Shown piece by piece: positions 1 to 64,000 of a DNA stretch of 64,000 nucleotides. Numbering within the stretch: position 1 is the stretch's first letter; every line of letters begins with the position of its first letter. The DNA is from Spirochaeta cellobiosiphila DSM 17781. GTDB lineage: Bacteria > Spirochaetota > Spirochaetia > DSM-17781. The stretch is taken from positions 1 to 64,000 of the forward strand of contig NZ_KE384558.1 in the NCBI RefSeq assembly GCF_000426705.1. Direction: 5' to 3'. The notes under the pieces are model-generated. The model made no database searches. It was not told the origin of the DNA and was given only the letters and a program-made list of their open reading frames with translations. Made by a program: the position numbers and the translations under genes.

Positions 1-339
1 AATCAGTTGGAATCGATTAAGATGGGTATCCAGTCCCAGATGCTTAGTTATGAGGCTGAGGTCTTAAAGGCGCAGAGGGATGTGCTTGTAGCTGAAGCTC
101 AAGGACAGAGTTGGATACAGAGGAATTGGCGTCCCTGTTTGATGATGGTGATCATTGCCATTATAGGGAATAACTATGTGTTACTTCCTTATCTGAGTCT
201 GGTATTAGGGAAGGCTCCGAAAATGGAAATGCCACCGGAATTGTTTAACCTTCTATCCATTGGGGTTGGCGGTTATGTTGTAGGACGTAGTGGTGAGAAG
301 ATTGCTTTGAACTTGAAGGGGGTTAGGGAGGGGAAGTAA
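1..339 (+). CDS. 3TM holin-like protein (5' end outside window)
   Basis: The reading frame is open from the first base, so the gene begins outside the window. The visible part has a charged N-terminal helix, the motif WIQRNWRPCLMM and two hydrophobic segments, and ends with VGGYVVGRSGEKIA. This pattern matches the three-TM holins of gene transfer agents and tailed phages (GTA_holin_3TM type), which permeabilise the inner membrane at lysis. The family assignment is from memory of the motif. No other phage gene follows, so this is either the right edge of a prophage or GTA cluster, or an isolated remnant. Confidence 0.65.
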   Translation, partial: NQLESIKMGIQSQMLSYEAEVLKAQRDVLVAEAQGQSWIQRNWRPCLMMVIIAIIGNNYVLLPYLSLVLGKAPKMEMPPELFNLLSIGVGGYVVGRSGEKIALNLKGVREGK

Positions 340-731
340 ATAATCGAAGGGAATTATTTAATAATATTTAGTCCCTCTGTCTTTGGATGGGGGGATTTTT
401 TTGTGTGCCATTAAAATAACTGTAATGGCAGGGAAAAGTATCAAAGCAACAGTTCAAATCTACTTGGCAACTAAATCTGTTATATAAACTTAACTTATGC
501 TCTACGGAACTGTGGAAGCTGATCGACACGACGAATCCCATTGAAAACTTCAAACTATCATTGAGGAAAGTAGCTATAAAAGGTCTGGGGTTCCATTTAT
601 TCTTAGCTTATGATTCAATTTAGTGTGAGACTGGAGCCGTATTTAAAGAAGAAAGTCAGGAGATGCACAGTTTATCTGACACTCGTATGGGAGTCAGAAC
701 TCCCTCAACTATTAATCATCTATAAATACTG
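340..731. other. Non-coding or decayed stretch
   Basis: No frame in these 390 bases gives a convincing protein. Short frames on both strands lack start signals and recognisable motifs. No tRNA-like cloverleaf or strong hairpin with a T-run was seen. It probably holds decayed gene remnants at the edge of the Rhs cassette region. Confidence 0.4.
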
Positions 732-998
732 GTGAATGAAATAAGGCAATATTGGTTGAATTTTGAAGATTGGAATTTTATTGCATTAATAACATTAACA
801 TTTTTATTAATGATTGTTGGTACTAAATTAAAATGGAAAATACTTGTAGATCCTCCGGAAGAATGGAAGTTCTACTCTCATTCTCAATTAAAAAAGATGT
901 TTGGTAATGATTTTCTTGTTTGGTTTAATTACATAGTGGGAACATGTGGATTAATATTTATGTTATTTTCAATCATCAACTATATTATTAGTAATTAG
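732..998 (+). CDS. Small two-TM protein, possible orphan immunity protein
   Basis: This 88-residue product starts at a GTG, and no strong ribosome binding site is visible. It has a hydrophobic helix at about residues 16-33, a polar middle containing KILVDPPEEWKFYS, and a second helix near the C-terminus. The function is unknown. A truncated relative is encoded at 4348-4490, where VVDPTDGYFFS and LNYFLGIIGCL align with VDPPEEWKFYS and FNYIVGTCGLI here. Its place just before an orphan Rhs tip and the presence of a paralogue in the same array suggest a membrane immunity protein. That role is inferred from context only. Confidence 0.5.
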   Translation: MNEIRQYWLNFEDWNFIALITLTFLLMIVGTKLKWKILVDPPEEWKFYSHSQLKKMFGNDFLVWFNYIVGTCGLIFMLFSIINYIISN

Positions 999-1045
999 AT
1001 ATTTGTGAATATTTAATTATTTAAGGTTTCGAAAAATTATCATTA

Positions 1046-1460
1046 AACTATTCCACAGACCACTTAAGATCTACTGTCTCCATTACTGATGAAGCAGGGG
1101 ATAAGCTCTGGTTATTACTTTAATGCCCGTTGGTATGATGCTCAGGCTGGTAGGTTTATTACAAAAGATCCTGCTAGGGATGGTACGAATTGGTACTTGT
1201 ATACTTTGAATAATCCTTTGATATTTGTGAATCCTAGTGGGCTTGCCAAAGAAAAGGCAGATGATAATGGAACTAGTAAAAAATCTCTGGGAGATAGAAT
1301 TCGTAATGGTTGGGAAAAAGCTAAACCTGCTGTTAAAAACTTTATCGAAAACCAAAAAGGTAAAGGTTCATCACGAGGGCGTAATGGTAGAGATGGAAAG
1401 GATAACCATAATACTGACAATATAGATGTTGAGGGCAATCAAGATGTTGGCATTCCCTAA
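1046..1460 (+). pseudogene. Orphan Rhs C-terminal tip, copy A, internally deleted
   Basis: The segment begins in the Rhs core at the codons for STDHLRSTV. It jumps from the codons for DEAGDKLW directly to YYFNARWYDAQAGRF, so about 110 bp present in copies C and D are missing and the frame changes. The core ends at NPLIFVNPSG and is followed by about 70 residues of a basic, Gly/Asn-rich tail that I do not recognise, ending at a TAA at 1458-1460. In intact Rhs proteins the sequence after the PSG motif is the variable toxin. This copy lacks the full boundary repeat seen upstream of the other copies. An ATG at 1089 could open a short frame but has no evident ribosome binding site. Confidence 0.7.
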
Positions 1461-1534
1461 TGCTCTTAATATGCCAGGGCAAAATATGGTTGAAATGTTT
1501 AATTACCCTGTATACTTATACTACAGGAAAAAAT

Positions 1535-1999
1535 ATGAAATATAATAAGAAGCTTGTTTTGTTAATAGCACTAATATCAACTATCATATCTGTAGGATGT
1601 ACTCAAGATGAAGGGAACGATCATTTAGAAGACCTCAGTGGAGTATGGTATAGAGATCCGCATCCTGAAAAAACAGTGAAAACCGAAATGTCATGGGGAT
1701 CAGCAAAATACATTCCAAATTTCTCTTTAAGAATTGATGGTTGTGCTAATAAACCAATCTTATTTCTTCCTGTTATGGGAGGCCCTTTTCCTATTAAAAG
1801 TGTAAAAGTGAAAAGAAAAGATACCTTTGAGTTTGTTTTTTACTTTGATAGGGGAAACTTTGATGTTTCCTTACTTATCCATATGCTTGACAATAATAGC
1901 TTCTGGGTTGAACAATTAACTCCACAAGGACAAAATCCTTTTTTACCAACAGGCAAGGATCGTATTTATTATAGAATTGATGGGCCAAATATGAAATGA
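1535..1999 (+). CDS. Small lipoprotein, putative immunity or secreted protein
   Basis: I place the start at the ATG at 1535, preceded by AGGAAA. An in-frame upstream start would add 25 residues that do not look like a signal peptide. The 154-residue product has a positively charged start, a hydrophobic stretch and a lipobox ending in SVGC at about residue 23, so it should be lipidated and membrane-anchored. The mature part begins acidic (DEGNDHLEDLSGVWY) and shows no catalytic motif. It follows Rhs tip A by 74 nt, the usual position of an immunity gene. The family is unrecognised. Confidence 0.6.
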   Translation: MKYNKKLVLLIALISTIISVGCTQDEGNDHLEDLSGVWYRDPHPEKTVKTEMSWGSAKYIPNFSLRIDGCANKPILFLPVMGGPFPIKSVKVKRKDTFEFVFYFDRGNFDVSLLIHMLDNNSFWVEQLTPQGQNPFLPTGKDRIYYRIDGPNMK

Positions 2000-2010
2000 A
2001 ATTCAATGAG

Positions 2011-2430
2011 CTCAAAAAGCATCGCGCCAAGGCAAATCATCCTGATTCTACCGAACCAGGAGCGCCCCTATTCAGATAAGATATCTTATCTGTGAAGGGA
2101 CTTGATTTCCCTCTGCGCTCGCATCACGGCGATTTGAACTAAATGATTACTTGTTTTGTTGATCAAACCCAGTATGACCTCCCTGTCATTCTGGGCTTTT
2201 CTTATCCCTGCCGTGTTATTTTTATTATTCCACAGACCACTTTTGATCTATTGCAGCTATTACAGATGAAGCAGGGAATAAGCTCTGGAGTTAGGATTCT
2301 ATTACCTTAATGCCCGTTGGTAGGATGCTCAGGCTGGTCGGATTATTACAGAAGATCCTGTCAGGGATGGGGCTAACTGGTATTTGTATATGGCGAATAA
2401 TCCTTTGATATTTATAAATCATACTGGTAT
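2011..2430 (+). repeat. Rhs cassette boundary repeat, copy B
   Basis: This is one of six or seven copies of a conserved block. It starts with CTCAAAAAGCATCGC and includes the 20-bp perfect palindrome at 2073-2092, whose half is CAGATAAGAT. It continues through a GC-richer tract and a hairpin terminator (2168-2203), then passes without a start codon into the Rhs core codons (from 2225) and ends near the PSG motif. Compared with copies C and D, the core part has lost about 110 bp after AAGCTCTGG. Sequence identity to the other copies is obvious by eye across the whole block. Confidence 0.85.
2168..2203 (+). terminator. Rho-independent terminator in boundary repeat B
   Basis: The stem CCCAGTATGAC pairs with GTCATTCTGGG (10 of 11 bases) around a CTCCCT loop and is followed by CTTTTCTT. 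It would end transcription of the preceding cassette before the next Rhs tip. Confidence 0.8.
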
Positions 2431-2700
2431 ATACTGATTATTCAAACGCAGGAGGAGCTCAATCTCATTGCGATTCTCCTGATGATGAAAAAATAGAAGT
2501 TTCATATGGAGTATCTGCAGGAATAGGGGGAAAGCGTTGAAACGCAAGTTGTTATTCTTGAAGTAAATCTTATTGCTTTGTCAAAGACTGTTACCACTTC
2601 TTTAAATTGTAATACCTGTATTGCTGTTGAAAGTGGTTCTAATTTAAAATTGAACCTAATGGATTTATCTATGGATGCGTAAATGGTATTTGAAAATAAA
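2225..2700 (+). pseudogene. Orphan Rhs tip B with decayed toxin domain
   Basis: Core codons for YYSTDHL and for the NARW...DAQAGRIITEDP region are recognisable. The internal deletion, a substituted codon in NARW(Y) and a stop soon after the FINHTGI equivalent of the PSG motif break the frame. From 2430 to about 2690 a frame encodes GGAQSHCDSPDDEKIEVSYG, resembling the start of a toxin domain, before further stops. No toxin family is recognised. The following intact gene at 2745 is the probable partner. Confidence 0.6.
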
Positions 2701-2744
2701 GCAACATAAAAGCTATAAACATATTAATAGTCAGGAGAAGTGAT

Positions 2745-3386
2745 ATGAAATATTTGTATATATTTATCTATGGTGTAATTAGTGTTATACTATCGAATCT
2801 CGTTTTGTTGTTTTTAGATGATTCAAGAATACTAATTTCTATATTTTTTCAACTTCTATTAGTTTTGATATATTTATCAAGTAAAATATATTTAGGTAGG
2901 CATAAAATAACTAATTGTATAAGAAGTAAAATTAAAGCTTCAAAACAAATTTTAGCTATTATTATTGATAATAGTATATCTAGTATCATTTGTATATTAG
3001 GACTTAAATTAATGCCTACAAATACCATTTTATCTGTATCAATTATGTGTTTCTCAATATCCTATTTCTGGTTAAGAAATTTATTTACAAGAAGTCTTGG
3101 GGAAAAGATTACAGGAATTAATAAAGTGATGGAAAAGGATAAAACTAACATAGTCTTATTTATACAAAATATTTGGTTATCGTTACCTATAACTCTTGGT
3201 TTATTTATTCCTGCTACTTGGGATGATCATATTCATATAAGAAATTTCGATATAATTGCATTGAGTATTAGTTGTATTCCTATAATTGATTTTCTTTCAG
3301 TTGTATTTAGGAAATCAAGTAATAAGCTTTCAGATTCTTTGTTTGGAATTAAATATTTCTCAATTTCCAAAAATAACACTAATTGA
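2745..3386 (+). CDS. RDD-like multi-pass membrane protein
   Basis: The ATG at 2745 is preceded by CAGGAGAAG at good spacing. The 213-residue product has about five or six hydrophobic segments. Two places resemble the RDD membrane family: ILAIIIDNSISSII (the basic helix with an Asp) and RSLGEKITGINKV, which mirrors the usual TLGKKLLGIKVV loop. RDD proteins are poorly characterised; some are transporters. Here the gene follows decayed Rhs tip B, so it may be a membrane immunity protein. That role is inferred only from position. An IS30 copy lies 4 nt downstream of the stop. Confidence 0.55.
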   Translation: MKYLYIFIYGVISVILSNLVLLFLDDSRILISIFFQLLLVLIYLSSKIYLGRHKITNCIRSKIKASKQILAIIIDNSISSIICILGLKLMPTNTILSVSIMCFSISYFWLRNLFTRSLGEKITGINKVMEKDKTNIVLFIQNIWLSLPITLGLFIPATWDDHIHIRNFDIIALSISCIPIIDFLSVVFRKSSNKLSDSLFGIKYFSISKNNTN

Positions 3387-3390
3387 TAAT

Positions 3391-4347
3391 CCCGAGTTCA
3401 AACCTGAAGTTCAACACTTTTTTAAAGTCACATAGAGCGTTAAATATCCAAGACACTTCCTGGTATTACTATTTAGTACATACTCTATATTGACTTTTCT
3501 TATATCAGTTTTCTTCGAATATATTAGTGTTTCTACGCTACCCTTTTCCCAACTATGATAGTGATGATATAAGTAGGATGTTGTTCCTAGTTCTTTATCA
3601 ATCTCTATATGCTTAGCGTTCTCTATTCCATTATCAAAAGTAATAGTTTTCCTGATGGAAGAAGGAATTCTGGAGAGTCTATTCGTTAAATGTTTTCACA
3701 TCTGTTCTGAGCTATTAATGTTAATCCTGTTTTCTTTCCACTAATACACATAAGCAAGATTTACTTTGACTTGATATAATAGTATCAGCTTCCGACTGCC
3801 CCATTGTCTGTCTTAGGTATTCTATAGTCATGTTTCGAGGTAGAGGGATTTCTTTTCTTTCTCTTTAGATATACTGATAAAGAGATTCTTGACTCATTAA
3901 GGCTGTACCATTCTCTCAGTTATACCTTTTTTGTGATTTGTTCTGGAGACCAACCTTCTTTTAACTTAGTTTCTATATGGAAGGCATGAGCTAGGGATAA
4001 ATCTTTGACTTGTTTACAGAAGCTCATCTATTGCTACTTTTCCGCTCTGCTAAGGTTGATCTGTATTCTCCAGAGATTATACTCGCATTACGATCTAGCT
4101 TAGTTGCAATTGTTCTTTGATTAAGTCCTTTGGCCAATAAAATCATAATTTTTTTCGCGTTCCTCTTGGCTAATATAGCTATAACAAAAAGTGTTGGATG
4201 TGATATGTTTTCTCTGCGAGATATTCTCATTTCTTTGGTGATTTATGTGGTAATAGAGAGCCAAGAGAGGATATCTTGTTTTTATTTATACTTCCATGTT
4301 TTTCTTTTCTTTAGTTCAAGTTGTTGCACTTCAGGTTTGAACTCGGG
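3391..4347 (-). mobile_element. Decayed IS30-family insertion sequence
   Basis: The element has terminal inverted repeats of about 26-30 bp. The left end starts CCCGAGTTCAAACCTGAAGT at 3391 and the right end is its reverse complement finishing at 4347, with a few mismatches further in. An AAT triplet flanks both sides (3388-3390 and 4348-4350), consistent with the 2-3 bp target duplication typical of IS30. The length of 957 bp is slightly short for the family. The transposase on the minus strand is frameshifted, so the element is not autonomous. Confidence 0.85.
3420..4230 (-). pseudogene. IS30-family transposase remnant
   Basis: On the minus strand the N-terminal HTH is visible at about 4140-4060 (LLAKGLNQRTIATKLDRNAS, similar to the IS30 consensus for IA..L.RS.STISRE). 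Further along, the catalytic core fragment TITFDNGIE lies near 3645-3621, followed by HIEIDKELGTTSYLYHHYHS and SWEKGSVE near 3560-3540. These match the DDE-type motifs FDNG and YxxWExGxxEN. Several frameshifts and stops separate the pieces. Confidence 0.8.
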
Positions 4348-4490
4348 AATGGAAGTTTGTAGTCGATCCGACAGATGGTTATTTTTTTAGTTTATCTTAT
4401 AACGCAAGAAAAAAAATTGGATATGAGTACTGTTTATTTCTTAACTATTTTCTTGGTATAATAGGATGTTTAATATCAGGTATTTAAATA
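4348..4490 (+). pseudogene. 5'-truncated relative of the 732-998 membrane protein
   Basis: Immediately after the IS30 right end a frame reads WKFVVDPTDGYFFS, then a basic stretch, then NYFLGIIGCLISGI and a stop. This parallels the C-terminal half of the 88-residue protein at 732-998. The 5' half is missing. If the IS30 insertion is a simple one, rejoining the flanks puts a stop directly before this fragment, so the truncation would be older than the insertion. Confidence 0.5.
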
Positions 4491-4553
4491 TTAAGAATGA
4501 TCTTTACATTATTGAGATAAATTTAAGATAGTGAGTAAAGTGAGGTATCGCAA

Positions 4554-4916
4554 ATGAAGAGCAAACTGATATATGGTTTATTTCTACTTTCTGCAATTAT
4601 AACTGTAGTTATGAAACTTTTCCTAGGAATAATGAAGGAACATCCTTTTTATATATTTACTCTTGTTATTTATACTATAGTTGGAGTTGTTGGGTACTGT
4701 TTATTATTTAAAGGAAGAGATTTAAAACCATTGAATATAATCTTTTTAATTTTAACTATCATACGATTTAAAATAAACGGATATGACTATCAATACCAAA
4801 TAGTTACAGTATCGTTTTTTTTTGATATTGGTTCGATAAGTCTTGGTCTCAATCTTCTTGGTATATTTGCTATAATACTTTATCAAAAAATTAAATTAGT
4901 TTCTAAAATACAATAA
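4554..4916 (+). CDS. Small four-TM membrane protein, unknown
   Basis: The product has 120 residues and starts with ATG at 4554, with a weak GTGAGG upstream. It is almost entirely hydrophobic, with about four membrane helices separated by short charged loops (KEHPF, FKGRDLKP, RFKINGYDYQYQ). I recognise no family. Its location among orphan immunity-type genes suggests a similar role, but nothing in the sequence tests this. Confidence 0.45.
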   Translation: MKSKLIYGLFLLSAIITVVMKLFLGIMKEHPFYIFTLVIYTIVGVVGYCLLFKGRDLKPLNIIFLILTIIRFKINGYDYQYQIVTVSFFFDIGSISLGLNLLGIFAIILYQKIKLVSKIQ

Positions 4917-5016
4917 ACAATTCGTTATAAGTGTTTTAGTGATTTTGGTAAATTTGTGTAAAGCCCATTATCACTTATATTAAAGATTTAGAGCTTTATA
5001 TAACATATTTACAGTC

Positions 5017-5127
5017 TCAAATTCCTCTTTCAAATCCACAGTTTTTTCCTTCATCATAGTACTGAAACACCTCCGGTATGGGTTCAGGACATAGGTGACA
5101 AATATCAGGTGTCAGAACAAGCATCAT
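5017..5127 (-). CDS. Possible 36-residue Cys-containing peptide
   Basis: A short minus-strand frame begins at an ATG-ATG pair directly behind GGGGAGG and encodes a peptide with the motif DICHLCPEPIPEV and a third Cys near the end. The ribosome binding site is strong for this region. It may be a real small protein or the leftover start of a transposase-like gene; the Cys-His-x-Cys spacing hints at metal binding. The function is unknown. Confidence 0.25.
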   Translation of the reverse strand: MMLVLTPDICHLCPEPIPEVFQYYDEGKNCGFERGI

Positions 5128-5164
5128 CCTCCCCTTTTTTCTAGAGGTATTTCTTTTTGAAGTA

Positions 5165-5611
5165 AAGGTGTCCCTTCCCAAAATCTGATCGCATTTTTCC
5201 CAAATTAAATGTGTATGGATTACCGCTTAAATCATAAGATTGCCAAATTAAAGCTGTCCAAATTCATACGACAACAATTTGGGAATCTTTATTGAATAAG
5301 AAACCTTCGAGCAAAATCGAAGGTTTCTTATGATCGATTCGGCCATATTTGTGTACATTCGATCAATTTCCATTATGATGAAAATGAACTTAACAATCGA
5401 AGAAATCCCTCGGTCCATGGCTAATCTGAGGCTTCTTCTATGATTTCTTTGGAACAAAATCCACTGTAAGGGTGTCCTTTTCAGTATTTAATTCGATGTG
5501 GTTAAGAACATATTTCAATAATAGTCTATGAATCTGGTACTTACTAATTTTTATAATTATATTCATCCCTCCAGTGGGTTGATTGCGATCATATTTTAGG
5601 AAGGGACACTT
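5165..5611. mobile_element. Unidentified inverted-repeat-bounded element (IS remnant or MITE-like)
   Basis: Imperfect inverted repeats of about 28 bp bound the segment. The left end begins AAGGTGTCCCTTCC (5165-5193) and the right end finishes GGAAGGGACACTT (5584-5611), with about 25 of 28 positions agreeing. The right end abuts TTACAAAATAAAGTAG, which is identical to the last codons of the Imm26-like gene at 7628-8074. That supports a true element boundary inside a second immunity gene. Minus-strand frames inside (for example one ending near 5438 with VLNHIELNTEKDTLTVDF) are broken and not assignable to a transposase with confidence. Confidence 0.5.
5296..5331. terminator. Perfect 15-bp stem-loop inside the element
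   Basis: ATAAGAAACCTTCGA pairs perfectly with TCGAAGGTTTCTTAT around a GCAAAA loop. There is no T-run of more than three, so it may be a weak bidirectional terminator or a structural part of the element. Confidence 0.4.
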
Positions 5612-5641
5612 ACAAAATAAAGTAGAATTATGTATCAGATC

Positions 5642-6150
5642 CTCAAAAAGCATCACTCCGAGGCAAATCATCCTGATTCTACCGAACCAGGAGCGCCCCT
5701 CCCCAGATAAGATATCTTATCTGTGAAGGGACTTGATTTACCTCTGCGCTCGCATCACGGCGATTTGAACTAAAAAATGATTCGTTATTGTTAATCGAAC
5801 CCATAATGACCTTCCTGCCATTCTGGGCTTTTTTGTCTTGGCCGTGTTATTTTTATTATTCCACAGACCACTTAAGAACTACTGTAGCTATTACAGATGA
5901 AGCAGGCTAGAAGCTCTGGAGTGCGGAATATACTCCTTTTGGAGATAAGGTTGTTATCGATAATTCCTCAGGGTGTGATAGCTTTGATTTTAAGATGATT
6001 ATGATGCGGAGTTAGGGTTCTGTTTCATCAATGCCCGTTGGTATGATGCTCAGGCTGGTCGCTATATTACAGAAGATCCTGCCAGGGATGGGTCTAATTG
6101 GTATTTGTATACGGCGAATAATCCGCTTGTTTTTGTTGATCCTAGTGGGC
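5642..6150 (+). repeat. Rhs cassette boundary repeat, copy C (longest)
   Basis: This is the most complete copy. It has the CTCAAAAAGCATC start, the perfect 20-bp palindrome at 5704-5723, the CTCTGCGCTCGCATC tract, the terminator (5800-5834), the Rhs core codons from about 5857 and the end at the codons for VDPSG. It retains the middle part of the core (codons around AEYTPFGDKVVIDN) that copies A and B lack. Confidence 0.85.
5800..5834 (+). terminator. Terminator in boundary repeat C
   Basis: The hairpin is formed by CCCATAATGAC and GCCATTCTGGG, followed by C and six T residues. Pairing is weaker than in the other copies because of base changes in both arms. Confidence 0.65.
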
Positions 6151-6420
6151 TACAGAGTATGCCTATACAACCTTATATAAGGTTGAAGTTTCCATGGCAA
6201 AAGTAAGTGAGATCACAATGTTAAGAAAGCAATTAGATGATTTAGAAAATGGAAGTGATGTTTCTGGACTATTAAAAGAATCTATGGATAGAATTTCTGA
6301 ACACCAAAAAATAGCAAGGAATCGATAGTGAATAAATTAAAAAGGTTAGTGGTGTTGAAGATGATGATGAGGAGGAGTAGGATGACATTAGTGAAATAGA
6401 ATAAAATGATGATTTTTTTG
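5857..6420 (+). pseudogene. Orphan Rhs tip C with toxin-tail remnant
   Basis: The Rhs core frame starts without an initiation codon at STDHLR and has stops and a frameshift (a TAG in the DEAGEKLW region). It resumes at FINARWYDAQAGRYITEDP and ends at FVDPSG. After a short unrelated stretch, an ATG at 6194 opens a 44-codon frame with SGLLKESMDRISEHQKIARN, resembling the helical C-terminus of some Rhs/CDI toxins. Next is an acidic, Asp/Glu-rich tail with stops. The toxin is not functional as read. The MORN gene at 6480 takes the partner position. Confidence 0.6.
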
Positions 6421-6479
6421 GCAGAAAAATAAATATTTTATCCTTAGTACTATAGTTTATAATTGTAGGTTGAATAGAA

Positions 6480-7142
6480 ATGAAGAAATATAAATTATGT
6501 ATTATCTATATGATAGTTTTTCAGGCTTTTTTAATAGAAAGCATTTGTTCTGAATCCATAGAGCTACCAGATAATTCTGTATTTGAAGGTTCAATTTCAA
6601 ATAGAATGTTTGAAGGATATGGTGAACTAACTTGGGATAATGGTGATGTATATAAGGGACAGTTTAAACACGGAAGAATGGATGGAAAGGGTGTGTTAAC
6701 TACTAAAATAGCTACTTTTACTGGTAATTTTAAGGATGGTTTATTAGATGGTTCTGCAACAATCAAATATAGGAATGGTGATGTATATTTCGGGGCGATA
6801 GTAATGGGTTATTTTAATGGAAAGGGTACATTAGAATATCGTAATGGGGACAGATATACAGGATCTTTTAAGAATGGAGTATTTGAGGGTAGAGGTGTTT
6901 ATACTTATAAAAATGGAATTAGATATATAGGCGAATTTAAGAACGGATATTTTAATGGTCTAGGAGAATTAACTATTGGTGAAGATAAGTATAACGGAAA
7001 TTTTAAAGATGGTATTCTATTAGACCAAACTGAGAAAAGTGTAGCAATTGATTTTAGAAGTTTAATATTATTATTTTCTATTTTAATTAACTTAATTTTA
7101 TTAATTGTTGTAATTTTAAAATATCGAAAACAAAAGAAATAA
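6480..7142 (+). CDS. Signal-peptide MORN-repeat protein with C-terminal TM helix
   Basis: The 220-residue protein has an N-terminal signal sequence (about residues 1-25). About six MORN repeats follow (residues 35-175), with units such as GYGELTWDNGDVYKGQF and GKGTLEYRNGDRYTGSF. A hydrophobic helix (about 192-213) and a basic tail KYRKQKK end the protein. The topology suggests periplasmic MORN repeats anchored in the inner membrane. MORN repeats mediate protein or lipid contacts, and the exact job is unknown. It follows Rhs tip C and so may protect against that toxin, but MORN proteins are also common stand-alone genes in spirochaetes. The ribosome binding site is weak. Confidence 0.7.
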   Translation: MKKYKLCIIYMIVFQAFLIESICSESIELPDNSVFEGSISNRMFEGYGELTWDNGDVYKGQFKHGRMDGKGVLTTKIATFTGNFKDGLLDGSATIKYRNGDVYFGAIVMGYFNGKGTLEYRNGDRYTGSFKNGVFEGRGVYTYKNGIRYIGEFKNGYFNGLGELTIGEDKYNGNFKDGILLDQTEKSVAIDFRSLILLFSILINLILLIVVILKYRKQKK

Positions 7143-7150
7143 GGTACGAT

Positions 7151-7366
7151 ACTGTGAACACCTAATTGAATAACTTTCTCTTTTGAAACAACCAAAGGTA
7201 AAAGATTTTCCCTCTCTGTTTTGTCTCCATGAAGTTCAAGTACAAGAAGTCTGAGATTCCTATACCCAAAGGGGTTAAGCTTGTCAATCTTAGCTGTTTC
7301 AAAAAGAGTATAGATAATACATAAGACTTTCGCTCCTTCCGGACTTCCTAAAAATAACCAATTCTT
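7151..7366 (-). pseudogene. IS66-family transposase C-terminal remnant
   Basis: The minus strand encodes KNWLFLGSPEGAKVLCIIYT followed by LFETAKIDKLNPFGY. This closely fits the IS66 transposase C-terminal signature (NWLF.GS.EGA....IYSLIETAK.NGLNP..Y). Only about 70 residues remain, and no inverted repeats or accessory genes are adjacent. The fragment separates the MORN gene from the next toxin remnant. Confidence 0.75.
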
Positions 7367-7378
7367 TCGACCAAAAAA

Positions 7379-7615
7379 AGGTCGTCCTAATCCCAGATAA
7401 GACAGCAACAGGTGAAGGGGCTTACGGTAAGATAAGAGGACGTGAACAGCAAATGATAGATTACTTTGGTGGTGCTTTAACAGATCCTGATCGCTGGGCG
7501 AATGCAAAATCCTTGAATAGTATTAGGGTCGTAAGTAAAAACTATAAACGGAAGGAAATATCATGATGCAGCCTCAAAAGCATTTGGTGAAAAATATGAA
7601 TATACTCGATATTGA
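7379..7615 (+). pseudogene. Rhs/CDI-type toxin tip remnant, partner of the Imm26-like gene
   Basis: Two frames joined by a frameshift near 7555 encode GAYGKIRGREQQMIDYFGGA, then SLNSIRVVSKNYK, then YHDAASKAFGEKYEYTRY and a stop. The order GREQ - GG - NSIR - Y..A...FGE is a recurrent C-terminal toxin module of Rhs and contact-dependent inhibition proteins. The Rhs core is missing, replaced upstream by the IS66 remnant. The gene ends 12 nt before the immunity gene start. Confidence 0.65.
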
Positions 7616-7627
7616 TTAGGGGAAATT

Positions 7628-8074
7628 ATGAGTAAGAAGTTTAGACCGGGTGTAATTTTACAAGTTCCAATTGATAATAACACTCATACATATGCAAGAA
7701 TATTGACGGATAGAAATATCGCCTTTTATGACTATAGAACAGCAGAAGAAATAACTAATTTGAAAGATATTATTTCTGCAAAAATATTATTCATTATATG
7801 TGTTAATGAGACTTTTAAGAATAGTTGGGAAGTTAAAGGGGATCTAGAATTAGAGCCGAGTTTAAGAAGAAATCCATTAATGTTTATCTGTGCCCCATAT
7901 ACAGAAGACTATAAAATTTATGATAATGGGGAAATACGTCGTAATGCAACCAAAGAAGAATGCATGGGGTTAGAACGTGTGGTTGCTTGGAGTCCTGAAA
8001 GAGTAGAAGGACGCTTGCTAGATCATTACAATGGGCATGAAAATGAATGGGTTGAAGCTTACAAAATAAAGTAG
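7628..8074 (+). CDS. Imm26-like immunity protein
   Basis: The 148-residue soluble protein starts at ATG 7628, preceded by AGGGGAAATT. The N-terminus RPGVILQVPIDNNTHTYARI, followed by IAFYDYRTAEE and an ILFIICVNE strand, matches the Imm26 pattern (KxGDxxxIPL..YAxGRIL..xxxFYD) as I remember it. Imm26 proteins neutralise Rhs/CDI-type toxins in the cytoplasm. The gene directly follows the toxin remnant at 7379-7615, so it is an intact immunity gene left beside a broken toxin. The last codons of a second copy survive at 5612-5625. Confidence 0.7.
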   Translation: MSKKFRPGVILQVPIDNNTHTYARILTDRNIAFYDYRTAEEITNLKDIISAKILFIICVNETFKNSWEVKGDLELEPSLRRNPLMFICAPYTEDYKIYDNGEIRRNATKEECMGLERVVAWSPERVEGRLLDHYNGHENEWVEAYKIK

Positions 8075-8089
8075 AACCATGACTGAACC

Positions 8090-8510
8090 CTCAAAAAGCA
8101 TCGCTCCAAGGTAATTTGAATTGAATAATGACTAGTTATTGTTAAGCAAACCCTGTATGACCTCCCTGTCATTCTAGGCTTTTTTGTCCCGGCCGTGTCA
8201 TTTTTATTATTCCACAGATCACTTAGGATCTACTGTTTCCATTACAGATTAAGCAGTTGAGAAGCTCTGGAGAGCGGAATATACTCCTTTTGGGGATAAG
8301 TTTGTTATCGATAATCCATCAGGACGAGATGATTTTGACTTTAAGTATACTGGTAAGGATTATGATGCGAAGTTAGGGTTTTATTACTTTAATGCCCGTT
8401 GGTATGATGCTCAAGCTGGTCGATTTATTACGGAAGATCCTGCCAGGGATGGGTCGAATTGGTATTTGTATACGGCGAATAATCCACTTATGTTTGTTGA
8501 TCCTAGTGGA
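8090..8510 (+). repeat. Rhs cassette boundary repeat, copy D (palindrome deleted)
   Basis: The copy begins with CTCAAAAAGCATCGCTCC but has lost about 110 bp, including the palindrome and the CTCTGCGCTCGC tract. It keeps the terminator (8151-8186) and the full Rhs core part to the codons for FVDPSG. It shows that the palindrome is not needed for the copy to persist. Confidence 0.8.
8151..8186 (+). terminator. Terminator in boundary repeat D
   Basis: The arms CCCTGTATGAC and GTCATTCTAGG flank a CTCCCT loop, and a C plus six T residues follow. Two mismatches weaken the stem. Confidence 0.65.
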
Positions 8511-9203
8511 TTCTCTGATGAAAGTACTCTGTTTGATCCATTAGGCCAAGGAAGTGCCGCGAAAAGATATATAAGAAATCAAACAGTAGATACTAAAAGG
8601 TTATTAAATCATGAACAAACTAGGCGTGATTATGAGGAAAATACTGTATTCAATGCGGCTAACTTTGTTATTGATACTATAAATAATGTCTCAAAAAGAG
8701 TTGCTGGTGAAGATATTGTTAAGCGTGGTGGTGCATATAAAGATTTAACAGGACTTTCTAGGACAGTAGAAGGCCATCATTTAGTCTCCTCTGATGCCAT
8801 TAAAAGATCATCTATTTCCTTAAGTTGGAGGGATGGGCCAGCTATTTCTATGTCTTATGTTGATCATAAGAAAACTAAGTCTTGGGGACCGGGGGGCTAC
8901 ATATCGCCAGTCACAATTAGATTTGATTGAGAAAGGATTATTTATAGAAGCTCTTAATCGAGACATTGCATCAATAAGAGACTTGTTTGGTAGTAAATAT
9001 GACTTACAAATAGCAGAAGCATTAGAATATTACAATACCATTGATCCTGAAAAGTTAAAGCCTAGAACAAATAATGAAAACGAAAAAGAAAAAAATCTAG
9101 TGGTGGATTATTTAAATCAATAAAGGATTCTTTTAGAGAATGGCGTGATAGTAGAAAAAAGAAAAGTGAAGATACAGAGGACACTGATGAAGATAATAGC
9201 TAA
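8206..9203 (+). pseudogene. Orphan Rhs tip D with GHH/HNH-type nuclease toxin
   Basis: The core frame has one stop (GATTAA, where other copies have GATGAA) and is then open through GEYTPFGDK-like codons, YYFNARWYDAQAGRFITEDP and FVDPSG. The toxin part carries VEGHHLVSSDAIKRS, DGPAISMSYVDHKKTKSWG, then SQLDLIEKGLFIEALNRDI and FGSKYD. This order of GHH, Gly-Pro-Ala, DH..T, a Gln-rich helix and FG.KYD fits the GHH members of the HNH/endonuclease VII toxin group. Two frameshifts, near 8895 after a G-run and near 9100 in an A-run, divide it. After correction the acidic tail ends at 9203. Confidence 0.7.
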
Positions 9204-9603
9204 CATTGGAACTGATTTAATTAAGTTGGGGCAATCTCGTGAACAGATAAGAAAAATATTGAGCACATATACCCGTAGCTCATTTCATAGAGATAAGGAT
9301 GAGCCCTTAACTGATGAATATGGGACTTTGGGTATGTTTGTTTACTATTCAAAAGATGACTTGTGTGATGGAATTGAATTTTATAGAGAAGCAGAAATAT
9401 ATTACGAAGGTCATGAGCTTTTTGCTATGAGTAATCACGAATTGCTACAACTATTAAGACATTTAGATGAGAATATCGAAATAGGCTTTTCTGATGTCAC
9501 ATCTAATAAATTAGGAATTGGGTTTTGGCATCCTGAAGGTGTCACAGAATCACCGGAAAAAATACCAGAATCTATCATGGTTTTTAAAGATCTACCTCAA
9601 TAG
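9187..9603 (+). CDS. Putative immunity protein for the GHH toxin
   Basis: I place the start at ATG 9187 because AGAGGA lies six bases upstream. An in-frame GTG 42 nt earlier lacks a site. The 138-residue protein has a conserved-looking block, YYSKDDLCDGIEFYREAEIY, followed by SNHELLQLLRHLDENIEIGF and an alternating strand ending GIGFWHPEG. It appears cytoplasmic. The start lies inside the corrected end of the toxin, the coupled arrangement usual for toxin-immunity pairs. I cannot name the immunity family. Confidence 0.6.
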   Translation: MKIIANIGTDLIKLGQSREQIRKILSTYTRSSFHRDKDEPLTDEYGTLGMFVYYSKDDLCDGIEFYREAEIYYEGHELFAMSNHELLQLLRHLDENIEIGFSDVTSNKLGIGFWHPEGVTESPEKIPESIMVFKDLPQ

Positions 9604-9890
9604 CATCGCTCCAAGGCAAATCATCCTGATTCTATCAAACCAGGAGCGGCCCTCCCCAGATGAGATATCTTATTTGTGAAGGGACTTGATTTCCCTTTCC
9701 ACTCGCATCACGGCGATTTGAACTAAAAGATGACTTATTATTGTTAATCAAACCCAGTATAACCTCCCTGTCATTCTGGGCTTTTTTTGTCCTGGCCATG
9801 CAGTTTTATTATTCCACAGACCACTTAAGATCTACTGTAGCCATTACTGATGAAGCAGGTGAGAAGCTATGGGGAGGGGAATATACTGCT
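9602..9890 (+). repeat. Rhs cassette boundary repeat, copy E
   Basis: The copy starts AGCATCGCTCC directly at the stop of the previous immunity gene. Its palindrome (9657-9676) has two mismatched pairs. It keeps the terminator (9753-9788) and only about 25 codons of Rhs core, cut off after the GEYT codons, where it passes into the DUF4329-like domain. Confidence 0.8.
9753..9788 (+). terminator. Terminator in boundary repeat E
   Basis: The stem CCCAGTATAAC/GTCATTCTGGG has a CTCCCT loop and is followed by C and seven T residues. One or two weak pairs lie near the loop. Confidence 0.75.
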
Positions 9891-10402
9891 TTGATTCTAT
9901 AAGAATGAACAAGGAGCTAGGTTCCTCTATTTATAAAAATGAAGATGGGGCTTATTCATATACAGTGCCTAACCAAGGTGTGAAAAATAGTGTGAATCCC
10001 TCTGTTCCTGAAAATGGAGAAGAGGTTGTTGCCAACATACATGCTCATGTAAATGCTACAAATCCAAAATCAGATAGTCTCTCTGAAGGTGATGTAGCAC
10101 AAGCAGAGAAAGATGGATTAGACATATATGTTACTACTCCACAAGGAATGCTTCAAAAATGGGATGTCGATTTGGATGACTTTGATATTATAAGTAATGA
10201 TCTTGCATATGACTCAAAGAATATAAATGAAAAAGGATATGAAAATAATCCAGATGCTTATACAGGTGAAGACAATGAAAAAGTTGGGAAAATAAAAAGC
10301 TTCTTTGAAAGTATTGGTCGATCTAGATATAATAGTGGAGATGACAAAGAAACTTCTTCAGCACAGCATTCATTAAGAGAAGATAATAGTGATGAAAATT
10401 AA
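9869..10402 (+). CDS. DUF4329-like toxin domain, detached from its Rhs carrier
   Basis: The Rhs core frame stops after GEYTALIL, but a different frame opens at ATG 9869, preceded by AGGTGAG, which could act as a ribosome binding site. The 177-residue product has GSSIYKNEDGAYSYTVPNQG, IHAHVNATNPKSDSLSEGD and YVTTPQGMLQKWD. This order matches DUF4329, a domain found at the tips of Rhs-type proteins; its IHxH and SxxD motifs suggest a metal-dependent hydrolase. A charged, Ser/Asp-rich tail ends inside the next gene. Whether it is expressed as a free protein is unclear. Confidence 0.55.
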   Translation: MGRGIYCFDSIRMNKELGSSIYKNEDGAYSYTVPNQGVKNSVNPSVPENGEEVVANIHAHVNATNPKSDSLSEGDVAQAEKDGLDIYVTTPQGMLQKWDVDLDDFDIISNDLAYDSKNINEKGYENNPDAYTGEDNEKVGKIKSFFESIGRSRYNSGDDKETSSAQHSLREDNSDEN

Positions 10403-11093
10403 TAAAAAAATTAATCACCATTCTAAGGGCTCTAAAATACAATGCACTAAATTAATGTTATTCTTGGTAGTTATAGGAATACTTTGTATTTTTGTGTCGA
10501 CGCATTCTATGAGTCTTTGGCAAGATATGGATAAACAGCTGGAGAAAAAAAAAGACTTTGTTTTTCCTGAAATTTTATTTAAGACACTAGAGGCACGTAA
10601 TGGAAAAACTTTCTTTAGAAGAGAAATACTATCAGTAAATTTTGTTCAATATTTATTTTCATTTAATAGCTATTTTGATGACAACTTATCAATTGGAGAA
10701 TCATTATTAGTTGACATTAATTATAATGGTATTTTACCCTCTAAATTCATAAAAAAATTACAGCTTTCTGTAGATTCAATAATATTAAATTTAAAATATG
10801 ATGATAAAGAGTTAGAATATTTATATTTCAAAAATGTAAAATATTATGATGGTGTAGTTGGTGTTGAAGCTTTTATTAAAAAATATTTCCCTAATAAAAA
10901 AAGTAGTAATACTGATATTGAGTACTTTTGGGCAGGATTGTTTGCAGAAGGAACATTACTTAAAATAGTGTCTTCTAGAAACTTTGATGGGGATAACTTA
11001 TATAAAATTTCTGTTTTGACTATAGATAGGATGGATATAGAGGATACAAGAAAAGAAATACTGGTTAATTCTGCCACTACAGTAAAATTTTAG
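10392..11093 (+). CDS. Single-TM protein, putative immunity partner of the DUF4329 domain
   Basis: The ATG at 10392 lies within the last codons of the preceding gene (11-nt overlap), pointing to translational coupling. The 233-residue protein has a basic N-terminus and one membrane helix at about residues 22-41 (LMLFLVVIGILCIFV). The long extracytoplasmic part is rich in Lys, Asp and Asn and contains WAGLFAEGTLLKIV. No family is recognised. The overlap and order support a membrane-anchored immunity role against a toxin acting in the periplasm or envelope, but this is inferred. Confidence 0.5.
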   Translation: MKINKKINHHSKGSKIQCTKLMLFLVVIGILCIFVSTHSMSLWQDMDKQLEKKKDFVFPEILFKTLEARNGKTFFRREILSVNFVQYLFSFNSYFDDNLSIGESLLVDINYNGILPSKFIKKLQLSVDSIILNLKYDDKELEYLYFKNVKYYDGVVGVEAFIKKYFPNKKSSNTDIEYFWAGLFAEGTLLKIVSSRNFDGDNLYKISVLTIDRMDIEDTRKEILVNSATTVKF

Positions 11094-11203
11094 AGAACTA
11101 AGAAAAATTATTTATAATAAAGTTATATACTTATGTGTGTAATCGTAATTTAAAGGTGGTGACTAAATTAATCCAAATTCAAACAATAAATTTAATATCT
11201 CAA

Positions 11204-11513
11204 TCTCAAAAAACATCGCTCCCAGGCCAATCCTCCTAATTTTACAGAAATAGAACCGTCACCACTTAGATAAGATATCTTATCTGGGTAGGGAATTGAT
11301 TTGCCTCTGCGCTCGCATCAAGGCGATTTGAACAAAAAAATGATTCGTTATTGTTAATCAAACCCTGTATGACCTCCCTGTCATTCTGGGCTTTTTTAGT
11401 TCTGGCCGTACAGTTTTTATTATTCCAAAGACCACTTAAGATCTACTGTAGCCATTACCGATGAGGCTGGTGAGAGCTTTGGAGTGCCGAGGACACACCC
11501 TTTGGAGATAAGG
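11204..11513 (+). repeat. Rhs cassette boundary repeat, copy F
   Basis: The copy begins CTCAAAAAACATCGCTCC, carries a perfect 18-bp palindrome at 11268-11285 (half AGATAAGAT), the CTCTGCGCTCGCATC tract, the terminator (11363-11397) and Rhs core codons up to the equivalent of TPFGDKV. The unrelated toxin sequence then starts. Confidence 0.85.
11363..11397 (+). terminator. Terminator in boundary repeat F
   Basis: The arms CCCTGTATGAC and GTCATTCTGGG surround CTCCCT and are followed by C and six T residues. Confidence 0.7.
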
Positions 11514-11882
11514 TTGAAGACATTTTGAATAAATCTTATGCAAAAGCTAAAGAAAGTTATGTTGGAGGGCATTTTTCTTGGGGGAGAAGTTTTTTCTAGG
11601 TAATGTGTTCCTGGATTGGATTGTTCTTCGACTTCACTCATTCAGCCGAAGATGCTACTGGGGGTAATATAACGGATAGAAATGCTAAAACAATGGCAAA
11701 ACGAGCCTAAGCTAGATGGAGTTGCTTGTGTTGGAACAGTAAGATTTTTTGATTGGAATAATGATGAAAACTATGATCATGTTACTACCTCTGTAGAAAA
11801 TGGCAAAGAAGTGCATCCATCACAAAATCAAGGTGAAATAAAAAAGATTACTGGTAGATGTTTAGATAATCTCCCTTATTAG
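11418..11882 (+). pseudogene. Orphan Rhs tip F with truncated toxin remnant
   Basis: The Rhs core stops after the GDKV codons. Frames then change several times. Recognisable pieces are ILNKSYAKAKESYVGGHFSW and, from about 11700, GVACVGTVRFFDWNNDENYD followed by HVTTSVENG. A VRFFDW...DHV arrangement resembles CHAP or NlpC-type amidase domains (GDxxFFDW...HVG), so the lost toxin may have been a cell-wall amidase. The remnant ends at a stop at 11880-11882. The assignment is tentative. Confidence 0.45.
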
Positions 11883-11929
11883 CCAAATACAAAGATAAAG
11901 GAAAGACAATACAATTGGAGGTATATATT

Positions 11930-12373
11930 ATGGGAATGAAAAAGAAAATTATAACAATTTTATTTTGTATATTGAGTTATTATTGTTTCTCAGATGGTTT
12001 CTCAAAGGATGATATTTTATATTTGAATTTGAAAAATGACAAAATAATTATCAATTGTGTTTACTATGATAATTCAAGTGTTCTAAAGAGTTTTACTGGG
12101 GTTCTAGAATCAGATCCTTATTCTATAGTAGTTCGGTTTGAAAACGATGAAATTTATGATATAGATAATAAAATTATAGTTTCTTTTAAGAATTATGATC
12201 CAGCATTTTATGGGTTTAAAATAAAGCCCTCTTATCCTGTGCCTGAAAGCCATTCACCAGGTTTGAATCTTTTTCCTTATTTTTATCCAATAGGATCAGT
12301 GGGTGATTCTCTTTTGATTGTTTGGGATTATAATAAAAGAACTTTTAAGCGTATGATTTTTAGTATTCCTTAA
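11930..12373 (+). CDS. Exported protein with signal peptide, possible immunity protein
   Basis: The ATG at 11930 has GGAGGT nine bases upstream, and an in-frame start 15 nt earlier is less likely. The 147-residue product has a typical signal peptide (KKKIITILFCILSYYCF) and a small Asn/Lys/Tyr-rich mature domain without known motifs. A lipobox is not convincing. If the broken tip F toxin was a periplasmic amidase, an exported immunity protein would fit, but that is inference from position. Confidence 0.55.
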   Translation: MGMKKKIITILFCILSYYCFSDGFSKDDILYLNLKNDKIIINCVYYDNSSVLKSFTGVLESDPYSIVVRFENDEIYDIDNKIIVSFKNYDPAFYGFKIKPSYPVPESHSPGLNLFPYFYPIGSVGDSLLIVWDYNKRTFKRMIFSIP

Positions 12374-12507
12374 AATATAGGTGTGACCGTCAATTTCAAG
12401 GGCGATAAACACCTAATGCTATTCCTCTAAGAATACATATAATAATAGGCAGTATTTTGAGGCAAGTTACTGGGGTAGCGGAAGCTTTTAATTAGTAGGA
12501 ATGAAAA

Positions 12508-12945
12508 ATGATCAATAAAAACAATAAAATACTATTTCTGATATTGATTGTGATGATATCAAGCTTTTCAGTTGTTTATAGTGAAGATGGCAATGATTGG
12601 AATGGTAAATGGATTTTAAGTTATAAAGATCAAGTTAATTTAAAGAAGAATCCATACAAGGCAATAATGCCTTTTATCTTTAATGTTAATTGTAGTACAA
12701 ATTTAAGCATTTCATTTATAGCGTCAACAGAAGTTGTAACTAGTATTTACACAAGAAAGACCACAATTGAGAATCGGTCAGCAGAGTTTGTTATATATGG
12801 ATTTGGAGGTTTAACTTTTAAAGGTAAATTTATTCATGATGGTAAAAACATAAAATATTTTGTTAAAAGTACAGGTATGGAGCCAGACAAAGACTGGGTA
12901 TACATGGGTACATTGATTCATCCATTGGAGGATTATGAACCATAG
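12508..12945 (+). CDS. Exported small protein, unknown
   Basis: This 145-residue protein begins at ATG 12508 after a weak TAGGAATG. A signal peptide (about residues 1-25, ending VVYSE) precedes a mature domain starting GNDWNGKWILSYKDQ. The GNDW/GKW opening recalls the lipoprotein at 1535-1999 (DLSGVWY), suggesting distant relatives or a shared lipocalin-like start. There is no catalytic motif. Like its neighbour it may be an immunity protein without its toxin. Confidence 0.5.
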   Translation: MINKNNKILFLILIVMISSFSVVYSEDGNDWNGKWILSYKDQVNLKKNPYKAIMPFIFNVNCSTNLSISFIASTEVVTSIYTRKTTIENRSAEFVIYGFGGLTFKGKFIHDGKNIKYFVKSTGMEPDKDWVYMGTLIHPLEDYEP

Positions 12946-13102
12946 GAATTGGATAAGTATAAAAAATTAATCGTTTATACTTAGACATAATCAATATTAA
13001 TATACAATGCTCATTATTTGATGGGTATAGAGTCAGTGTCAATTCAACCGGCCCTTATCTATGAAACTCATAAAAAGCATAATTTCTCCCAAAGGAGAAT
13101 AA

Positions 13103-13230
13103 AATGTAGAAACCAGCAACAACACAAGAATGGAAATCCTTCTTTGAAGAAGCCCAGAAATTAGGAAAGATAAGAAAGGAGATAGCAGAAGATCTAGGAA
13201 TCGCCGTTTAAGCTATCGCTTACCATAAGA
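13103..13230 (+). pseudogene. IS66 accessory OrfA-like remnant
   Basis: After a good AAAGGAG an ATG is followed at once by a stop. The frame continues with TQEWKSFFEEAQKLGKIRKE then IAEDLGIAV, a stop and AIAYHKRR. The W...G.....A..L.I......Y...R layout resembles the small HTH protein (TnpA/OrfA) of IS66 elements. It may come from the same element as the remnant at 7151-7366. Low certainty. Confidence 0.4.
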
Positions 13231-13269
13231 GAAGAACTTTCAAAAGGACAACAATTAATAATTTCGTTA

Positions 13270-13535
13270 AATTACCATACCCGTCAACAGGAAAACTTAG
13301 TGATTTTTTATCAAATCTTAATATTTTTACTGGTGAGGATATGAGGTTAATGGGAAAATATAACTAATATAAGTGGGAAGCCTAATGCTATGAGTTTTGG
13401 TAATTATGTTTTTATGCAAAATAGTAGCGAGAATCTATCGGATAGTATATCTCGATTATTGGCTCATGAAAGTGTACATACCTTCAAGAAAAATTATTAC
13501 GAAGAATAAGCGTATGAAATCCAACTTAGATTGAG
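13270..13535 (+). pseudogene. Metalloprotease-like Rhs toxin remnant
   Basis: Broken frames encode GKLSDFLSNLNIFTGEDMRL, then SRLLAHESVHTFKKNYYEE, a stop and AYEIQLRL. The HExxH-like AHESVHT followed by a Tyr/Glu-rich stretch is typical of zinc-dependent tip domains at the end of Rhs-type proteins. No Rhs core remains upstream and at least three stops interrupt the sequence. The next gene begins almost immediately. Confidence 0.45.
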
Positions 13536-13547
13536 GTGTTTATGGCC

Positions 13548-14069
13548 ATGAAGCCAATATTAATGATCTTATTAATTCAGATATTCTCTGTTGGTAATCT
13601 ATTTTCTGATGATCTTTTTGATTTAAATGGTCAATTAATAGATCGAGAAGTTTTTATAGAATTTTATCGTGATAATCCTGAACTTACATTAGAGGGGATT
13701 AAGGATGTTGTTAAGGCTTTAGATTTATATCTCTGGGGTTTTGATGAGATGGGTAATAATTCTGTAAGTGAAGAAGAATTCGTTCATTCTATGTATAAGA
13801 AATATGGTGATAAATTATTGGTTGTCGTTCTTGATAGACTAAAAATAGTATACACGTACTCCAATATTTGTGAAGTAGATCTACCTATAGATTTATTGTT
13901 TGATTGCATATCAGACATATATTTCGATGAAGATAGTTCATATATTAAATCAAAGGATTTTATAGAAAAATATGAATTAATTTTAAATCAGTGGTATCAA
14001 GTCGTACAGAAGGATGATAAAGATATATATATTGTTACAGGTAGAAAGATAATCAATTCAATTAAGTAA
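13548..14069 (+). CDS. Exported protein, putative immunity partner
   Basis: Candidate starts are ATG 13542 and ATG 13548. GAGGTG at 13533-13538 is better spaced for 13548. The 173-residue product has a signal peptide (PILMILLIQIFSVGNLFS) and an acidic mature domain with helices such as LTLEGIKDVVKALDLYLWGF and IDLLFDCISDIYFDEDSSYI. No family is recognised. It follows the HExxH remnant in the usual immunity position and is the last intact gene before the terminal boundary copy. Confidence 0.55.
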   Translation: MKPILMILLIQIFSVGNLFSDDLFDLNGQLIDREVFIEFYRDNPELTLEGIKDVVKALDLYLWGFDEMGNNSVSEEEFVHSMYKKYGDKLLVVVLDRLKIVYTYSNICEVDLPIDLLFDCISDIYFDEDSSYIKSKDFIEKYELILNQWYQVVQKDDKDIYIVTGRKIINSIK

Positions 14070-14110
14070 AGAGATATCTATTTCTAAATGATTGCTTATA
14101 ATATAACAAC

Positions 14111-14260
14111 CTCAAAAAAGTATCACTCCAAGGCAAATCAGCCTGATTATACCGAACCAGGATCTTCGCCCCCTAAGATATCCAATCGGTGAAGGGACTT
14201 GATATCTTTAGACTCGCATCACGGCGATTGGAACTAAATAATGACTAAGTATCATTTAAC
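14111..14260 (+). repeat. Boundary repeat copy G, terminal and degenerate
   Basis: The copy starts CTCAAAAAAGTATCACTCC and follows the common order through the CATCACGGCGATT tract, but the palindrome is ruined (TAAGATATCCAATC) and the copy ends before the terminator and Rhs core. It appears to be the right border of the Rhs cassette array. Confidence 0.75.
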
Positions 14261-14515
14261 CAGTAGCAAGCTTTTGCCCAGCCTATACACCAATTTGGTC
14301 TATAACAATGCTTTCGGATAGATTGTCTGAATTCTCTGATAGAGTAACTTCTGGTATCATATTGGTAAACAGAATAATAAAACAATAATTCTTTTCATAA
14401 TAATCGCCATATAAATGTAGGCAAGCTGTCATGCAATAATCGCTTTTCTGAAAACGGTTTTAATGGGAAAATATTACAGGTTCCAATCACTCTTCACACA
14501 GGAGTATGATTTAAA
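14261..14515 (-). other. Intergenic stretch with a possible decayed exported-protein start
   Basis: On the minus strand a signal-like MKRIIVLLFC, followed after a frameshift by MIPEVTLSENSDNLSES, can be read between about 14412 and 14300. Stops occur soon after. No intact gene or RNA was seen. Confidence 0.25.
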
Positions 14516-14900
14516 TTGAAAGTTATTACATATGAGCACATATTAGAATTACTCAGTACCAATAACAAACAATGGAGCTAGTACAAGAATAATTTTAGAG
14601 ATGAGTTATACCAATACATGTTTTAGTTAAGATCATGAAAAGTTACAAAGACCGATGGTCTTTAGAAATGTTCTTCAAAATCATTCCTATTATATACCTG
14701 AACAGGATAAAGATGATCCTGTCGGCTTTGGTATAGATATAACTAATCTAGATAAGAAAGGAATATGTGTATTTCACAATGAAAAAGAGGATACCATATT
14801 AATTCCAAGCTTTACGGAATTACTTAGGCTCTTTGTTGAGGATAAATATAAGCTGGATATTATAGAATCGATATTCATTCTCATTCTAGGGATATATTAA
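14516..14900 (+). pseudogene. Decayed small cytoplasmic protein, immunity-like
   Basis: The first frame opens with LKVITYEHILELLSTNNKQW, is interrupted by stops, and resumes as DHEKLQRPMVFRNVLQNHSY followed by VGFGIDITNLDKKGICVF to a stop at 14900. The last part alone forms an 81-codon frame from ATG 14655 with no ribosome binding site. The compact acidic domain with alternating strands looks like a SUKH- or Imm-type protein, but no family motif is certain. Confidence 0.3.
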
Positions 14901-14967
14901 AAATATAAAGGATTTTTTTTTATGGGTCATGATAAACTATTTTCAATAAGATAACAAAGGAATAAAA

Positions 14968-17106
14968 GTGAAAATTCCAGAGACTCTCAAACGCTTAAGA
15001 CAAGTGGCGTCTGCTGATAATGGTTTTTTTGTTCTAGCGTTGCACTCATTTATTGAAGCCCAGATCAGAGAACAATTAGACTTGTTACCTGAAAGTCGTT
15101 ATGAATACGGTGAACTATTGGATCTATACAGAGTCCTCCACAATGGAAAGTTCCCGATGGATCTTCTTTGTTCCCTCACTAAAAATCATCAACTTAGCAA
15201 TACTGTCCGTCATCAATGCAGGAATGTCTTAGATTCTGAATCTCAAAATAGTTTATCTTTACTTATTAGGTTTTGTGATGCTACTGGTCTTAGTGTCGAA
15301 CATATAGACGATGTAAAAGCCCTGGAAGAACTAATCACTGATTGGGCAAAACGAATACCAGAAACTAAGTACCATAATGAAATGCTCATTCTTCAAAAAG
15401 AACTAAAGGATCTTCGAGAAAAGAACTTCATCAACACACAAAGAATCTCAGAGTATCAAGTTGCATGGAAGGAAAAGCAAGACCTTGAAAGGAAGCTGTC
15501 CTCAACCTTGTCTGAACTTCATCAACTTCAATCAAGGGCAAAAGACAGGAAAGAGGAACGAAAGGAATTACGTGTAGAAGTCTTTGAGAGTCATAGAAGG
15601 ATAAAAAGCCTTACTGAGGCTATCAATGCAAGTCAGAATAAATTAGAAGAATATAAGTCCATTTCTGACTCCTTAGATATATTTAAAAGAATGCTTCATC
15701 TATCACAAAGCCGAAGAGGCTTTGAAGATAGGATACTTCGATTAACAGAAGAACAGGGACGTATTCTCAGAGACATCAATTTTAAAAAAGATTTTATGAT
15801 CAAGGGATCCGCAGGTACAGGAAAGAGTCTGGTTTTGCTTAAATCTCTAGAAACATACCTGATACAAAACGAATCACCAGATCTTGGCCTTCAAAAAAAA
15901 CTTCCTGTTGTCTTCCTGACTTATACAAGAACTTTGGTGAATTACAATCATTATCTTGCAGGACTGATGAATTTAGATGCTCATTTGGACGTAGAATACA
16001 CCACTGCTGATCATCTTCTCACCAAGGTCTGCAAAGGAATACTAGGAATAAATGAACTTTTTAATACAGATGAATTATGGAGAAAATCGTCCATAACTAT
16101 TGATATGTCTGATAAGGCACTAGTGAGGGAATTAAGAAGTTTCTTATGGGCCTATGGATATAGTCGTGAAGACTACATTGATAAAATGATTCATAGACAA
16201 GGGATGAAGGATTCCTTAAATCGGAAGACCAGAGAAGTTATATGGCAGGCCAAGACTGAGTTTGAAGCTTATATGGATGATCATAAATGTTATAGCTTTA
16301 GTTACCTGTATTATAAAACATATCTTTTGTGGAAAGAGGATCCTCCTAAAGTGGTTTATGATAAGGTCTTTTTGGATGAAGCCCAAGACCTGACTATGGT
16401 TAAGCTTTTTCTATTAAAAACTCTAAGCCGAGGGGCTATGATAATGGCCTCTGATCTTGATCAAAGTATCTATACTCCCTTAAGTCCTTTTCCCCGAAGT
16501 GGTATCCAACTTCAGGGAAATACAAGAATTATTCACACAAACTTTCGAAATACTTTTCAAATACATGAGCTGGCTGAACGTTTTCGCTGTGGTACTTCCC
16601 ATGATAGCGACCAGCATCCAACAGCGTTCAGAGAAGGACCGAGAAGTATTCTGCATCGATCAGATAGTTCTGAAATGGCAGATCAAACACTTATAGAACG
16701 TCTGAGATTCTATCATGATCAGTTGGATTTTGAATGGGATAACCTCGCAGTGATTTCTAGTGCGAATGATAAAAGCCGCAAAGGGGTAACAGAATTAATG
16801 GATATAAATGCTATTCCTTATGTTCGTGTTGATAGGGATTTTGATTTCAATCAAAACGGGGTGCGAATTATGACACTCTTCAACGCTAAGGGACTTAGTT
16901 TCCCAGTTTGCTTTATTCATCTCACAGATACCCTTTGGTGGCTAAAAAAGGAATATTCAGAAGAAAGAGCTAACAAAGTGAAAACAAACCTTCTTTATGT
17001 AGCATTGACAAGAGCAATGGATTGCCTTGAGGTCATTGTAAAAAATGGTGAGGATCATATTGTTAATGAACTCATAAGTTGTTTCGATGCAGAGAGTGAT
17101 AGCTAA
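14968..17106 (+). CDS. N-terminal domain + coiled coil + SF1 (UvrD/Rep-like) helicase
   Basis: The GTG start at 14968 has AAAGGAAT upstream. The 712-residue product has three parts. Residues 1-120 form a helical domain (FFVLALHSFIEAQIREQL) of DUF4145/HEPN-like look. Residues 135-235 are a long coiled coil. Residues 255-712 are a superfamily-1 helicase with Walker A GSAGTGKS near 280, FLDEAQDL near 470, a DLDQSIY motif III, NFRNT, FNAKGLSFPV and LLYVALTRA near 678. All core ATPase motifs are present and no nuclease domain is seen. It lies 71 nt upstream of cas3 on the same strand. It may be a stand-alone defence helicase or a CRISPR accessory. Confidence 0.75.
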   Translation: MKIPETLKRLRQVASADNGFFVLALHSFIEAQIREQLDLLPESRYEYGELLDLYRVLHNGKFPMDLLCSLTKNHQLSNTVRHQCRNVLDSESQNSLSLLIRFCDATGLSVEHIDDVKALEELITDWAKRIPETKYHNEMLILQKELKDLREKNFINTQRISEYQVAWKEKQDLERKLSSTLSELHQLQSRAKDRKEERKELRVEVFESHRRIKSLTEAINASQNKLEEYKSISDSLDIFKRMLHLSQSRRGFEDRILRLTEEQGRILRDINFKKDFMIKGSAGTGKSLVLLKSLETYLIQNESPDLGLQKKLPVVFLTYTRTLVNYNHYLAGLMNLDAHLDVEYTTADHLLTKVCKGILGINELFNTDELWRKSSITIDMSDKALVRELRSFLWAYGYSREDYIDKMIHRQGMKDSLNRKTREVIWQAKTEFEAYMDDHKCYSFSYLYYKTYLLWKEDPPKVVYDKVFLDEAQDLTMVKLFLLKTLSRGAMIMASDLDQSIYTPLSPFPRSGIQLQGNTRIIHTNFRNTFQIHELAERFRCGTSHDSDQHPTAFREGPRSILHRSDSSEMADQTLIERLRFYHDQLDFEWDNLAVISSANDKSRKGVTELMDINAIPYVRVDRDFDFNQNGVRIMTLFNAKGLSFPVCFIHLTDTLWWLKKEYSEERANKVKTNLLYVALTRAMDCLEVIVKNGEDHIVNELISCFDAESDS

Positions 17107-17177
17107 GGATAGCACAGGTAAGTTTTTTACCCACATAGATCTACTGATGAGAAGTAATATAAAAAAGGAAGTTAGAA

Positions 17178-19745
17178 ATGATATTGAAGAAACCAAAGGA
17201 TTTATCAGATCATAATCAACCTGCCTTAGATTTACAACATTGTATTGCAAAGACTATAGAGGATGAAGAATCTGGACAGATAAAAGCAGGACAGAGCATT
17301 GAACTACATTGCAAGATCGTAGGATTGGTTGCTCGTGAGTTGTTAAGCCGAATGCCCGATAACATGAGGAACAATCTCTATCCAAAAGGGGCTGAGCTTG
17401 TTGCTGCGGCTCATGATATTGGAAAGGTAAATCCATTATTCCAAGAAAAAATAAGACGAAATCTAAGTAATTATCAACATAATTCTGAACCAAGTCTTAA
17501 AGGTATTAATCCCAATTTGGAAAAAGAAACTGGTTACCATTGGACTGTTAGTCGTGCCGCTTTAAGTGAAATAAGTAACAGTTCTGCTATGATTGTAGGC
17601 CAGCACCATGGCGTGAAGCCAAATCAGTCCTATAGTGATGATAAAAATATTGCCGTCTTTGGTGGATCGAATTGGCAAAAGGTACGGGAAAAGCTAATTC
17701 TTAGCCTTGAAGACTATCTTAAGGAAGACTGGCCTATCATGGATCAAGATGAAATATGGACTCCATTGAATATCCTGGGGTTGACCACCGTATCCGATTG
17801 GATAGGGTCAGGTCCTGCTTTGTCCAATATACTTGCTATAGAGTCAGAAGATAATCTTATAGATTTAGTAAGAGATGTGGTGGATAAGGCAGGATTTGTA
17901 GTGCCCCAAATTAAAAAGGGTCTTTCTTTTGCTGAAGTGTTTGATGGATATAATCCACGTCCCATGCAAGAGCAAATGATTGATATGGTACAGGATCAAG
18001 GGCTCTATATTCTGGAAGATCGTATGGGGCAAGGAAAGACAGAGGCCGCACTCTATGCTGCCTACAGACTTATGGAAAGAGGTTTAGCCAGTGGTATATA
18101 TTTTGCTCTTCCAACACAGCTAACATCAGAGAAGATACATGAGCGTTTTGAGCGCTTCCTAGATTGTATCCTAGACTCTACAGATCAACACCGAAGCCTC
18201 CTGGTTCATAGTAAGTCCTGGCTCCTGGATACCGAAATGGGCGAGGATGGTCGCCCTGGGTATTCTTGGTTTAACTCCCGCAAAAGGGGCTTACTTGCTC
18301 CTTTTGCAGTGGGAACCATTGATCAAGCTCTCATGTCTGTCATGAATGTGAAACATGGTTTTGTTCGAGCTTTTGGTTTAGCTGGTAAGGTCGTTATTCT
18401 GGATGAAGTGCATTCTTATGATGCCTATACAGGAACTATTATTGATCATCTTGTCAGAGGATTAAGAGAACTTGGGGCTACAGTGATAATGCTTAGTGCC
18501 ACCTTGACAACGGAAAGAAAAAAAGCTCTTTTATCCTATACCTCTCCAATGCCCCATTCCTATCCCTTACTCTCCTATAAGAATGTATATGATGATATCA
18601 CCTATTCACAAGCTATAGAAACAGAACAAAAGACTTATATACTTCATTCAACCGCAGATGAAGAATCTGTCAACGAGTTCGTCATGGACAAAGCCCAGAA
18701 GGGACAATATGTTCTGTGGATTGAGAATACAGTTGAAGACGCGCAAAAGGTCTTTTTGTTATTTGCTAATTATGAAAAAGAGTTAGGAATAGAAGTAGGT
18801 CTTATTCATTCCCGTTTTCTCCCTGATGACAGAGCACGACTGGAAGAATATTGGACTGGTGTCTATGGAAAAATCCGAGGCTCTAATAATAAAGGTGGAA
18901 AGATTCTTGTGGGAACACAGGTTCTGGAGCAGTCTTTGGATATTGATGCAGATTTTCTTGTGACGCGTTTAGCCCCTATGGATATGTTGTTACAAAGAAT
19001 GGGGCGTCTATGGAGACATTCCTGTGTAGATCCCTATCGTACAGATGAGGCACGACCAGAAGTATTTATTCTAATGCCTAACGAAGAGGAGATTCAAAGT
19101 AATTCTTCCTGGTGTTTTGGTCCTTCTGGTGCTGTTTACTCTCCTTATATTCTAGCTCGGAGTGCTGAAGTCCTAGCAGAACGCTCGAATATCACCTTAC
19201 CTGAAGACTTTCGATCTCTCATTGAAGCTGTTTATGCTCCAAGAAAGGATCCAACTTACTTGAATAATGTTAAATCTGAACTAGAGCAAAGGATAACAAA
19301 GCTTGGACAATTGGCACGGGTAAGTTTATCTATGGCTGTTCAAATAAGTAATGATGATGTTTCAACCCGCTATACTGACGTGGAAACTGTAGAAGTTCTT
19401 ATCATAAAAGATATGATTTTCGGTTCCTCTCCTGAAATTATTCTAGTGAATGGTGCTAGATTATCTCTATCTTATCCAGTAGGAGATAGAAAAGCCAAAA
19501 GGCAAATTGCTCAATCCCTTTCTCGGAATATTATGACTGTTCCTATCTCTAAAGCTCCTGACCGTGTGATAAAGGGAGAACTCAGTATTCTTAAACCTTT
19601 TCTATATATCGAACCTGATTCGCCATCATCTTTAAGAGTAATCAAGCTAAAAGCTAGTGGAATGCTTGAAGGTCTCAATGGCCGACCAGGGCATGATCAA
19701 TATGAACTTTACTATAGCCAGGACATTGGCTATCAGAAAAAATAG
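17178..19745 (+). CDS. cas3: CRISPR-associated helicase-nuclease Cas3 (type I-E)
   Basis: Cas3 is recruited by Cascade to degrade target DNA. The 855-residue protein starts at ATG 17178 behind AAGGAAG. The N-terminal HD nuclease is intact: the HD pair in AAHDIGK at residues 79-80 and a following VGQHHGVKP. The helicase has Walker A DRMGQGKTEA near 283, LDEVHSYD near 409, MLSATLT, and motif VI QRMGRLWRH near 604. The length is normal for single-chain HD-helicase Cas3. It is the first cas gene, separated by 14 nt from cas8e, so the cas genes form one operon. Confidence 0.95.
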   Translation: MILKKPKDLSDHNQPALDLQHCIAKTIEDEESGQIKAGQSIELHCKIVGLVARELLSRMPDNMRNNLYPKGAELVAAAHDIGKVNPLFQEKIRRNLSNYQHNSEPSLKGINPNLEKETGYHWTVSRAALSEISNSSAMIVGQHHGVKPNQSYSDDKNIAVFGGSNWQKVREKLILSLEDYLKEDWPIMDQDEIWTPLNILGLTTVSDWIGSGPALSNILAIESEDNLIDLVRDVVDKAGFVVPQIKKGLSFAEVFDGYNPRPMQEQMIDMVQDQGLYILEDRMGQGKTEAALYAAYRLMERGLASGIYFALPTQLTSEKIHERFERFLDCILDSTDQHRSLLVHSKSWLLDTEMGEDGRPGYSWFNSRKRGLLAPFAVGTIDQALMSVMNVKHGFVRAFGLAGKVVILDEVHSYDAYTGTIIDHLVRGLRELGATVIMLSATLTTERKKALLSYTSPMPHSYPLLSYKNVYDDITYSQAIETEQKTYILHSTADEESVNEFVMDKAQKGQYVLWIENTVEDAQKVFLLFANYEKELGIEVGLIHSRFLPDDRARLEEYWTGVYGKIRGSNNKGGKILVGTQVLEQSLDIDADFLVTRLAPMDMLLQRMGRLWRHSCVDPYRTDEARPEVFILMPNEEEIQSNSSWCFGPSGAVYSPYILARSAEVLAERSNITLPEDFRSLIEAVYAPRKDPTYLNNVKSELEQRITKLGQLARVSLSMAVQISNDDVSTRYTDVETVEVLIIKDMIFGSSPEIILVNGARLSLSYPVGDRKAKRQIAQSLSRNIMTVPISKAPDRVIKGELSILKPFLYIEPDSPSSLRVIKLKASGMLEGLNGRPGHDQYELYYSQDIGYQKK

Positions 19746-19759
19746 AGAGGAGATAAAGT

Positions 19760-21256
19760 ATGAATCATCATTTTAACTTGATCGATGAAGCCTGGATTCC
19801 TATTGCAGATGCCGGTCTGGTGAGTCTGAAAGAAATCTTTGACAACAAAAACCTAAAAACAATAGGAGGTAATGCCGTTCAAAAGATTTCTTTGCTTAGG
19901 TTCTTTTTGGCTATCGCCCAGGCAGCTTGTACTCCCGAGGATGATAAAGCCTGGGCTGATCTGACTAGTCATGGTATGGCACAACTCTGTCTAGGATATC
20001 TTGATGATAAAAAAGAACTCTTTAACTTGTATGGAGACAAGCCATTTCTTCAGATGCCTGTTCTGAAAGAAAAAAACACTAAAATACAACCTTATTATGT
20101 CCTTCTTCCCGAATTAGCTTCGGGCAATACCACAGTGCTTTTTGATTCGCAGATGGATAATGAGATGACGGATGCTCAAAAAGCTCTTCTTCTCTTAAGA
20201 ATAGGTGGGTTTGCTACATCGGGTAAGCAGGTGGATAACACAATCATTTTATCTTCGACCTATAAGGGAAAAACCAAGGATAATGGTAAAGCTACCTCTG
20301 GTAAATTTGGGCCTTCCTTAGCTTTTCAAGGATTACAACACCATTTTTGGCAGGGCAGGACATTAAAAGAGACAATCTATCAGAATCTTTTTACCAGTCA
20401 GGATATTCAAAATATGGGAATCTTTATGACAGGTCTTGGCATTCCTCCATGGGAGAAAATGCCAGAAAGTGAGGATGATGATACTGCTAAAACTTTATTA
20501 AGCTCTTACCTAGGTAGACTAATGCCTTTGTCTAGATTTGTTTTGTTAGCGGAATCAGGCGTTTATTATACTGAAGGTCTGGCTTATCCTAACTATGCTG
20601 AGGGGATCTGGGATCCTTCTATTGCCATCGACAGTACCCAAAAAAAGATTAAGACATTGTGGGTTAGTACGGATAAAAAGCCTTGGCGAAGTATTAGCTC
20701 TTTTCTTTCTTTTTTAGACTCAGAAAAGGAGTCTTTTACAAACTTTCAGTTGAAACTTCCTTTTAGAAGGATTAAAAAACATTGTGATATTACTGGCATA
20801 TGGGCGGGAGGTCTTAAAGTCAGTAGTAATGCAGGAGAGCAGTATTGTTCTGGAACTGATGATTACATAGCGTCACTAATACTACTTGATCCAAAACAAA
20901 TGGGAGGCACCTGGTTCCCCAGTGTCAAGTCAGCCTTAGCTACAATCGATTCACATTCAAAAAGATTGTATAGATGTCTCTCTGAGTATAACAGATCCCT
21001 TCGTATTGATAATAAGGATAAAATCAATAAAGACATGTCTCTCTACTGGAATCAAGTGGAATTAGTTTTCACAAAGCTTATTCAAAAAGAAATTAATGAA
21101 ACTGATCTAGATGCATTCCATAATCATTCCAAAAAGATAGTAGAGCAAATCTATGATGCTTCTTGTCCTAAACAGACAGCAAGACAGCTTAAGTCATGGG
21201 CAGAGCATTATCCCCGTATAAAAAAGATTACTATAGAGGAGGTAAAAGTTGGATGA
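19760..21256 (+). CDS. casA: Cascade large subunit Cas8e (Cse1/CasA)
   Basis: This is the large subunit of the type I-E effector; it recognises the PAM and recruits Cas3. The 498-residue protein starts at ATG 19760 after AGAGAGGAG. The N-terminus FNLIDEAWIPI and the early SLLRFFLAIAQAAC are typical of Cse1. The Gly-rich FGPSLAFQGLQHHFWQGRTL corresponds to the family region around the L1/PAM-sensing part. The C-terminus is helical, ending in a Lys-rich bundle. It overlaps cse2 by 8 nt. Confidence 0.92.
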   Translation: MNHHFNLIDEAWIPIADAGLVSLKEIFDNKNLKTIGGNAVQKISLLRFFLAIAQAACTPEDDKAWADLTSHGMAQLCLGYLDDKKELFNLYGDKPFLQMPVLKEKNTKIQPYYVLLPELASGNTTVLFDSQMDNEMTDAQKALLLLRIGGFATSGKQVDNTIILSSTYKGKTKDNGKATSGKFGPSLAFQGLQHHFWQGRTLKETIYQNLFTSQDIQNMGIFMTGLGIPPWEKMPESEDDDTAKTLLSSYLGRLMPLSRFVLLAESGVYYTEGLAYPNYAEGIWDPSIAIDSTQKKIKTLWVSTDKKPWRSISSFLSFLDSEKESFTNFQLKLPFRRIKKHCDITGIWAGGLKVSSNAGEQYCSGTDDYIASLILLDPKQMGGTWFPSVKSALATIDSHSKRLYRCLSEYNRSLRIDNKDKINKDMSLYWNQVELVFTKLIQKEINETDLDAFHNHSKKIVEQIYDASCPKQTARQLKSWAEHYPRIKKITIEEVKVG

Positions 21257-21767
21257 TAAACAGTCTAGCACATTCGTAAAACTTGTTATGGAGCGCTGTC
21301 ATGGTAGTCAGGACAAGGGGTACCGTGCAAAGCTACGCAAAGGGGAGAATCCCAATACAGAATACTACTGTTGGGATATCTTAAGTTCTTATGTCAATCT
21401 GGAATATCCAGATGATAGACGTGTCTATGCTCTCATAGGTGCTGATATTGCTAATAGAGATGTAACTGTTGACGGTGAGTATGGATTGGGAGAGGCACTG
21501 GCTATGGCCTATCAGGATCATGAGCACAGTAAGGATGATACAGGTCCAGGAGGAGCTAGGTTGAGACGTCTCTTAGCTTGCCAGAATCGAAAGGATCTAT
21601 TATTAGTCTTGCCTTCACTGCTTCATTTATTACGTTCCAAAGGTATAACTATCAATCATAGTAGGCTCTTGGAAGAAGTTTTTTGGTTTGACAGGGAAGA
21701 TAGTCGCGAGCGGACCAGAAGTCTTTGGGCTAAACAGTTCTACCATGATTGGCGAGGCGAATCATGA
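21249..21767 (+). CDS. casB: Cascade small subunit Cse2 (CasB/Cas11)
   Basis: The TTG start at 21249 is chosen because GAGGAGG lies seven bases upstream and no ATG fits. The 172-residue helical, basic protein has the RAKLRKGENP opening and GARLRRLLACQ, features of the small subunit that lines the R-loop in type I-E Cascade. It ends at TGA 21765-21767, overlapping the ATG of cas6e (ATGA). Translation is likely coupled on both sides. Confidence 0.9.
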   Translation: MDDKQSSTFVKLVMERCHGSQDKGYRAKLRKGENPNTEYYCWDILSSYVNLEYPDDRRVYALIGADIANRDVTVDGEYGLGEALAMAYQDHEHSKDDTGPGGARLRRLLACQNRKDLLLVLPSLLHLLRSKGITINHSRLLEEVFWFDREDSRERTRSLWAKQFYHDWRGES

Positions 21768-22342
21768 TTCTCTCCCAAATATCACTAAGTCCAAGAGATA
21801 TAAGCAAAGAAGAGATTCATGATGAATATGGTATTCATAAACTTGTTTATGATCTATTTCCTGGAAATTCTCGAGACTTCCTTTATCAGGAAATGCCAGG
21901 AGATAGAGCCCTGAGAAAAATTCTTGTCCTCTCTCAGAACACACCATCTAATAATAAAAATCTTAATATCAGGAGCAAGGATCTTCCTATGAGCTATCTG
22001 GATTGGTCTGAGTATATGTTTAAAGTCCGCCTCAATCCTGTTAGAAATGTAAAAGGCTTTAAGAACAAAAAACCAGTAATCGGAAGAGAAGAGCTTTTGG
22101 ACTGGTTTTGTGGTAGAAGTCAGCAGTGGGGATTTTCCCCTTATAGGGACAATCTGGAAGTCTCAGAAGTTGGCAGTATTAGCTTCAAAAGCAAGGGAAA
22201 TAATTTACGATTTCATCAAGCTATGTTCTCTGGCATTTTGAAAGTCGAAGATAAAACGCTATTTAGAGAATCATTTACTAAAGGATTAGGCCGGGGAAAA
22301 GCTTTTGGTTTCGGTCTGTTACAGTTAAAACCACTGAATTGA
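21764..22342 (+). CDS. casE: crRNA endoribonuclease Cas6e (CasE)
   Basis: Cas6e cleaves the precursor CRISPR RNA at the base of the repeat hairpin. The start is ATG 21764 in an ATGA overlap with cse2, giving the canonical beginning MILSQISLSPRD. The predicted catalytic His lies in YGIHKLVYDLF near residue 28. The C-terminal Gly-rich loop GLGRGKAFGFGLL is present. The length of 192 residues fits the family. The position between cse2 and cas7 differs from the common order, in which cas6e follows cas5. Confidence 0.92.
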   Translation: MILSQISLSPRDISKEEIHDEYGIHKLVYDLFPGNSRDFLYQEMPGDRALRKILVLSQNTPSNNKNLNIRSKDLPMSYLDWSEYMFKVRLNPVRNVKGFKNKKPVIGREELLDWFCGRSQQWGFSPYRDNLEVSEVGSISFKSKGNNLRFHQAMFSGILKVEDKTLFRESFTKGLGRGKAFGFGLLQLKPLN

Positions 22343-22359
22343 TTAAGGAGAAAATAAAA

Positions 22360-23415
22360 ATGAGTGTAGGGAACTTACAAGGATTAAAATTAGAATTTCA
22401 TATATTACAGAGCTTTCCTGTGACCTGTTTGAATAGGGATGATGTTGGCGCTCCCAAGACAGCTATTGTTGGGGGAACGACAAGGGCTCGGGTCAGTAGT
22501 CAAGCATGGAAGCGTCAGGTTCGGATGGAACTTCACAACCTGGGAATAAAGCTGGGAGTTCGTACTAAAAGAATCAAAGAGCTAATAGTTAAAAAAATGC
22601 TAGAGCAAGGAGCCTCTGATGAACAGGCAGAGACTTGTGCAATAGAAATAGCTAAGCACTTATCTAAGGATACTCTCCATTTTTTTACAGATCAAGAAGC
22701 AGAAGGATTGGCAGAATATGCCAAATCTCTAGAATATAAAGCCTCTGATATCAAGAAGACTGACGTTTACAAAGAACATAAAAAGTTCTTCAATCCTGCT
22801 GCTGATGGCCTGGACATAGCTTTATTTGGAAGGATGGTCGCTCAAGCTCCAGAGTTAAATATTGAAGCATCTTGTTCTTTTAGTCACGCTATTTCGACTC
22901 ATAAAGTTAATAATGAATTGGATTTCTTCACTGCAATCGATGATTATCCTGATTCTGATGAGATTCAAACAGGTTCCTCCCACATGGGAACGTTGGAGTT
23001 TAACTCAGCTACTTATTATCGCTATATTTCAGTTAATCTTGGACAACTAGTGGATACCTTGGGAGAAGATGGTGATATCAATTCATCTATCATGGCTTTT
23101 ATTAAAGCTCTGTATCTAGCAGTACCACAAGCACGGCAGACTACTCAGGCTGGTTTCAATCAATGGGACTACGCTAAAGTATATCTTCGAAAAGGACAGA
23201 ATCTCCAAGTTTGTTTTGATAAGGCTGTGAAAAGTAAGGGCGATGGATATCTTTCTGAAAGTATTTCTACATTGGATCAAGCTCTCAAGTCTAAAGAGAG
23301 TAAGGCTGGATCCTTATTCGGCAAAGTACAAGAATGGACCTGGGGATTGGATGATTCCTATAGTATGGATGATTTGATAGAAGGTATCACCTCAGCTCTG
23401 GAGGGAGTTCATTGA
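22360..23415 (+). CDS. casC: Cascade backbone Cas7e (Cse4/CasC)
   Basis: Several copies of this protein coat the spacer part of the crRNA. The start is ATG 22360, nine bases after AAGGAG; an in-frame upstream TTG at 22339 would include the ribosome binding site itself. The 351-residue product shows the diagnostic LNRDDVGAPKTAIVGG and TTRARVSSQAWKRQVR near the N-terminus, and later QARQTTQAGFNQWDYA. It lies directly after cas6e (17 nt) and one base before cas5. Confidence 0.95.
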   Translation: MSVGNLQGLKLEFHILQSFPVTCLNRDDVGAPKTAIVGGTTRARVSSQAWKRQVRMELHNLGIKLGVRTKRIKELIVKKMLEQGASDEQAETCAIEIAKHLSKDTLHFFTDQEAEGLAEYAKSLEYKASDIKKTDVYKEHKKFFNPAADGLDIALFGRMVAQAPELNIEASCSFSHAISTHKVNNELDFFTAIDDYPDSDEIQTGSSHMGTLEFNSATYYRYISVNLGQLVDTLGEDGDINSSIMAFIKALYLAVPQARQTTQAGFNQWDYAKVYLRKGQNLQVCFDKAVKSKGDGYLSESISTLDQALKSKESKAGSLFGKVQEWTWGLDDSYSMDDLIEGITSALEGVH

Positions 23416-23416
23416 T

Positions 23417-24130
23417 ATGAAGTATTTACTTCTATGGTTAGAAGGTCCTTTTCAGAGCTGGGGTGTAGACTCAAAATTCTGGCGTAGGGATTCACTAGAC
23501 TTTCCCACAAAATCAGGCCTCTTCGGTCTTTATTTATCAGCCCTTGGGGCTAGAGGGAGTCAGGAAGATCTATTAGCACAGCTCGCAGAGTATAAGCAGA
23601 ATATATTTGCTTACTGGAAGACGGAGAACCAAACCAGTACTTTGATAGATTTTCATATGGTAGGTAGTGGGTATGACAGCAAGAATTCTTGGCAAAAAAA
23701 TATGATTCCCAAGACTATTGAAGGAAAGTCCGCGGTAGGTGGGGGGGCAAAGTTGACTTACCGTTACTATTTACAGGATATGGCTTTTGGCGTGATTCAG
23801 GAACTAGAGGATGATCTTAGTTATCTTATAGGGAAATCCTTACGAGAACCTGTATTTGATCTGTATCTAGGTCGTAAGAACTGTATACCTAGTGAGATCC
23901 TCTATCGAGGAGAATATGATTACTATAATGAGGCTGAGATAGAGTTGAAAAAAATAGTAGAAAGCATATCCTCTGATGATCATAATCTTGAGCTTCATAA
24001 AAGCTTTCATATCAAAGACGGTGCTTTTGAGGATGAGGGAGAAGTTTTGACTCTTAACGATATTCCAATTAGATTTGGTCGCTTAAAATCCTACCGAGAT
24101 AGACAGGTAACTCTTGTGAATTATGAGTGA
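23417..24130 (+). CDS. casD: Cascade Cas5e (CasD)
   Basis: Cas5e binds the 5' handle of the crRNA and caps the backbone. The ATG at 23417 follows GGAGGGAG. The 237-residue protein has the characteristic LLLWLEGPFQSWGVDSKF start, DFPTKSGLFGLYLSALGA, and a DFHMVGSG motif followed by TYRYYLQD, as in other Cas5e. The end overlaps cas1 by 8 nt. Confidence 0.94.
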   Translation: MKYLLLWLEGPFQSWGVDSKFWRRDSLDFPTKSGLFGLYLSALGARGSQEDLLAQLAEYKQNIFAYWKTENQTSTLIDFHMVGSGYDSKNSWQKNMIPKTIEGKSAVGGGAKLTYRYYLQDMAFGVIQELEDDLSYLIGKSLREPVFDLYLGRKNCIPSEILYRGEYDYYNEAEIELKKIVESISSDDHNLELHKSFHIKDGAFEDEGEVLTLNDIPIRFGRLKSYRDRQVTLVNYE

Positions 24131-24980
24131 GGAAAAGAATAAAAGACTATTTATCAAGATAAATAGAAACAATCTTCCTCAAGTGAAGGATAAATATCCA
24201 TTTATTTATCTGGAACGAGGGAGATTGGAGATCGATGATAGTAGTGTCAAATGGATTGATAGTGAAGCAAACCTTGTTCGTCTTCCTATAGCTATGCTTA
24301 ATGCTATTCTTCTTGGTCCTGGAACCAGTATAACTCATGAAGCTGTTAAGGTTATAACAGCTTCTAATTGTATGATCTGTTGGGTAGGTGAGGATAGTAT
24401 GCTTTTCTATGCTGTTGGTCAAAGTCCTACCTCAGATACTAGAAATATGAGAAAACAAATGGAACTTGCCATAAATGGAAAGAAACGTGTTGAAGTAGCC
24501 AGAAGGATGTTTTCCAGAAGATTTCCTCAAGAAAATGTCAGTCAAAAATCTTTAAAAGAGTTAATGGGTATGGAAGGATTGAGAGTTAGAAGATTATATG
24601 AGTCTAAAGCAAAGGAATATGGTGTTGGTTGGAAAGGACGTCAGTACACTCCAGGAAAATTTGAGCTGGGAGATTTGACCAATCAGATTCTGACTTCTTC
24701 CAACGCCGCCCTCTATGGCATACTGACATCAGCTATCTATTCTCTGGGATATTCTCCTCATGTTGGATTTGTTCATTCTGGTAGCCCATTACCCTTTGTT
24801 TATGATATGGCAGACTTGTATAAAGAAGATCTATGTATAGATCTTGCATTCTCTTTGACTTATGAAATGGGAGGCAAATACAATAAACATAGAGTGGTAG
24901 AGGACTTCAGGAAACGTGTTATTCAAAACAAATTGCTGGAAAATATTGGAAAGGATATTACCATGGCTTTAGGAAAGTAA
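24123..24980 (+). CDS. cas1: Spacer integrase Cas1 (type I-E)
   Basis: Cas1 is the catalytic subunit of the Cas1-Cas2 integrase that adds new spacers at the leader end. The 285-residue protein starts at ATG 24123 within the end of cas5. The three metal ligands expected for Cas1 can be placed: Glu in MEGLRVRRLYE, His in GFVHSGSPLPF and Asp in VYDMADLYK. The C-terminus is helical. The system therefore looks competent for adaptation. Confidence 0.95.
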   Translation: MSEEKNKRLFIKINRNNLPQVKDKYPFIYLERGRLEIDDSSVKWIDSEANLVRLPIAMLNAILLGPGTSITHEAVKVITASNCMICWVGEDSMLFYAVGQSPTSDTRNMRKQMELAINGKKRVEVARRMFSRRFPQENVSQKSLKELMGMEGLRVRRLYESKAKEYGVGWKGRQYTPGKFELGDLTNQILTSSNAALYGILTSAIYSLGYSPHVGFVHSGSPLPFVYDMADLYKEDLCIDLAFSLTYEMGGKYNKHRVVEDFRKRVIQNKLLENIGKDITMALGK

Positions 24981-24982
24981 CT

Positions 24983-25270
24983 GTGGTTGTGGTTATAGCC
25001 AATAATTTACCGCCAGCTGTCAGAGGTAGAATGAAACTCTGGTTTGTGGAGCCTAGAGCTAATGTCTTTGTCTCTGGAATAAAGGATAGTGTGGCAGAAG
25101 GTGTGATCAAATACCTCTTTGAATCCTGTCCTGCTAATTCAGGTCTTCTGGTGATGCAGAGAATTAATAAAGCTCCTTATTATAAAATATGGGGTATGGG
25201 CGATCCAAAGCATAGGATTGCAGAAATTGATGGATTACAACTGATCTTTGAAAAATTAGGGATGGATTAG
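24983..25270 (+). CDS. cas2: Cas2e
   Basis: The GTG at 24983 follows AGGAAAG, 2 nt after cas1. The 95-residue protein begins MVVVIANNLPPAVRGRMKLW and continues EPRANVFVSG, the signature of the I-E form of Cas2, which pairs with Cas1 in spacer integration. The end of the gene is 49 nt from the first repeat, so part of the leader function may lie within the coding sequence. Confidence 0.95.
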   Translation: MVVVIANNLPPAVRGRMKLWFVEPRANVFVSGIKDSVAEGVIKYLFESCPANSGLLVMQRINKAPYYKIWGMGDPKHRIAEIDGLQLIFEKLGMD

Positions 25271-25319
25271 TACCGCTATATATGGTACCTAAGTATAAGG
25301 TTGAACTCTATATGTCGCT
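25271..25319 (+). promoter_or_regulatory. CRISPR leader (very short)
   Basis: The 49 bases between cas2 and the first repeat are AT-rich and include TATATATGG and a TACC...GGTA inverted pair. Position, array polarity and decay of the opposite end all mark this side as the leader. It is shorter than usual I-E leaders, and no clear -35/-10 pair is visible. Confidence 0.6.
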
Positions 25320-26811
25320 GTCTTCTCCGCGTAGGCGGAGGTGTTTCTTGATTCAAGCTCTTTTCTTGATGTATTAATATGTCTTCTCCGCGTAGGCGGA
25401 GGTGTTTCTGGAAGCAAGACAGAAGAAGATAATTCCCTTGAGTCTTCTCCGCGTAGGCGGAGGTGTTTCTAAAATTATTGCGGCAGTTATTAAACCTATA
25501 GGGTCTTCTCCGCGTAGGCGGAGGTGTTTCCAGCTATAGACATTCGTCCTATTGCTGTACCTGGTCTTCTCCGCGTAGGCGGAGGTGTTTCTAAAATGGT
25601 TCCACAATTAGGAAGCACGTTAAGGTCTTCTCCGCGTAGGCGGAGGTGTTTCCGTATTAAAGTAATGTGGGCTTCTTTGGGAGAAGTCTTCTCCGCGTAG
25701 GCGGAGGTGTTTCTATATCTTGTTCGGCCATTTCCAGAAATGCCACGTCTTCTCCGCGTAGGCGGAGGTGTTTCTTCTTTTGCTTTTATTGCAACTGTTT
25801 TAGCTACGTCTTCTCCGCGTAGGCGGAGGTGTTTCTATTTCTTCGTCGGTTGGTAAAGTCTCGGGTATGTCTTCTCCGCGTAGGCGGAGGTGTTTCCCAT
25901 ATACCCTACTTTCTTTTTTATGACATTACGTCTTCTCCGCGTAGGCGGAGGTGTTTCTTCATAAACAGTATGCGTTCTCTCCCCATCTCCGTCTTCTCCG
26001 CGTAGGCGGAGGTGTTTCTACTTCTTCCATTTTAATCTCCATCAGGATAAAGTCTTCTCCGCGTAGGCGGAGGTGTTTCCAAGTCAGACTAAAGGCGCAC
26101 CAAGTGTGAGAGGTCTTCTCCGCGTAGGCGGAGGTGTTTCTACAGAGGGCGACGTCGAGCAAGCTATAAGCGTGTCTTCTCCGCGTAGGCGGAGGTGTTT
26201 CTTTAAGGAGTTAGCCGGGAATTCTTTTGTGATAGTCTTCTCCGCGTAGGCGGAGGTGTTTCCATCAAAGGCCGTTTGTTCTATTTCTTTTACTAGTCTT
26301 CTCCGCGTAGGCGGAGGTGTTTCCATCCAAGCATGAATCTTAAAGCATTAAGAGCAGTCTTCTCCGCGTAGGCGGAGGTGTTTCTGACGCAACAGAAGAA
26401 TTTATGTATATGTCAAGGTCTTCTCCGCGTAGGCGGAGGTGTTTCTAACAGGAGCAGTAAGCAGCTATGCATCAAAAAGTCTTCTCCGCGTAGGCGGAGG
26501 TGTTTCCTACATTTAATCATTTGATACAATGTCCCCAAGTCTTCTCCGCGTAGGCGGAGGTGTTTCTGGGATCGTATAACTTTTGGACTGTAAACCCCCG
26601 TCTTCTCCGCGTAGGCGGAGGTGTTTCTTCATTAGCAATCTTACCCCACTGCCCATATTTGTCTTCTCCGCGTAGGCGGAGGTGTTTCTCCTTGGCTTCG
26701 TCCATTTTTCCTTTCTCCTTTGTCTTCTCCGCGCAGGCGGAGGTGTTTCTACTACTGACCTAATCTGCCATAGCTTATCTTCGTCTTCTCCACATAGGCG
26801 TAGGCATTTTT
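25320..26811 (+). CRISPR. Type I-E CRISPR array, 24 near-identical repeats plus one decayed
   Basis: Repeats of 29 nt start every 61 nt from 25320, with spacers of 32 nt; the spacer after repeat 20 is 31 nt. Each repeat has the hairpin CTCCGC-GTAG-GCGGAG and ends GTGTTTCY. Repeats 1-23 are identical apart from the last base. Repeat 24 (26722) has one change in the loop, and repeat 25 (26783) is clearly degenerate. The orientation that gives the usual I-E handle is the plus strand, reading away from cas2. Base 29 is T in 17 and C in 7 of the first 24 repeats, never A or G. Spacers show no obvious match within this window. Confidence 0.97.
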
Positions 26812-26844
26812 AGTAAACAAGTATTAAGAGGTTGTTAGGAAAAT

Positions 26845-26873
26845 GTCCCTCTCCATAAGCAGAGCTGTTTCCG
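26845..26873 (+). repeat. Further decayed CRISPR repeat beyond the array end
   Basis: One unit (62 nt) after repeat 25, the sequence GTCCCTCTCCATAAGCAGAG followed by CTGTTTCC keeps the outline of the repeat (TCTCC...GAG..TGTTTC). It is best read as an old trailer-end repeat. Confidence 0.5.
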
Positions 26874-26953
26874 CATTAATGTTGTCGAGGAAGGAAAAGT
26901 TTCACTTCAAGAATATTGTCTGTAATCATCATTACCCCAATAGGAATAGCTTT

Positions 26954-27475
26954 TTATTTCAGCAAATCTATAATCTCTGTATTTCCAAGCTTATCTGCTA
27001 GTGTTACCGGGGTATCACCTACTTCTACTTCACTATACTTTTGAATCGCTTTAACATTTTTTGACGCACCATGTTTGCATAATAGTTCTATATATTTATC
27101 TGTTAAATTGGGATCGGCACCTTTCTCTAATAGCATTTTTACAGCTCTGTCCTTACCTTTTTCAATAGCTATTGTTAGTGGGGTTGCCTCATCGTTGTTT
27201 TGTTGGTTTACGTCAGCTCCCGCATCAGCAAGAATGTTTCTTCCGCTGCACAATGCAATGCTGTATAATCATAGTCAGTGTAGGAACTAAGATCTGATTT
27301 TGGTGCAATTAGTCTTAAAACATCCATACATTTATAAAAATATGTTTCTGAATTCTTAGCCATTTCATCAGGAGTGATTGTGTTGTTAGGGCCCATTGGC
27401 ACACTGGATTCTCTTGCCTTTTTCAGTGAATATTTTGCTATATATTGGACAGGAGTATGGCTGTAAGCAAGATGT
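26954..27475 (-). pseudogene. Ankyrin-repeat protein, frameshifted
   Basis: On the minus strand, ankyrin-type units are visible: YTDYDYTALHCAAEE, then after a frameshift near 27240 ADAGADVNQQNNDEATPLTI, KMLLEKGADPNLTDKY and GDTPVTLADKLGNTEI. The consensus TPLxxA and GADxN motifs are clear. Upstream, in frame with ATG 27402, the codons for YSHTPVQYIAKYSLKKARES suggest that coding once extended to about 27475, with no start found. Ankyrin repeats mediate protein contacts; the target is unknown. The gene is convergent with the CRISPR array. Confidence 0.7.
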
Positions 27476-27479
27476 TAAC

Positions 27480-27536
27480 AGTGCGTTTAACAATGAAGTC
27501 CGAGGGGATCTATGAAAAATTGTCAGCTAAACGCAC
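27480..27536. repeat. Inverted repeat resembling a degenerate attC site
   Basis: AGTGCGTTTA and TAAACGCACT are perfect 10-bp arms about 37 nt apart. The inner bases give GTTTAAC on the left, which fits the attC consensus RYYYAAC. GCTAAAC on the right differs from GTTRRRY at one base. Inner L-boxes are not evident. It could equally be a chance inverted repeat or an element end. Confidence 0.25.
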
Positions 27537-27889
27537 TTCAACGTGTGATGGAAAAAAGAACAGAATCAGTAGTATTACGCAATAAGATTATATATTCCGT
27601 TTTAATTCTATTTTTGTAAGCAAAAAACGCTTCTAGTGATTCATAAAAATCTATGTACTTCAAATAGTAATCTATGATATTGAACAATTGTTATGATTTA
27701 TAGATCCAGAATATTGTTTAAAAAATGGGCTATAAACTAAGCTGATATCTTCAGCCGACAGGGGACTGATACATTCGTTTTTAGCTCTCCATTCAATGTC
27801 ATATGCCATTAATGACCTTTTTTATAAAGATAGTTGTGCATTGGTAGGGCTTGCTATATCTTATTATCAAGTAGACCTCTCACCATCTT
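27537..27889. other. Intergenic region without recognised genes
   Basis: About 350 AT-rich bases with stops in all frames. A promoter for the following lipoprotein gene is expected here, but no convincing -35/-10 pair stands out. Confidence 0.4.
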
Positions 27890-27916
27890 TTGGTTTATAA
27901 GAGTGTAAAAAGGAAA

Positions 27917-29248
27917 ATGTGGATGATTAAAAAAATATATATAATCTTACTATTGCTCTCCTTTTGGGGATGTAAGAATCCTATAGAGCCGACTCTAGAT
28001 CCGAAACCTGAACAGCCGAAGCCTGAACAGCCGAAACCGGTAGAGCCGAAACCGGTAGAAGTCATTATACACTACGATGCCAATGGTGGATCTGGGCATA
28101 TGGCTGATCAATTAAGCACTCTCCATACCCCGACAAAGCTCTCTTCCAACATTTTCACGAAAGAGGGGTACAGCTTTCTGGGCTGGTCTAGAACTTCAGG
28201 AGATGATAGGGATTTCGATTTTTTTAAAAATGGTTCTTTCACCCCTAGATCTGAGTATATTACTCTTTATGCCAAATGGACTGATGAGTATAATTCGGAC
28301 TCCTATTCTTTTTTTAAAGAGGAGGGACTTATTTATACTTATCATTCGGGAATTGTTTCAGTGGGTCTAAATGATGAAGATCTGGCCGGTGATATTGTAA
28401 TCCCTTCCCATATAAAGGGATATCCTGTAACATATATTGAAGATAGGGCTTTCAAAGATGGAAAAAATCTAACCAAGGTTACCATTCCCAATTCTGTCAC
28501 CTCCATAGGTAAAGAAGCTTTCGCTAGGTGCACCAGTCTAGAAGAGATTTCTCTTCCTAATAATTTAAAAACCCTAAAAGCGGGAACCTTCGAAAACTGT
28601 ACTAGTTTAAAAGGCATAAATATCCCTCCCTCAGTTACTTCTCTAGGGGGTAATCTTTTTATGGGTTGTACAAATCTTACTACAGCCACCATTCCCGAGG
28701 GAATTACGGAACTTCCCTCCTATCTTTTTTTCGACTGTTCCAATTTAACGACTGTAACAATTCCCAGCACAGTTAGAGTTATAGGGGCGGCCTTTCGGTA
28801 TTGCTCGTCTCTGGATAATGTTAAATTACCGGAGGGGTTAGTAAAACTGGAGAAATTTGCCTTTAATGGGTGTGAGAGTCTCCGTTCTATTAATATTCCT
28901 TCTTCCGTGAAAAGCATTAGTTCTCATACTTTTACAAATTGTAGATCCTTATTGAGTATTGATTTTCCTGAAGGTGTTAATGTTGTTGGAAATAGTACTT
29001 TTAGTGGCTGCACCAGTTTAGAGACTGTTACACTAAGATCTGTTACTTCCATAGGAGCCAGTGTCTTCTCAGGATGTTCAAGTCTTAAGATGTTAAATCT
29101 CCATCAGGATACTCCTCCAAACACTAATAGTTCTTTCCCCTGGGATGTATCTGACTGTGAGGTTCATGTTAATTCCACTGCTACCGGATTTAATACTGGG
29201 GGTTGGATAGATACAACAATTTTTACAAGGATTGTTAAAAATTTATAG
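27917..29248 (+). CDS. BspA-like leucine-rich-repeat surface lipoprotein
   Basis: Start candidates are ATG 27917 and ATG 27923 behind AAAGGAAA. A signal peptide ends in the lipobox LSFWGC. A Pro/Lys/Glu linker with PKPEQPKP-type repeats follows, then a beta-grasp repeat of InlB/List_Bact type (HYDANGGSGHM to ITLYAKW, about residues 55-120). About ten BspA/TpLRR units then run to near the C-terminus, each with the pattern LxxVTIPxSVTSIGxxAFxxC. Such proteins sit on the cell surface and bind host or polysaccharide ligands. The gene stands alone. Confidence 0.9.
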   Translation: MWMIKKIYIILLLLSFWGCKNPIEPTLDPKPEQPKPEQPKPVEPKPVEVIIHYDANGGSGHMADQLSTLHTPTKLSSNIFTKEGYSFLGWSRTSGDDRDFDFFKNGSFTPRSEYITLYAKWTDEYNSDSYSFFKEEGLIYTYHSGIVSVGLNDEDLAGDIVIPSHIKGYPVTYIEDRAFKDGKNLTKVTIPNSVTSIGKEAFARCTSLEEISLPNNLKTLKAGTFENCTSLKGINIPPSVTSLGGNLFMGCTNLTTATIPEGITELPSYLFFDCSNLTTVTIPSTVRVIGAAFRYCSSLDNVKLPEGLVKLEKFAFNGCESLRSINIPSSVKSISSHTFTNCRSLLSIDFPEGVNVVGNSTFSGCTSLETVTLRSVTSIGASVFSGCSSLKMLNLHQDTPPNTNSSFPWDVSDCEVHVNSTATGFNTGGWIDTTIFTRIVKNL

Positions 29249-29307
29249 CGGAAGATTTATTTAAGTTTGTGATAATGACGCTTTGTTATGCAAAATTGTG
29301 GCGTAGC

Positions 29308-29335
29308 CTCAGCCTAAAGCTCCTTAAGGGCTGAG
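29308..29335. other. Hairpin between convergent genes
   Basis: CTCAGCC and GGCTGAG form a stem around a loop that itself contains AAGCTCCTT. No T-run follows on either strand. It lies between the lipoprotein gene and the convergent ABC permease gene and may help end transcription. Confidence 0.3.
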
Positions 29336-29527
29336 ACATCGCCTGGTATATTCCCACCTTTAACAATATCCAGGCTATAATAAAAGTCACTGAAAAAGAT
29401 CATAAGTCTTAAATGATCTTACTTTCTTATCTCCTTAATATTCATAATCCTTCATTGAATTAAACCGGACAGTAGTAATTTTATGGAGGATCTCCTGTAT
29501 TAGTCCTTTCTCTCACTGAGCAAAACA

Positions 29528-30325
29528 TCACCCTTTTAATGCTCCTGCCGTCATTCCTTCACCTAACTGATCCTGGAGCAGAAGATACACACAAACCGAA
29601 GGGATGGCCATAATGACCAAACAGGCGAAGACCACTTCAGGTCGGGCGCCGTAGATGGAGGACGTTAGAGACACTACCGCCATAGGGAGGGTTTTCATCT
29701 GATCCGTTCTTGAGAACAGTAATGGATTGAGGTAGTCATTCCATGAATTGATAAAGGCAAATACGATAACATTAGCTGCGGCTGGCTTGCTAAGGGGAAG
29801 GTAGACATAACTCCAGGCTTTAAAATATCCACCACCTTCAATCATTACCGCTTCTAAATATTCCCGTCCCAATGAATCGAAATAATTTTTTTGAATCAGA
29901 ATGGCTACGGGCATCCAGAAAGTGGCCGCAGGAAATACAAGAGCTTTATAGGTATTCATCCATCCTAACACTTTCATTGTTCTGAAAAGGGGAGAGATAA
30001 AACAGAGGATTGAGATAGACATGGTTAGAATCACTAGAAGATAAATCAGGTCTCTTCCTTTAAAGCTTATTTTAGAAAAAGCAAAGGCGGACAGAGAAGA
30101 GACGGAGATAATCAGTATGATCTGTAGGATCGAAACTAGGAAGCTGTTGAATATCATCCGGGTAATAGGAAAACCAGAGGTAAAAAGGTAGGTATAATTT
30201 TTTATCCCTCCACCACCAAAGGAAGAGATTACCACATTGGCCATAGGAATAATGTAGATAATTCCCAGTGTGGCCAGTAGAATCTGAATGATTAATTTTT
30301 GTTTAAATGATTGTTTGGTAAACAC
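29528..30325 (-). CDS. Carbohydrate ABC transporter permease (MalG/LacG-type)
   Basis: This is the second membrane subunit of a CUT1 sugar importer. The 265-residue protein has six predicted TM helices and the EAA loop EAVMIEGGGYFKAWSYVYLP, which contacts the ATPase. The end AGALKG is typical for MalG-like permeases. It lies 2 nt after the first permease. No ATP-binding subunit gene is in the window, so a shared MsmK/UgpC-type ATPase elsewhere is expected. Context with alpha-galactosidase points to alpha-galactosides such as melibiose or raffinose. Confidence 0.9.
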   Translation of the reverse strand: MFTKQSFKQKLIIQILLATLGIIYIIPMANVVISSFGGGGIKNYTYLFTSGFPITRMIFNSFLVSILQIILIISVSSLSAFAFSKISFKGRDLIYLLVILTMSISILCFISPLFRTMKVLGWMNTYKALVFPAATFWMPVAILIQKNYFDSLGREYLEAVMIEGGGYFKAWSYVYLPLSKPAAANVIVFAFINSWNDYLNPLLFSRTDQMKTLPMAVVSLTSSIYGARPEVVFACLVIMAIPSVCVYLLLQDQLGEGMTAGALKG

Positions 30326-30327
30326 CT

Positions 30328-31239
30328 TTATCCCTCCCTCTTTTTCTTGTTAAACCATATCTGCACAATAGATAGGGTAATACTGAATAAAATCATGACC
30401 ACACTGATGGCCGCACCATAGCCTGCCTGGGAATTCTGTACTACCGATTGATAGAGCATGGTTGCAGGAAACTGGGTAGCATTGCCCGGCCCCCCTTGCG
30501 TCAAAAGCCATACAATATCGAAGGTCTTCACAGCACCGACGACCCCTAGTATGATCACTGTAGTATGTGTAGGCCATAAAGAGGGCCATACAATATGAAA
30601 AAAGGATTGCCAGAATCCGGCTCCATCGATCTGGGCTGCTTCAAAAATGGCATCGTCAATAGTGGTTAAACCAGCAATATAGAAAACCATCTGGGCTCCC
30701 GTCCATTGAAAGATATTGGTCACAATAATAGCCCAAAGTGCAGTAGAAGGATCCCCCAGCCAACTTCTGGTTAGAGCATCCTGGCCGATAAATCTCAGAA
30801 AGGTATTTAACAGTCCAAAATAGGGCTCGTAAACGCCCATGAACGTACGGGCGATAACTACTGTGGAAAGGGTTACAGGGATATAAAACAGAGCTTTGTA
30901 AAAACGGCTTCCTGTCATTCGAGAGCGCAAAAGAAGGGCTATTATTAATCCCCCGAACATCTGAAGGGATACGGTAAAAATCATAAAAAGAATCACATTG
31001 ATGATCGCTTTGTAAAAAACAGGATCAGAGAAGAGGAGTGCATAATTTTTTATGCCCCGGAATTCCATGGTTTCGGGCATCAATCCATCCCACTTATAAA
31101 AGCTGAGACGCACAACATAATAAAGCCCATAAAAGATAAAGCATCCCATTAATAGGAGTAAGGGCAAAAGAAACAGATACCCCGCAATGAGATCTTGTCT
31201 TTTCCGCCTATTTATTGATAAGGAATTGATAGTAGGCAA
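30328..31239 (-). CDS. Carbohydrate ABC transporter permease (MalF/UgpA-type)
   Basis: The 303-residue membrane protein has about six helices. Its cytoplasmic EAA loop EAAQIDGAGFWQSFFHIVWP is the contact site for the ATPase. It forms the channel with the downstream permease. It follows the binding-protein gene after a stem-loop, and starts at ATG 31239 behind AAGGGGGAG. The high similarity of layout to MsmF/LacF-type permeases supports a CUT1 oligosaccharide importer. Confidence 0.9.
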   Translation of the reverse strand: MPTINSLSINRRKRQDLIAGYLFLLPLLLLMGCFIFYGLYYVVRLSFYKWDGLMPETMEFRGIKNYALLFSDPVFYKAIINVILFMIFTVSLQMFGGLIIALLLRSRMTGSRFYKALFYIPVTLSTVVIARTFMGVYEPYFGLLNTFLRFIGQDALTRSWLGDPSTALWAIIVTNIFQWTGAQMVFYIAGLTTIDDAIFEAAQIDGAGFWQSFFHIVWPSLWPTHTTVIILGVVGAVKTFDIVWLLTQGGPGNATQFPATMLYQSVVQNSQAGYGAAISVVMILFSITLSIVQIWFNKKKREG

Positions 31240-31256
31240 TGACTCCCCCTTAAGAA

Positions 31257-31294
31257 AGAGCGTCCCATAGGTTGAAACCTATGGGATAAGCTCT
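31257..31294 (-). promoter_or_regulatory. Intercistronic stem-loop after the binding-protein gene
   Basis: A perfect 11-bp stem (TCCCATAGGTT with AACCTATGGGA) is extended by AGAGC/GCTCT, lying directly after the stop of the binding-protein gene and before the permeases. Such structures usually protect the upstream mRNA or limit read-through, giving more binding protein than permease. There is no T-run. Confidence 0.6.
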
Positions 31295-31298
31295 GGTA

Positions 31299-32651
31299 TT
31301 ATTTTTCAGAAACAGCCTGTAAGGCATCCAGTTCATCCTGGATATCTTTACCGGCAACTACATTTTGAACAACGATTCCCATTTGATTGAAAACCGCAGG
31401 ATTGGTAACCCCTCTGGGGCCAGCCAGATCATTATTAGTGGTATTGACGATAGCATCCACACCGGCAGAAGAAGCGGGGTCCTGGTAGATAGATTTGTTT
31501 AGAGAGGTATTCTTAAGAGTGGGGATGAGTCCCGCACCGGGTCTTCCTGTTTCATAAGTTCGCCCTTCACTCACTAGCATATAGTCGAGTAGTTTAAGCG
31601 CTGCATCCAGCTTGGCTTTATCTTTGAGCAGGTTCTTGTTTAAAGAGAGTCCAATATCAATTCCTCCCAGAACGACAGGGTCTCCTCCTGCAAAGTTAGG
31701 AACAGCAAAAGCTCCGAATATATCATTATCTGTGGCCCGACCTCCTCTTCTGTCTGCATAGGGAATGCCCTTTTCATTGACATTAGAGGGATTGGATAAC
31801 ATACCTATGGCCCATCCACCGTTTACATGCATCACCGCTTTTCCATCGGCCCACATACCGATGGAATCTTCGTAAACAGAGACCCCAAGGGCGTTTTTAT
31901 CGATGACTCCCAGCTTAACTAGCTTTCTTAGAACCTCCATTGCTTTCACAAATTGGGGGTCGTTCCACTTGATTTCTCCCTTGTCGGCTTTTTCCGTAAT
32001 TCCTGGTTCCACCATATTAGCAAGTAAGGAGAATACATCTCCGTTAAACCAACCATCTTTTAATCCAATGGTAAGGGGAAGTTTATTGGGGAAAGTCTTC
32101 TTTAGTTTTTCGATGGTAACCAACAGGCTGTCCAGGTCGTTGGGTATAGAAGTGATACCCGCTTGTTCAAAATAGGTGGCATTGTAATATATAAACATTG
32201 TGGAAGAAGTCCCTAGAGGGGCTAGGTATATTTTATTTGCACCTGAATATTTTTTTGCATTATCCACTACAGCAGGAACTAGTTGGTCTAGTGTGTCCGC
32301 TACAGGTTCAGATAAATCCATTAGAAAGGGTTTGTATTTGTTCAGAAGAGAGCCAGGCTGCATGGATATGACATCTGGACCGGCGCCCGAGGCGAACTCT
32401 ACTTGTAATTTTTGTTTGTAATCATCCATCTGATTCACACTGTACTGTAATTCGATGTTTGGGTATTTCTTTTCAAAACCTTCTTTGAGTACAGTAAAAT
32501 CCTCTTCTGTAGGTATTGTCCATGTCCACCATGTTAGAACCACTTTATCACTGGATGCACTGTCAGAGCTTTCGGAAGAGCCGTTTGCCCACATCGGCAG
32601 AGCCATGACAATCAGTAAAAAAACAGTTGCAATTTGATTTCTTTTTTTCAC
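31299..32651 (-). CDS. Extracellular sugar-binding protein (family 1)
   Basis: The GTG at 32651 follows GAGGAG. The 450-residue protein has a signal peptide ending near MWANGSSES, typical of spirochaetal binding proteins, then TWWTWTIPTEEDF and SGAGPDVISMQPG, the usual pattern of family 1 solute-binding proteins. WADGKAVMHVNGGWAIGML lies in the second lobe. It delivers an oligosaccharide to the two permeases. It is transcribed divergently from the LacI regulator and GH36 gene, and an operator lies 100 bp upstream. Confidence 0.92.
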   Translation of the reverse strand: MKKRNQIATVFLLIVMALPMWANGSSESSDSASSDKVVLTWWTWTIPTEEDFTVLKEGFEKKYPNIELQYSVNQMDDYKQKLQVEFASGAGPDVISMQPGSLLNKYKPFLMDLSEPVADTLDQLVPAVVDNAKKYSGANKIYLAPLGTSSTMFIYYNATYFEQAGITSIPNDLDSLLVTIEKLKKTFPNKLPLTIGLKDGWFNGDVFSLLANMVEPGITEKADKGEIKWNDPQFVKAMEVLRKLVKLGVIDKNALGVSVYEDSIGMWADGKAVMHVNGGWAIGMLSNPSNVNEKGIPYADRRGGRATDNDIFGAFAVPNFAGGDPVVLGGIDIGLSLNKNLLKDKAKLDAALKLLDYMLVSEGRTYETGRPGAGLIPTLKNTSLNKSIYQDPASSAGVDAIVNTTNNDLAGPRGVTNPAVFNQMGIVVQNVVAGKDIQDELDALQAVSEK

Positions 32652-32750
32652 AGGTCACTCCTCTAAATTTTGATCCTTTCTTTATCTCCAAAGGGAGTTC
32701 CAAAGGGTCTTTATTTTTCGAGAATAGCACGGCTCTTGGTGGAAGGCAAG

Positions 32751-32776
32751 AAAAACTGTAAACGTTTACAGTTTTT
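32751..32776. promoter_or_regulatory. Perfect 26-bp palindromic LacI-family operator
   Basis: The half-site AAAAACTGTAAAC is followed by its exact reverse complement. The centre TGTAAACGTTTACA is a classic LacI/GalR-family operator with the central CG. It lies in the divergent promoter region, 100 bp from the binding-protein start and about 150 bp from the regulator start. Confidence 0.85.
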
Positions 32777-32897
32777 GATTAATACGTGATTTTGGCCTTT
32801 TAGGGATTAAAATAGGATAAAAGAGTCTATATTTAGAGCTTATTGATATTTCTATTGCTCTTTTTTTAAACATGCTTTAGCCTGTAAATGATATTAT

Positions 32898-32911
32898 TGT
32901 AATCGCTTACA
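32898..32911. promoter_or_regulatory. Second LacI-family operator near the regulator start
   Basis: TGTAATCGCTTACA matches the TGTAA-n-CG-n-TTACA pattern of the upstream operator with one mismatched pair. It lies 15 nt before the regulator start and partly upstream of its ribosome binding site, so the repressor may control its own gene and the alpha-galactosidase. Confidence 0.75.
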
Positions 32912-32926
32912 GTATAGGAGTTGTCA

Positions 32927-33949
32927 TTGACTATCAAGGATGTTGCTTTAGAAGCGAAGGTTTCAACCGCGACTGTTTCGAGAGTACTAAATAACCGCAA
33001 GGTGAAACAGGAATCTAAAATCCGCGTGGAAAAAGCGATTGAAAAACTGGGTTATGTGCCCAATGCGTTGGCTCAGGGCTTAATGCAGAAAAAAAGTAAG
33101 ACAATAGGAACCTTGATAACTTCTATGACTAATGCCTACTACATGGAAATTACCGATGTCATTGAGAAGCGATTCGGAGAAATGGATTCTATGTTATTTT
33201 TAAGTTCCACCGATGGTAAACCTGAAAAGGAAAAGAGATACCTGGAGAGCTTAATCTCCCGCCAGGTGGAAGGAATTATCATGATTGACCCTACCATAGA
33301 GAATTTCAACAATGGTCTCTACCATGATATCTCCCGCCGGACCCCTTTGATTCTGATTCATTCCTTTCCTGCCTTGAAAGAGTTCTGGTCCGTCTATGTG
33401 GATCAGTATAAGGGGATGGAACGGGTGATGAACTATTTATGGGATATGGGACATCGAAAGATCGCCTTTGTCCGGGGTTTTCAGGGCCATTCTTTCGATG
33501 TAAAAGAGAAATGCTGGCGTGATTTTTACACTGCTCATCAATTAGAACCAGACTCTCGCTACCTGGTTTCGATTCCTCAAGCCAATACAGACAATGCCAT
33601 TAGTATGTCCTCCCATGCCTGTCAGGAAATGCTAAAGTTACCCCCTTCAGATCGTCCAACAGCGATCTTTACCTGTAATGATTTGATGGCTCTGGGGGCA
33701 ATCAATGCCGCTTCTGTTTTAGGGATGAACATACCCGATGAACTATCGATCATTGGACACGATAACACCAATCTATCCAAAAGTAGTAATCCACAGCTGA
33801 CTACAGTAGATATGAAACTCTCCACCCTGGGCAATCAGGCCTCCAATCTCTTAATACAGGGATTGAACCATACAGAGAACAAACAGGAAGTTATCCTGAT
33901 AGAACCGGAACTAATCGTCAGACAATCTAGCGGTGCGGTTCCCTTATAA
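32927..33949 (+). CDS. LacI/GalR-family repressor of the alpha-galactoside locus
   Basis: I choose the TTG at 32927 because AGGAG (32916-32920) is six bases upstream; the TTG at 32921 touches the site. The 340-residue protein begins MTIKDVALEAKVSTATVSRV, the LacI HTH, with the hinge LAQGLMQKKS. A periplasmic-binding-like ligand domain follows, with GMERVMNYLWDMGHRKIAFV and ELSIIGHDN. The likely inducer is an alpha-galactoside or galactose. The gene is 19 nt upstream of the GH36 gene and divergent from the transporter. Two operators with the expected sequence lie upstream. Confidence 0.92.
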   Translation: MTIKDVALEAKVSTATVSRVLNNRKVKQESKIRVEKAIEKLGYVPNALAQGLMQKKSKTIGTLITSMTNAYYMEITDVIEKRFGEMDSMLFLSSTDGKPEKEKRYLESLISRQVEGIIMIDPTIENFNNGLYHDISRRTPLILIHSFPALKEFWSVYVDQYKGMERVMNYLWDMGHRKIAFVRGFQGHSFDVKEKCWRDFYTAHQLEPDSRYLVSIPQANTDNAISMSSHACQEMLKLPPSDRPTAIFTCNDLMALGAINAASVLGMNIPDELSIIGHDNTNLSKSSNPQLTTVDMKLSTLGNQASNLLIQGLNHTENKQEVILIEPELIVRQSSGAVPL

Positions 33950-33968
33950 CAATATAAAAGAGGACTTT

Positions 33969-36158
33969 ATGGGCGTAAGTTTTGATTCAGAAAAGAAACA
34001 GTTCCATCTGACAACCTGTCATACTAGTTACATTATGGAGGTTCTACTTGGAAAACATTTGGTTCATCATTACTGGGGACAAAGAGTAAAGATCGCTTCT
34101 GCATTTGAGTTACCCTTGGTTGAGCAATCCAGTTTTTCCCCTAATCCAGAACCGGAGCATAAGGAGATCTCCTTCGATACTATTCCTCGGGAATTTCCTG
34201 ATTACGGGAGAAGTGATTATGAATCTCCTGCTATTGAGGTTCAATTAGCCGATGGGACTCATGTGATTGCTCCTGAATACCAAAGTCACCGGATTCAGCC
34301 AGGATCAGTACAGCCTAAAGGTTTACCCTTTATTGAAGCGGAAACTGGTGATTCATCGGAGACTCTGGTCATAACTTTAGCCGATTCCTTTTCTGGCCTA
34401 ACTATAGAACTCTATTATACCGTACTGGAAAAACAGGATGTGATAACACGGAAGGTTGTTTTAACCAATCAGGGAGAAAAGCCTATTACCATCAAAAGAG
34501 TGATGAGTGCCACAGTAGACTTTTTTCGGGATGATCATTTTGAAATAATCAATCTCTATGGAGCCTGGGCCATGGAGCGGCAAGTCTGCAGGATACCCCT
34601 GGGACGGCATGGACATATCATTGATAGCAAAAGAGGTTCCAGTTCTCATGAACAAAATCCCTTCCTTGCCTTAGTAAGGCCCGAAACGGATGAATTCCGG
34701 GGTGAAGTCTATTCTATGAATCTCATTTACAGTGGTTCCTTTCAGGCGGAAGCATCGGTAAATGCCCATGGGAAGACCCGCTTACAAATCGGTTTAAACC
34801 CAATAGATTTTAGCTGGTACTTACAGCCTGATGAGAAGTTTACTTCTCCTGAGGCTGTATTGGTTTATTCCTCCCGAGGACTTAATGGAATGTCTCAGAT
34901 TTATCACCAATTATACAGGACGCGCCTGTATAAAGGTTACTGGAGTAAGCGGGAACGTCCCATCCTAATTAATAACTGGGAGGCTACCTATTTTGATTTT
35001 GATCAGGATAAAATTGAGCAGTTGATAGAAGAAAGCTCCCGGCTTGGGATTGAACTGTTTGTTCTGGATGACGGATGGTTCGGGAAGCGTAACTCTGATA
35101 AATCGGGATTGGGAGATTGGTGGGTAAACCGGGAAAAACTTCCAAAAGGACTGAAAGCCTTAAGTGAGGCAGCCCATAGTCGGGGGATGATGTTTGGACT
35201 CTGGTTTGAGCCGGAGATGGTGTCCCCAGACAGTGATCTCTACCGGAGCCATCCAGAATGGTGCCTCTCTGTTCCTGGGCGTTATCGTTCCGAAGGGCGC
35301 AATCAGCTTATCCTGGATATGGGTAGGGAAGAAGTACAGGATTATCTCTACCAGAGGATGACCAGTATCATATCTGAAAACAACATAAATTACATAAAAT
35401 GGGATATGAACCGTAATATGACAGAAGTAGGATCTCCCATTCTTTCTTCAGAGAGACAGAAAGAAAGCTCTCACCGCTATATTTTGGGATTATATCGCTT
35501 ATTGGAAAAGTTGATATCCCATTTTCCCGAGGTTCTCTTTGAAAGCTGTTCTGGGGGAGGCGGCCGGTTTGATCCTGGAATGCTCTATTATATGCCACAG
35601 ACCTGGACTAGCGACAACACGGATAGTGTGGAACGCTTGAAGATCCAGTGGGGGACCTCTTATGTCTATCCTCCTATCTCTATGGGGGCCCATGTTTCGG
35701 CCTGCCCTAACCACCAGATGGGACGCACCACTTCTTTGAAAACAAGAGCCAATGTAGCCATGGCGGGAAACATGGGGTATGAACTGGATATCCTGACACT
35801 GTCAGACAGGGAAAAGAAAGAGATTCTTCAACAGCTAAGCTTATATAAAAAGATTAGAAAAACAGTACAGAGTGGTAAATTTATTCGTTTACGATCCCCG
35901 TATGGAAGTGCAAGCAGCGCCTGGATGTTCCTTGCTGAAGATCAATCGGAGATCCTATTGTTTTTCTATCTGACACTGGCTACTCCCTACAACAATTTTG
36001 ACAAAATTAGATTGACCGGGCTAGAAGAAGACAGCCTTTATCAGGACCAGAGTGGACAACAATACTATGGAGATTATCTGATGTACTCCGGCCTTAATCT
36101 ACCAGAATTGAAAGGAGATTTCGACTCTCAATTGATTATTATGAATAGGATTGGTTAA
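33969..36158 (+). CDS. Alpha-galactosidase, GH36
   Basis: The enzyme removes terminal alpha-1,6-galactose from melibiose, raffinose and related sugars. The start is ATG 33969 after AGAGGA; an in-frame GTG upstream overlaps the repressor. The 729-residue protein has an N-terminal beta-sandwich and a TIM barrel with ELFVLDDGWFGKR. The nucleophile Asp is in IKWDMNRNMTE (about residue 479) and the acid/base Asp in WTSDNTDSVER (about 549), with SCSGGGGRFD between. There is no signal peptide, so it acts in the cytoplasm after uptake by the adjacent transporter. Confidence 0.94.
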   Translation: MGVSFDSEKKQFHLTTCHTSYIMEVLLGKHLVHHYWGQRVKIASAFELPLVEQSSFSPNPEPEHKEISFDTIPREFPDYGRSDYESPAIEVQLADGTHVIAPEYQSHRIQPGSVQPKGLPFIEAETGDSSETLVITLADSFSGLTIELYYTVLEKQDVITRKVVLTNQGEKPITIKRVMSATVDFFRDDHFEIINLYGAWAMERQVCRIPLGRHGHIIDSKRGSSSHEQNPFLALVRPETDEFRGEVYSMNLIYSGSFQAEASVNAHGKTRLQIGLNPIDFSWYLQPDEKFTSPEAVLVYSSRGLNGMSQIYHQLYRTRLYKGYWSKRERPILINNWEATYFDFDQDKIEQLIEESSRLGIELFVLDDGWFGKRNSDKSGLGDWWVNREKLPKGLKALSEAAHSRGMMFGLWFEPEMVSPDSDLYRSHPEWCLSVPGRYRSEGRNQLILDMGREEVQDYLYQRMTSIISENNINYIKWDMNRNMTEVGSPILSSERQKESSHRYILGLYRLLEKLISHFPEVLFESCSGGGGRFDPGMLYYMPQTWTSDNTDSVERLKIQWGTSYVYPPISMGAHVSACPNHQMGRTTSLKTRANVAMAGNMGYELDILTLSDREKKEILQQLSLYKKIRKTVQSGKFIRLRSPYGSASSAWMFLAEDQSEILLFFYLTLATPYNNFDKIRLTGLEEDSLYQDQSGQQYYGDYLMYSGLNLPELKGDFDSQLIIMNRIG

Positions 36159-36169
36159 TATTCCTTGAA

Positions 36170-36784
36170 TCAGGGGCAGGTATAACTGGTTGTCATATTC
36201 GATACTATCTCATTATACTCATCGTCATCGCTGTTATACTGGGCTCCTTTATTCAAAAGTTCCTCAACAAGCCTTTTCGATAGTAATGTTAAAACTCCAT
36301 CAAATGACCATTCTGGCCTAGCTAAATATAGGGAGTAAAGAACCAAGGCTTGATCAAGTATCCTCTCTTCATTAGCACCAATCTGATTAACATCGAGTTC
36401 ATTCCTCCGAACCAGGTTTATCCCTAGTTTTATCAATTCCATATTGACTTCGATTTTTGCATTCGTATTTTTTAAATAATATATTTGATTGATGAACCCA
36501 CAAACAAGTGGATAATCATAGGGATTTTTATCATTCAAGTCAGCACCGTTATCAACAAGGTATTGGATAATCTGAATACGTCCTTTATAATTCCGATTTG
36601 AAAAATTATTGCATAATGCGGCGTATAAGAGGCAGTATTTATCTCTTTTGGCATAAAAGAAGCTGTTTGCTTGAATATTATTCTCTTCCATACATTCAAT
36701 AAAAAGATCATATTTACCATTTTTAATAATTGATTTTAGTGTTTTGCTTAATTCCTCATCTAGCATGATAATGTCTTCCGGCAT
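36170..36784 (-). CDS. Ankyrin-like helical repeat protein
   Basis: I place the start at ATG 36784 because AAAGGAG is seven bases upstream; a longer in-frame version has no such signal. The 204-residue product is helical. Ankyrin-type units are visible (IIQYLVDNGADLNDKNPYDY, MELIKLGINL, VEELLNKGAQYN). The function is unknown. It diverges from the unknown gene at 36837 with only 52 nt between them, and converges on the GH36 gene with 11 nt between stops. The pair may be an immunity or interaction module. Confidence 0.6.
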   Translation of the reverse strand: MPEDIIMLDEELSKTLKSIIKNGKYDLFIECMEENNIQANSFFYAKRDKYCLLYAALCNNFSNRNYKGRIQIIQYLVDNGADLNDKNPYDYPLVCGFINQIYYLKNTNAKIEVNMELIKLGINLVRRNELDVNQIGANEERILDQALVLYSLYLARPEWSFDGVLTLLSKRLVEELLNKGAQYNSDDDEYNEIVSNMTTSYTCP

Positions 36785-36836
36785 TTGGATTCTCCTTTTT
36801 TCATTAGACATGTATACTTTTATAGGGAGAATGTTT

Positions 36837-37364
36837 ATGGGATGGTCTAACGAGTATTTAGTTTTGCTAGAGGCAAAACAAGAACCAAAGTCTTTTTTAG
36901 AAGACTTCCATAAAAATCTGGAATCTATAAACATTAAATTAGAAAATGAGGACGGTGCTTTCATTGTATATAATGAAAGTCAGCAGGGTGAAGAAAAGGA
37001 AGTTTCCTATATTAACAACCCTCAGTCTGTCAGTGATATTATTGCTTCCTTATATCTCTGGGCACCTCTTGGTTTATTAAGTTACAGACATTCTGAGTTC
37101 TGTTTTGCTCTCACAATAAATTACCTAACTTGGGATGATAACAAACTCGATGGGTTTGTTATTGGTTTTAATGGACACGAAGCAGAGTGGAAAATCGAGA
37201 GTATCTATAAATTAGTTACCCAAATAGCAGGTTTAGTTGATTATAAATATACCGTTGGTGACATCGATAGGACCTCGAAGACTTGGATTGACTTAGAACA
37301 ACCCTTATTTAAAATCATAAAGGAAATTGAAACAACAAAGTTCACATTAGACTTGAGACGATAA
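36837..37364 (+). CDS. Unknown cytoplasmic protein
   Basis: ATG 36837 is seven bases after GGGAG; ATG 36831 is too close. The 175-residue protein begins MGWSNEYLVLLEAKQEPKSF. It has FHKNLESINIKLENEDGAFI near the start and SVSDIIASLYLWAPLGLLSY in the middle. There is no signal peptide or membrane helix. The mixture resembles small immunity proteins, but no family is recognised. It shares a short divergent promoter region with the ankyrin-like gene. Confidence 0.5.
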   Translation: MGWSNEYLVLLEAKQEPKSFLEDFHKNLESINIKLENEDGAFIVYNESQQGEEKEVSYINNPQSVSDIIASLYLWAPLGLLSYRHSEFCFALTINYLTWDDNKLDGFVIGFNGHEAEWKIESIYKLVTQIAGLVDYKYTVGDIDRTSKTWIDLEQPLFKIIKEIETTKFTLDLRR

Positions 37365-37401
37365 TGATGCTTAAGACTTTCCCTATATCTTGACTTTTAT
37401 T

Positions 37402-37425
37402 ATATTTAGATTATTATCTAAATAT
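37402..37425. promoter_or_regulatory. Palindromic operator for the SdpR-like repressor
   Basis: ATATTTAGAT and ATCTAAATAT form perfect 10-bp arms around TATT, ending 21 nt before the repressor gene start. The spacing and symmetry fit an ArsR/SdpR autoregulatory site overlapping the promoter. Confidence 0.7.
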
Positions 37426-37445
37426 CTAATATTAAGGAGCAGGGA

Positions 37446-37718
37446 ATGAATGATCTCTTTAAAGCTCTCGCAGATCCCACAAGAAGATCTATACTGGATC
37501 TCCTCAAAAGGGGAGACAAGAGTGCTGGTGAGATCGCAAGCAGTTTTAATATTACCGGTGCATCCATTAGTCATCATATGACAGTTCTGTATCAAGCCGG
37601 TCTTGTCCAAAAAGAACGTAAAGGACAACAAATCATTTATTCACTAAACACCACTGTATTCCAGGAAATCATAGAGTGGATTTACAAATTAAAAGGAGAC
37701 GAAGATGAAATTCAATAA
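37446..37718 (+). CDS. ArsR-family repressor, SdpR-like
   Basis: The 90-residue winged-helix protein starts at ATG 37446 behind AAGGAGCAGGG. It begins LFKALADPTRRSILDLLKRG, with the recognition helix in ITGASISHHMTVLYQAGLV and a wing ERKGQQIIYSLN. It lacks the CxC metal site of arsenic sensors, which fits the SdpR subgroup. The end overlaps the SdpI-like gene by 14 nt. In Bacillus the SdpR-SdpI pair senses and resists the SdpC toxin; no sdpABC is present here. Confidence 0.88.
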   Translation: MNDLFKALADPTRRSILDLLKRGDKSAGEIASSFNITGASISHHMTVLYQAGLVQKERKGQQIIYSLNTTVFQEIIEWIYKLKGDEDEIQ

Positions 37719-38337
37719 ATGGGTGATCGTCATTACAGTTTTAACTCTTGGTGTTATAGCATGGTTTTACAAGCAGCTTCCTGAACAGATTCCTACCCAC
37801 TTTAATATAAAGGGAGAGGTAGACGATTGGGGGCCTCGTAATGTTATCTGGTTATTCGGGTTCCTTCCTGTTGTTATATATATGTTGCTGTTCTTCATTC
37901 CCAGGATCGATCCCCGTAAGGAAAACTATAAAAAGCATATCAAAAGCTACTCATTTTTAGCATTTACTGTTTTTCTTTTTTTAATCGTCCTTGGACAGTT
38001 CATGCTTTTTTATTCACTAGGGTATGACCTTAACATAAAAACCTTTTTAGGTATTTCTATTGGAATCCTTTTTATTCTGACAGGTAATTATCTTCCTAGA
38101 GCCCGACAAAATTACACCTACGGAATTAGAACTCCTTGGACTCTTGCTAATGAAGTGTCCTGGACCAAAACTCACCGAGTTGGAGGTTTCGGCTTTGTTG
38201 TTTCTGGTTTTTTCCTATTCATAGCAGGATTCTTTACTAATTCAAGGGCTTTTGTCATTTCTACACTTTTCATTCCTGTCCTGATTATAGGCCTGTTTGT
38301 ATACTCTTATATCATCTATAAGCTTGATACCAAGTAA
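37705..38337 (+). CDS. SdpI-like membrane immunity/sensor protein
   Basis: The ATG at 37705 follows AAGGAGACGAAG. The 210-residue protein has six TM helices. Between helices 1 and 2 lies the DUF1648 motif (PEQIPTHFNIKGEVDDWGPR), and later the SdpI signature NYLPRARQNYTYGIRTPWTL followed by SWTKTHRVGG. SdpI proteins protect the membrane from a toxic peptide and recruit the repressor. Here the partner repressor is the preceding gene. The target toxin is unknown. Confidence 0.88.
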   Translation: MKFNKWVIVITVLTLGVIAWFYKQLPEQIPTHFNIKGEVDDWGPRNVIWLFGFLPVVIYMLLFFIPRIDPRKENYKKHIKSYSFLAFTVFLFLIVLGQFMLFYSLGYDLNIKTFLGISIGILFILTGNYLPRARQNYTYGIRTPWTLANEVSWTKTHRVGGFGFVVSGFFLFIAGFFTNSRAFVISTLFIPVLIIGLFVYSYIIYKLDTK

Positions 38338-38384
38338 AAGGGGAATAGCTTATATATTATAGTACATCTAATCGTTTGTGATAT

Positions 38385-38414
38385 CTTCCACTACACATAT
38401 ATATGTAGTGGAAG
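38385..38414. terminator. Hairpin between convergent genes
   Basis: CTTCCACTACA and TGTAGTGGAAG form a perfect 11-bp stem around CATATATA, 17 nt before the convergent CPBP stop. There is no long T-run. It probably serves both directions. Confidence 0.5.
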
Positions 38415-38430
38415 GTCTTAAATAAAATCA

Positions 38431-39201
38431 TCACATAAAAAACACCACCCATATCACAGCTCCCAACAAGGGGACTGCTTCTAAGCCGTGATTAAGAAGG
38501 GTTGGGAAAATAGAACGGTATTTGCGACTAACAAAGGCAATAAAAAAGGAACCTATTATAAATAAGGGGACTTCCGTAATCTTATGTATATGATATGTAG
38601 CAAAGAGGATACCATTCACTATCCAGTCTGTTTTTCCGAAGGCTTTTCCCATTTTGGGTAATAGTATCCCTCTGAACAGTAGTTCCTCTCCTAATAGATA
38701 ATTGAAAAGACAACTAACGATGGCTAGAAGTATTAGTGAATAATGGCCTCTGAATTGAGGATCTATTAATGCCGTAATCTCTCCATAGCTTGGCTTGGCC
38801 AGTATGGGAAAATGGCTGACTATGGTATTGGTAATAAAGTCAAAGTAGCCCGTTTGTTCAATAAAAAAATTGTAGCCTATAATAGGAATTAATAATAAAT
38901 AGGCCTTCAAGAATCTGTTATTATTCTTATCCCGTGGTTGGTGGAGCCACAATCTGTCCTTAAGCCTGGACCATGTTATTGTTCCTAGTTCGATTTTGAG
39001 TATGATGACCGATAGAATGAATTGCCAAATCATTCCTATCACCATTATGATCCAATATAGTATACCTGGATGCAGGGGAATATGGGGAATGAGCCAGGGA
39101 ACCAGAACATAAGTGCCCAATCCCATAGGTATTGTTACTAATAACCAGATGACGAATATGGTCTTTTTGGAATAATCTCCTTTGAGTGCTTCTGCTATCA
39201 T
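38431..39201 (-). CDS. CPBP-family intramembrane metalloprotease
   Basis: The 256-residue membrane protein starts at ATG 39201 after AGGAG. Motif 1 is GEELLFRGIL (Glu pair at 172-173), followed by GILFATYHI and FPTLLNHGL with the His ligands. These are the residues that bind zinc in CAAX-like proteases. Bacterial members process membrane peptides, and some confer bacteriocin immunity. It is 57 nt downstream of the AraC-type gene on the same strand and convergent with the SdpI-like gene, which hints at a common peptide-stress role. Confidence 0.88.
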   Translation of the reverse strand: MIAEALKGDYSKKTIFVIWLLVTIPMGLGTYVLVPWLIPHIPLHPGILYWIIMVIGMIWQFILSVIILKIELGTITWSRLKDRLWLHQPRDKNNNRFLKAYLLLIPIIGYNFFIEQTGYFDFITNTIVSHFPILAKPSYGEITALIDPQFRGHYSLILLAIVSCLFNYLLGEELLFRGILLPKMGKAFGKTDWIVNGILFATYHIHKITEVPLFIIGSFFIAFVSRKYRSIFPTLLNHGLEAVPLLGAVIWVVFFM

Positions 39202-39258
39202 GATATCTCCTATCTTTTTTTAGACTCATTAATAACGGGAAACGCATCTTCTATCGTC

Positions 39259-40359
39259 CTATCCCTCAGGATTGGACTTATTTATAAAGGCTTTGGGAGT
39301 ATCTCCTGCGATTCGTTTGAAAACAGAATTGAAGGAGGATTTGGAATTGAATCCACATTCATAGGCCAAAGTAATAATATTGTGTTCTCCAGAAGCTATC
39401 CTATGTATGTTGTTGATAAACTCTGTAATTCTCAAGGTATTAATATATTCGTTAAAACTAAGCTTCAGATATTCATTGATTGTCTGGGATAAGTGATTGG
39501 CCTGGACATTAAGTTGCTCTGCTACATAGGGGAGTTTTAGATCCGATTGGAGGTAGAATTTGTTTCTTTCCATAGAGCTTTGGAGATTAGTAGCGATAGA
39601 GCGAGCTTGTTCTGGTGTTAGTGTGGACTTCTTGTAAAGAGGCTGGGTGTTGTAAGTTGAAGTCTCTTTGGGAATAGAGGAAAATATACTCGTCATACTA
39701 ATGCCAAGGAAAGCCAAGATTATAACATAGAAAGCCACTGATCCATAGACGATGATGTCCCATAGAGGGGTATTTTCATTAGTCTGGGAAGGCACTTCAT
39801 TGATCATAAGTATGGCCATCCATAGAATACCAAAACCATAGATCACAAAACGAATCCAGTTCTTTCGTTTTGAAACCAATCTCTTATTATGTTTTCTCCA
39901 CAATAATAAGGCCAGGAAGGTATAGGAGAATCCGCTTAGTAGAATCAGAATGTATAAAATACGGCTATAAATTCCTGTGTGTTGCTCCTGATATAGGTAG
40001 AATGAGAGTTTATCTTCTGATGACAAGAGAAAGAAAGGTATTTGATAGATATTGAGGCCCAGAGGAAGGAGGAAATGGAAGAAGGAATATTTATCTCTTC
40101 TTATTGAAGGCTTTTCTAGGATAGATTGAATATAAAGATACATGAGTGGACCATGTAAGAGGGGCATTGGTAGGTTCCATCCCAGTAAAAAGGGAATATT
40201 GTAGGTATAGCCATAAAAGAGGGAATAGCTTAGTCCCATATGAACCCCAAAAATGATTAACCATATAATGAGTAAGTAGCTAGATCTGTCCTTATCAGGC
40301 TTCATAAGGGCCAGTGAGGCCAGAAATAAAGCTATGAAAGCACCGATTATTATTAACAT
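39259..40359 (-). CDS. AraC-family regulator with a seven-TM sensor
   Basis: The 366-residue protein has about seven TM helices in residues 1-225 and a cytoplasmic HTH_18 domain at the C-terminus. The latter has two helix-turn-helices: LPYVAEQLNVQANHLSQTIN and TLAYECGFNSKSSFNSVFKR, ending GDTPKAFINKS. Membrane-bound AraC regulators sense envelope or external signals. The start ATG 40359 follows AAAAAGGAG. The neighbouring CPBP gene downstream is the probable target or partner. Confidence 0.88.
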   Translation of the reverse strand: MLIIIGAFIALFLASLALMKPDKDRSSYLLIIWLIIFGVHMGLSYSLFYGYTYNIPFLLGWNLPMPLLHGPLMYLYIQSILEKPSIRRDKYSFFHFLLPLGLNIYQIPFFLLSSEDKLSFYLYQEQHTGIYSRILYILILLSGFSYTFLALLLWRKHNKRLVSKRKNWIRFVIYGFGILWMAILMINEVPSQTNENTPLWDIIVYGSVAFYVIILAFLGISMTSIFSSIPKETSTYNTQPLYKKSTLTPEQARSIATNLQSSMERNKFYLQSDLKLPYVAEQLNVQANHLSQTINEYLKLSFNEYINTLRITEFINNIHRIASGEHNIITLAYECGFNSKSSFNSVFKRIAGDTPKAFINKSNPEG

Positions 40360-40604
40360 TATAAAAAGGCTCCTTTTTAAGGCTTTGGTGATGTATTATG
40401 TAACACTGTTCGACGATAAAATGAGTCCTGATTAAAGAGCATAAAAAAAGTTTATTTTTTTCAAATTCTTTTTGAATCAATTTTATCAATACCGGCGAGT
40501 ATAAACATACAGAACGTGTCACTTTGAGCCTCTAATAAATTTAGTTCTATTATGCTGTGTCATAATGTCACATTTTACTGTTTTTTACCTGTGTCGCCCA
40601 TGGG

Positions 40605-40633
40605 TTGACCATATTATTAAGTATTAGTATTTT
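40605..40633 (+). promoter_or_regulatory. Probable sigma-70-type promoter of grpE-dnaK-dnaJ
   Basis: TTGACC and TATTTT are separated by 17 bp, 33 nt before the grpE start. No CIRCE element (TTAGCACTC-n9-GAGTGCTAA) is visible between 40360 and 40665, so heat control probably does not use HrcA here. Confidence 0.5.
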
Positions 40634-40665
40634 ATTCTCCGAAAAGATTTTACAAGGATGATGGA

Positions 40666-41271
40666 ATGTCAGACGATTTGAAGCAGGAAGTAGAGGAAGA
40701 ACAAGTTATTAATGAAGAATCTGCCCCTGTAGATGACGATAGCAGTGATGTATCAGAAGCAGAGGATCTACAGAAGCGTATTCAAGAACTTGAAGAAGAA
40801 AACTCTGAACTTAAGAATCAGTACTTGAGAAAACAAGCTGATTTTGAAAACTATCGCAAAAGGATGGCCCGCGAGAAGCAAGAGGCTATAAAATACGCGA
40901 ATACCTCTTTATTAACAGACTTAATAGGGGTCATAGACAACTTTGAATTGGCTATCAAATCTACAGAAAGCTCCCAGGACTTTAATTCCTTCCACGAAGG
41001 AATACAAATGATTGAGAAGCAATTCACTTCGATGCTCGAACAAAAACATGGTTTGACTCGCTATGAATCAACTGGTGAGGTTTTTGATCCTTCAAAGCAC
41101 GAAGCCATTGCCATGACTGACTCAGAAGAGCACACAGAGTCTGTTGTATTAGAAGATTTTCAGAAGGGTTACCTTCTTAATGATAGGGTGATTAGACCTG
41201 CTAAAGTAAGAGTAGCTAATCCAAAGGCTCCTGTAGAAGAGTCTACTGATAACGACGAAAACGAAGAATAA
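40666..41271 (+). CDS. grpE: GrpE nucleotide exchange factor
   Basis: GrpE releases ADP from DnaK. The 201-residue protein starts at ATG 40666. It has an acidic, disordered N-terminus, a coiled coil (LQKRIQELEEENSELKNQYL) followed by DFENYRKRMAREKQEA, and the beta domain with GEVFDPSKHEAIAM and KGYLLNDRVIRPAKVRVA. The Glu-rich extension is typical of spirochaetal GrpE. It is the first gene of the grpE-dnaK-dnaJ operon; hrcA, often upstream, is absent. Confidence 0.97.
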   Translation: MSDDLKQEVEEEQVINEESAPVDDDSSDVSEAEDLQKRIQELEEENSELKNQYLRKQADFENYRKRMAREKQEAIKYANTSLLTDLIGVIDNFELAIKSTESSQDFNSFHEGIQMIEKQFTSMLEQKHGLTRYESTGEVFDPSKHEAIAMTDSEEHTESVVLEDFQKGYLLNDRVIRPAKVRVANPKAPVEESTDNDENEE

Positions 41272-41304
41272 ATTAGAGTATTGTAGAAAAAGGAGAATAT
41301 TAAT

Positions 41305-43227
41305 ATGGGTAAAATCATTGGAATTGACTTAGGAACCACTAACTCCTGTGTGGCTGTAATGGAAGGTGGAGAACCTATTGTAATTCAAAACGCAGAAGGG
41401 CAGAGAACAACCCCTTCTATGGTAGCGTATACAGGAAAAGGGGAGCGATTAATTGGTCAACCCGCTAAAAACCAGATGGTTACAAACCCTGAACACACTA
41501 TCTATTCCATTAAAAGATTTATGGGAAGAAATTTTAACGAGATCTCAGAAGAATCAAGAATGATTCCCTATCCTTTAGTTGAAGGAAGTACTGGTGATGT
41601 TCGTGTTAAGATCAATGATGATCTTCTCTCACCTCCTGAAATATCCGCTGCCATACTTCAAAAGATGAAGAAAACAGCAGAAGACTATCTTGGTGAAACA
41701 ATAACAGAAGCTATTGTAACTGTACCAGCTTATTTTAATGATGCCCAAAGACAGGCCACAAAAGACGCAGGTAAGATCGCCGGATTAGATGTTAAGAGAA
41801 TTGTAAACGAACCAACAGCCGCTGCTTTGGCTTATGGTTTTGGTAAAGATAATAATCGTGATGAAAAGATCGCCGTATATGACTTGGGTGGTGGTACTTT
41901 TGATATTTCCATTCTTGAATTAGGTGATGGTGTATTTGAAGTAAAATCTACTAATGGTGACACACACTTAGGTGGTGATAACTTTGACCAAGCTATTATT
42001 GATTGGTTAATCAGTAGCTTCAAACAAGATCAGGGTATCGATTTATCACAAGATAGAATGGCATTACAACGATTAAAAGAAGCGGCAGAAAAAGCTAAGA
42101 AGGAATTATCAAGTACACAAAGTTCTGATATTAACCTTCCTTTTATTACAGCGGATGCTACGGGTCCTAAGCATATGCAGTATAACCTTACACGTTCAAA
42201 GTTCGATCAAATGACAGAAGATTTAGTTCGAAGAACTTTTGAACCTTGTAAAAAAGCTTTATCTGATGCAGGTGTAACAGCTTCAGATATTGATGAAGTT
42301 ATCCTTGTTGGTGGTTCTACCCGTATTCCTGCTGTACAGGCAGCTGTTAAAGAAGTATTCGGTAAAGAACCTCACAGAGGGGTGAATCCTGATGAAGTTG
42401 TTGCTATGGGTGCTTCTATCCAGGGTGGTATTTTAGGGGGAGATGTTAAAGACGTTCTTCTTCTTGATGTAACACCATTATCTCTTGGTATTGAAACTCT
42501 TGGTGGTGTATGTACCAAACTAATAGAAAGAAATACGACTATCCCAACAAGAAAATCTCAGATTTTCTCAACTGCTGCTGATAATCAAACTGCTGTAAGC
42601 ATTCATGTTCTTCAAGGGGAACGGGAAATGGCTAGTCAAAATAGAACATTAGGACGTTTTGACTTAACAGATATTCCTGCTGCACCTCGTGGTGTTCCTC
42701 AGATTGAAGTAAGTTTTGATATTGATGCTAATGGTATTGTCCATGTATCAGCCAAGGATTTGGGAACAGGTAAAGAACAGAAAATCAGAATCGAAACATC
42801 AAGCGGTTTAAGCGAAGATGAAATCGACAAGATGGTTAAAGATGCAGAAGTTCATGCTGCTGAAGATAAGAAAGTAAAGGAACGGGCAGAAGCGCGAAAC
42901 GTTGCTGATAACCTTGTTTATTCTACTGAAAAATCTCTTAAAGATTTTGGTGACAAAGTATCTGCTGAAGAAAAGAGCAATATTGAATCAGCCATTGCTG
43001 AATTAAAGAAAGCTCTTGAAGCTGATAATGTTGAGGAAATCAAAGCTAAAACAGAAGCCCTTCAACAAGCTTCCTACAAACTAGCTGAAGAAATGTACAA
43101 GCAACAAGCACCTCAAGGGGAAGCGGGACCTGAAGCAGGAGCTGCGGGAGCTGAGGATTCTTCTCAGTCTTCTAATTCCGGAGATGCTGAGGATGTAGAT
43201 TACGAAGTTGTTGATGACGACAAGTAG
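41305..43227 (+). CDS. dnaK: Chaperone DnaK (Hsp70)
   Basis: The 640-residue ATP-dependent chaperone begins [20 protein letters not shown] after AAAAGGAG. The ATPase domain has [14 protein letters not shown] and [11 protein letters not shown]. The substrate domain follows [14 protein letters not shown], and the lid ends in an Ala/Gly/Glu-rich tail with [12 protein letters not shown], as usual. All landmark motifs are intact. It lies 33 nt after grpE and 8 nt before dnaJ. Confidence 0.98.
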
Positions 43228-43235
43228 GTATTAAT

Positions 43236-44375
43236 TTGGCAAAACGAGATTATTATGAGGTACTGGGGCTCCAAAAAGGAGCCTCAACTGATGAAATAAA
43301 GAAAGCTTACAGAAAGCTAGCTGTTAAGTATCACCCTGACAAGAACCAAGGGGATAAGGAAGCTGAGGAACGGTTCAAAGAGGGGACAGAAGCTTATGAA
43401 GTCCTTTCTGATGATAAGAAACGAGCGGCCTATGATCAATTTGGTTTTGCCGGAGTAGAAGGCATGGGTGCTGGAGGTGCCGGCGGGTTTGGCGGAGGAT
43501 TTGGTGGTGCAGCTGCCAGAGACTTTGAGGACTTGTTCGGTGGCTTCGGTGATATCTTTGATTCTTTCTTTGGCGGAGGCGGAGGCGGTGGTCGTCGACG
43601 TTCCAACAACAACCGGGGAAATGACCTCAGATACGATCTGGAGATAGATTTTAAAGAGGCTGTGTTCGGTGCCAAAAAGGAAATATCCTTTAAACGGGAT
43701 TCTTCTTGTGACGTTTGTCATGGTTCCGGAGCTAAATCCGGTAGTGGACGAAAAACCTGTCCAACCTGTGGAGGTAGTGGACAAGTTCGAAGAAGTTCTG
43801 GCTTCTTCTCTATCGCTAGTCCCTGTCCCAGTTGTAAGGGGGAAGGATACACGATTGAGGATCCCTGTAATAAGTGTTATGGAACAGGAACAGTTCAAAA
43901 GACACAGAAGATTAAAGTAACCATTCCTGCGGGGATTGAGCATGGAAAACGGATTCGCATTGAAGGTCAGGGAGATGCCGGCCAGAGTGGCGGTGCTCCA
44001 GGGGACTTGTATGTTGTTATTCTGGTTCATAATCATGAGTATTTTGAACGAAATGGTAATGACATTTATTGTATGATTCCCATAAGCTTAACCCAGGCCT
44101 CCTTAGGCTCAGAAATCCAGGTTGAAACACTGGATGGTAAGAAAGTGAAGCTCAAGGTTCCCGGTGGAACACAGAATGGTAAAGTAATGCGCCTTAGAGG
44201 GGAAGGTGTTCCTTATCTACATAATGCAAACCGTAGAGGAGACATGTATATCAAGATACGTGTTGAAGTTCCCAATAAACTAAGTTCTAAAGCTAAGAAG
44301 CTTATGCAGGAATTAAGTGAAGAGTTGGGAGAAGAGGAAAAGCCAAGGCCTGTAAGGTTATCTGATATTAATTAA
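43236..44375 (+). CDS. dnaJ: Co-chaperone DnaJ (Hsp40)
   Basis: The start is TTG at 43236, giving the standard [16 protein letters not shown]; no ATG fits. The J domain has the HPD in [11 protein letters not shown] Gly/Phe-rich linker follows, then four CxxCxGxG zinc repeats ([32 protein letters not shown]), then the client-binding domains. The 379-residue length is normal. The ribosome binding site (AAGTAGG) is weak, so translation may be coupled to dnaK. Confidence 0.97.
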
Positions 44376-44379
44376 AATT

Positions 44380-44404
44380 AGCGGGGCAACCCGCTTTTTT
44401 TTAT
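44380..44404 (+). terminator. Terminator after dnaJ
   Basis: AGCGGG and CCCGCT pair around a GCAA tetraloop and are followed directly by eight T residues. This is a strong rho-independent terminator for the chaperone operon. Confidence 0.92.
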
Positions 44405-44406
44405 CT

Positions 44407-44412
44407 TATAAT
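44407..44412 (+). promoter_or_regulatory. -10 box TATAAT close to the next start codon
   Basis: A consensus TATAAT ends eight bases before ATG 44420. Transcription would begin at or within a base or two of the start codon, giving a leaderless message. No -35 is recognisable because the terminator occupies that position. Confidence 0.4.
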
Positions 44413-44419
44413 ATGGGTT

Positions 44420-44803
44420 ATGAATGAGAAAAGGATACTCATATTATTCAGGAATCGTCTCATCGCCTGGGGGCTCTTATCTGTATTAGGATCATTTCTT
44501 GTATTTTCCCTTGTGATGGGGATCTTCTATTTTACTAATGATATCACCGGAGATAGTGTTTATAGAGACTGGAATATTCTCTTTACTGTGCTTCTTTTGA
44601 ATAATCTGATAATTATGTTATTCTTGATTGGTACGGGAATTTATTTAGCAAATAGGATAGTTTCTCCCATAAAACGTATTAGTCGCTCTCTGGAGACCAT
44701 TGTCAATGGAAAAAAGCCTCAAAGGATTGATATTAAGGAGCCTGATATCTTTACGGAACTAGTACAAAATATTAATCTCTTGATTGAAAAAACTGATCAG
44801 TAG
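44420..44803 (+). CDS. Two-TM protein with a HAMP domain
   Basis: The 127-residue membrane protein has TM helices at about 14-37 and 52-75, a short periplasmic loop (FTNDITGDSVYRDW), and a C-terminal HAMP-like segment (NRIVSPIKRISRSLETIVNG, then FTELVQNINLLIEK). Nothing follows the HAMP domain, so there is no kinase or methyl-accepting output. It may act through a partner protein. No ribosome binding site precedes the ATG. It is 9 nt upstream of rlmB and probably co-transcribed with it. Confidence 0.75.
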   Translation: MNEKRILILFRNRLIAWGLLSVLGSFLVFSLVMGIFYFTNDITGDSVYRDWNILFTVLLLNNLIIMLFLIGTGIYLANRIVSPIKRISRSLETIVNGKKPQRIDIKEPDIFTELVQNINLLIEKTDQ

Positions 44804-44812
44804 GGGACAAAG

Positions 44813-45541
44813 TTGATACACACAGGTTACCATGGTATGGAAGAGGGAATTCGTAACCCTCAGAAAGATATGGTCTTATTCATTAGTAAAAAAAGTAAAC
44901 GTAATACCAGTATTGTGGAACTGGCGGAACAAGCAGGTGTTACAATAAAGAATGTACCTGATAAAGAATTAGATGCCCTCTGCGGTGTAAAGAATCATAG
45001 GGGGATTGCTCTTCAGGTAAATCAGGTTCAGAAGAGACGGTATCAATCCCTGGAGGATTTTATTGCTGAACATAATAGCGACACTGGTATTGTTGTCTTT
45101 CTGGATGGTGTAACAGATCCTCAAAACTTCGGAGCGATCCTTAGGTCCTGTGATCAATTTGAAGCGGATCTCGTCGTTCTTCCTTCCAAAAGATCTGTTA
45201 AGGAAACGGATTTGGTTGCCCGTACTTCAGCTGGCGCCAGTGCTTATGTTCCTGTCGTAACAGTACCCAATCTGACACGGGCCATTGGACAAGTTAAAGA
45301 AGCAGGTTTCTGGACCTATGGTGCAGATATGAATGGTACCGTTTCTCCTGAAATGGATTTTAAAGGTAAAGTTGCTATCGTCATGGGACGGGAAGGGCAA
45401 GGATTACATAGACTGGTAAAAGAAGAATGTGACGGAATTGTTAGTATTCCTACTGGGGGACATATTGATTCCCTCAATGTTTCCGTAGCTACAGGTGTCT
45501 TGTTATACGAGATCGCTTGCCAGCAAAAACGTTTTTATTAA
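44813..45541 (+). CDS. rlmB: 23S rRNA 2'-O-methyltransferase RlmB (TrmH/SpoU family)
   Basis: The enzyme methylates the ribose of G2251 in the peptidyl-transferase loop. The TTG start at 44813 follows TAGGGGAC. The N-terminal substrate domain is followed by the SPOUT fold with LDGVTDPQNFGAILRSCDQF (motif 1), IVMGREGQGL (motif 2) and IPTGGHIDSLNVSVATGVLL (motif 3). The 242-residue length is typical. The standard motifs are intact. Confidence 0.92.
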   Translation: MIHTGYHGMEEGIRNPQKDMVLFISKKSKRNTSIVELAEQAGVTIKNVPDKELDALCGVKNHRGIALQVNQVQKRRYQSLEDFIAEHNSDTGIVVFLDGVTDPQNFGAILRSCDQFEADLVVLPSKRSVKETDLVARTSAGASAYVPVVTVPNLTRAIGQVKEAGFWTYGADMNGTVSPEMDFKGKVAIVMGREGQGLHRLVKEECDGIVSIPTGGHIDSLNVSVATGVLLYEIACQQKRFY

Positions 45542-45543
45542 AG

Positions 45544-45572
45544 AAAGGCTGAAGTCAACTTCAGCCTTTTTC
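45544..45572. terminator. Terminator shared by rlmB and purD
   Basis: AAAGGCTGAAGT and ACTTCAGCCTTT form a near-perfect stem, followed by TTTTTC on the plus strand and by TTTCTTTAAT on the minus strand. It lies between the converging rlmB and purD genes. Confidence 0.88.
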
Positions 45573-46826
45573 TTATGCCTCTTCGTAGAACTTTTTACCT
45601 ATATCATTTCTGAACCAGGCACCTTCAAAGTTAACAAATTTTGTTCCTCTATAAGCTGCTGAATAGGCTGATATGATATCACTTCCGATTCCTACGGAGG
45701 TAAAGCAACGTCCTCCCCCTGTTACTAATTGACCCTGAGCATCGATTGATGTAGAGGCGTGGAAGATCAGAGCATCCTCTGTATCTTCAGGTATTGGTTG
45801 AACAGGGATACTTTTATTATATTCACCGGGATAGCCCTCAGCGGCGATAACAACCCCCAGTGCCGTATTATTTTCATTAACTCGTGGTGTATAGTTATCT
45901 AGATGTCCCTTGATCATAGCATCTGCAATATTACCAAAATCAGATTCAATTAAGGATAACAGTGGCTGAGTTTCCGGATCTCCGAAACGTACATTGTACT
46001 CAAGAACCTTTGGTCCTTTACTGGTCACCATAACCCCGATATAAACAACTCCAACATAGTTAAGTCCTTCTTTATTAAGACTGTCCATTGTTGTTTTGAT
46101 GATGCTTTGTTCTATCTCACTATATAATTCCTTGGTTACCCAGGGAACAGGACAGATAGCCCCCATACCACCTGTATTGAGACCTTCATCATTATCATGA
46201 GCTTTTTTGTAATCAGAACAAGGTGGTAGTACCCGATAATTTTTTCCATCGGACAGGACAAAAAAGCTTACTTCAAAACCTTCTAAAAACTCCTCTACAA
46301 CAAGTGAGTCTGTTTTGAGAACTTCTTTACCAAAGTGAAGTAATTCCTCTTGATCTGTTGATTCCAGGACGCCTTTTCCTGCTGCCAATCCGCTCTTTTT
46401 AAGTACAACCCTATGAGTGATTGATTTCATGTAGGATTCAAAATCACTGGCTTTAGTAAATGTTCTTGATTCTGCAGTAGGGATATGATTCCTAACCATA
46501 AAATCTTTACTAAAGGCTTTGCTAGACTCTAATTGTGCAGCTTCCTGATGGGGGCCTATTACGGCAATTCCAGCTTCCTTGATTTTGTCAACGATTCCAG
46601 CAGCTAAAGGACCTTCTGGACCAACAAATACAAGATCAATCTTATTATCTCTACATGCTTGTAGTACTTGATCTTCCTTTTCAGGGTTAATATTCAAATT
46701 GGTCCCTAATTCAGCAGTCCCTCCGTTGCCTGGGGCGATGTATAAGCCGCTTATACGTTTGCTTTGGGAAAATTTCCAAGATATGGCATGTTCCCGCCCT
46801 CCTGAGCCCAATATGAGTACTCTCAC
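45573..46826 (-). CDS. purD: Phosphoribosylamine-glycine ligase PurD
   Basis: PurD makes GAR from phosphoribosylamine, glycine and ATP, step 2 of purine synthesis. The 417-residue ATP-grasp enzyme begins MRVLILGSGGREHAISWKFS. It contains VFVGPEGPLAAGIVDKI, KKSGLAAGKGV, NTGGMGAICPVP and EYNVRFGDPETQPLLSLI. It is the last gene of purF-purM-purN-purD; its ATG overlaps the purN stop by one base. Confidence 0.97.
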   Translation of the reverse strand: MRVLILGSGGREHAISWKFSQSKRISGLYIAPGNGGTAELGTNLNINPEKEDQVLQACRDNKIDLVFVGPEGPLAAGIVDKIKEAGIAVIGPHQEAAQLESSKAFSKDFMVRNHIPTAESRTFTKASDFESYMKSITHRVVLKKSGLAAGKGVLESTDQEELLHFGKEVLKTDSLVVEEFLEGFEVSFFVLSDGKNYRVLPPCSDYKKAHDNDEGLNTGGMGAICPVPWVTKELYSEIEQSIIKTTMDSLNKEGLNYVGVVYIGVMVTSKGPKVLEYNVRFGDPETQPLLSLIESDFGNIADAMIKGHLDNYTPRVNENNTALGVVIAAEGYPGEYNKSIPVQPIPEDTEDALIFHASTSIDAQGQLVTGGGRCFTSVGIGSDIISAYSAAYRGTKFVNFEGAWFRNDIGKKFYEEA

Positions 46827-47401
46827 TACTTATCCTCCAAATCTATTTTATCCAGAAGTCTTATAATGACCTCCGGGTAATACTTATGTTCTAAAGAATG
46901 TATTTTCTTCTCTACCGTATCTAGAGTGTCTTTATCTTCTTTTACAAAGGAATATTGTTCTATTATAGGACCAGTATCCATCCCCTGGTCAACATAGTGA
47001 ATGGTTATCCCCATTTCGCTATCATCCGACTTCCAACTGTCCTCAATTCCATGAGTTCCTGGATGTTTGGGTAGTAGGGAAGGATGAATATTAATTATTT
47101 TATCTTTTAAAGGATTTACAAAAGTGGGTGAGAGTAAACGCATATAACCAGCTAGTACAACGAGATCAACTTGTGCTTTCTCCAAAATACTTAGAATATC
47201 CTCTTCTGCTTCTTCTCTTTTACGCCCTCTGTATAAAACGACATAAGAGGGAATCTCCAGCTTTTCTGCTCTAGTCAGTGCATAGGCTTGTTGTTTGTCA
47301 CATATGAGTAATTCTACCTTATGAGACGTCCCGTGTAATCCCTTAACCAGAGCCTCAAAATTACTACCAGAACCTGAAGCCATGACAGCTATTTTAGCCA
47401 T
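46826..47401 (-). CDS. purN: GAR formyltransferase PurN
   Basis: PurN transfers a formyl group from 10-formyl-THF to GAR, step 3. The 191-residue protein begins MAKIAVMASGSGSNFEALVK. The catalytic Asn-His pair lies in INIHPSLLPKHPG and the Asp in VDQGMDTGPII. The normal length and the one-base overlaps on both sides show tight translational coupling. Confidence 0.96.
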   Translation of the reverse strand: MAKIAVMASGSGSNFEALVKGLHGTSHKVELLICDKQQAYALTRAEKLEIPSYVVLYRGRKREEAEEDILSILEKAQVDLVVLAGYMRLLSPTFVNPLKDKIINIHPSLLPKHPGTHGIEDSWKSDDSEMGITIHYVDQGMDTGPIIEQYSFVKEDKDTLDTVEKKIHSLEHKYYPEVIIRLLDKIDLEDK

Positions 47402-48354
47402 CAGCTGAGGACCCCGATGTTATGAAGTTCGAAATCAGATTCTTTTGCCTTTGATAGGAGAGATTCCACCTTGTCAGGATGGCAAATGACAGCCATTCCT
47501 ATGCCCATATTAAATACTTTCCGCATTTCTGATTCTTCGATCTGTCCGTCTTTACGGATTTTTTCGAATATCCAGGGCAAATCCCAATCCCAGGTCAATT
47601 TGATACTGAGGTTGTCTGGAATACTTCTTACAATATTACCTTCCAGTCCTCCACCAGTAATATGGGCGGCTCCCAGTACATTGCCCGTTTGAAGCAGGGA
47701 TTTCATATGTTTTACATAGATAATGGTTGGTTTTAGTAATTCTGTCATAGCTGTTTTGTCCTCAGGACTTATCACTTTCCTGGCTAAACTAAGACCATTA
47801 GAGTGTATACCCGCGCTAGGAATTCCCAGAATAACATCACCTGCTTTCATTTGATCTTTGAAGGGCAACATTTGGTCTTTATCTACCATACCCACACTAA
47901 ATCCGGCTAAATCAAAGTCTCCAGTCTTATAGAGATCGGGCATTTCAGCTGTTTCCCCCCCTGCCAGAGTACATTCAGCTTGTTCACAACCAGTGACAAC
48001 CCCGGCCATAAGCGGATGAAGAATGGACTCGTCTATCCCACCGCAAGCAATATAATCAAGAAAGACTAATGGTTCTGCACCACACACAATAAGGTCATTC
48101 ACACACATAGCAACGAGATCTATACCCAGTGTGTCATATTGTTTGAGCTGTTGTCCTACTATGAGTTTTGTTCCCACACCATCAGTTGCGGATAACAGGA
48201 CTGGTTTTTTATAGCGGGTTGGATCTATCTCGATACCACCAGCAAAACCACCTAATCCTTGAGATACGGCTTTGGAATTAATATTGGATATAAAATTCGC
48301 AAATCGATCTCCCTTTTCAATATCAACCCCGGCTGAGGCATAGGTCTTAGCCAT
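47401..48354 (-). CDS. purM: AIR synthetase PurM
   Basis: PurM closes the imidazole ring to form AIR, step 5. The 317-residue protein begins MAKTYASAGVDIEKGDRFAN. It has SATDGVGTKLIVGQ, DLVAMCVNDLIVCGAEPLVF, GGETAEMPDLY and AHITGGGLEGNIVR. It is somewhat shorter than the usual ~345 residues at the C-terminus (ending HNIGVLS), but the core motifs are all present. It overlaps purF by 8 nt. Confidence 0.96.
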   Translation of the reverse strand: MAKTYASAGVDIEKGDRFANFISNINSKAVSQGLGGFAGGIEIDPTRYKKPVLLSATDGVGTKLIVGQQLKQYDTLGIDLVAMCVNDLIVCGAEPLVFLDYIACGGIDESILHPLMAGVVTGCEQAECTLAGGETAEMPDLYKTGDFDLAGFSVGMVDKDQMLPFKDQMKAGDVILGIPSAGIHSNGLSLARKVISPEDKTAMTELLKPTIIYVKHMKSLLQTGNVLGAAHITGGGLEGNIVRSIPDNLSIKLTWDWDLPWIFEKIRKDGQIEESEMRKVFNMGIGMAVICHPDKVESLLSKAKESDFELHNIGVLS

Positions 48355-49747
48355 TTTTCAATACTCCTTCTGATTTTAATGGTACATGAACGGGATAATC
48401 ACCGTTAAAACAGGCATAGCAGAATTTATTAGGTTCTTCTACACAGTGTTCTAATTCTTCTATGGGAAGAAACATAACACTATCAGCTCCTATCATTTCT
48501 GCGATTTCATCAGGTGTTTTATGATTTGAGATAAGTTCATCCCTTGTGGGAACATCAATTCCAAAAAAGCAAGGCCAGTGAAGTTCTGGTGAACTTAGTC
48601 TAAGATGCACTTCTGAAGCCCCGGCTTGTCTTAATAATTTGACAATGGTTCGGCTAGTTGTTCCTCGAACGAGGGAGTCATCTACCATGATTACTCTTTT
48701 TCCCTTAAGGGTTTCTTTGTTGGGATGGAGCTTCATTTTGACAGCCATTTCCCTTTTGGATTTTGTTGGTTGTATGAAAGAACGACCGGCAAAGTGATTT
48801 CGGGTTAAGCCAAAGTCAAAGGGCACCCCCGATTCCTGTGAATATCCCAGGGCGGCAAAGTTACCTGAATCAGGTACAGGAATGACTAAATCCGCTTCGA
48901 CAGTGTCTACTTTGGCCAAGGCTGCTCCCATTTTCTTTCGATTGATGTGAACTGATTGATTATATATTTCCGAGTCAGGGCGAGCAAAATAGATCATCTC
49001 AAAGACACATTGAGCTATTCTTGGTGAAGAGTTAAATCTCTCACTTCTGACGCCTTCTTTTGTTACTATGACCATTTCTCCTGGTTCTACAGATCGGTAT
49101 TCTGTGATCTCATGTGTATCGAGGGCGCAAGTCTCACTGGCAATCATGGTCATGCCTTCTTTTTGGCCTATATACAGAGGTCTAAACCCTAAGGGATCTC
49201 GAATCCCAATAAGCATATCTCTATGGAGGAGTACCATACTAAAGGCTCCTTCCAGATGCTTTAATACTTCTGTTATACCATCGAAGAAATCAATTTTTCT
49301 GGAACGACTCAACATGTGAAGTACTAGTTCTGTATCACTTGTTGATTGAAATATCGCTCCTTCATGGCTCAGGCGTTCCCGTAACTTGTCTGCATTGGAA
49401 ATATTACCATTATGGGCTAGGGCTATCTCCCCTCTATTGCAGGTAATATGTATGGGTTGGGCATTATCCCATAAGTTTCCTCCAGCAGTCGAGTACCGGA
49501 CATGTCCAATACCAGCATAGGACAAATGTTCTTCGTTAAGATAGTGACTTAGGACGGAGCCTACCGAACCAAGATCTTTAAATGTTGCGAATCTTTCCTC
49601 TTTCACATAGGTTATTCCTGCACTTTCTTGACCTCTATGTTGTAAACTAAAGAGGGGAAAGTATAATTGCTCAGGAATATTGGACTTTTCTTGGGAGAAG
49701 ATACCGACAACGCCGCAGTAATGCTTTACGCTATCCATTTCACTCAC
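48347..49747 (-). CDS. purF: Amidophosphoribosyltransferase PurF (Fe-S, propeptide type)
   Basis: PurF makes phosphoribosylamine from PRPP and glutamine, the committed step. The likely start is GTG 49747 or ATG 49738. Either leaves a short propeptide before the catalytic Cys in KHYCGVVGIFS, as in the Bacillus type. The PRPP motif VIMVDDSLVRGTTSRTIVKL is intact. The four cysteines of the 4Fe-4S cluster can be placed: CVFEMIYFARPDS, HWPCFFGID and FCYACFNGDYP. The 466-residue length is normal. It leads the purine operon, 45 nt after the stop of the unknown gene upstream. Confidence 0.96.
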   Translation of the reverse strand: MSEMDSVKHYCGVVGIFSQEKSNIPEQLYFPLFSLQHRGQESAGITYVKEERFATFKDLGSVGSVLSHYLNEEHLSYAGIGHVRYSTAGGNLWDNAQPIHITCNRGEIALAHNGNISNADKLRERLSHEGAIFQSTSDTELVLHMLSRSRKIDFFDGITEVLKHLEGAFSMVLLHRDMLIGIRDPLGFRPLYIGQKEGMTMIASETCALDTHEITEYRSVEPGEMVIVTKEGVRSERFNSSPRIAQCVFEMIYFARPDSEIYNQSVHINRKKMGAALAKVDTVEADLVIPVPDSGNFAALGYSQESGVPFDFGLTRNHFAGRSFIQPTKSKREMAVKMKLHPNKETLKGKRVIMVDDSLVRGTTSRTIVKLLRQAGASEVHLRLSSPELHWPCFFGIDVPTRDELISNHKTPDEIAEMIGADSVMFLPIEELEHCVEEPNKFCYACFNGDYPVHVPLKSEGVLKNG

Positions 49748-49792
49748 GAGTCTAGATATAGCAAGTTTTTATTGGCTTGGCAATACTTAGTA

Positions 49793-51373
49793 CTACATAG
49801 GTTTCTTTAATACAACAAATTGCTTTATTATTTTCAAGAACTGGGTATTCCTATTGAAACCCTCAACCAGATCACTTATTATGGAGTCTTGAGTCTGTAG
49901 TGGATTCCCGAATGACTTTATGTTGCTAATGATTTCCGGGGTAGGTTTTTTAAAATCTTGAAGGATATCCTGTAATTGGGATGTTAGACCATAAAGTGAT
50001 TGTGTTTTCTCTTCTAGTATCTCACCGGCTCTTTTGTTTATACTATCAATGATTCTTTGGCTGAGTTCCATCCTGTCCACCCCAGATTTGATTTCTCTCA
50101 TGTATTGTTCCAATATGACAACGCTATGTCGTCCTTCCTGTCCCAATATCTGATCAAAGTTGTTGATATCCTCTATTATCTTTTCGCATTGATAATAGTG
50201 TTCTGTCAGACTATTCTGAAAGTTCTTTCTATCATAAAAACCTTCTATGAGCAGCTTGTTGATAGGATCTTTAAGGTGTTGTAGATAGTGTATTTTCATA
50301 TGATTGTATAGTATTTGAAGAGGTTTTATCTTGCTAAAACCAGGTAGGCCAATGTCCTCAAAGGCTTGACTCTTTGTATAACAATAATTCTCTAGCTCCT
50401 CTAAGTTCTGGGATTCAAATAATACTTTTAAATCATCGGATATAGTATTTTCTTTTAATTCTCGGAGTGCCCTTTCCATGTCCTTTATGAATAAGTTTTC
50501 GATGGATTCTAAATATAGTTTTATTTCATCAGGCTGTTCTTTATTGACAGGTAAACGGGCGAGGGGGTCCTCATCCCAGGCTTTTATCAAATTTAATATG
50601 ACAGTTGGTGGAAGTTCTCTGGAGTAATAACGGTGTATGTTGTTTAAGATTTTCTGTTGATCTTTTTTTTTCTCTAAATGCTCACCATAGAGACGTTTTT
50701 CTAACACTGTTAACAGGGGGAGAAAATCCATGTTAAAATTAATACCTCCCCATAGATAGTAGAAGTCCTTCAATTCCTGAGAGAGCATTTTATTGGAGCT
50801 TAATGAGAAACTTGGTTTCTTTTCTATTTTACTTAGGTCGAGAGATACATCAAAAAAAGCCAGTATATTAGAAAAGGGATAATTACATAGTTCCCAAAGG
50901 TGATTGACTTCTGCCATAGCCAGGTTAAACTTTGATTTGTCCAGTGCCATGACTCTTCTGGAAAAGTTTTTAAGTTCATCCCGAATCTTTATGGATTCCT
51001 TTTCTCTATTGGGAGCCCCTTCTAGTTTTCTTTTAATATTTTCATATTGAAAAGACTCTCTTTTTTCTGCGAAATTGGATCCTAGCAGACTCTCTAAGAG
51101 ATAATTCTTAAAATTTCTATTCAGCCCAGGTTCTTTATGTCCTATTGTTTTGCTTAATACTTCATAAATAGGTAATAAGTTTAAGTAAAGGTTGTAAAAA
51201 TGCTGCCCAAGTGCAGGCAGGAATGCTTTGGGGGATGTTTGATATAAGCGTGGTTTTAATGCCTTTAGTTCTTGATGTACAAGTCTTAATTCTTTTTTAA
51301 CCAATTTCTCCTGTGGATCACTAGTAAATATATTGTTAAAAAAGGATTGTATCATTTCCAAAAATGAGCCCAT
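49793..51373 (-). CDS. Large helical protein of unknown function
   Basis: The 526-residue product is rich in Leu, Lys and Glu and almost wholly helical. It has no signal peptide, TM helix or catalytic motif. Features include LVKKELRLVHQELKALKPRL near the start, SFSLSSNKMLSQELKDFYYL in the middle and KKPTPEIISNIKSFGNPLQT near the end. I recall spirochaete-restricted families of this kind (possibly DUF5312), but this is unverified. It is read in the same direction as purF, 45 nt upstream, and may share its transcript. Confidence 0.7.
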   Translation of the reverse strand: MGSFLEMIQSFFNNIFTSDPQEKLVKKELRLVHQELKALKPRLYQTSPKAFLPALGQHFYNLYLNLLPIYEVLSKTIGHKEPGLNRNFKNYLLESLLGSNFAEKRESFQYENIKRKLEGAPNREKESIKIRDELKNFSRRVMALDKSKFNLAMAEVNHLWELCNYPFSNILAFFDVSLDLSKIEKKPSFSLSSNKMLSQELKDFYYLWGGINFNMDFLPLLTVLEKRLYGEHLEKKKDQQKILNNIHRYYSRELPPTVILNLIKAWDEDPLARLPVNKEQPDEIKLYLESIENLFIKDMERALRELKENTISDDLKVLFESQNLEELENYCYTKSQAFEDIGLPGFSKIKPLQILYNHMKIHYLQHLKDPINKLLIEGFYDRKNFQNSLTEHYYQCEKIIEDINNFDQILGQEGRHSVVILEQYMREIKSGVDRMELSQRIIDSINKRAGEILEEKTQSLYGLTSQLQDILQDFKKPTPEIISNIKSFGNPLQTQDSIISDLVEGFNRNTQFLKIIKQFVVLKKPM

Positions 51374-51441
51374 GCCTAAAGTGTAGGCTGGGCTTATTTT
51401 GATTTCAACAATTTTAAACGAGGACTTTATTATTCACTTTG

Positions 51442-52803
51442 TTATAATCCAGTCCGATAGCCATGTAAAATGGCTGTAAGAATAAAATTAAATGGTTTAT
51501 TGAAATGTGGGAGGAAGTAAACATCGGTGAAAGCTATTTCCGGTAAGGTCATAGATTTCTGAATAGCGAGAGCTAAATAGTATATAATTTCTGTATGATT
51601 GATATCATCACAGGAACCTACTTGGGCCCCCACTAATCGAAGAGTTTTCTTCTCATATATTAACTTTATCTTTGTCATGCCATATTCATTCATGAACTCT
51701 GGTCTATCTGCATCTTCGATAAAGCTTGAGTCTATATCTAATCCTGCTGCTCTGGCGGCAAACTCACTTAATCCTGTGCTTGCCAGATTATTATTGAATA
51801 CGGATATAGCATTTGTTCCGGCTATGCTTTGGACTTCTGCTCCTTTTATTCCATTTATTGAAAAAGCGGCAGCTAATCCTGTTTTAACGGCATTTGTGGC
51901 TAAGGCTACTTGCTGGTTTTTCTGTAGGGAAGCATGATAGAGAGCTACTGCATCACCAATGGCATACACGTCTGGTAGGGATGTTCTCATTTGACTATCT
52001 ACGACCAAGGCACCATTTTCTACCTTCTTCCCATGGGGGAGTAACTCTGTATTGGGTTTGAAACCTATAGCTTTTATGACAAGATCTGCTTCATACTTGC
52101 CCTTATCTGTGATCACTGATTTGACTTTGCCCTGAATGCCTTCAAAATCAATAACTTTTTCTCCCAAGGCCAAGGTAATGCCTGAATTAAGCATATCCTG
52201 TTCTACTTTATCAGTGAATTCGGGATCAAAGTACCTTGGTATAACACGATCGGCAAAATCGATTAGTGTGACCTTTTTGCCTTTCTTTTGATAAGCTTCA
52301 GCTAATTCTATTCCGATGTATCCAGCACCAATAACCGCTACACTTTCGATATTTGGTTCATCTGCTTTTTGAATCAATTCCTCAGCGTGCTGGAAGAGTT
52401 TACATAACATGATGTTTTCCAGGTTTTGATGTTCCGCAGGTATCCCTGGTATATCAATCGGCCATGATCCTGCTGCATATATTAATTTGTCATAGCTATC
52501 TTCTATGATATCTCTAGTGCTAAGGTTCTTGATGGTAACAGTTTTATTGACTTCATCTATTTTGATAACGTCATGCTCCATGAAGACGTTCGCCCCCATT
52601 TCTTCTAACCTAATCTGGTCACAGTAAAATAAGCTATTTACATCTTTGACCGTTCCCCCTACTGCCAGGGCTATTCCACATCCTAGGAAAGAGATATTTG
52701 TATTTCGATCATAGGCATTTATCTGAATTTCAGGATTTTGGGTCAATAAAGTTCTAATGGCAGATGTCCCTGCGTGATTAATTCCTACAACAATAACTTT
52801 CAT
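51442..52803 (-). CDS. NADH oxidase-type flavoprotein (Nox/CoA-disulfide reductase family)
   Basis: The start is ATG 52803, six bases after AAGGAG, rather than the TTG two codons upstream. The 453-residue protein has an FAD Rossmann start (MKVIVVGINHAGTSAI), the single redox Cys in ISFLGCGIALAVGG, an NAD motif VIGAGYIGIELAEAY, and DVYAIGDAVAL. The Cys position fits H2O-forming NADH oxidases, which form a sulfenic acid. It would detoxify oxygen and regenerate NAD in an anaerobe or microaerophile. CoA-disulfide reductase is an alternative. It appears to be a single-gene unit. Confidence 0.88.
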   Translation of the reverse strand: MKVIVVGINHAGTSAIRTLLTQNPEIQINAYDRNTNISFLGCGIALAVGGTVKDVNSLFYCDQIRLEEMGANVFMEHDVIKIDEVNKTVTIKNLSTRDIIEDSYDKLIYAAGSWPIDIPGIPAEHQNLENIMLCKLFQHAEELIQKADEPNIESVAVIGAGYIGIELAEAYQKKGKKVTLIDFADRVIPRYFDPEFTDKVEQDMLNSGITLALGEKVIDFEGIQGKVKSVITDKGKYEADLVIKAIGFKPNTELLPHGKKVENGALVVDSQMRTSLPDVYAIGDAVALYHASLQKNQQVALATNAVKTGLAAAFSINGIKGAEVQSIAGTNAISVFNNNLASTGLSEFAARAAGLDIDSSFIEDADRPEFMNEYGMTKIKLIYEKKTLRLVGAQVGSCDDINHTEIIYYLALAIQKSMTLPEIAFTDVYFLPHFNKPFNFILTAILHGYRTGL

Positions 52804-52915
52804 ATTCAACTCCTTACTCCATTGGTTAAAGTATTATCAATAAATATTTACTTATTAATAATAACTATTTTAGTAAGGAATGTATATATGTGTATCGATA
52901 AAAAATGTTTGTATT

Positions 52916-53869
52916 TTATAAAATACTATTAAGTAAGTGTTTATATTGATCTTTTGTTTGAGCGGTCATCAGCTTTCGACGTAAATCGTTACTATTGGGT
53001 ATGCCCTTTAAGTAGGCTGAGAAATGCTTTCTGATTTCTTTGAAGGCTTGATCTCCATAATATTGGATTGATAAGTCTAAATGTTTTAGGGCCGTATCAA
53101 TGATAGTCTTTGCGTTTAATTTGTCTATGGTTCCTTTGATCTGACTAAAAATAAAAGGATTACCAAAGGCTCCCCGAGCTATGAGAACTCCATCACATTT
53201 CGTTTGAGTTAGCATTCTGATGACATCCTCAGATGTGAATAAATCTCCTGAACCAAATACAGGTATATCTAAGTTTTCTTTTAAATGCTTTATATGATTC
53301 CAATCCGCCTTACCTCTATAGGCCATTTCTTTTGTTCTGGCATGTAATCCTACAGCTTGTATTCCTAATTCTTGAGCCTCCTGGGCTATCTTCAAGTAGT
53401 TTATAGAGTTCGCATCCCACCCTAAGCGTAATTTTATAGTAAGAGGAATATCCGTATGATCTTTAATGGTTTTTATAATGTCCATAAGTTTTCGGGGATC
53501 TTTCATTAACCAGGAGCCTGCTCCTGATTTGATGATTTTGGGTACAGGACAACCGGCATTAATGTCTAATAAGAGAGGATTGTGTTGTGTCAAATAGGGA
53601 AGTGATTTATAAACACTGTCATAATCAGAGCCAAATAGTTGTATCGCATATTCTGGCTCATTATCTTCACGTTTTAATAAATTATGTGTTTTGCTATTGC
53701 CTCGCCAAAGTGCTTCAGTTGATACCATTTCTGTGTAACATAGATCAGCACCCCAGGTTCGACAAATACTACGAAAGGGGCCATCTGAATATCCGGCAGT
53801 AGGAGCTAAAAATAAATTACCCGGCAGTATAGTTCCACCGGGTAAGATTACAGGTTTAAGATAATCCAT
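52916..53869 (-). CDS. dus: tRNA-dihydrouridine synthase (Dus)
   Basis: The FMN enzyme reduces uridines in tRNA. The 317-residue protein starts MDYLKPVILPGG. It has LFLAPTAGYSDGPFR, DINAGCPVPKIIKSGAG with the catalytic Cys, IPLTIKLRLGWD and VLIARGAFGNPFIF. The helical C-terminal domain is present. It is 7 nt downstream of tatD and probably co-transcribed. Which uridine it modifies cannot be told from sequence alone; DusB-like is most likely. Confidence 0.92.
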   Translation of the reverse strand: MDYLKPVILPGGTILPGNLFLAPTAGYSDGPFRSICRTWGADLCYTEMVSTEALWRGNSKTHNLLKREDNEPEYAIQLFGSDYDSVYKSLPYLTQHNPLLLDINAGCPVPKIIKSGAGSWLMKDPRKLMDIIKTIKDHTDIPLTIKLRLGWDANSINYLKIAQEAQELGIQAVGLHARTKEMAYRGKADWNHIKHLKENLDIPVFGSGDLFTSEDVIRMLTQTKCDGVLIARGAFGNPFIFSQIKGTIDKLNAKTIIDTALKHLDLSIQYYGDQAFKEIRKHFSAYLKGIPNSNDLRRKLMTAQTKDQYKHLLNSIL

Positions 53870-53876
53870 TCATCAA

Positions 53877-54644
53877 TTATAAGTTAAAAACTCTAAGGGA
53901 ATTTTCATATAAAATAGATGAGAGTTCTTCCGGATCTTCTCCTCTCAGATCTGCTAAATAAGCACAGGTAGAATGGATATAAGAGGGTTTATTACGCTTT
54001 CCTCTATACTCGGCAGGTATCATAAAAGGAGCTTCACTTTCAATTACCATCCTTTCCACTGGCATGTTTTTAGCCGTCGTGTGTAGATTTCTCGCATTTC
54101 TATAGGTAACATTTCCAGCAAAACTTATGTATAGATTGAGATCTAACGCTTTTTTGGCAAACTCCCAATCTTCAGAGAAGCAATGGAGTATTCCTCCACG
54201 TGCTGGTAATTTGTCCCGTAGTATGTCGAGTATATCAGATCCGGCTTCTCTATTGTGAATAACAACAGGTTTATTTAGCTGTTCAGCTATTTCTAACTGT
54301 CGAATAAATAATTCGATTTGAGAATTTTTATCTCCAAACTTTTTGTAGTAGTCTAAGCCTATCTCTCCTACAGCTACAACTTTATCGTAGGAGGCTCCTT
54401 CTTCTATCTTGCTTTCCCAATCCCTTCCCGGATGATTAACTTCTGAAGGGGACACTCCTATGCTGTAATAGACATTAGAGGCTGTCTTTAAATGAGAATA
54501 TACTTCAAAGAAGTCTTGGATGTTGTTTGTGATACTTAGAATACCATCAACTCCGTCTTGTTTGGCTTCTTGAGTAATAAGCAACTGTTCGATAGGATCT
54601 TCATGAATCAGTCCTATATGGCAATGAGTATCAAAATATCGCAT
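53877..54644 (-). CDS. tatD: TatD-family metal-dependent hydrolase
   Basis: I choose ATG 54644, which gives the usual start MRYFDTHCHIGLI; a longer frame adds 19 unlike residues. The 255-residue TIM-barrel enzyme has DTHCHIG, VGEIGLDYYKKFG, PVVIHNREA, GGILHCFSEDWEFA and the late motif VIESEAPFM. In most TatD proteins the last motif is ETDxP, so the metal-site Asp is replaced by Glu here. It probably acts as a 3'-5' DNase or D-aminoacyl-type hydrolase. It is divergent from the M23 gene. Confidence 0.88.
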   Translation of the reverse strand: MRYFDTHCHIGLIHEDPIEQLLITQEAKQDGVDGILSITNNIQDFFEVYSHLKTASNVYYSIGVSPSEVNHPGRDWESKIEEGASYDKVVAVGEIGLDYYKKFGDKNSQIELFIRQLEIAEQLNKPVVIHNREAGSDILDILRDKLPARGGILHCFSEDWEFAKKALDLNLYISFAGNVTYRNARNLHTTAKNMPVERMVIESEAPFMIPAEYRGKRNKPSYIHSTCAYLADLRGEDPEELSSILYENSLRVFNL

Positions 54645-54811
54645 GGGCTTCTCTTCTTTTATTAAGGTAAGATTGTTCTCTGTTTTAATAAAAACTAGCA
54701 CAGTGGGAGCTCCACGTCAATAAGAGTTTAAGGAAAGGAAAATTTAAGATTTAATAATATGTGGTAAATAATCTTCGAATTGTGATATAATCTGACCGCA
54801 AGGCGGTTAAA

Positions 54812-55846
54812 GTGTCACTCGATAATAAGCTCAAGAATTTTGAAAAGAATACATGTTATAATATATGGATAAATATAAAGAGAAGAATTTTCCATTTGAT
54901 TACCTTTTTACAAAGACAGCATAAAGATGGAAGGGGTAAATATAGTGTAGCTATCATCCCACACACCCATAAAAAAGGTTTGTATCTTAGAACTTCCTTT
55001 CTGGCGATAATTATCAGCATGATTTTTCTTGTTCTCATTCTAGGAGGAGTGGTACTCTATTCGACAAAAATACCGGAAATATCTTCGACCTTAACTACAA
55101 AAGAAGCTGAATTAAAATCTTCTGAGTCCCATGTGGAGACTTTAAGAAAAGAAATAGGATATTTGAGAATATCTGCAACCAAGTTTGAAGCCTCTCTTAA
55201 TCAGACACTTGCCGTATTAGGAATTGATTCCAATATGGAAAATAAGAAAGAAAATCTTCCTTTTGGTAGTTTAAGTTACTTTTTGAATAAAAATAACTCG
55301 AGTAGTAATGACGCAAAAGAACTGGAAGATTTGAACAGTTTGTCCTTATACCTGGATCAAACTTCAAAACCTATAGAGGAAATCGGAAAGTTATTAAAAT
55401 CACAGGAAGATTTATTGGTTGATATTCCCACTTTATGGCCTGTTCAAAATGGTCAGGGAGTCGTTACTGCGGAATTTGGCCCCGCTATTCATCCTTTTAC
55501 AGGGGAATGGTATCTTCATAAAGGTATTGATATTGCTGCCCGAACTGGTACTCCTGTTATCTCAACGGCTAATGGTGTTGTTGTTGAAGCGGGGTATGAT
55601 CGTGGTGGTTATGGTAACTATGTACTTGTTAGACATAAGTATGGCTTTTTTACCAAATATCCACACTTGAGTCGTATTATTGTTACAAAAAGTCAGGTTC
55701 TAAAAAGAGGTGATGTTGTTGGCTTAATGGGTATGACAGGAACCGCTACCGGACCTCATGTCCATTATGAGATTCATTTGGGTACACAAGTAGTAGATCC
55801 TCGTAAATATTTACAGATACCAACATCAATTATAGATAAAAAGTAA
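54812..55846 (+). CDS. Membrane-anchored M23 (LytM) peptidase 1
   Basis: The 344-residue protein starts at GTG 54812. A basic cytoplasmic N-terminus leads to one TM helix (about 68-90), a coiled coil (KEAELKSSESHVETLRKEIG) and a C-terminal M23 domain. Zinc ligands are in HKGIDIAART and HVHYEIHLG, and a conserved His is in YPHLSRI. It should cleave peptidoglycan cross-links in the periplasm. It is a paralogue of the next gene and the first of an operon with bactofilin. Confidence 0.93.
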   Translation: MSLDNKLKNFEKNTCYNIWINIKRRIFHLITFLQRQHKDGRGKYSVAIIPHTHKKGLYLRTSFLAIIISMIFLVLILGGVVLYSTKIPEISSTLTTKEAELKSSESHVETLRKEIGYLRISATKFEASLNQTLAVLGIDSNMENKKENLPFGSLSYFLNKNNSSSNDAKELEDLNSLSLYLDQTSKPIEEIGKLLKSQEDLLVDIPTLWPVQNGQGVVTAEFGPAIHPFTGEWYLHKGIDIAARTGTPVISTANGVVVEAGYDRGGYGNYVLVRHKYGFFTKYPHLSRIIVTKSQVLKRGDVVGLMGMTGTATGPHVHYEIHLGTQVVDPRKYLQIPTSIIDKK

Positions 55847-55996
55847 AAAACTATACTCATTATGCCGAAAATCTACATAATTAAGAGAGTTGTGTAGGGG
55901 AAATAGTAAAGGGCTTTAAAGAATGAGTTGTCAAAGATCTTATAAACCTGTTAATATAGATATGAATATACTCAATTCCAATGAGAGGGATATACT

Positions 55997-57031
55997 TTGT
56001 CTCCGGTAAATAGGTTAAAAAAGACAGAAAAAGATATTTCCAAGAAAGCGTCCCAGGGGCTTAAGAGCCGTTTTTTTGGCGCGTTTAATATTTTTAAACG
56101 TTTTAGAGGACGTGGACAAGGTAAGTATACTGTCATGCTTATACCACATACGGAAAAGAAGCCCTTTAATTTTCAGATTTCACTTTTCGCTCTTATCTTC
56201 ACTGGAGCCTTTTTGATGGTAGTTGTTGGAGGATTCTTATTCTATTCTACCAAGATTACCGGTGTAGCCCAGACATTATCGGAAAAAGTAACAGACTTAC
56301 AATCATCAGAAACGAATATGGAAGTTTTGCGTAAAGAGATAGGTGATCTCAAAAAATCCGCTGAAGGTTTTGAAGACTCTCTATCCCAGACATTAAGTGT
56401 GTTGGGGCTACAGTCTGACAGTAATAACGATGACAGTAGAGTTCCTTTAGGAGACTTAAGTTATTTCTTAGGTATCGATAATGTAGAGCAGGGCAGTATG
56501 GCAGAAGTTTCCGATTTAAGAAGTCTGTCAGCCTATATGGAAGGAGCTTCCAAACCTATAGAAGAAATTGGTAAAGTACTCTCAGCACAAAAAGATCTTC
56601 TCGTAGATATTCCTACCATGTGGCCAGTTCAAAATGGTATTGGTTATGTAACGGCTGAGTTCGGACCTGCTGTTCATCCTTTTACAGGAGCCTGGTATCT
56701 TCATAAAGGTATTGATATTGCCTATAGACCCGGTACTCCTCTTGTGGCAACCGCTAATGGTAAAGTGATAGAAGCAGGATATGATAGAACTGGATATGGT
56801 AACTATGTTTTGATCCGTCATAAGTATGGTTTTTATACAAAATACGCTCACATGAATCGTATTTTAGTGACAAAAGGACAGGATGTTCATCGTGGGCAGG
56901 TAATAGGATTATTGGGAAGTACAGGGATGGCTACTGGTCCGCATACTCACTATGAAATTCATTTAGGTACTCAGGTTGTTGATCCCCGTAAATATATGAA
57001 CATATCTACAACAATACTGAACGACAAATAA
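55997..57031 (+). CDS. Membrane-anchored M23 (LytM) peptidase 2
   Basis: The TTG start at 55997 follows GAGAGGGA. At 344 residues it is the same length and layout as the preceding protein: a basic N-terminus, a TM helix, a coiled coil and an M23 domain with HKGIDIAYRPG, KYAHMNRIL and GPHTHYEIHLG. The C-terminal domains are much more alike than the N-terminal parts, consistent with tandem duplication and divergence. It is 11 nt upstream of the bactofilin gene. Confidence 0.93.
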   Translation: MSPVNRLKKTEKDISKKASQGLKSRFFGAFNIFKRFRGRGQGKYTVMLIPHTEKKPFNFQISLFALIFTGAFLMVVVGGFLFYSTKITGVAQTLSEKVTDLQSSETNMEVLRKEIGDLKKSAEGFEDSLSQTLSVLGLQSDSNNDDSRVPLGDLSYFLGIDNVEQGSMAEVSDLRSLSAYMEGASKPIEEIGKVLSAQKDLLVDIPTMWPVQNGIGYVTAEFGPAVHPFTGAWYLHKGIDIAYRPGTPLVATANGKVIEAGYDRTGYGNYVLIRHKYGFYTKYAHMNRILVTKGQDVHRGQVIGLLGSTGMATGPHTHYEIHLGTQVVDPRKYMNISTTILNDK

Positions 57032-57042
57032 AGGACTCTTTT

Positions 57043-57549
57043 TTGGCTTCATATACGGCTGATAATAATTTTGTAAATTCGTACATTGGCGAAGGAACTG
57101 CTTTTCAAGGTGACTTATCTATATCTGGAATCCTGCGAGTGGATGGAGATTTTATTGGTTCCATACATTCAGAAGGTAAAGTTATAATTGGATCCACTGG
57201 ACGGGCGCGTTGTACTGTGCACTCTCGAGAGATTGTTATCGGTGGTGTCTTTAAAGGCGATATTTATTGTTCTCATAAGGTAACCGTTTTATCCAGTGGT
57301 TTTGTAATTGGTAATATTTACGCTCCCCGTCTTGAGGTTGAACGTGGTATGTTAATGGACGGACGTTGTGTTGTCACTCCATTACCTAATGAATCAGAGG
57401 ATTTGACCAGTCATAATTATAAGATCCAAAAGGGTGGTTATTTTTCATTGGATTGGGACAATAAGTCAAAACCTGATGGGGAATCAGCAAGTGTCTCCTC
57501 ATTCTCAAAAGATAAACAATACGGGAATGGATATCAGTGGAAGGAATAG
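57043..57549 (+). CDS. Bactofilin
   Basis: Bactofilins polymerise without nucleotide into filaments that position cell-wall enzymes. The TTG at 57043 follows AAAGGA. The 168-residue protein has the right-handed beta-helix pattern: SYIGEGTAFQGDLSISGILR, GDFIGSIHSEGKVIIG and GGVFKGDIYCSHKVTVLSSG. A flexible Ser/Lys-rich tail follows. The adjacent M23 genes are the natural partners, as in other shape-determining pairs of bactofilin and LytM endopeptidase. Confidence 0.93.
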   Translation: MASYTADNNFVNSYIGEGTAFQGDLSISGILRVDGDFIGSIHSEGKVIIGSTGRARCTVHSREIVIGGVFKGDIYCSHKVTVLSSGFVIGNIYAPRLEVERGMLMDGRCVVTPLPNESEDLTSHNYKIQKGGYFSLDWDNKSKPDGESASVSSFSKDKQYGNGYQWKE

Positions 57550-58019
57550 ATCAACTCGGCGCCTCAGGAATTCCCCAGCAGTTTATTGATAAAAAAACTC
57601 AAAAGTCGGAAAAGAAAAAGCATATCTTTAAATCCACTTTAGATAAACGATTACATGAAGCGGATGGCGCTGCTTCTGATATTAAAGCAGGTGCGATTGA
57701 TGAAATTGAATTATTACTTGATGAAGTTCATGATGTAGGTGAGGCCCTGGCAAATGAACCGAACATGTCCAATATTAAGCGTTACAAAGAGGCGATAAGC
57801 CGATTCCTTAAGACAATTAATCTTCACAATTTTACTGTAGAAGAACAGGAAGGTGTTCTTAATCGTAATTTTAGCAGAAAGAAATATTTTCAAGTGAAGA
57901 TTCTCAATGAGAAACTAGACCGTCTGGTTGCCGGTGTTATTCAAAACCAGTCGGGCCAATTAGAAATCTTACACCGGGTTGAAGAAATTCAAGGATTGCT
58001 TGTCGATCTCTTGTCTTAA
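57537..58019 (+). CDS. YaaR-like (DUF327) protein
   Basis: The GTG at 57537 lies inside the end of the bactofilin gene (13-nt overlap). The 160-residue soluble protein is helical with a disordered Lys-rich N-terminus and the block GEALANEPNMSNIKRYKEAI followed by SRFLKTINLHNFTVEEQEG, typical of the YaaR family. In Firmicutes yaaR sits next to yaaT (ricT), and the same adjacency is seen here. The function is unknown. Confidence 0.85.
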   Translation: MEGIDQLGASGIPQQFIDKKTQKSEKKKHIFKSTLDKRLHEADGAASDIKAGAIDEIELLLDEVHDVGEALANEPNMSNIKRYKEAISRFLKTINLHNFTVEEQEGVLNRNFSRKKYFQVKILNEKLDRLVAGVIQNQSGQLEILHRVEEIQGLLVDLLS

Positions 58020-58030
58020 AGGAGAATATC

Positions 58031-58957
58031 ATGCCTCATGATGAAATAGATACTGCTCTTTTAGAAGAGCGGGGGACTACTAAGGAAAAAGTAAAAAATA
58101 CCGAAATACCTGAAGGTCCTTATTATAGGATCAAAGTTATGCACTCTTCTGAAACAGAAGTTGTGGTGCTTCCTGATCAAATGTCTTTGGACCCTGGCTG
58201 TCTTGTGATCGCACCCACTAGGTATGGACGTGATTTAGCTAAGTTTTTGGGAATGGTGAAGGACCCCGGAGATTTGACAGAACAACCGGTCTTTACTGTA
58301 ATTCGAAGAGCTTCCATACAAGATTTAAAAAAGTGGGAGCAAAATGAAGAAAGGGAAGCAGAGGCTTTTAGTATATGTCGCGAAAAGATTTTTTCGCATA
58401 AATTAGAAATGAAGTTAGTAAGTGCTCATTATCTGCTTGATGAAGCGAAAGTATTATTCTTCTTCACTGCGGAAAATCGAGTCGATTTCCGAGAGTTGGT
58501 TAAGGATCTCGTTTCTATTTTTAAGATGAGAATCGAGTTAAGGCAGATAGGTGTCAGAGACGAAGCTCGAGTTTTAGGCGGGGTTGGTGTCTGTGGGCGT
58601 GTGTATTGTTGTCATGGCATCACAGATCATTTAAAACCTGTCTCCATTAAAATGGCTAAAGAACAAAATCTAAGTCTTAACTCCATGAAAATATCCGGTC
58701 CTTGTGGACGATTACTTTGTTGTCTTAGTTATGAATATGATTTTTATCATAATGAGAAGAAACGATTACCTTCTGAAGGCAGTCGGATATCCATGGGTAA
58801 AAATATGGTTAGAGTACAAGATGTTAATATCTTTACCAAAAAAATCCGTGTTCAACTAGAAGATAACCGCTCCTATGAACGTCCTATAAAAGATTTCTAC
58901 TACAGCAATGATAAACGGCGCTGGAGTCTCCGGGTATTTAACCCGGATGATTTATAG
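58031..58957 (+). CDS. ricT: PSP1-domain protein, RicT/YaaT-like
   Basis: The ATG at 58031 follows AAAGGAG. The 308-residue protein carries the PSP1 domain with the signatures VGVCGRVYCCHGITDHLKPV, SIKMAKEQNLSLNSMKISGP and CGRLLCCLSYEYDFY. The paired cysteines bind an Fe-S cluster in the Bacillus RicT complex, which affects RNA maturation and development. No ricA or ricF is near. The last six bases overlap the converging ABC transporter gene. Confidence 0.9.
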   Translation: MPHDEIDTALLEERGTTKEKVKNTEIPEGPYYRIKVMHSSETEVVVLPDQMSLDPGCLVIAPTRYGRDLAKFLGMVKDPGDLTEQPVFTVIRRASIQDLKKWEQNEEREAEAFSICREKIFSHKLEMKLVSAHYLLDEAKVLFFFTAENRVDFRELVKDLVSIFKMRIELRQIGVRDEARVLGGVGVCGRVYCCHGITDHLKPVSIKMAKEQNLSLNSMKISGPCGRLLCCLSYEYDFYHNEKKRLPSEGSRISMGKNMVRVQDVNIFTKKIRVQLEDNRSYERPIKDFYYSNDKRRWSLRVFNPDDL

Positions 58958-60724
58958 GTCTTCATTGAATTGCAGTTGATATAGATTATAATAGGTACCC
59001 TGCAGGCTTAAGAGTTCCTGGTGGGTACCGGATTCTATTATTTTGCCCTGTTCCAGAACTAATATTCTATCGGCTTTTCGTATGGTACTGAGTCTATGTG
59101 CTATTACCAGGCTGGTCCTTCCCTCTATAAGCACTGGTAGTGCTTTTTGGATCAGATGTTCCGTATCTGTATCTACATTACTTGTGGCTTCATCAAGTAT
59201 CAATACTTTAGGATTATGAACGAGAGCTCTTGCAAAACTAAGCAACTGTCTTTGTCCCGCTGATAAGTTAGAGGCTCCTTCATGGAGTTTTGTATCCATT
59301 TGTTCCGGGAGATTAAGAACAAAATCAGCATGAACCGCTTTTAAAGCTTGCACTAATACTTCGTTATCTATTTCTTTGCCTAAGGTTAGATTCTCCCTAA
59401 TGGTACCTGAAAACAAAACGACATCTTGCAGCACAGGGAGTATGGATTTTCTTAATGTTGGAATATCCATGTCATTTATATCTTTACCATCAAGTAAAAT
59501 GCTTCCCGAATCTATAGGCCAAAGTCTCGTGACGAGGTTGGTGATAGTCGTTTTACCTGCACCTGTATATCCTACCAGGGCAATGGTTTCACCAGGAGCG
59601 GCTTTAAAACTAATCCCTTTAAGGATAGGCTCTCCTTTCTTATAGGAAAAATGAACATCCCTGAACTCAATATTACCTTCAATGTCATTGGCCATAGTTG
59701 ATTGTTCCTCTATAACTTCCTGAGGTGAATCCAGTAGAGTAAAAATACGTTCTCCACCAGCCATTGCGGATTGCATAATTCCAAATTTATCAGCCATATC
59801 CTTGATGGGATCAAAAAATTTACTTAACAAATTAATAAAGGCTATCAGAATACCTAGACTAATCATATCCTTGCCAAGATATTTCCCTCCTACATAAATT
59901 ACCACAGCCATAGAAATACTTGATAGCAGGTCAACTAAAGGACGAAAGGTGGCCTGAACATAGACTTGCTTCATTGTAGCCAGATATAGATTCTGGTTCT
60001 CAACTTGAAATTCCTTTGATGTTTTTTTCTCTGCTCCAAATAATTGTACAATTTGAACTCCATTAAAATGCTCAGATAAATAAGTATTAACACTCGATAC
60101 ACATTTTTGAACATTTCTGAACACCTTCCGGGAGGCTATACGGAATAGATAAATCAAAACAAAAGCAGGAGGAACAGTTAACAAGGTTATAAGGGCTAGT
60201 TTTATATCAAGAAAAAGCAGAGTAATTGTAACTCCTATGATCAAAGCTCCATCTCTCAGAAGACTGGTAAAAACAGAATTGAACAATTCATTAATGGTTT
60301 CAACATCACTGGTGACACTGGATACCAGTTTTCCCACAGGTGTTTTATTTAGAAAATCCATATTTTGATTTAGGATATGATTAAAGGCTGTATGCCGAAT
60401 TGCTGTCATCACATCCTGACTTAATATGGCTAGAAGGTAGATCTGTCCAAAAGAAAAAACCACAATGCTTAACAATATGAAAAAGAGGATGATAACATTA
60501 TGCATGATTCCGTTTTGTGCTTGTTCAACGGTCAAGCCTGCCATAATCTGATTATCAACAGTCTTCTGAATAAGGATCGGAACATAAAGCTCTCCTGCTA
60601 AGGCTATAATGAGCATGATGGTGCTTATGAATAACTTTACCTTGTGAGGTTTCACGAATCCCCATAATTTTCTATAGACAAGAGGATCCATCATTTTGAT
60701 TTCTTTTTCCTGGTTATTCATCAT
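58952..60724 (-). CDS. ABC exporter half-transporter, subunit 2
   Basis: The start is ATG 60724 in a GATGATGAATAA overlap with the upstream gene, preceded by AGGAG. The 590-residue protein has a six-TM exporter domain and an ATPase with Walker A GYTGAGKTT, signature NLSAGQRQLLSFARAL, Walker B VLILDEATSNVD and the H-loop VIAHRLS. The ATPase site has the canonical Glu. Together with the next gene it forms a heterodimeric exporter of the YheI/YheH, LmrCD or TM287/288 type, for drugs or lipids. Confidence 0.92.
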   Translation of the reverse strand: MMNNQEKEIKMMDPLVYRKLWGFVKPHKVKLFISTIMLIIALAGELYVPILIQKTVDNQIMAGLTVEQAQNGIMHNVIILFFILLSIVVFSFGQIYLLAILSQDVMTAIRHTAFNHILNQNMDFLNKTPVGKLVSSVTSDVETINELFNSVFTSLLRDGALIIGVTITLLFLDIKLALITLLTVPPAFVLIYLFRIASRKVFRNVQKCVSSVNTYLSEHFNGVQIVQLFGAEKKTSKEFQVENQNLYLATMKQVYVQATFRPLVDLLSSISMAVVIYVGGKYLGKDMISLGILIAFINLLSKFFDPIKDMADKFGIMQSAMAGGERIFTLLDSPQEVIEEQSTMANDIEGNIEFRDVHFSYKKGEPILKGISFKAAPGETIALVGYTGAGKTTITNLVTRLWPIDSGSILLDGKDINDMDIPTLRKSILPVLQDVVLFSGTIRENLTLGKEIDNEVLVQALKAVHADFVLNLPEQMDTKLHEGASNLSAGQRQLLSFARALVHNPKVLILDEATSNVDTDTEHLIQKALPVLIEGRTSLVIAHRLSTIRKADRILVLEQGKIIESGTHQELLSLQGTYYNLYQLQFNEDL

Positions 60725-62450
60725 CCTGCTCCTGATGTTGTAGGTGAGCAATCTTTTGGTAATGTCCTTCTTTTTTCATGAGATCTTTATGCTGCCCCTT
60801 TTGTGTTATGATTCCATTTTCAATAACAATGATGTTATCTGATTTCTTTAAGGTTGAAATACGATGACTGATGAGAATTGTTGTTTTGTCTTTTCGGGTT
60901 TCCATTAAATGTTCTAGTATAAGAGCTTCCGTATTCGCATCCACCGCTGATAAGGCATCATCTAAGACCAAAATAGGTGGATCCAATAGCAACGCACGAC
61001 TAATGGCAATTCGTTGTTTTTGTCCACCTGAGAGCGTCACTCCTTTTTCCCCGACCATCGTGTTCCATTTATGAGGAAAGCCTTCTACATCACGATCAAT
61101 CGTTGATAAACTGACAACATTGTTGAAATCTTTTTCCGAACAATTATCTAAACCATATAATATGTTGTTTTTGATTGTGTCTGAAAAAAGAAAACTTTCT
61201 TGGGGGACAAATCCAAATTGTTTACGCAATAAGGTGAGTTCGTAATCATGAACATCCTGGCCTCCCAGGAAAATTGTATTTCTATCAGGATCATATATTC
61301 TTGGTAATAAGTTGATCAGGGTAGATTTACCACTTCCCGTTGGTCCTAAAATACCTAAAATTTGTCCCTGCTTAATAGAAAGATTTATGTTGCTAAGGAT
61401 AGGTTTCCCTTTTTCGTGAGAATAATTTAAGTCATTAATCGTTAGGCTATAATTCTCAACTTTTGTTATCCCTGAATCTGGTGACATAATTTCTGGCTTT
61501 TCCTGTAGGATCGCATTGATTCGTTCTAATGAGGCGGCTCCTCTCTGAAGCATGTTTATAGTAAAGCCAGCTCCCATCATAGGCCATAGAAGCATTGATA
61601 AATAGGATAAAAAGGCTACAAAATCACCTGGAGATAATGTTCCCTCCACAACAGCTCTTCCTCCAAAAGCAAGTAACAGTAATGTGGTCATTCCTGATAA
61701 AAAGGAAAGGAAAGGTTCGAATAACCCCCATATGCGCACAAGTTCAAGGTTTATTTTTTTGTAATCCTGATTCCTTATTAAAAATTGATCGGTAAAATAA
61801 TTTTCCCTGACAAAAGATTTAATGACTCTAGCACCACCAAAAGCTTCCTGGGCCCCTGCTGAAATAGCACTGTATTTTTCTTGTACTGACTTGAATAGTC
61901 TCCCAATAATAGGACCTGTTGCCACAATGGCAATAGATAAAACAGGCAGAGGGAGTATAGTGAATAAAGCTACTTTAGGTGCTGTTACAAACAGAATGAT
62001 TAAGATAGACACTGTAAGAAATATACCATCAGTTGCTGCGACAACAGCCATTCCTGTTGCCATCCGTACTGAGTTCATATCATTGGTAGCCCTAGCCATA
62101 AGATCACCTGCTTTATTTTGACCATAAAACTTGGGCCCCAACTTCATCAGGTGATTAAAAAGTCGAGAAGTTAACTCCTTGACGATACTTCGGGAGACCC
62201 CATGTATAAAAAAACGCCAACCAAAGCGGCCTATAGCAATGACTATGGCGACGATTACTAGATAAAACAAATTATGTAGAACAAATTCTTTGTCCCATCC
62301 ACTTGATTCTAACTTGTTTATTACCTTTTTTAGTATTTGGGGAATTATCATTTGGCCTGTATTGGTCAAGATAAGTAATAAAAACCCCAATATATATCTG
62401 TATGCCCATTTTTTAAAATAGGGAAAAAGCGTTTTATACTGTTGTAACAT
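60714..62450 (-). CDS. ABC exporter half-transporter, subunit 1
   Basis: The start is ATG 62450 with AAGGAAGG upstream; an in-frame start 42 nt earlier is unlikely. The 578-residue protein has six TM helices and an ATPase with LGPTGSGKST and the signature VTLSGGQKQRIAISRAL. Walker B is VLVLDDALSAVD, with Asp where the catalytic Glu normally stands. This degenerate site and the intact site of subunit 2 are the hallmark of heterodimeric exporters. The two genes overlap by 11 nt. Confidence 0.92.
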   Translation of the reverse strand: MLQQYKTLFPYFKKWAYRYILGFLLLILTNTGQMIIPQILKKVINKLESSGWDKEFVLHNLFYLVIVAIVIAIGRFGWRFFIHGVSRSIVKELTSRLFNHLMKLGPKFYGQNKAGDLMARATNDMNSVRMATGMAVVAATDGIFLTVSILIILFVTAPKVALFTILPLPVLSIAIVATGPIIGRLFKSVQEKYSAISAGAQEAFGGARVIKSFVRENYFTDQFLIRNQDYKKINLELVRIWGLFEPFLSFLSGMTTLLLLAFGGRAVVEGTLSPGDFVAFLSYLSMLLWPMMGAGFTINMLQRGAASLERINAILQEKPEIMSPDSGITKVENYSLTINDLNYSHEKGKPILSNINLSIKQGQILGILGPTGSGKSTLINLLPRIYDPDRNTIFLGGQDVHDYELTLLRKQFGFVPQESFLFSDTIKNNILYGLDNCSEKDFNNVVSLSTIDRDVEGFPHKWNTMVGEKGVTLSGGQKQRIAISRALLLDPPILVLDDALSAVDANTEALILEHLMETRKDKTTILISHRISTLKKSDNIIVIENGIITQKGQHKDLMKKEGHYQKIAHLQHQEQDDE

Positions 62451-62543
62451 CCCACCTTCCTTGTTGTGTTCTAAAATATATACAAGGATCACAATAAAAA
62501 GAAATCCTTTTATTAAAAATAATTAGCTATGTTATATGACTGC

Positions 62544-62572
62544 TTGACATGAACTTGCAATTTTGTTAGTTT
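62544..62572 (+). promoter_or_regulatory. Possible promoter of rpsT-hup-lnt
   Basis: A consensus TTGACA is followed after 17 bp by TAGTTT, 46 nt before the rpsT start. The -10 box is weak. Confidence 0.5.
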
Positions 62573-62618
62573 TGGTCATTGCAATTTCAATTGGAAATTT
62601 GAATGGAGGTGAATACCC

Positions 62619-62882
62619 TTGGCAAATAGTCTTTCAGCAGAAAAGCGAAATCGACAAAACACTACAAGAAGACTTCGAAACAGAGCTGATAAAAGCACTG
62701 TGAGAACTTCAGTGAAAGCTTTTGAATCTGCAGTAAAAGCTGGTGATAAAACTCAAGCTGAAACTGCTTTTAGAGCTTTTGTAAAATTGATGGATACAGC
62801 ACAAAGAAAAGGTATCTATCATGTAAATACTGCAGCTCGAAAGAAGTCCAGATTACACAAACAACTAAACGCAATGGCATAA
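62619..62882 (+). CDS. rpsT: 30S ribosomal protein S20
   Basis: The TTG start at 62619 has GGAGGTGA upstream and gives MANSLSAEKRNRQNTTRRLR, the canonical S20 opening. The 87-residue basic helical protein binds 16S rRNA. It ends with VNTAARKKSRLHKQLNAM. TTG is also the known start of rpsT in E. coli, where it aids autoregulation. Confidence 0.97.
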   Translation: MANSLSAEKRNRQNTTRRLRNRADKSTVRTSVKAFESAVKAGDKTQAETAFRAFVKLMDTAQRKGIYHVNTAARKKSRLHKQLNAMA

Positions 62883-62930
62883 TAGCGCTGCTTTTTTCGA
62901 CTTAAGATCACATCTTTGTGGGGGAGAATA

Positions 62931-63233
62931 TTGGCTAGCGCAAAACTGACAAAAGCGGAAATTATTGAAGAAATATTTAATGAACACGGGGTGAATAGAA
63001 AAGATATTCACGCTGTGATCGATGCATTTTTCGATGAAATTAAAAAAGCCTTGGAAGAAGACAGAATTGTCGAACTTCGAGGATTCGGAACCTTTGAGAT
63101 TCGTACCCGTAAGGGACGTGAAAAGGCTCGTAATCCTAAAACGGGAGATATTGTCCCTGTTGATAACCATGGTGTTTGTGTTTTCCGTCCTGGAAAGGAA
63201 TTAAAGACATTAGCTTGGCCATTGAGGAAATAA
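62931..63233 (+). CDS. hup: HU-family DNA-binding protein
   Basis: The TTG at 62931 is chosen because GGGGGAG lies five bases upstream; an earlier in-frame TTG overlaps that site. The 100-residue protein has the helical dimer part (KLTKAEIIEEIFNEHGVNRK) and the DNA-bending arm with LRGFGTFEIRTRKGREKARN and NPKTGDIVPV. It compacts DNA. It lies between rpsT and lnt, an order I associate with treponemes. Confidence 0.96.
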   Translation: MASAKLTKAEIIEEIFNEHGVNRKDIHAVIDAFFDEIKKALEEDRIVELRGFGTFEIRTRKGREKARNPKTGDIVPVDNHGVCVFRPGKELKTLAWPLRK

Positions 63234-63235
63234 TC

Positions 63236-64000
63236 ATGGCCAAGGAACAAAACCTAAAAAGGGCCGTTTCGCTAATCTTAGTGGAAGTGGCCCTTCTTTC
63301 ATTATCAGCATTATTATTTGCATTAAGCTTTCCCAGTTTTTTAAGCCTGGAAGGTTGGGGATTTTTGGGGTTCTTTGCATTAATACCTCTTGTCCCTGTT
63401 ATTAAAAGATCCGGATGGATTAAGGCCTTTTTATATGGCCCACTTTATGCATTAATCACCTATTCTATTTTTAATTATTGGCTAACCAATTTTCATCCTG
63501 TTGCAGGACTTGTTGTTAATGTCATATATATGTTTTATTTTTTCTTTCTTTTTCCTGCCTTAAAGGCTGTCGATGTGTTATGGAAAGACTGGGCCTTCTT
63601 ACCACAGTGTTTGTTGTGGATGGCTTACGAATATATAAGAACCAAAGGCTTTGTTGGATATCCTTATGGTATAATGGCTTATAGCCAATATAAGTTTATC
63701 CCTTTTATACAAAGCGCTTCCTTTTGGGGAATCTGGGGTGTCAGTCTCTTAGTTATCTTTCCTTCTTTTTATATTGGCCGCTTGTTATCAAGACCGCGAA
63801 GGGAATATAAAGAGTTTTGGTTAAAATCTAAATGGTGGGCTTTTGGATACGCGATCGTCTTTTTAGGAAATGTTGTTTTTGGTTTGATCAGTCAAGTGGA
63901 CTATTCTCAGAGTCCAACAAAACGCATATCTCTTATTCAGCATGATATAGATCCTTGGAAAGGGGGCATATCAGCATATAAGAAAGGTTTGGATCGTTTG
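63236..64000 (+). CDS. lnt: Apolipoprotein N-acyltransferase Lnt (3' end outside window)
   Basis: The ATG at 63236 is 3 nt after the HU stop, and the frame is open for 255 codons to the window end. The N-terminal membrane domain is complete, with ALSFPSFLSLEGWGFLGFFA, EYIRTKGFVGYPYGIMAYSQ and YKFIPFIQSASFWGIWGVSL. The beginning of the nitrilase-type domain follows (ISLIQHDIDPWKGG). Lnt adds the third acyl chain to lipoproteins in the inner membrane. The catalytic Glu-Lys-Cys lies beyond the window. Confidence 0.93.
   Translation, partial: MAKEQNLKRAVSLILVEVALLSLSALLFALSFPSFLSLEGWGFLGFFALIPLVPVIKRSGWIKAFLYGPLYALITYSIFNYWLTNFHPVAGLVVNVIYMFYFFFLFPALKAVDVLWKDWAFLPQCLLWMAYEYIRTKGFVGYPYGIMAYSQYKFIPFIQSASFWGIWGVSLLVIFPSFYIGRLLSRPRREYKEFWLKSKWWAFGYAIVFLGNVVFGLISQVDYSQSPTKRISLIQHDIDPWKGGISAYKKGLDRL

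Follow-up and report, generated by a model that had tools for sequence, protein, structure and literature searches.

A putative HEPN-fold/coiled-coil/SF1 helicase antiviral effector of spirochaetes, encoded beside a type I-E CRISPR operon in Spirochaeta cellobiosiphila

The window analysed here is a stretch of 64,000 nucleotides from Spirochaeta cellobiosiphila DSM 17781. An intact open reading frame at positions 14968-17106, the only long ORF there, encodes a protein of 712 residues and begins at a GTG codon preceded by an AAAGGA-type ribosome site. As the original prediction stated, the gene is on the same strand as cas3 and ends exactly 71 nt before it. Its neighbours are an ORF of 81 aa and cas3, which belongs to a type I-E operon complete with all eight genes. 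The gene is present in a single copy in this genome. The features of the locus are as follows.

14968..17106, + strand: HEPN-fold/coiled-coil/SF1 (UvrD-like) helicase gene, 712 aa, GTG start
14968..15351, + strand: predicted N-terminal HEPN-fold domain, residues 1-128 (AF2 model, structural matches, alignment of 68 sequences)
15361..15708, + strand: predicted coiled coil, residues 132-247 (long helices in the AF2 model; weak SMC/Rad50-type matches)
15736..17097, + strand: SF1 helicase core, residues 257-710 (Pfam, structure match, motif alignment)
17107..17177, no strand: gap of 71 nt to cas3 (17178); promoter and terminator undetected in an uninformative scan
17178..25270, + strand: type I-E operon cas3-cas8e-cas11e-cas6e-cas7e-cas5e-cas1e-cas2e; a neighbour, outside the proposed system
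25319..26815, no strand: CRISPR array with a period of 61 nt and a repeat of 28-29 nt, GTCTTCTCCGCGTAGGCGGAGGTGTTTC; a neighbour

Nothing resembling a separate promoter or terminator had been noticed in the gap before cas3. The scan carried out here also finds neither, but it says little about the gap because the yield of such sites over the whole region is no higher than that of shuffled sequence. Co-transcription with cas3 is for the same reason neither shown nor excluded. No gap in the run is wider than these 71 nt; all those between the cas genes are -19 to +14 nt. Just to the left of the helicase gene, positions 1-14300 of the window look like an array of Rhs/polymorphic-toxin C-terminal cassettes. 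Rhs-core tails are repeated there, with a 63-nt unit at 1049, 2226, 5857, 8208, 9810 and 11421 which reads about TDEAGEKLWSAEYTPFGDKV, and small unrelated ORFs separate the copies.

An AF2 model of the full protein, built on 20 homologues (pLDDT 80), consists of an all-helical head (residues 1-127), a stretch of long helices (132-247) and a helicase core. The long helices bear out the long coiled coil that had been proposed for this part of the protein. Significant Pfam matches are confined to the helicase domains, UvrD_C (2e-9) and UvrD-helicase (2e-8), both above the cut-off. All the SF1 motifs are present: Q (residues 259-263), I (280-287, Walker A GSAGTGKS), II (468-474, DEAQD), III (494-502, with D496 and Q499), IV (524-529, TNFRNT), V (635-646) and VI (674-684, YVALTRA). 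Across 68 homologues, the key residues of these motifs vary little or not at all. The AF2 core aligns with DNA-bound UvrD over 409 residues (Z 26.7, rmsd 3.5). UvrD and PcrA are the nearest structures (Z 25-27), and Rep likewise aligns. With its Walker A motif, DExQD box and motifs III-VI, the protein is of the SF1 UvrD/Rep type, and the claim of a complete UvrD-type helicase is upheld. As motifs IV and V are only about 105 residues apart, a spacing that appears to leave no room for it, a 2B domain of the UvrD type is probably absent.

The N-terminus had been described as HEPN/DUF4145-like. When residues 1-143 were modelled separately on 68 sequences (AF2; pLDDT 91, pTM 0.83), a HEPN-like four-helix fold was predicted. 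On structural re-alignment, HEPN proteins take up almost every one of the top 24 rows, led by MntA-HepT (Z 9.0), MtlR/YggD (8.4), sacsin HEPN (8.0), AbiV (8.0) and Csm6 (7.4), and unrelated folds appear from Z about 6.5 down; the Z values are moderate and the agreement of the match list is strong. Foldseek with the N-terminal domain alone gave non-significant E-values throughout (best 1.3, HepS), so the assignment is made through structural alignment and motif placement. Weak HEPN_RiboL-PSP profile matches were obtained in 6 of the 68 family members. The HEPN part of the description thus stands, but the DUF4145 part does not: no profile match to DUF4145 (PF13643) was found in the window protein or in the family members searched.

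Conserved residues of the domain are R9, D17, E30 (as E-x3-R34), N78-x-V-R81-H82 and W126. Among the 68 aligned sequences, E30 is retained in all, H82 in 67, R81 in 64 and N78 in 61. H82 is the conserved histidine that ends the motif helix, and R81 adjoins it. The placement of E30/R34 and of H82 fits the published description of HEPN domains, in which a conserved acidic residue occurs in helix 2 as E-x3-[K/R] and a histidine closes the motif helix (PMC3710099). The arginine of the catalytic Rx4-6H motif is missing in 68/68 members, position 77 in its stead being T in 44, S in 10 (including S77 of the window protein), A in 8, V in 5 and I in 1, and RNase activity is therefore not assured. Going by the predicted fold and its altered motif, the domain is possibly an active HEPN or an RNA- or partner-binding form of one.

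These observations bear on one alternative, in which the HEPN domain is catalytically dead and serves only for RNA or protein binding and dimerisation, while the motor blocks phage replication or unwinds nucleic acid for partner nucleases in the manner of GajB or UvrD. The loss of the arginine in every aligned member and the nearness of the core to UvrD and PcrA agree with such a role, and HEPN families without the Rx4-6H motif are thought to be non-catalytic (PMC3710099). However, families that lack the arginine and keep the histidine are thought possibly active (PMC3710099), and the conservation of E30, N78, R81 and H82 at the positions of the HEPN active site, where the long helix ends and in helix 2, speaks for a functional site. 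We regard a dead HEPN domain as possible but doubtful.

Relatives were searched in 297 genomes of the host class (spirochaetes) at E <= 1e-25. The family was found in 58 of them, with most matches spanning N-terminus to C-terminus; the N-terminus, coil and helicase thus occur together as a full-length family. When 84,980 species genomes were scanned, 80 loci were recovered, nearly all from Spirochaetota, and 79 of the 80 fetched could be anchored. The two longest branches of the family tree include that of the window protein, which shares about 32% identity with its nearest relative. Several genomes have two or three copies (three at most), and split or broken copies occur as well. At L039:1-3477 two copies lie in tandem, head to tail, and split copies are seen in L049, L082 and L098; tandem and split copies are a sign of fast turnover.

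Outside the spirochaetes, full-length members were found in MAGs labelled Bacillota (L056 and L063; Epulonipiscium and Ruminococcus), and the two are sisters in the tree; either transfer or mis-binning may account for them. In the Bacillota sample, the whole architecture was present only in G300, the genome of L056. Elsewhere in that sample the matches fall mostly in the helicase, and both of the clear ORFs inspected (L284, L286) start with it, so the HEPN-coil front is not general. The family, previously unnamed and undescribed, is almost purely spirochaete. Carriage by phages or plasmids was considered and rejected: phage records gave no match to the query, no plasmid match reached 80% query coverage, the N-terminal half of a relative matched nothing on plasmids, and IMG/VR gave helicase-core fragments only.

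The proposal that the helicase is an accessory of type I-E interference or adaptation was addressed in three ways. None of 1,000 ORFs from 80 homologue loci matched any of the window's eight Cas proteins (blastp, 1e-5); the window apart, homologue loci carrying I-E cas genes numbered 0/79. Thirteen other spirochaete I-E-type operons, 7 of them complete and in the same gene order (Cas1 60-76% identical) and 6 more divergent and I-E-like, have no helicase homologue in the 9-20 kb fetched around them (0/13). Across the 297 genomes, Cas1 was listed in 16/58 with the family and in 89/239 without it (odds ratio 0.64, p 0.22). No homologue besides that of the window lies near a listed Cas1, and pairs on the same contig are separated by some 500 kb or more. 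Linkage to I-E cas genes is therefore not recurrent: of the loci examined, only that in the window shows it. The genome has a second Cas1 on another contig (G000:C27:135910-136590), which the general Cas1 profile fits better.

An accessory role, in which the helicase processes Cas3 products or feeds DNA ends to Cas1-Cas2 and is co-transcribed with cas3, draws on the shared strand, the short distance to cas3 with no obvious terminator between, and a base composition similar to that of the cas genes. With all three comparisons against it and the widest gap of the run separating the two, such a role is very improbable, and the window protein is probably not a CRISPR part.

Homologues of the gene are scattered, but they occur together with defence genes. 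The neighbour set comprised 252 ORFs, up to two on each side of the family genes, which were compared with PADLOC profiles in two batches. They match 293 and 223 PADLOC families, against 75 for 126 length-matched control ORFs from elsewhere in related genomes, counts which overstate the contrast because helicases match many models, so that individual strong matches matter more. Most of the control matches are methyltransferase models matched by one ORF. Among the neighbours are helicases of the DruE/YprA type (L027, L056 and L100; that of L026 is 61% identical to that of L027) and of the MkoA/MkoC type (L033, L042, L093), a DpdE/ZorD-type SNF2 protein (L062), SspH (L068), PDC-S68 and TmtA-like matches (L089) and an RT-associated/GajB-type helicase with a Cas4-like end (L051). 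In L056 the family gene directly follows a full-length DruE. The family is located in mixed defence islands of Druantia/YprA, Mokosh-type, Dpd/DISARM-type, Ssp and PDC genes; such a location alone proves no function.

UvrD-family SF1 helicases are mostly repair enzymes. The gene could accordingly encode an ordinary DNA repair or RNA metabolism helicase found by chance in variable regions, but its patchy distribution, the multiple or broken copies in single genomes, the defence genes next to it, the overlapping operon with YprA, SNF2 and methyltransferase genes described below and the linkage to RtcR make this improbable. The other suggestion of the original prediction, an independent anti-phage system, is favoured by the island context, by the patchy, multi-copy family and by the members that accompany other defence helicases; phage defence is a predicted role.

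RtcR-type regulators recur beside the relatives. At the family loci they consist of CARF, sigma-54 AAA and HTH_8 domains, with PF06956 above the cut-off in L024 and L091; RtcR-like matches in L043, L070 and L072, which cover the AAA part only, were left out. In L024, L026, L027, L047 and L091 the regulator lies just upstream of the family gene and is read in its direction, with one small coiled-coil gene intervening in L024. That of L027 is broken in two frames, that of L047 lies at a contig edge, and in L037 RtcR is a convergent neighbour of the HEPN-helicase. The RtcR-linked members are scattered over the family tree. Of 29 genomes with a strong RtcR match, 14 carry the family (odds ratio 4.75, p 0.0002 over 297 genomes, uncorrected for phylogeny). 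RtcR and the family lie within 20 kb on one contig in 8 of the 21 genomes that have both, against 0.36 expected at random.

RtcR is also seen near BREX BrxC in the absence of the family (L264:198-3737), so that clustering in defence islands may explain part of the linkage. Another copy is near an apparent type III CRISPR cluster (L271:8753-20000). This distribution suggests that RtcR relatives are general regulators of defence islands in spirochaetes. Sigma-54 promoters directly upstream of family genes showed no excess over shuffled sequence; RtcR control would therefore need a promoter further upstream or co-transcription. The genome of the window has no RtcR homologue and no YprA operon adjoins the gene, and the linked versions may thus differ from the window gene.

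In a few relatives the gene is part of a larger operon. Loci L027 and L279 are one contig, on which the broken RtcR is followed by four genes that successively overlap by 25, 4 and 4 nt:

L027/L279 5469-7628: HEPN-helicase
L027/L279 7604-12844: YprA/DruE-like helicase
L027/L279 12841-15774: SNF2 helicase, DpdE/DrmD-like
L027/L279 15771-19625: Eco57I-type (PglX-like) methyltransferase

L026 repeats the first four genes of L027, from RtcR to the SNF2 helicase, at 55-69% identity, and its contig yielded no methyltransferase. L100 has the helicase-YprA pair with a 4-nt overlap. In ARMADA, ArmD joins a RelE RNase to a UvrD helicase; it is required for defence, and the lysine of its Walker A motif is needed to withstand phage (PMC12458937). 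In gene content the L027 operon matches the ARMADA type II set, with HEPN in the place of RelE. The term HEPN is absent from the main text of that paper (PMC12458937). The RtcR link and the ARMADA-like operon of the HEPN-helicase family are new here.

The window protein resembles ArmD in having an N-terminal RNase-type domain and a UvrD-like SF1 helicase (that of ArmD is GajB-like), and the L027 relative shares its operon with YprA, SNF2 and Eco57I/PglX-type methyltransferase genes as in ARMADA (PMC12458937). It differs in that the family has a HEPN fold and a coiled coil where ArmD has RelE; no RelE-like domain was recognised, the N-terminus being modelled as HEPN. The order in L027 also differs, with the HEPN-helicase first, and the ARMADA set of YprA, SNF2/BrxHII-like and PglX-like genes is absent beside the window gene. 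CoCoNuT systems of types II and III likewise combine an SF1 helicase, a HEPN RNase and coiled coils with an RtcR-like CARF sigma-54 regulator upstream, but their CnuH is UPF1-like and is a separate protein from the HEPN effector CnuE (PMC11090510). CoCoNuT operons also include an McrB-type GTPase with a coiled coil; among the neighbours tabulated for the family loci, genes of the McrB/McrC type were not noticed.

With Gabija GajB and the PADLOC model C3a187 (NERD+UvrD) the UvrD-type helicase module is shared. The best PADLOC score of the window protein is to NERD+UvrD (70.7 bits, helicase part only), and GajB models match it in the core helicase motifs only; its N-terminus is HEPN-like rather than NERD, and the gene has no neighbour like GajA (OLD/TOPRIM), the adjacent partner of GajB. 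Fusions of HEPN with an SF1 helicase in a defence setting have been described as the HEPN/SF-I helicase/Vsr proteins (Hhe) and as DUF4145-UvrD fusions (PMC3710099). The former are giants with transglutaminase, Vsr and wHTH domains, whereas the latter carry the DUF4145 domain that is undetected in the window protein. Human SLFN11 and SLFN14 also have an RNase-type N-terminus, a linker and an SF1 helicase core (SLFN11: Z 24.5 with the AF2 core, 299 residues); the Schlafen core fold is unrelated to HEPN and the likeness is an analogy only.

Taken together, the gene is best read, at a probability of roughly 0.6, as encoding a putative modular HEPN-helicase antiviral effector that is independent of the adjoining CRISPR operon. 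Most likely the SF1 motor would engage invading or replicating phage nucleic acid, and the coiled coil would couple it to a dimer of HEPN domains. Translation or phage gene expression would come to a halt as the dimer cuts RNA, or at least binds it. In some relatives, the adjoining RtcR-like CARF/sigma-54 regulator could increase expression in response to RNA ends that bear 2',3'-cyclic phosphate; as HEPN cleavage would itself yield ends of this kind, a positive feedback would result. In a few, the HEPN-helicase would be one subunit of the larger ARMADA-like operon with YprA, SNF2 and the PglX/Eco57I methyltransferase.

The CARF domain of RtcR binds tRNA halves with 2',3'-cyclic phosphate ends (PMC7790460), and a link between RtcR-like CARFs and CoCoNuT operons that carry HEPN has been described (PMC11090510). 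A broader and tentative reading, possible on present evidence, is that the HEPN-coiled-coil-SF1 family forms an immune module triggered by RNA damage, in which RtcR senses cyclic-phosphate ends and switches on a HEPN-helicase that acts alone or plugs into helicase-based systems, as in the ARMADA-like operon where HEPN replaces RelE. Defence subunits that combine an RNase with a helicase are coming to light (ArmD, CnuH/CnuE of CoCoNuT), and a HEPN version recurs in spirochaetes. A false lead, that of a new I-E accessory, is replaced by a testable family. Given the repeated pairing with RtcR, one small gene pair would suffice to test directly whether broken RNA switches on phage defence.

A recurrent cluster of small genes was also observed beside RtcR (L257:3326-8930, L259:5138-7972, L262:2265-4320, L263:3769-8231, L264:5078-6605). 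It encodes apparently membrane proteins of about 454, 295, 185, 310 and 185 aa with no strong PADLOC match. The last of these (185 aa) carries RYTPRDLTN-KDFARELxxIDSNQTL, and the cluster is perhaps an undescribed system under RtcR control.
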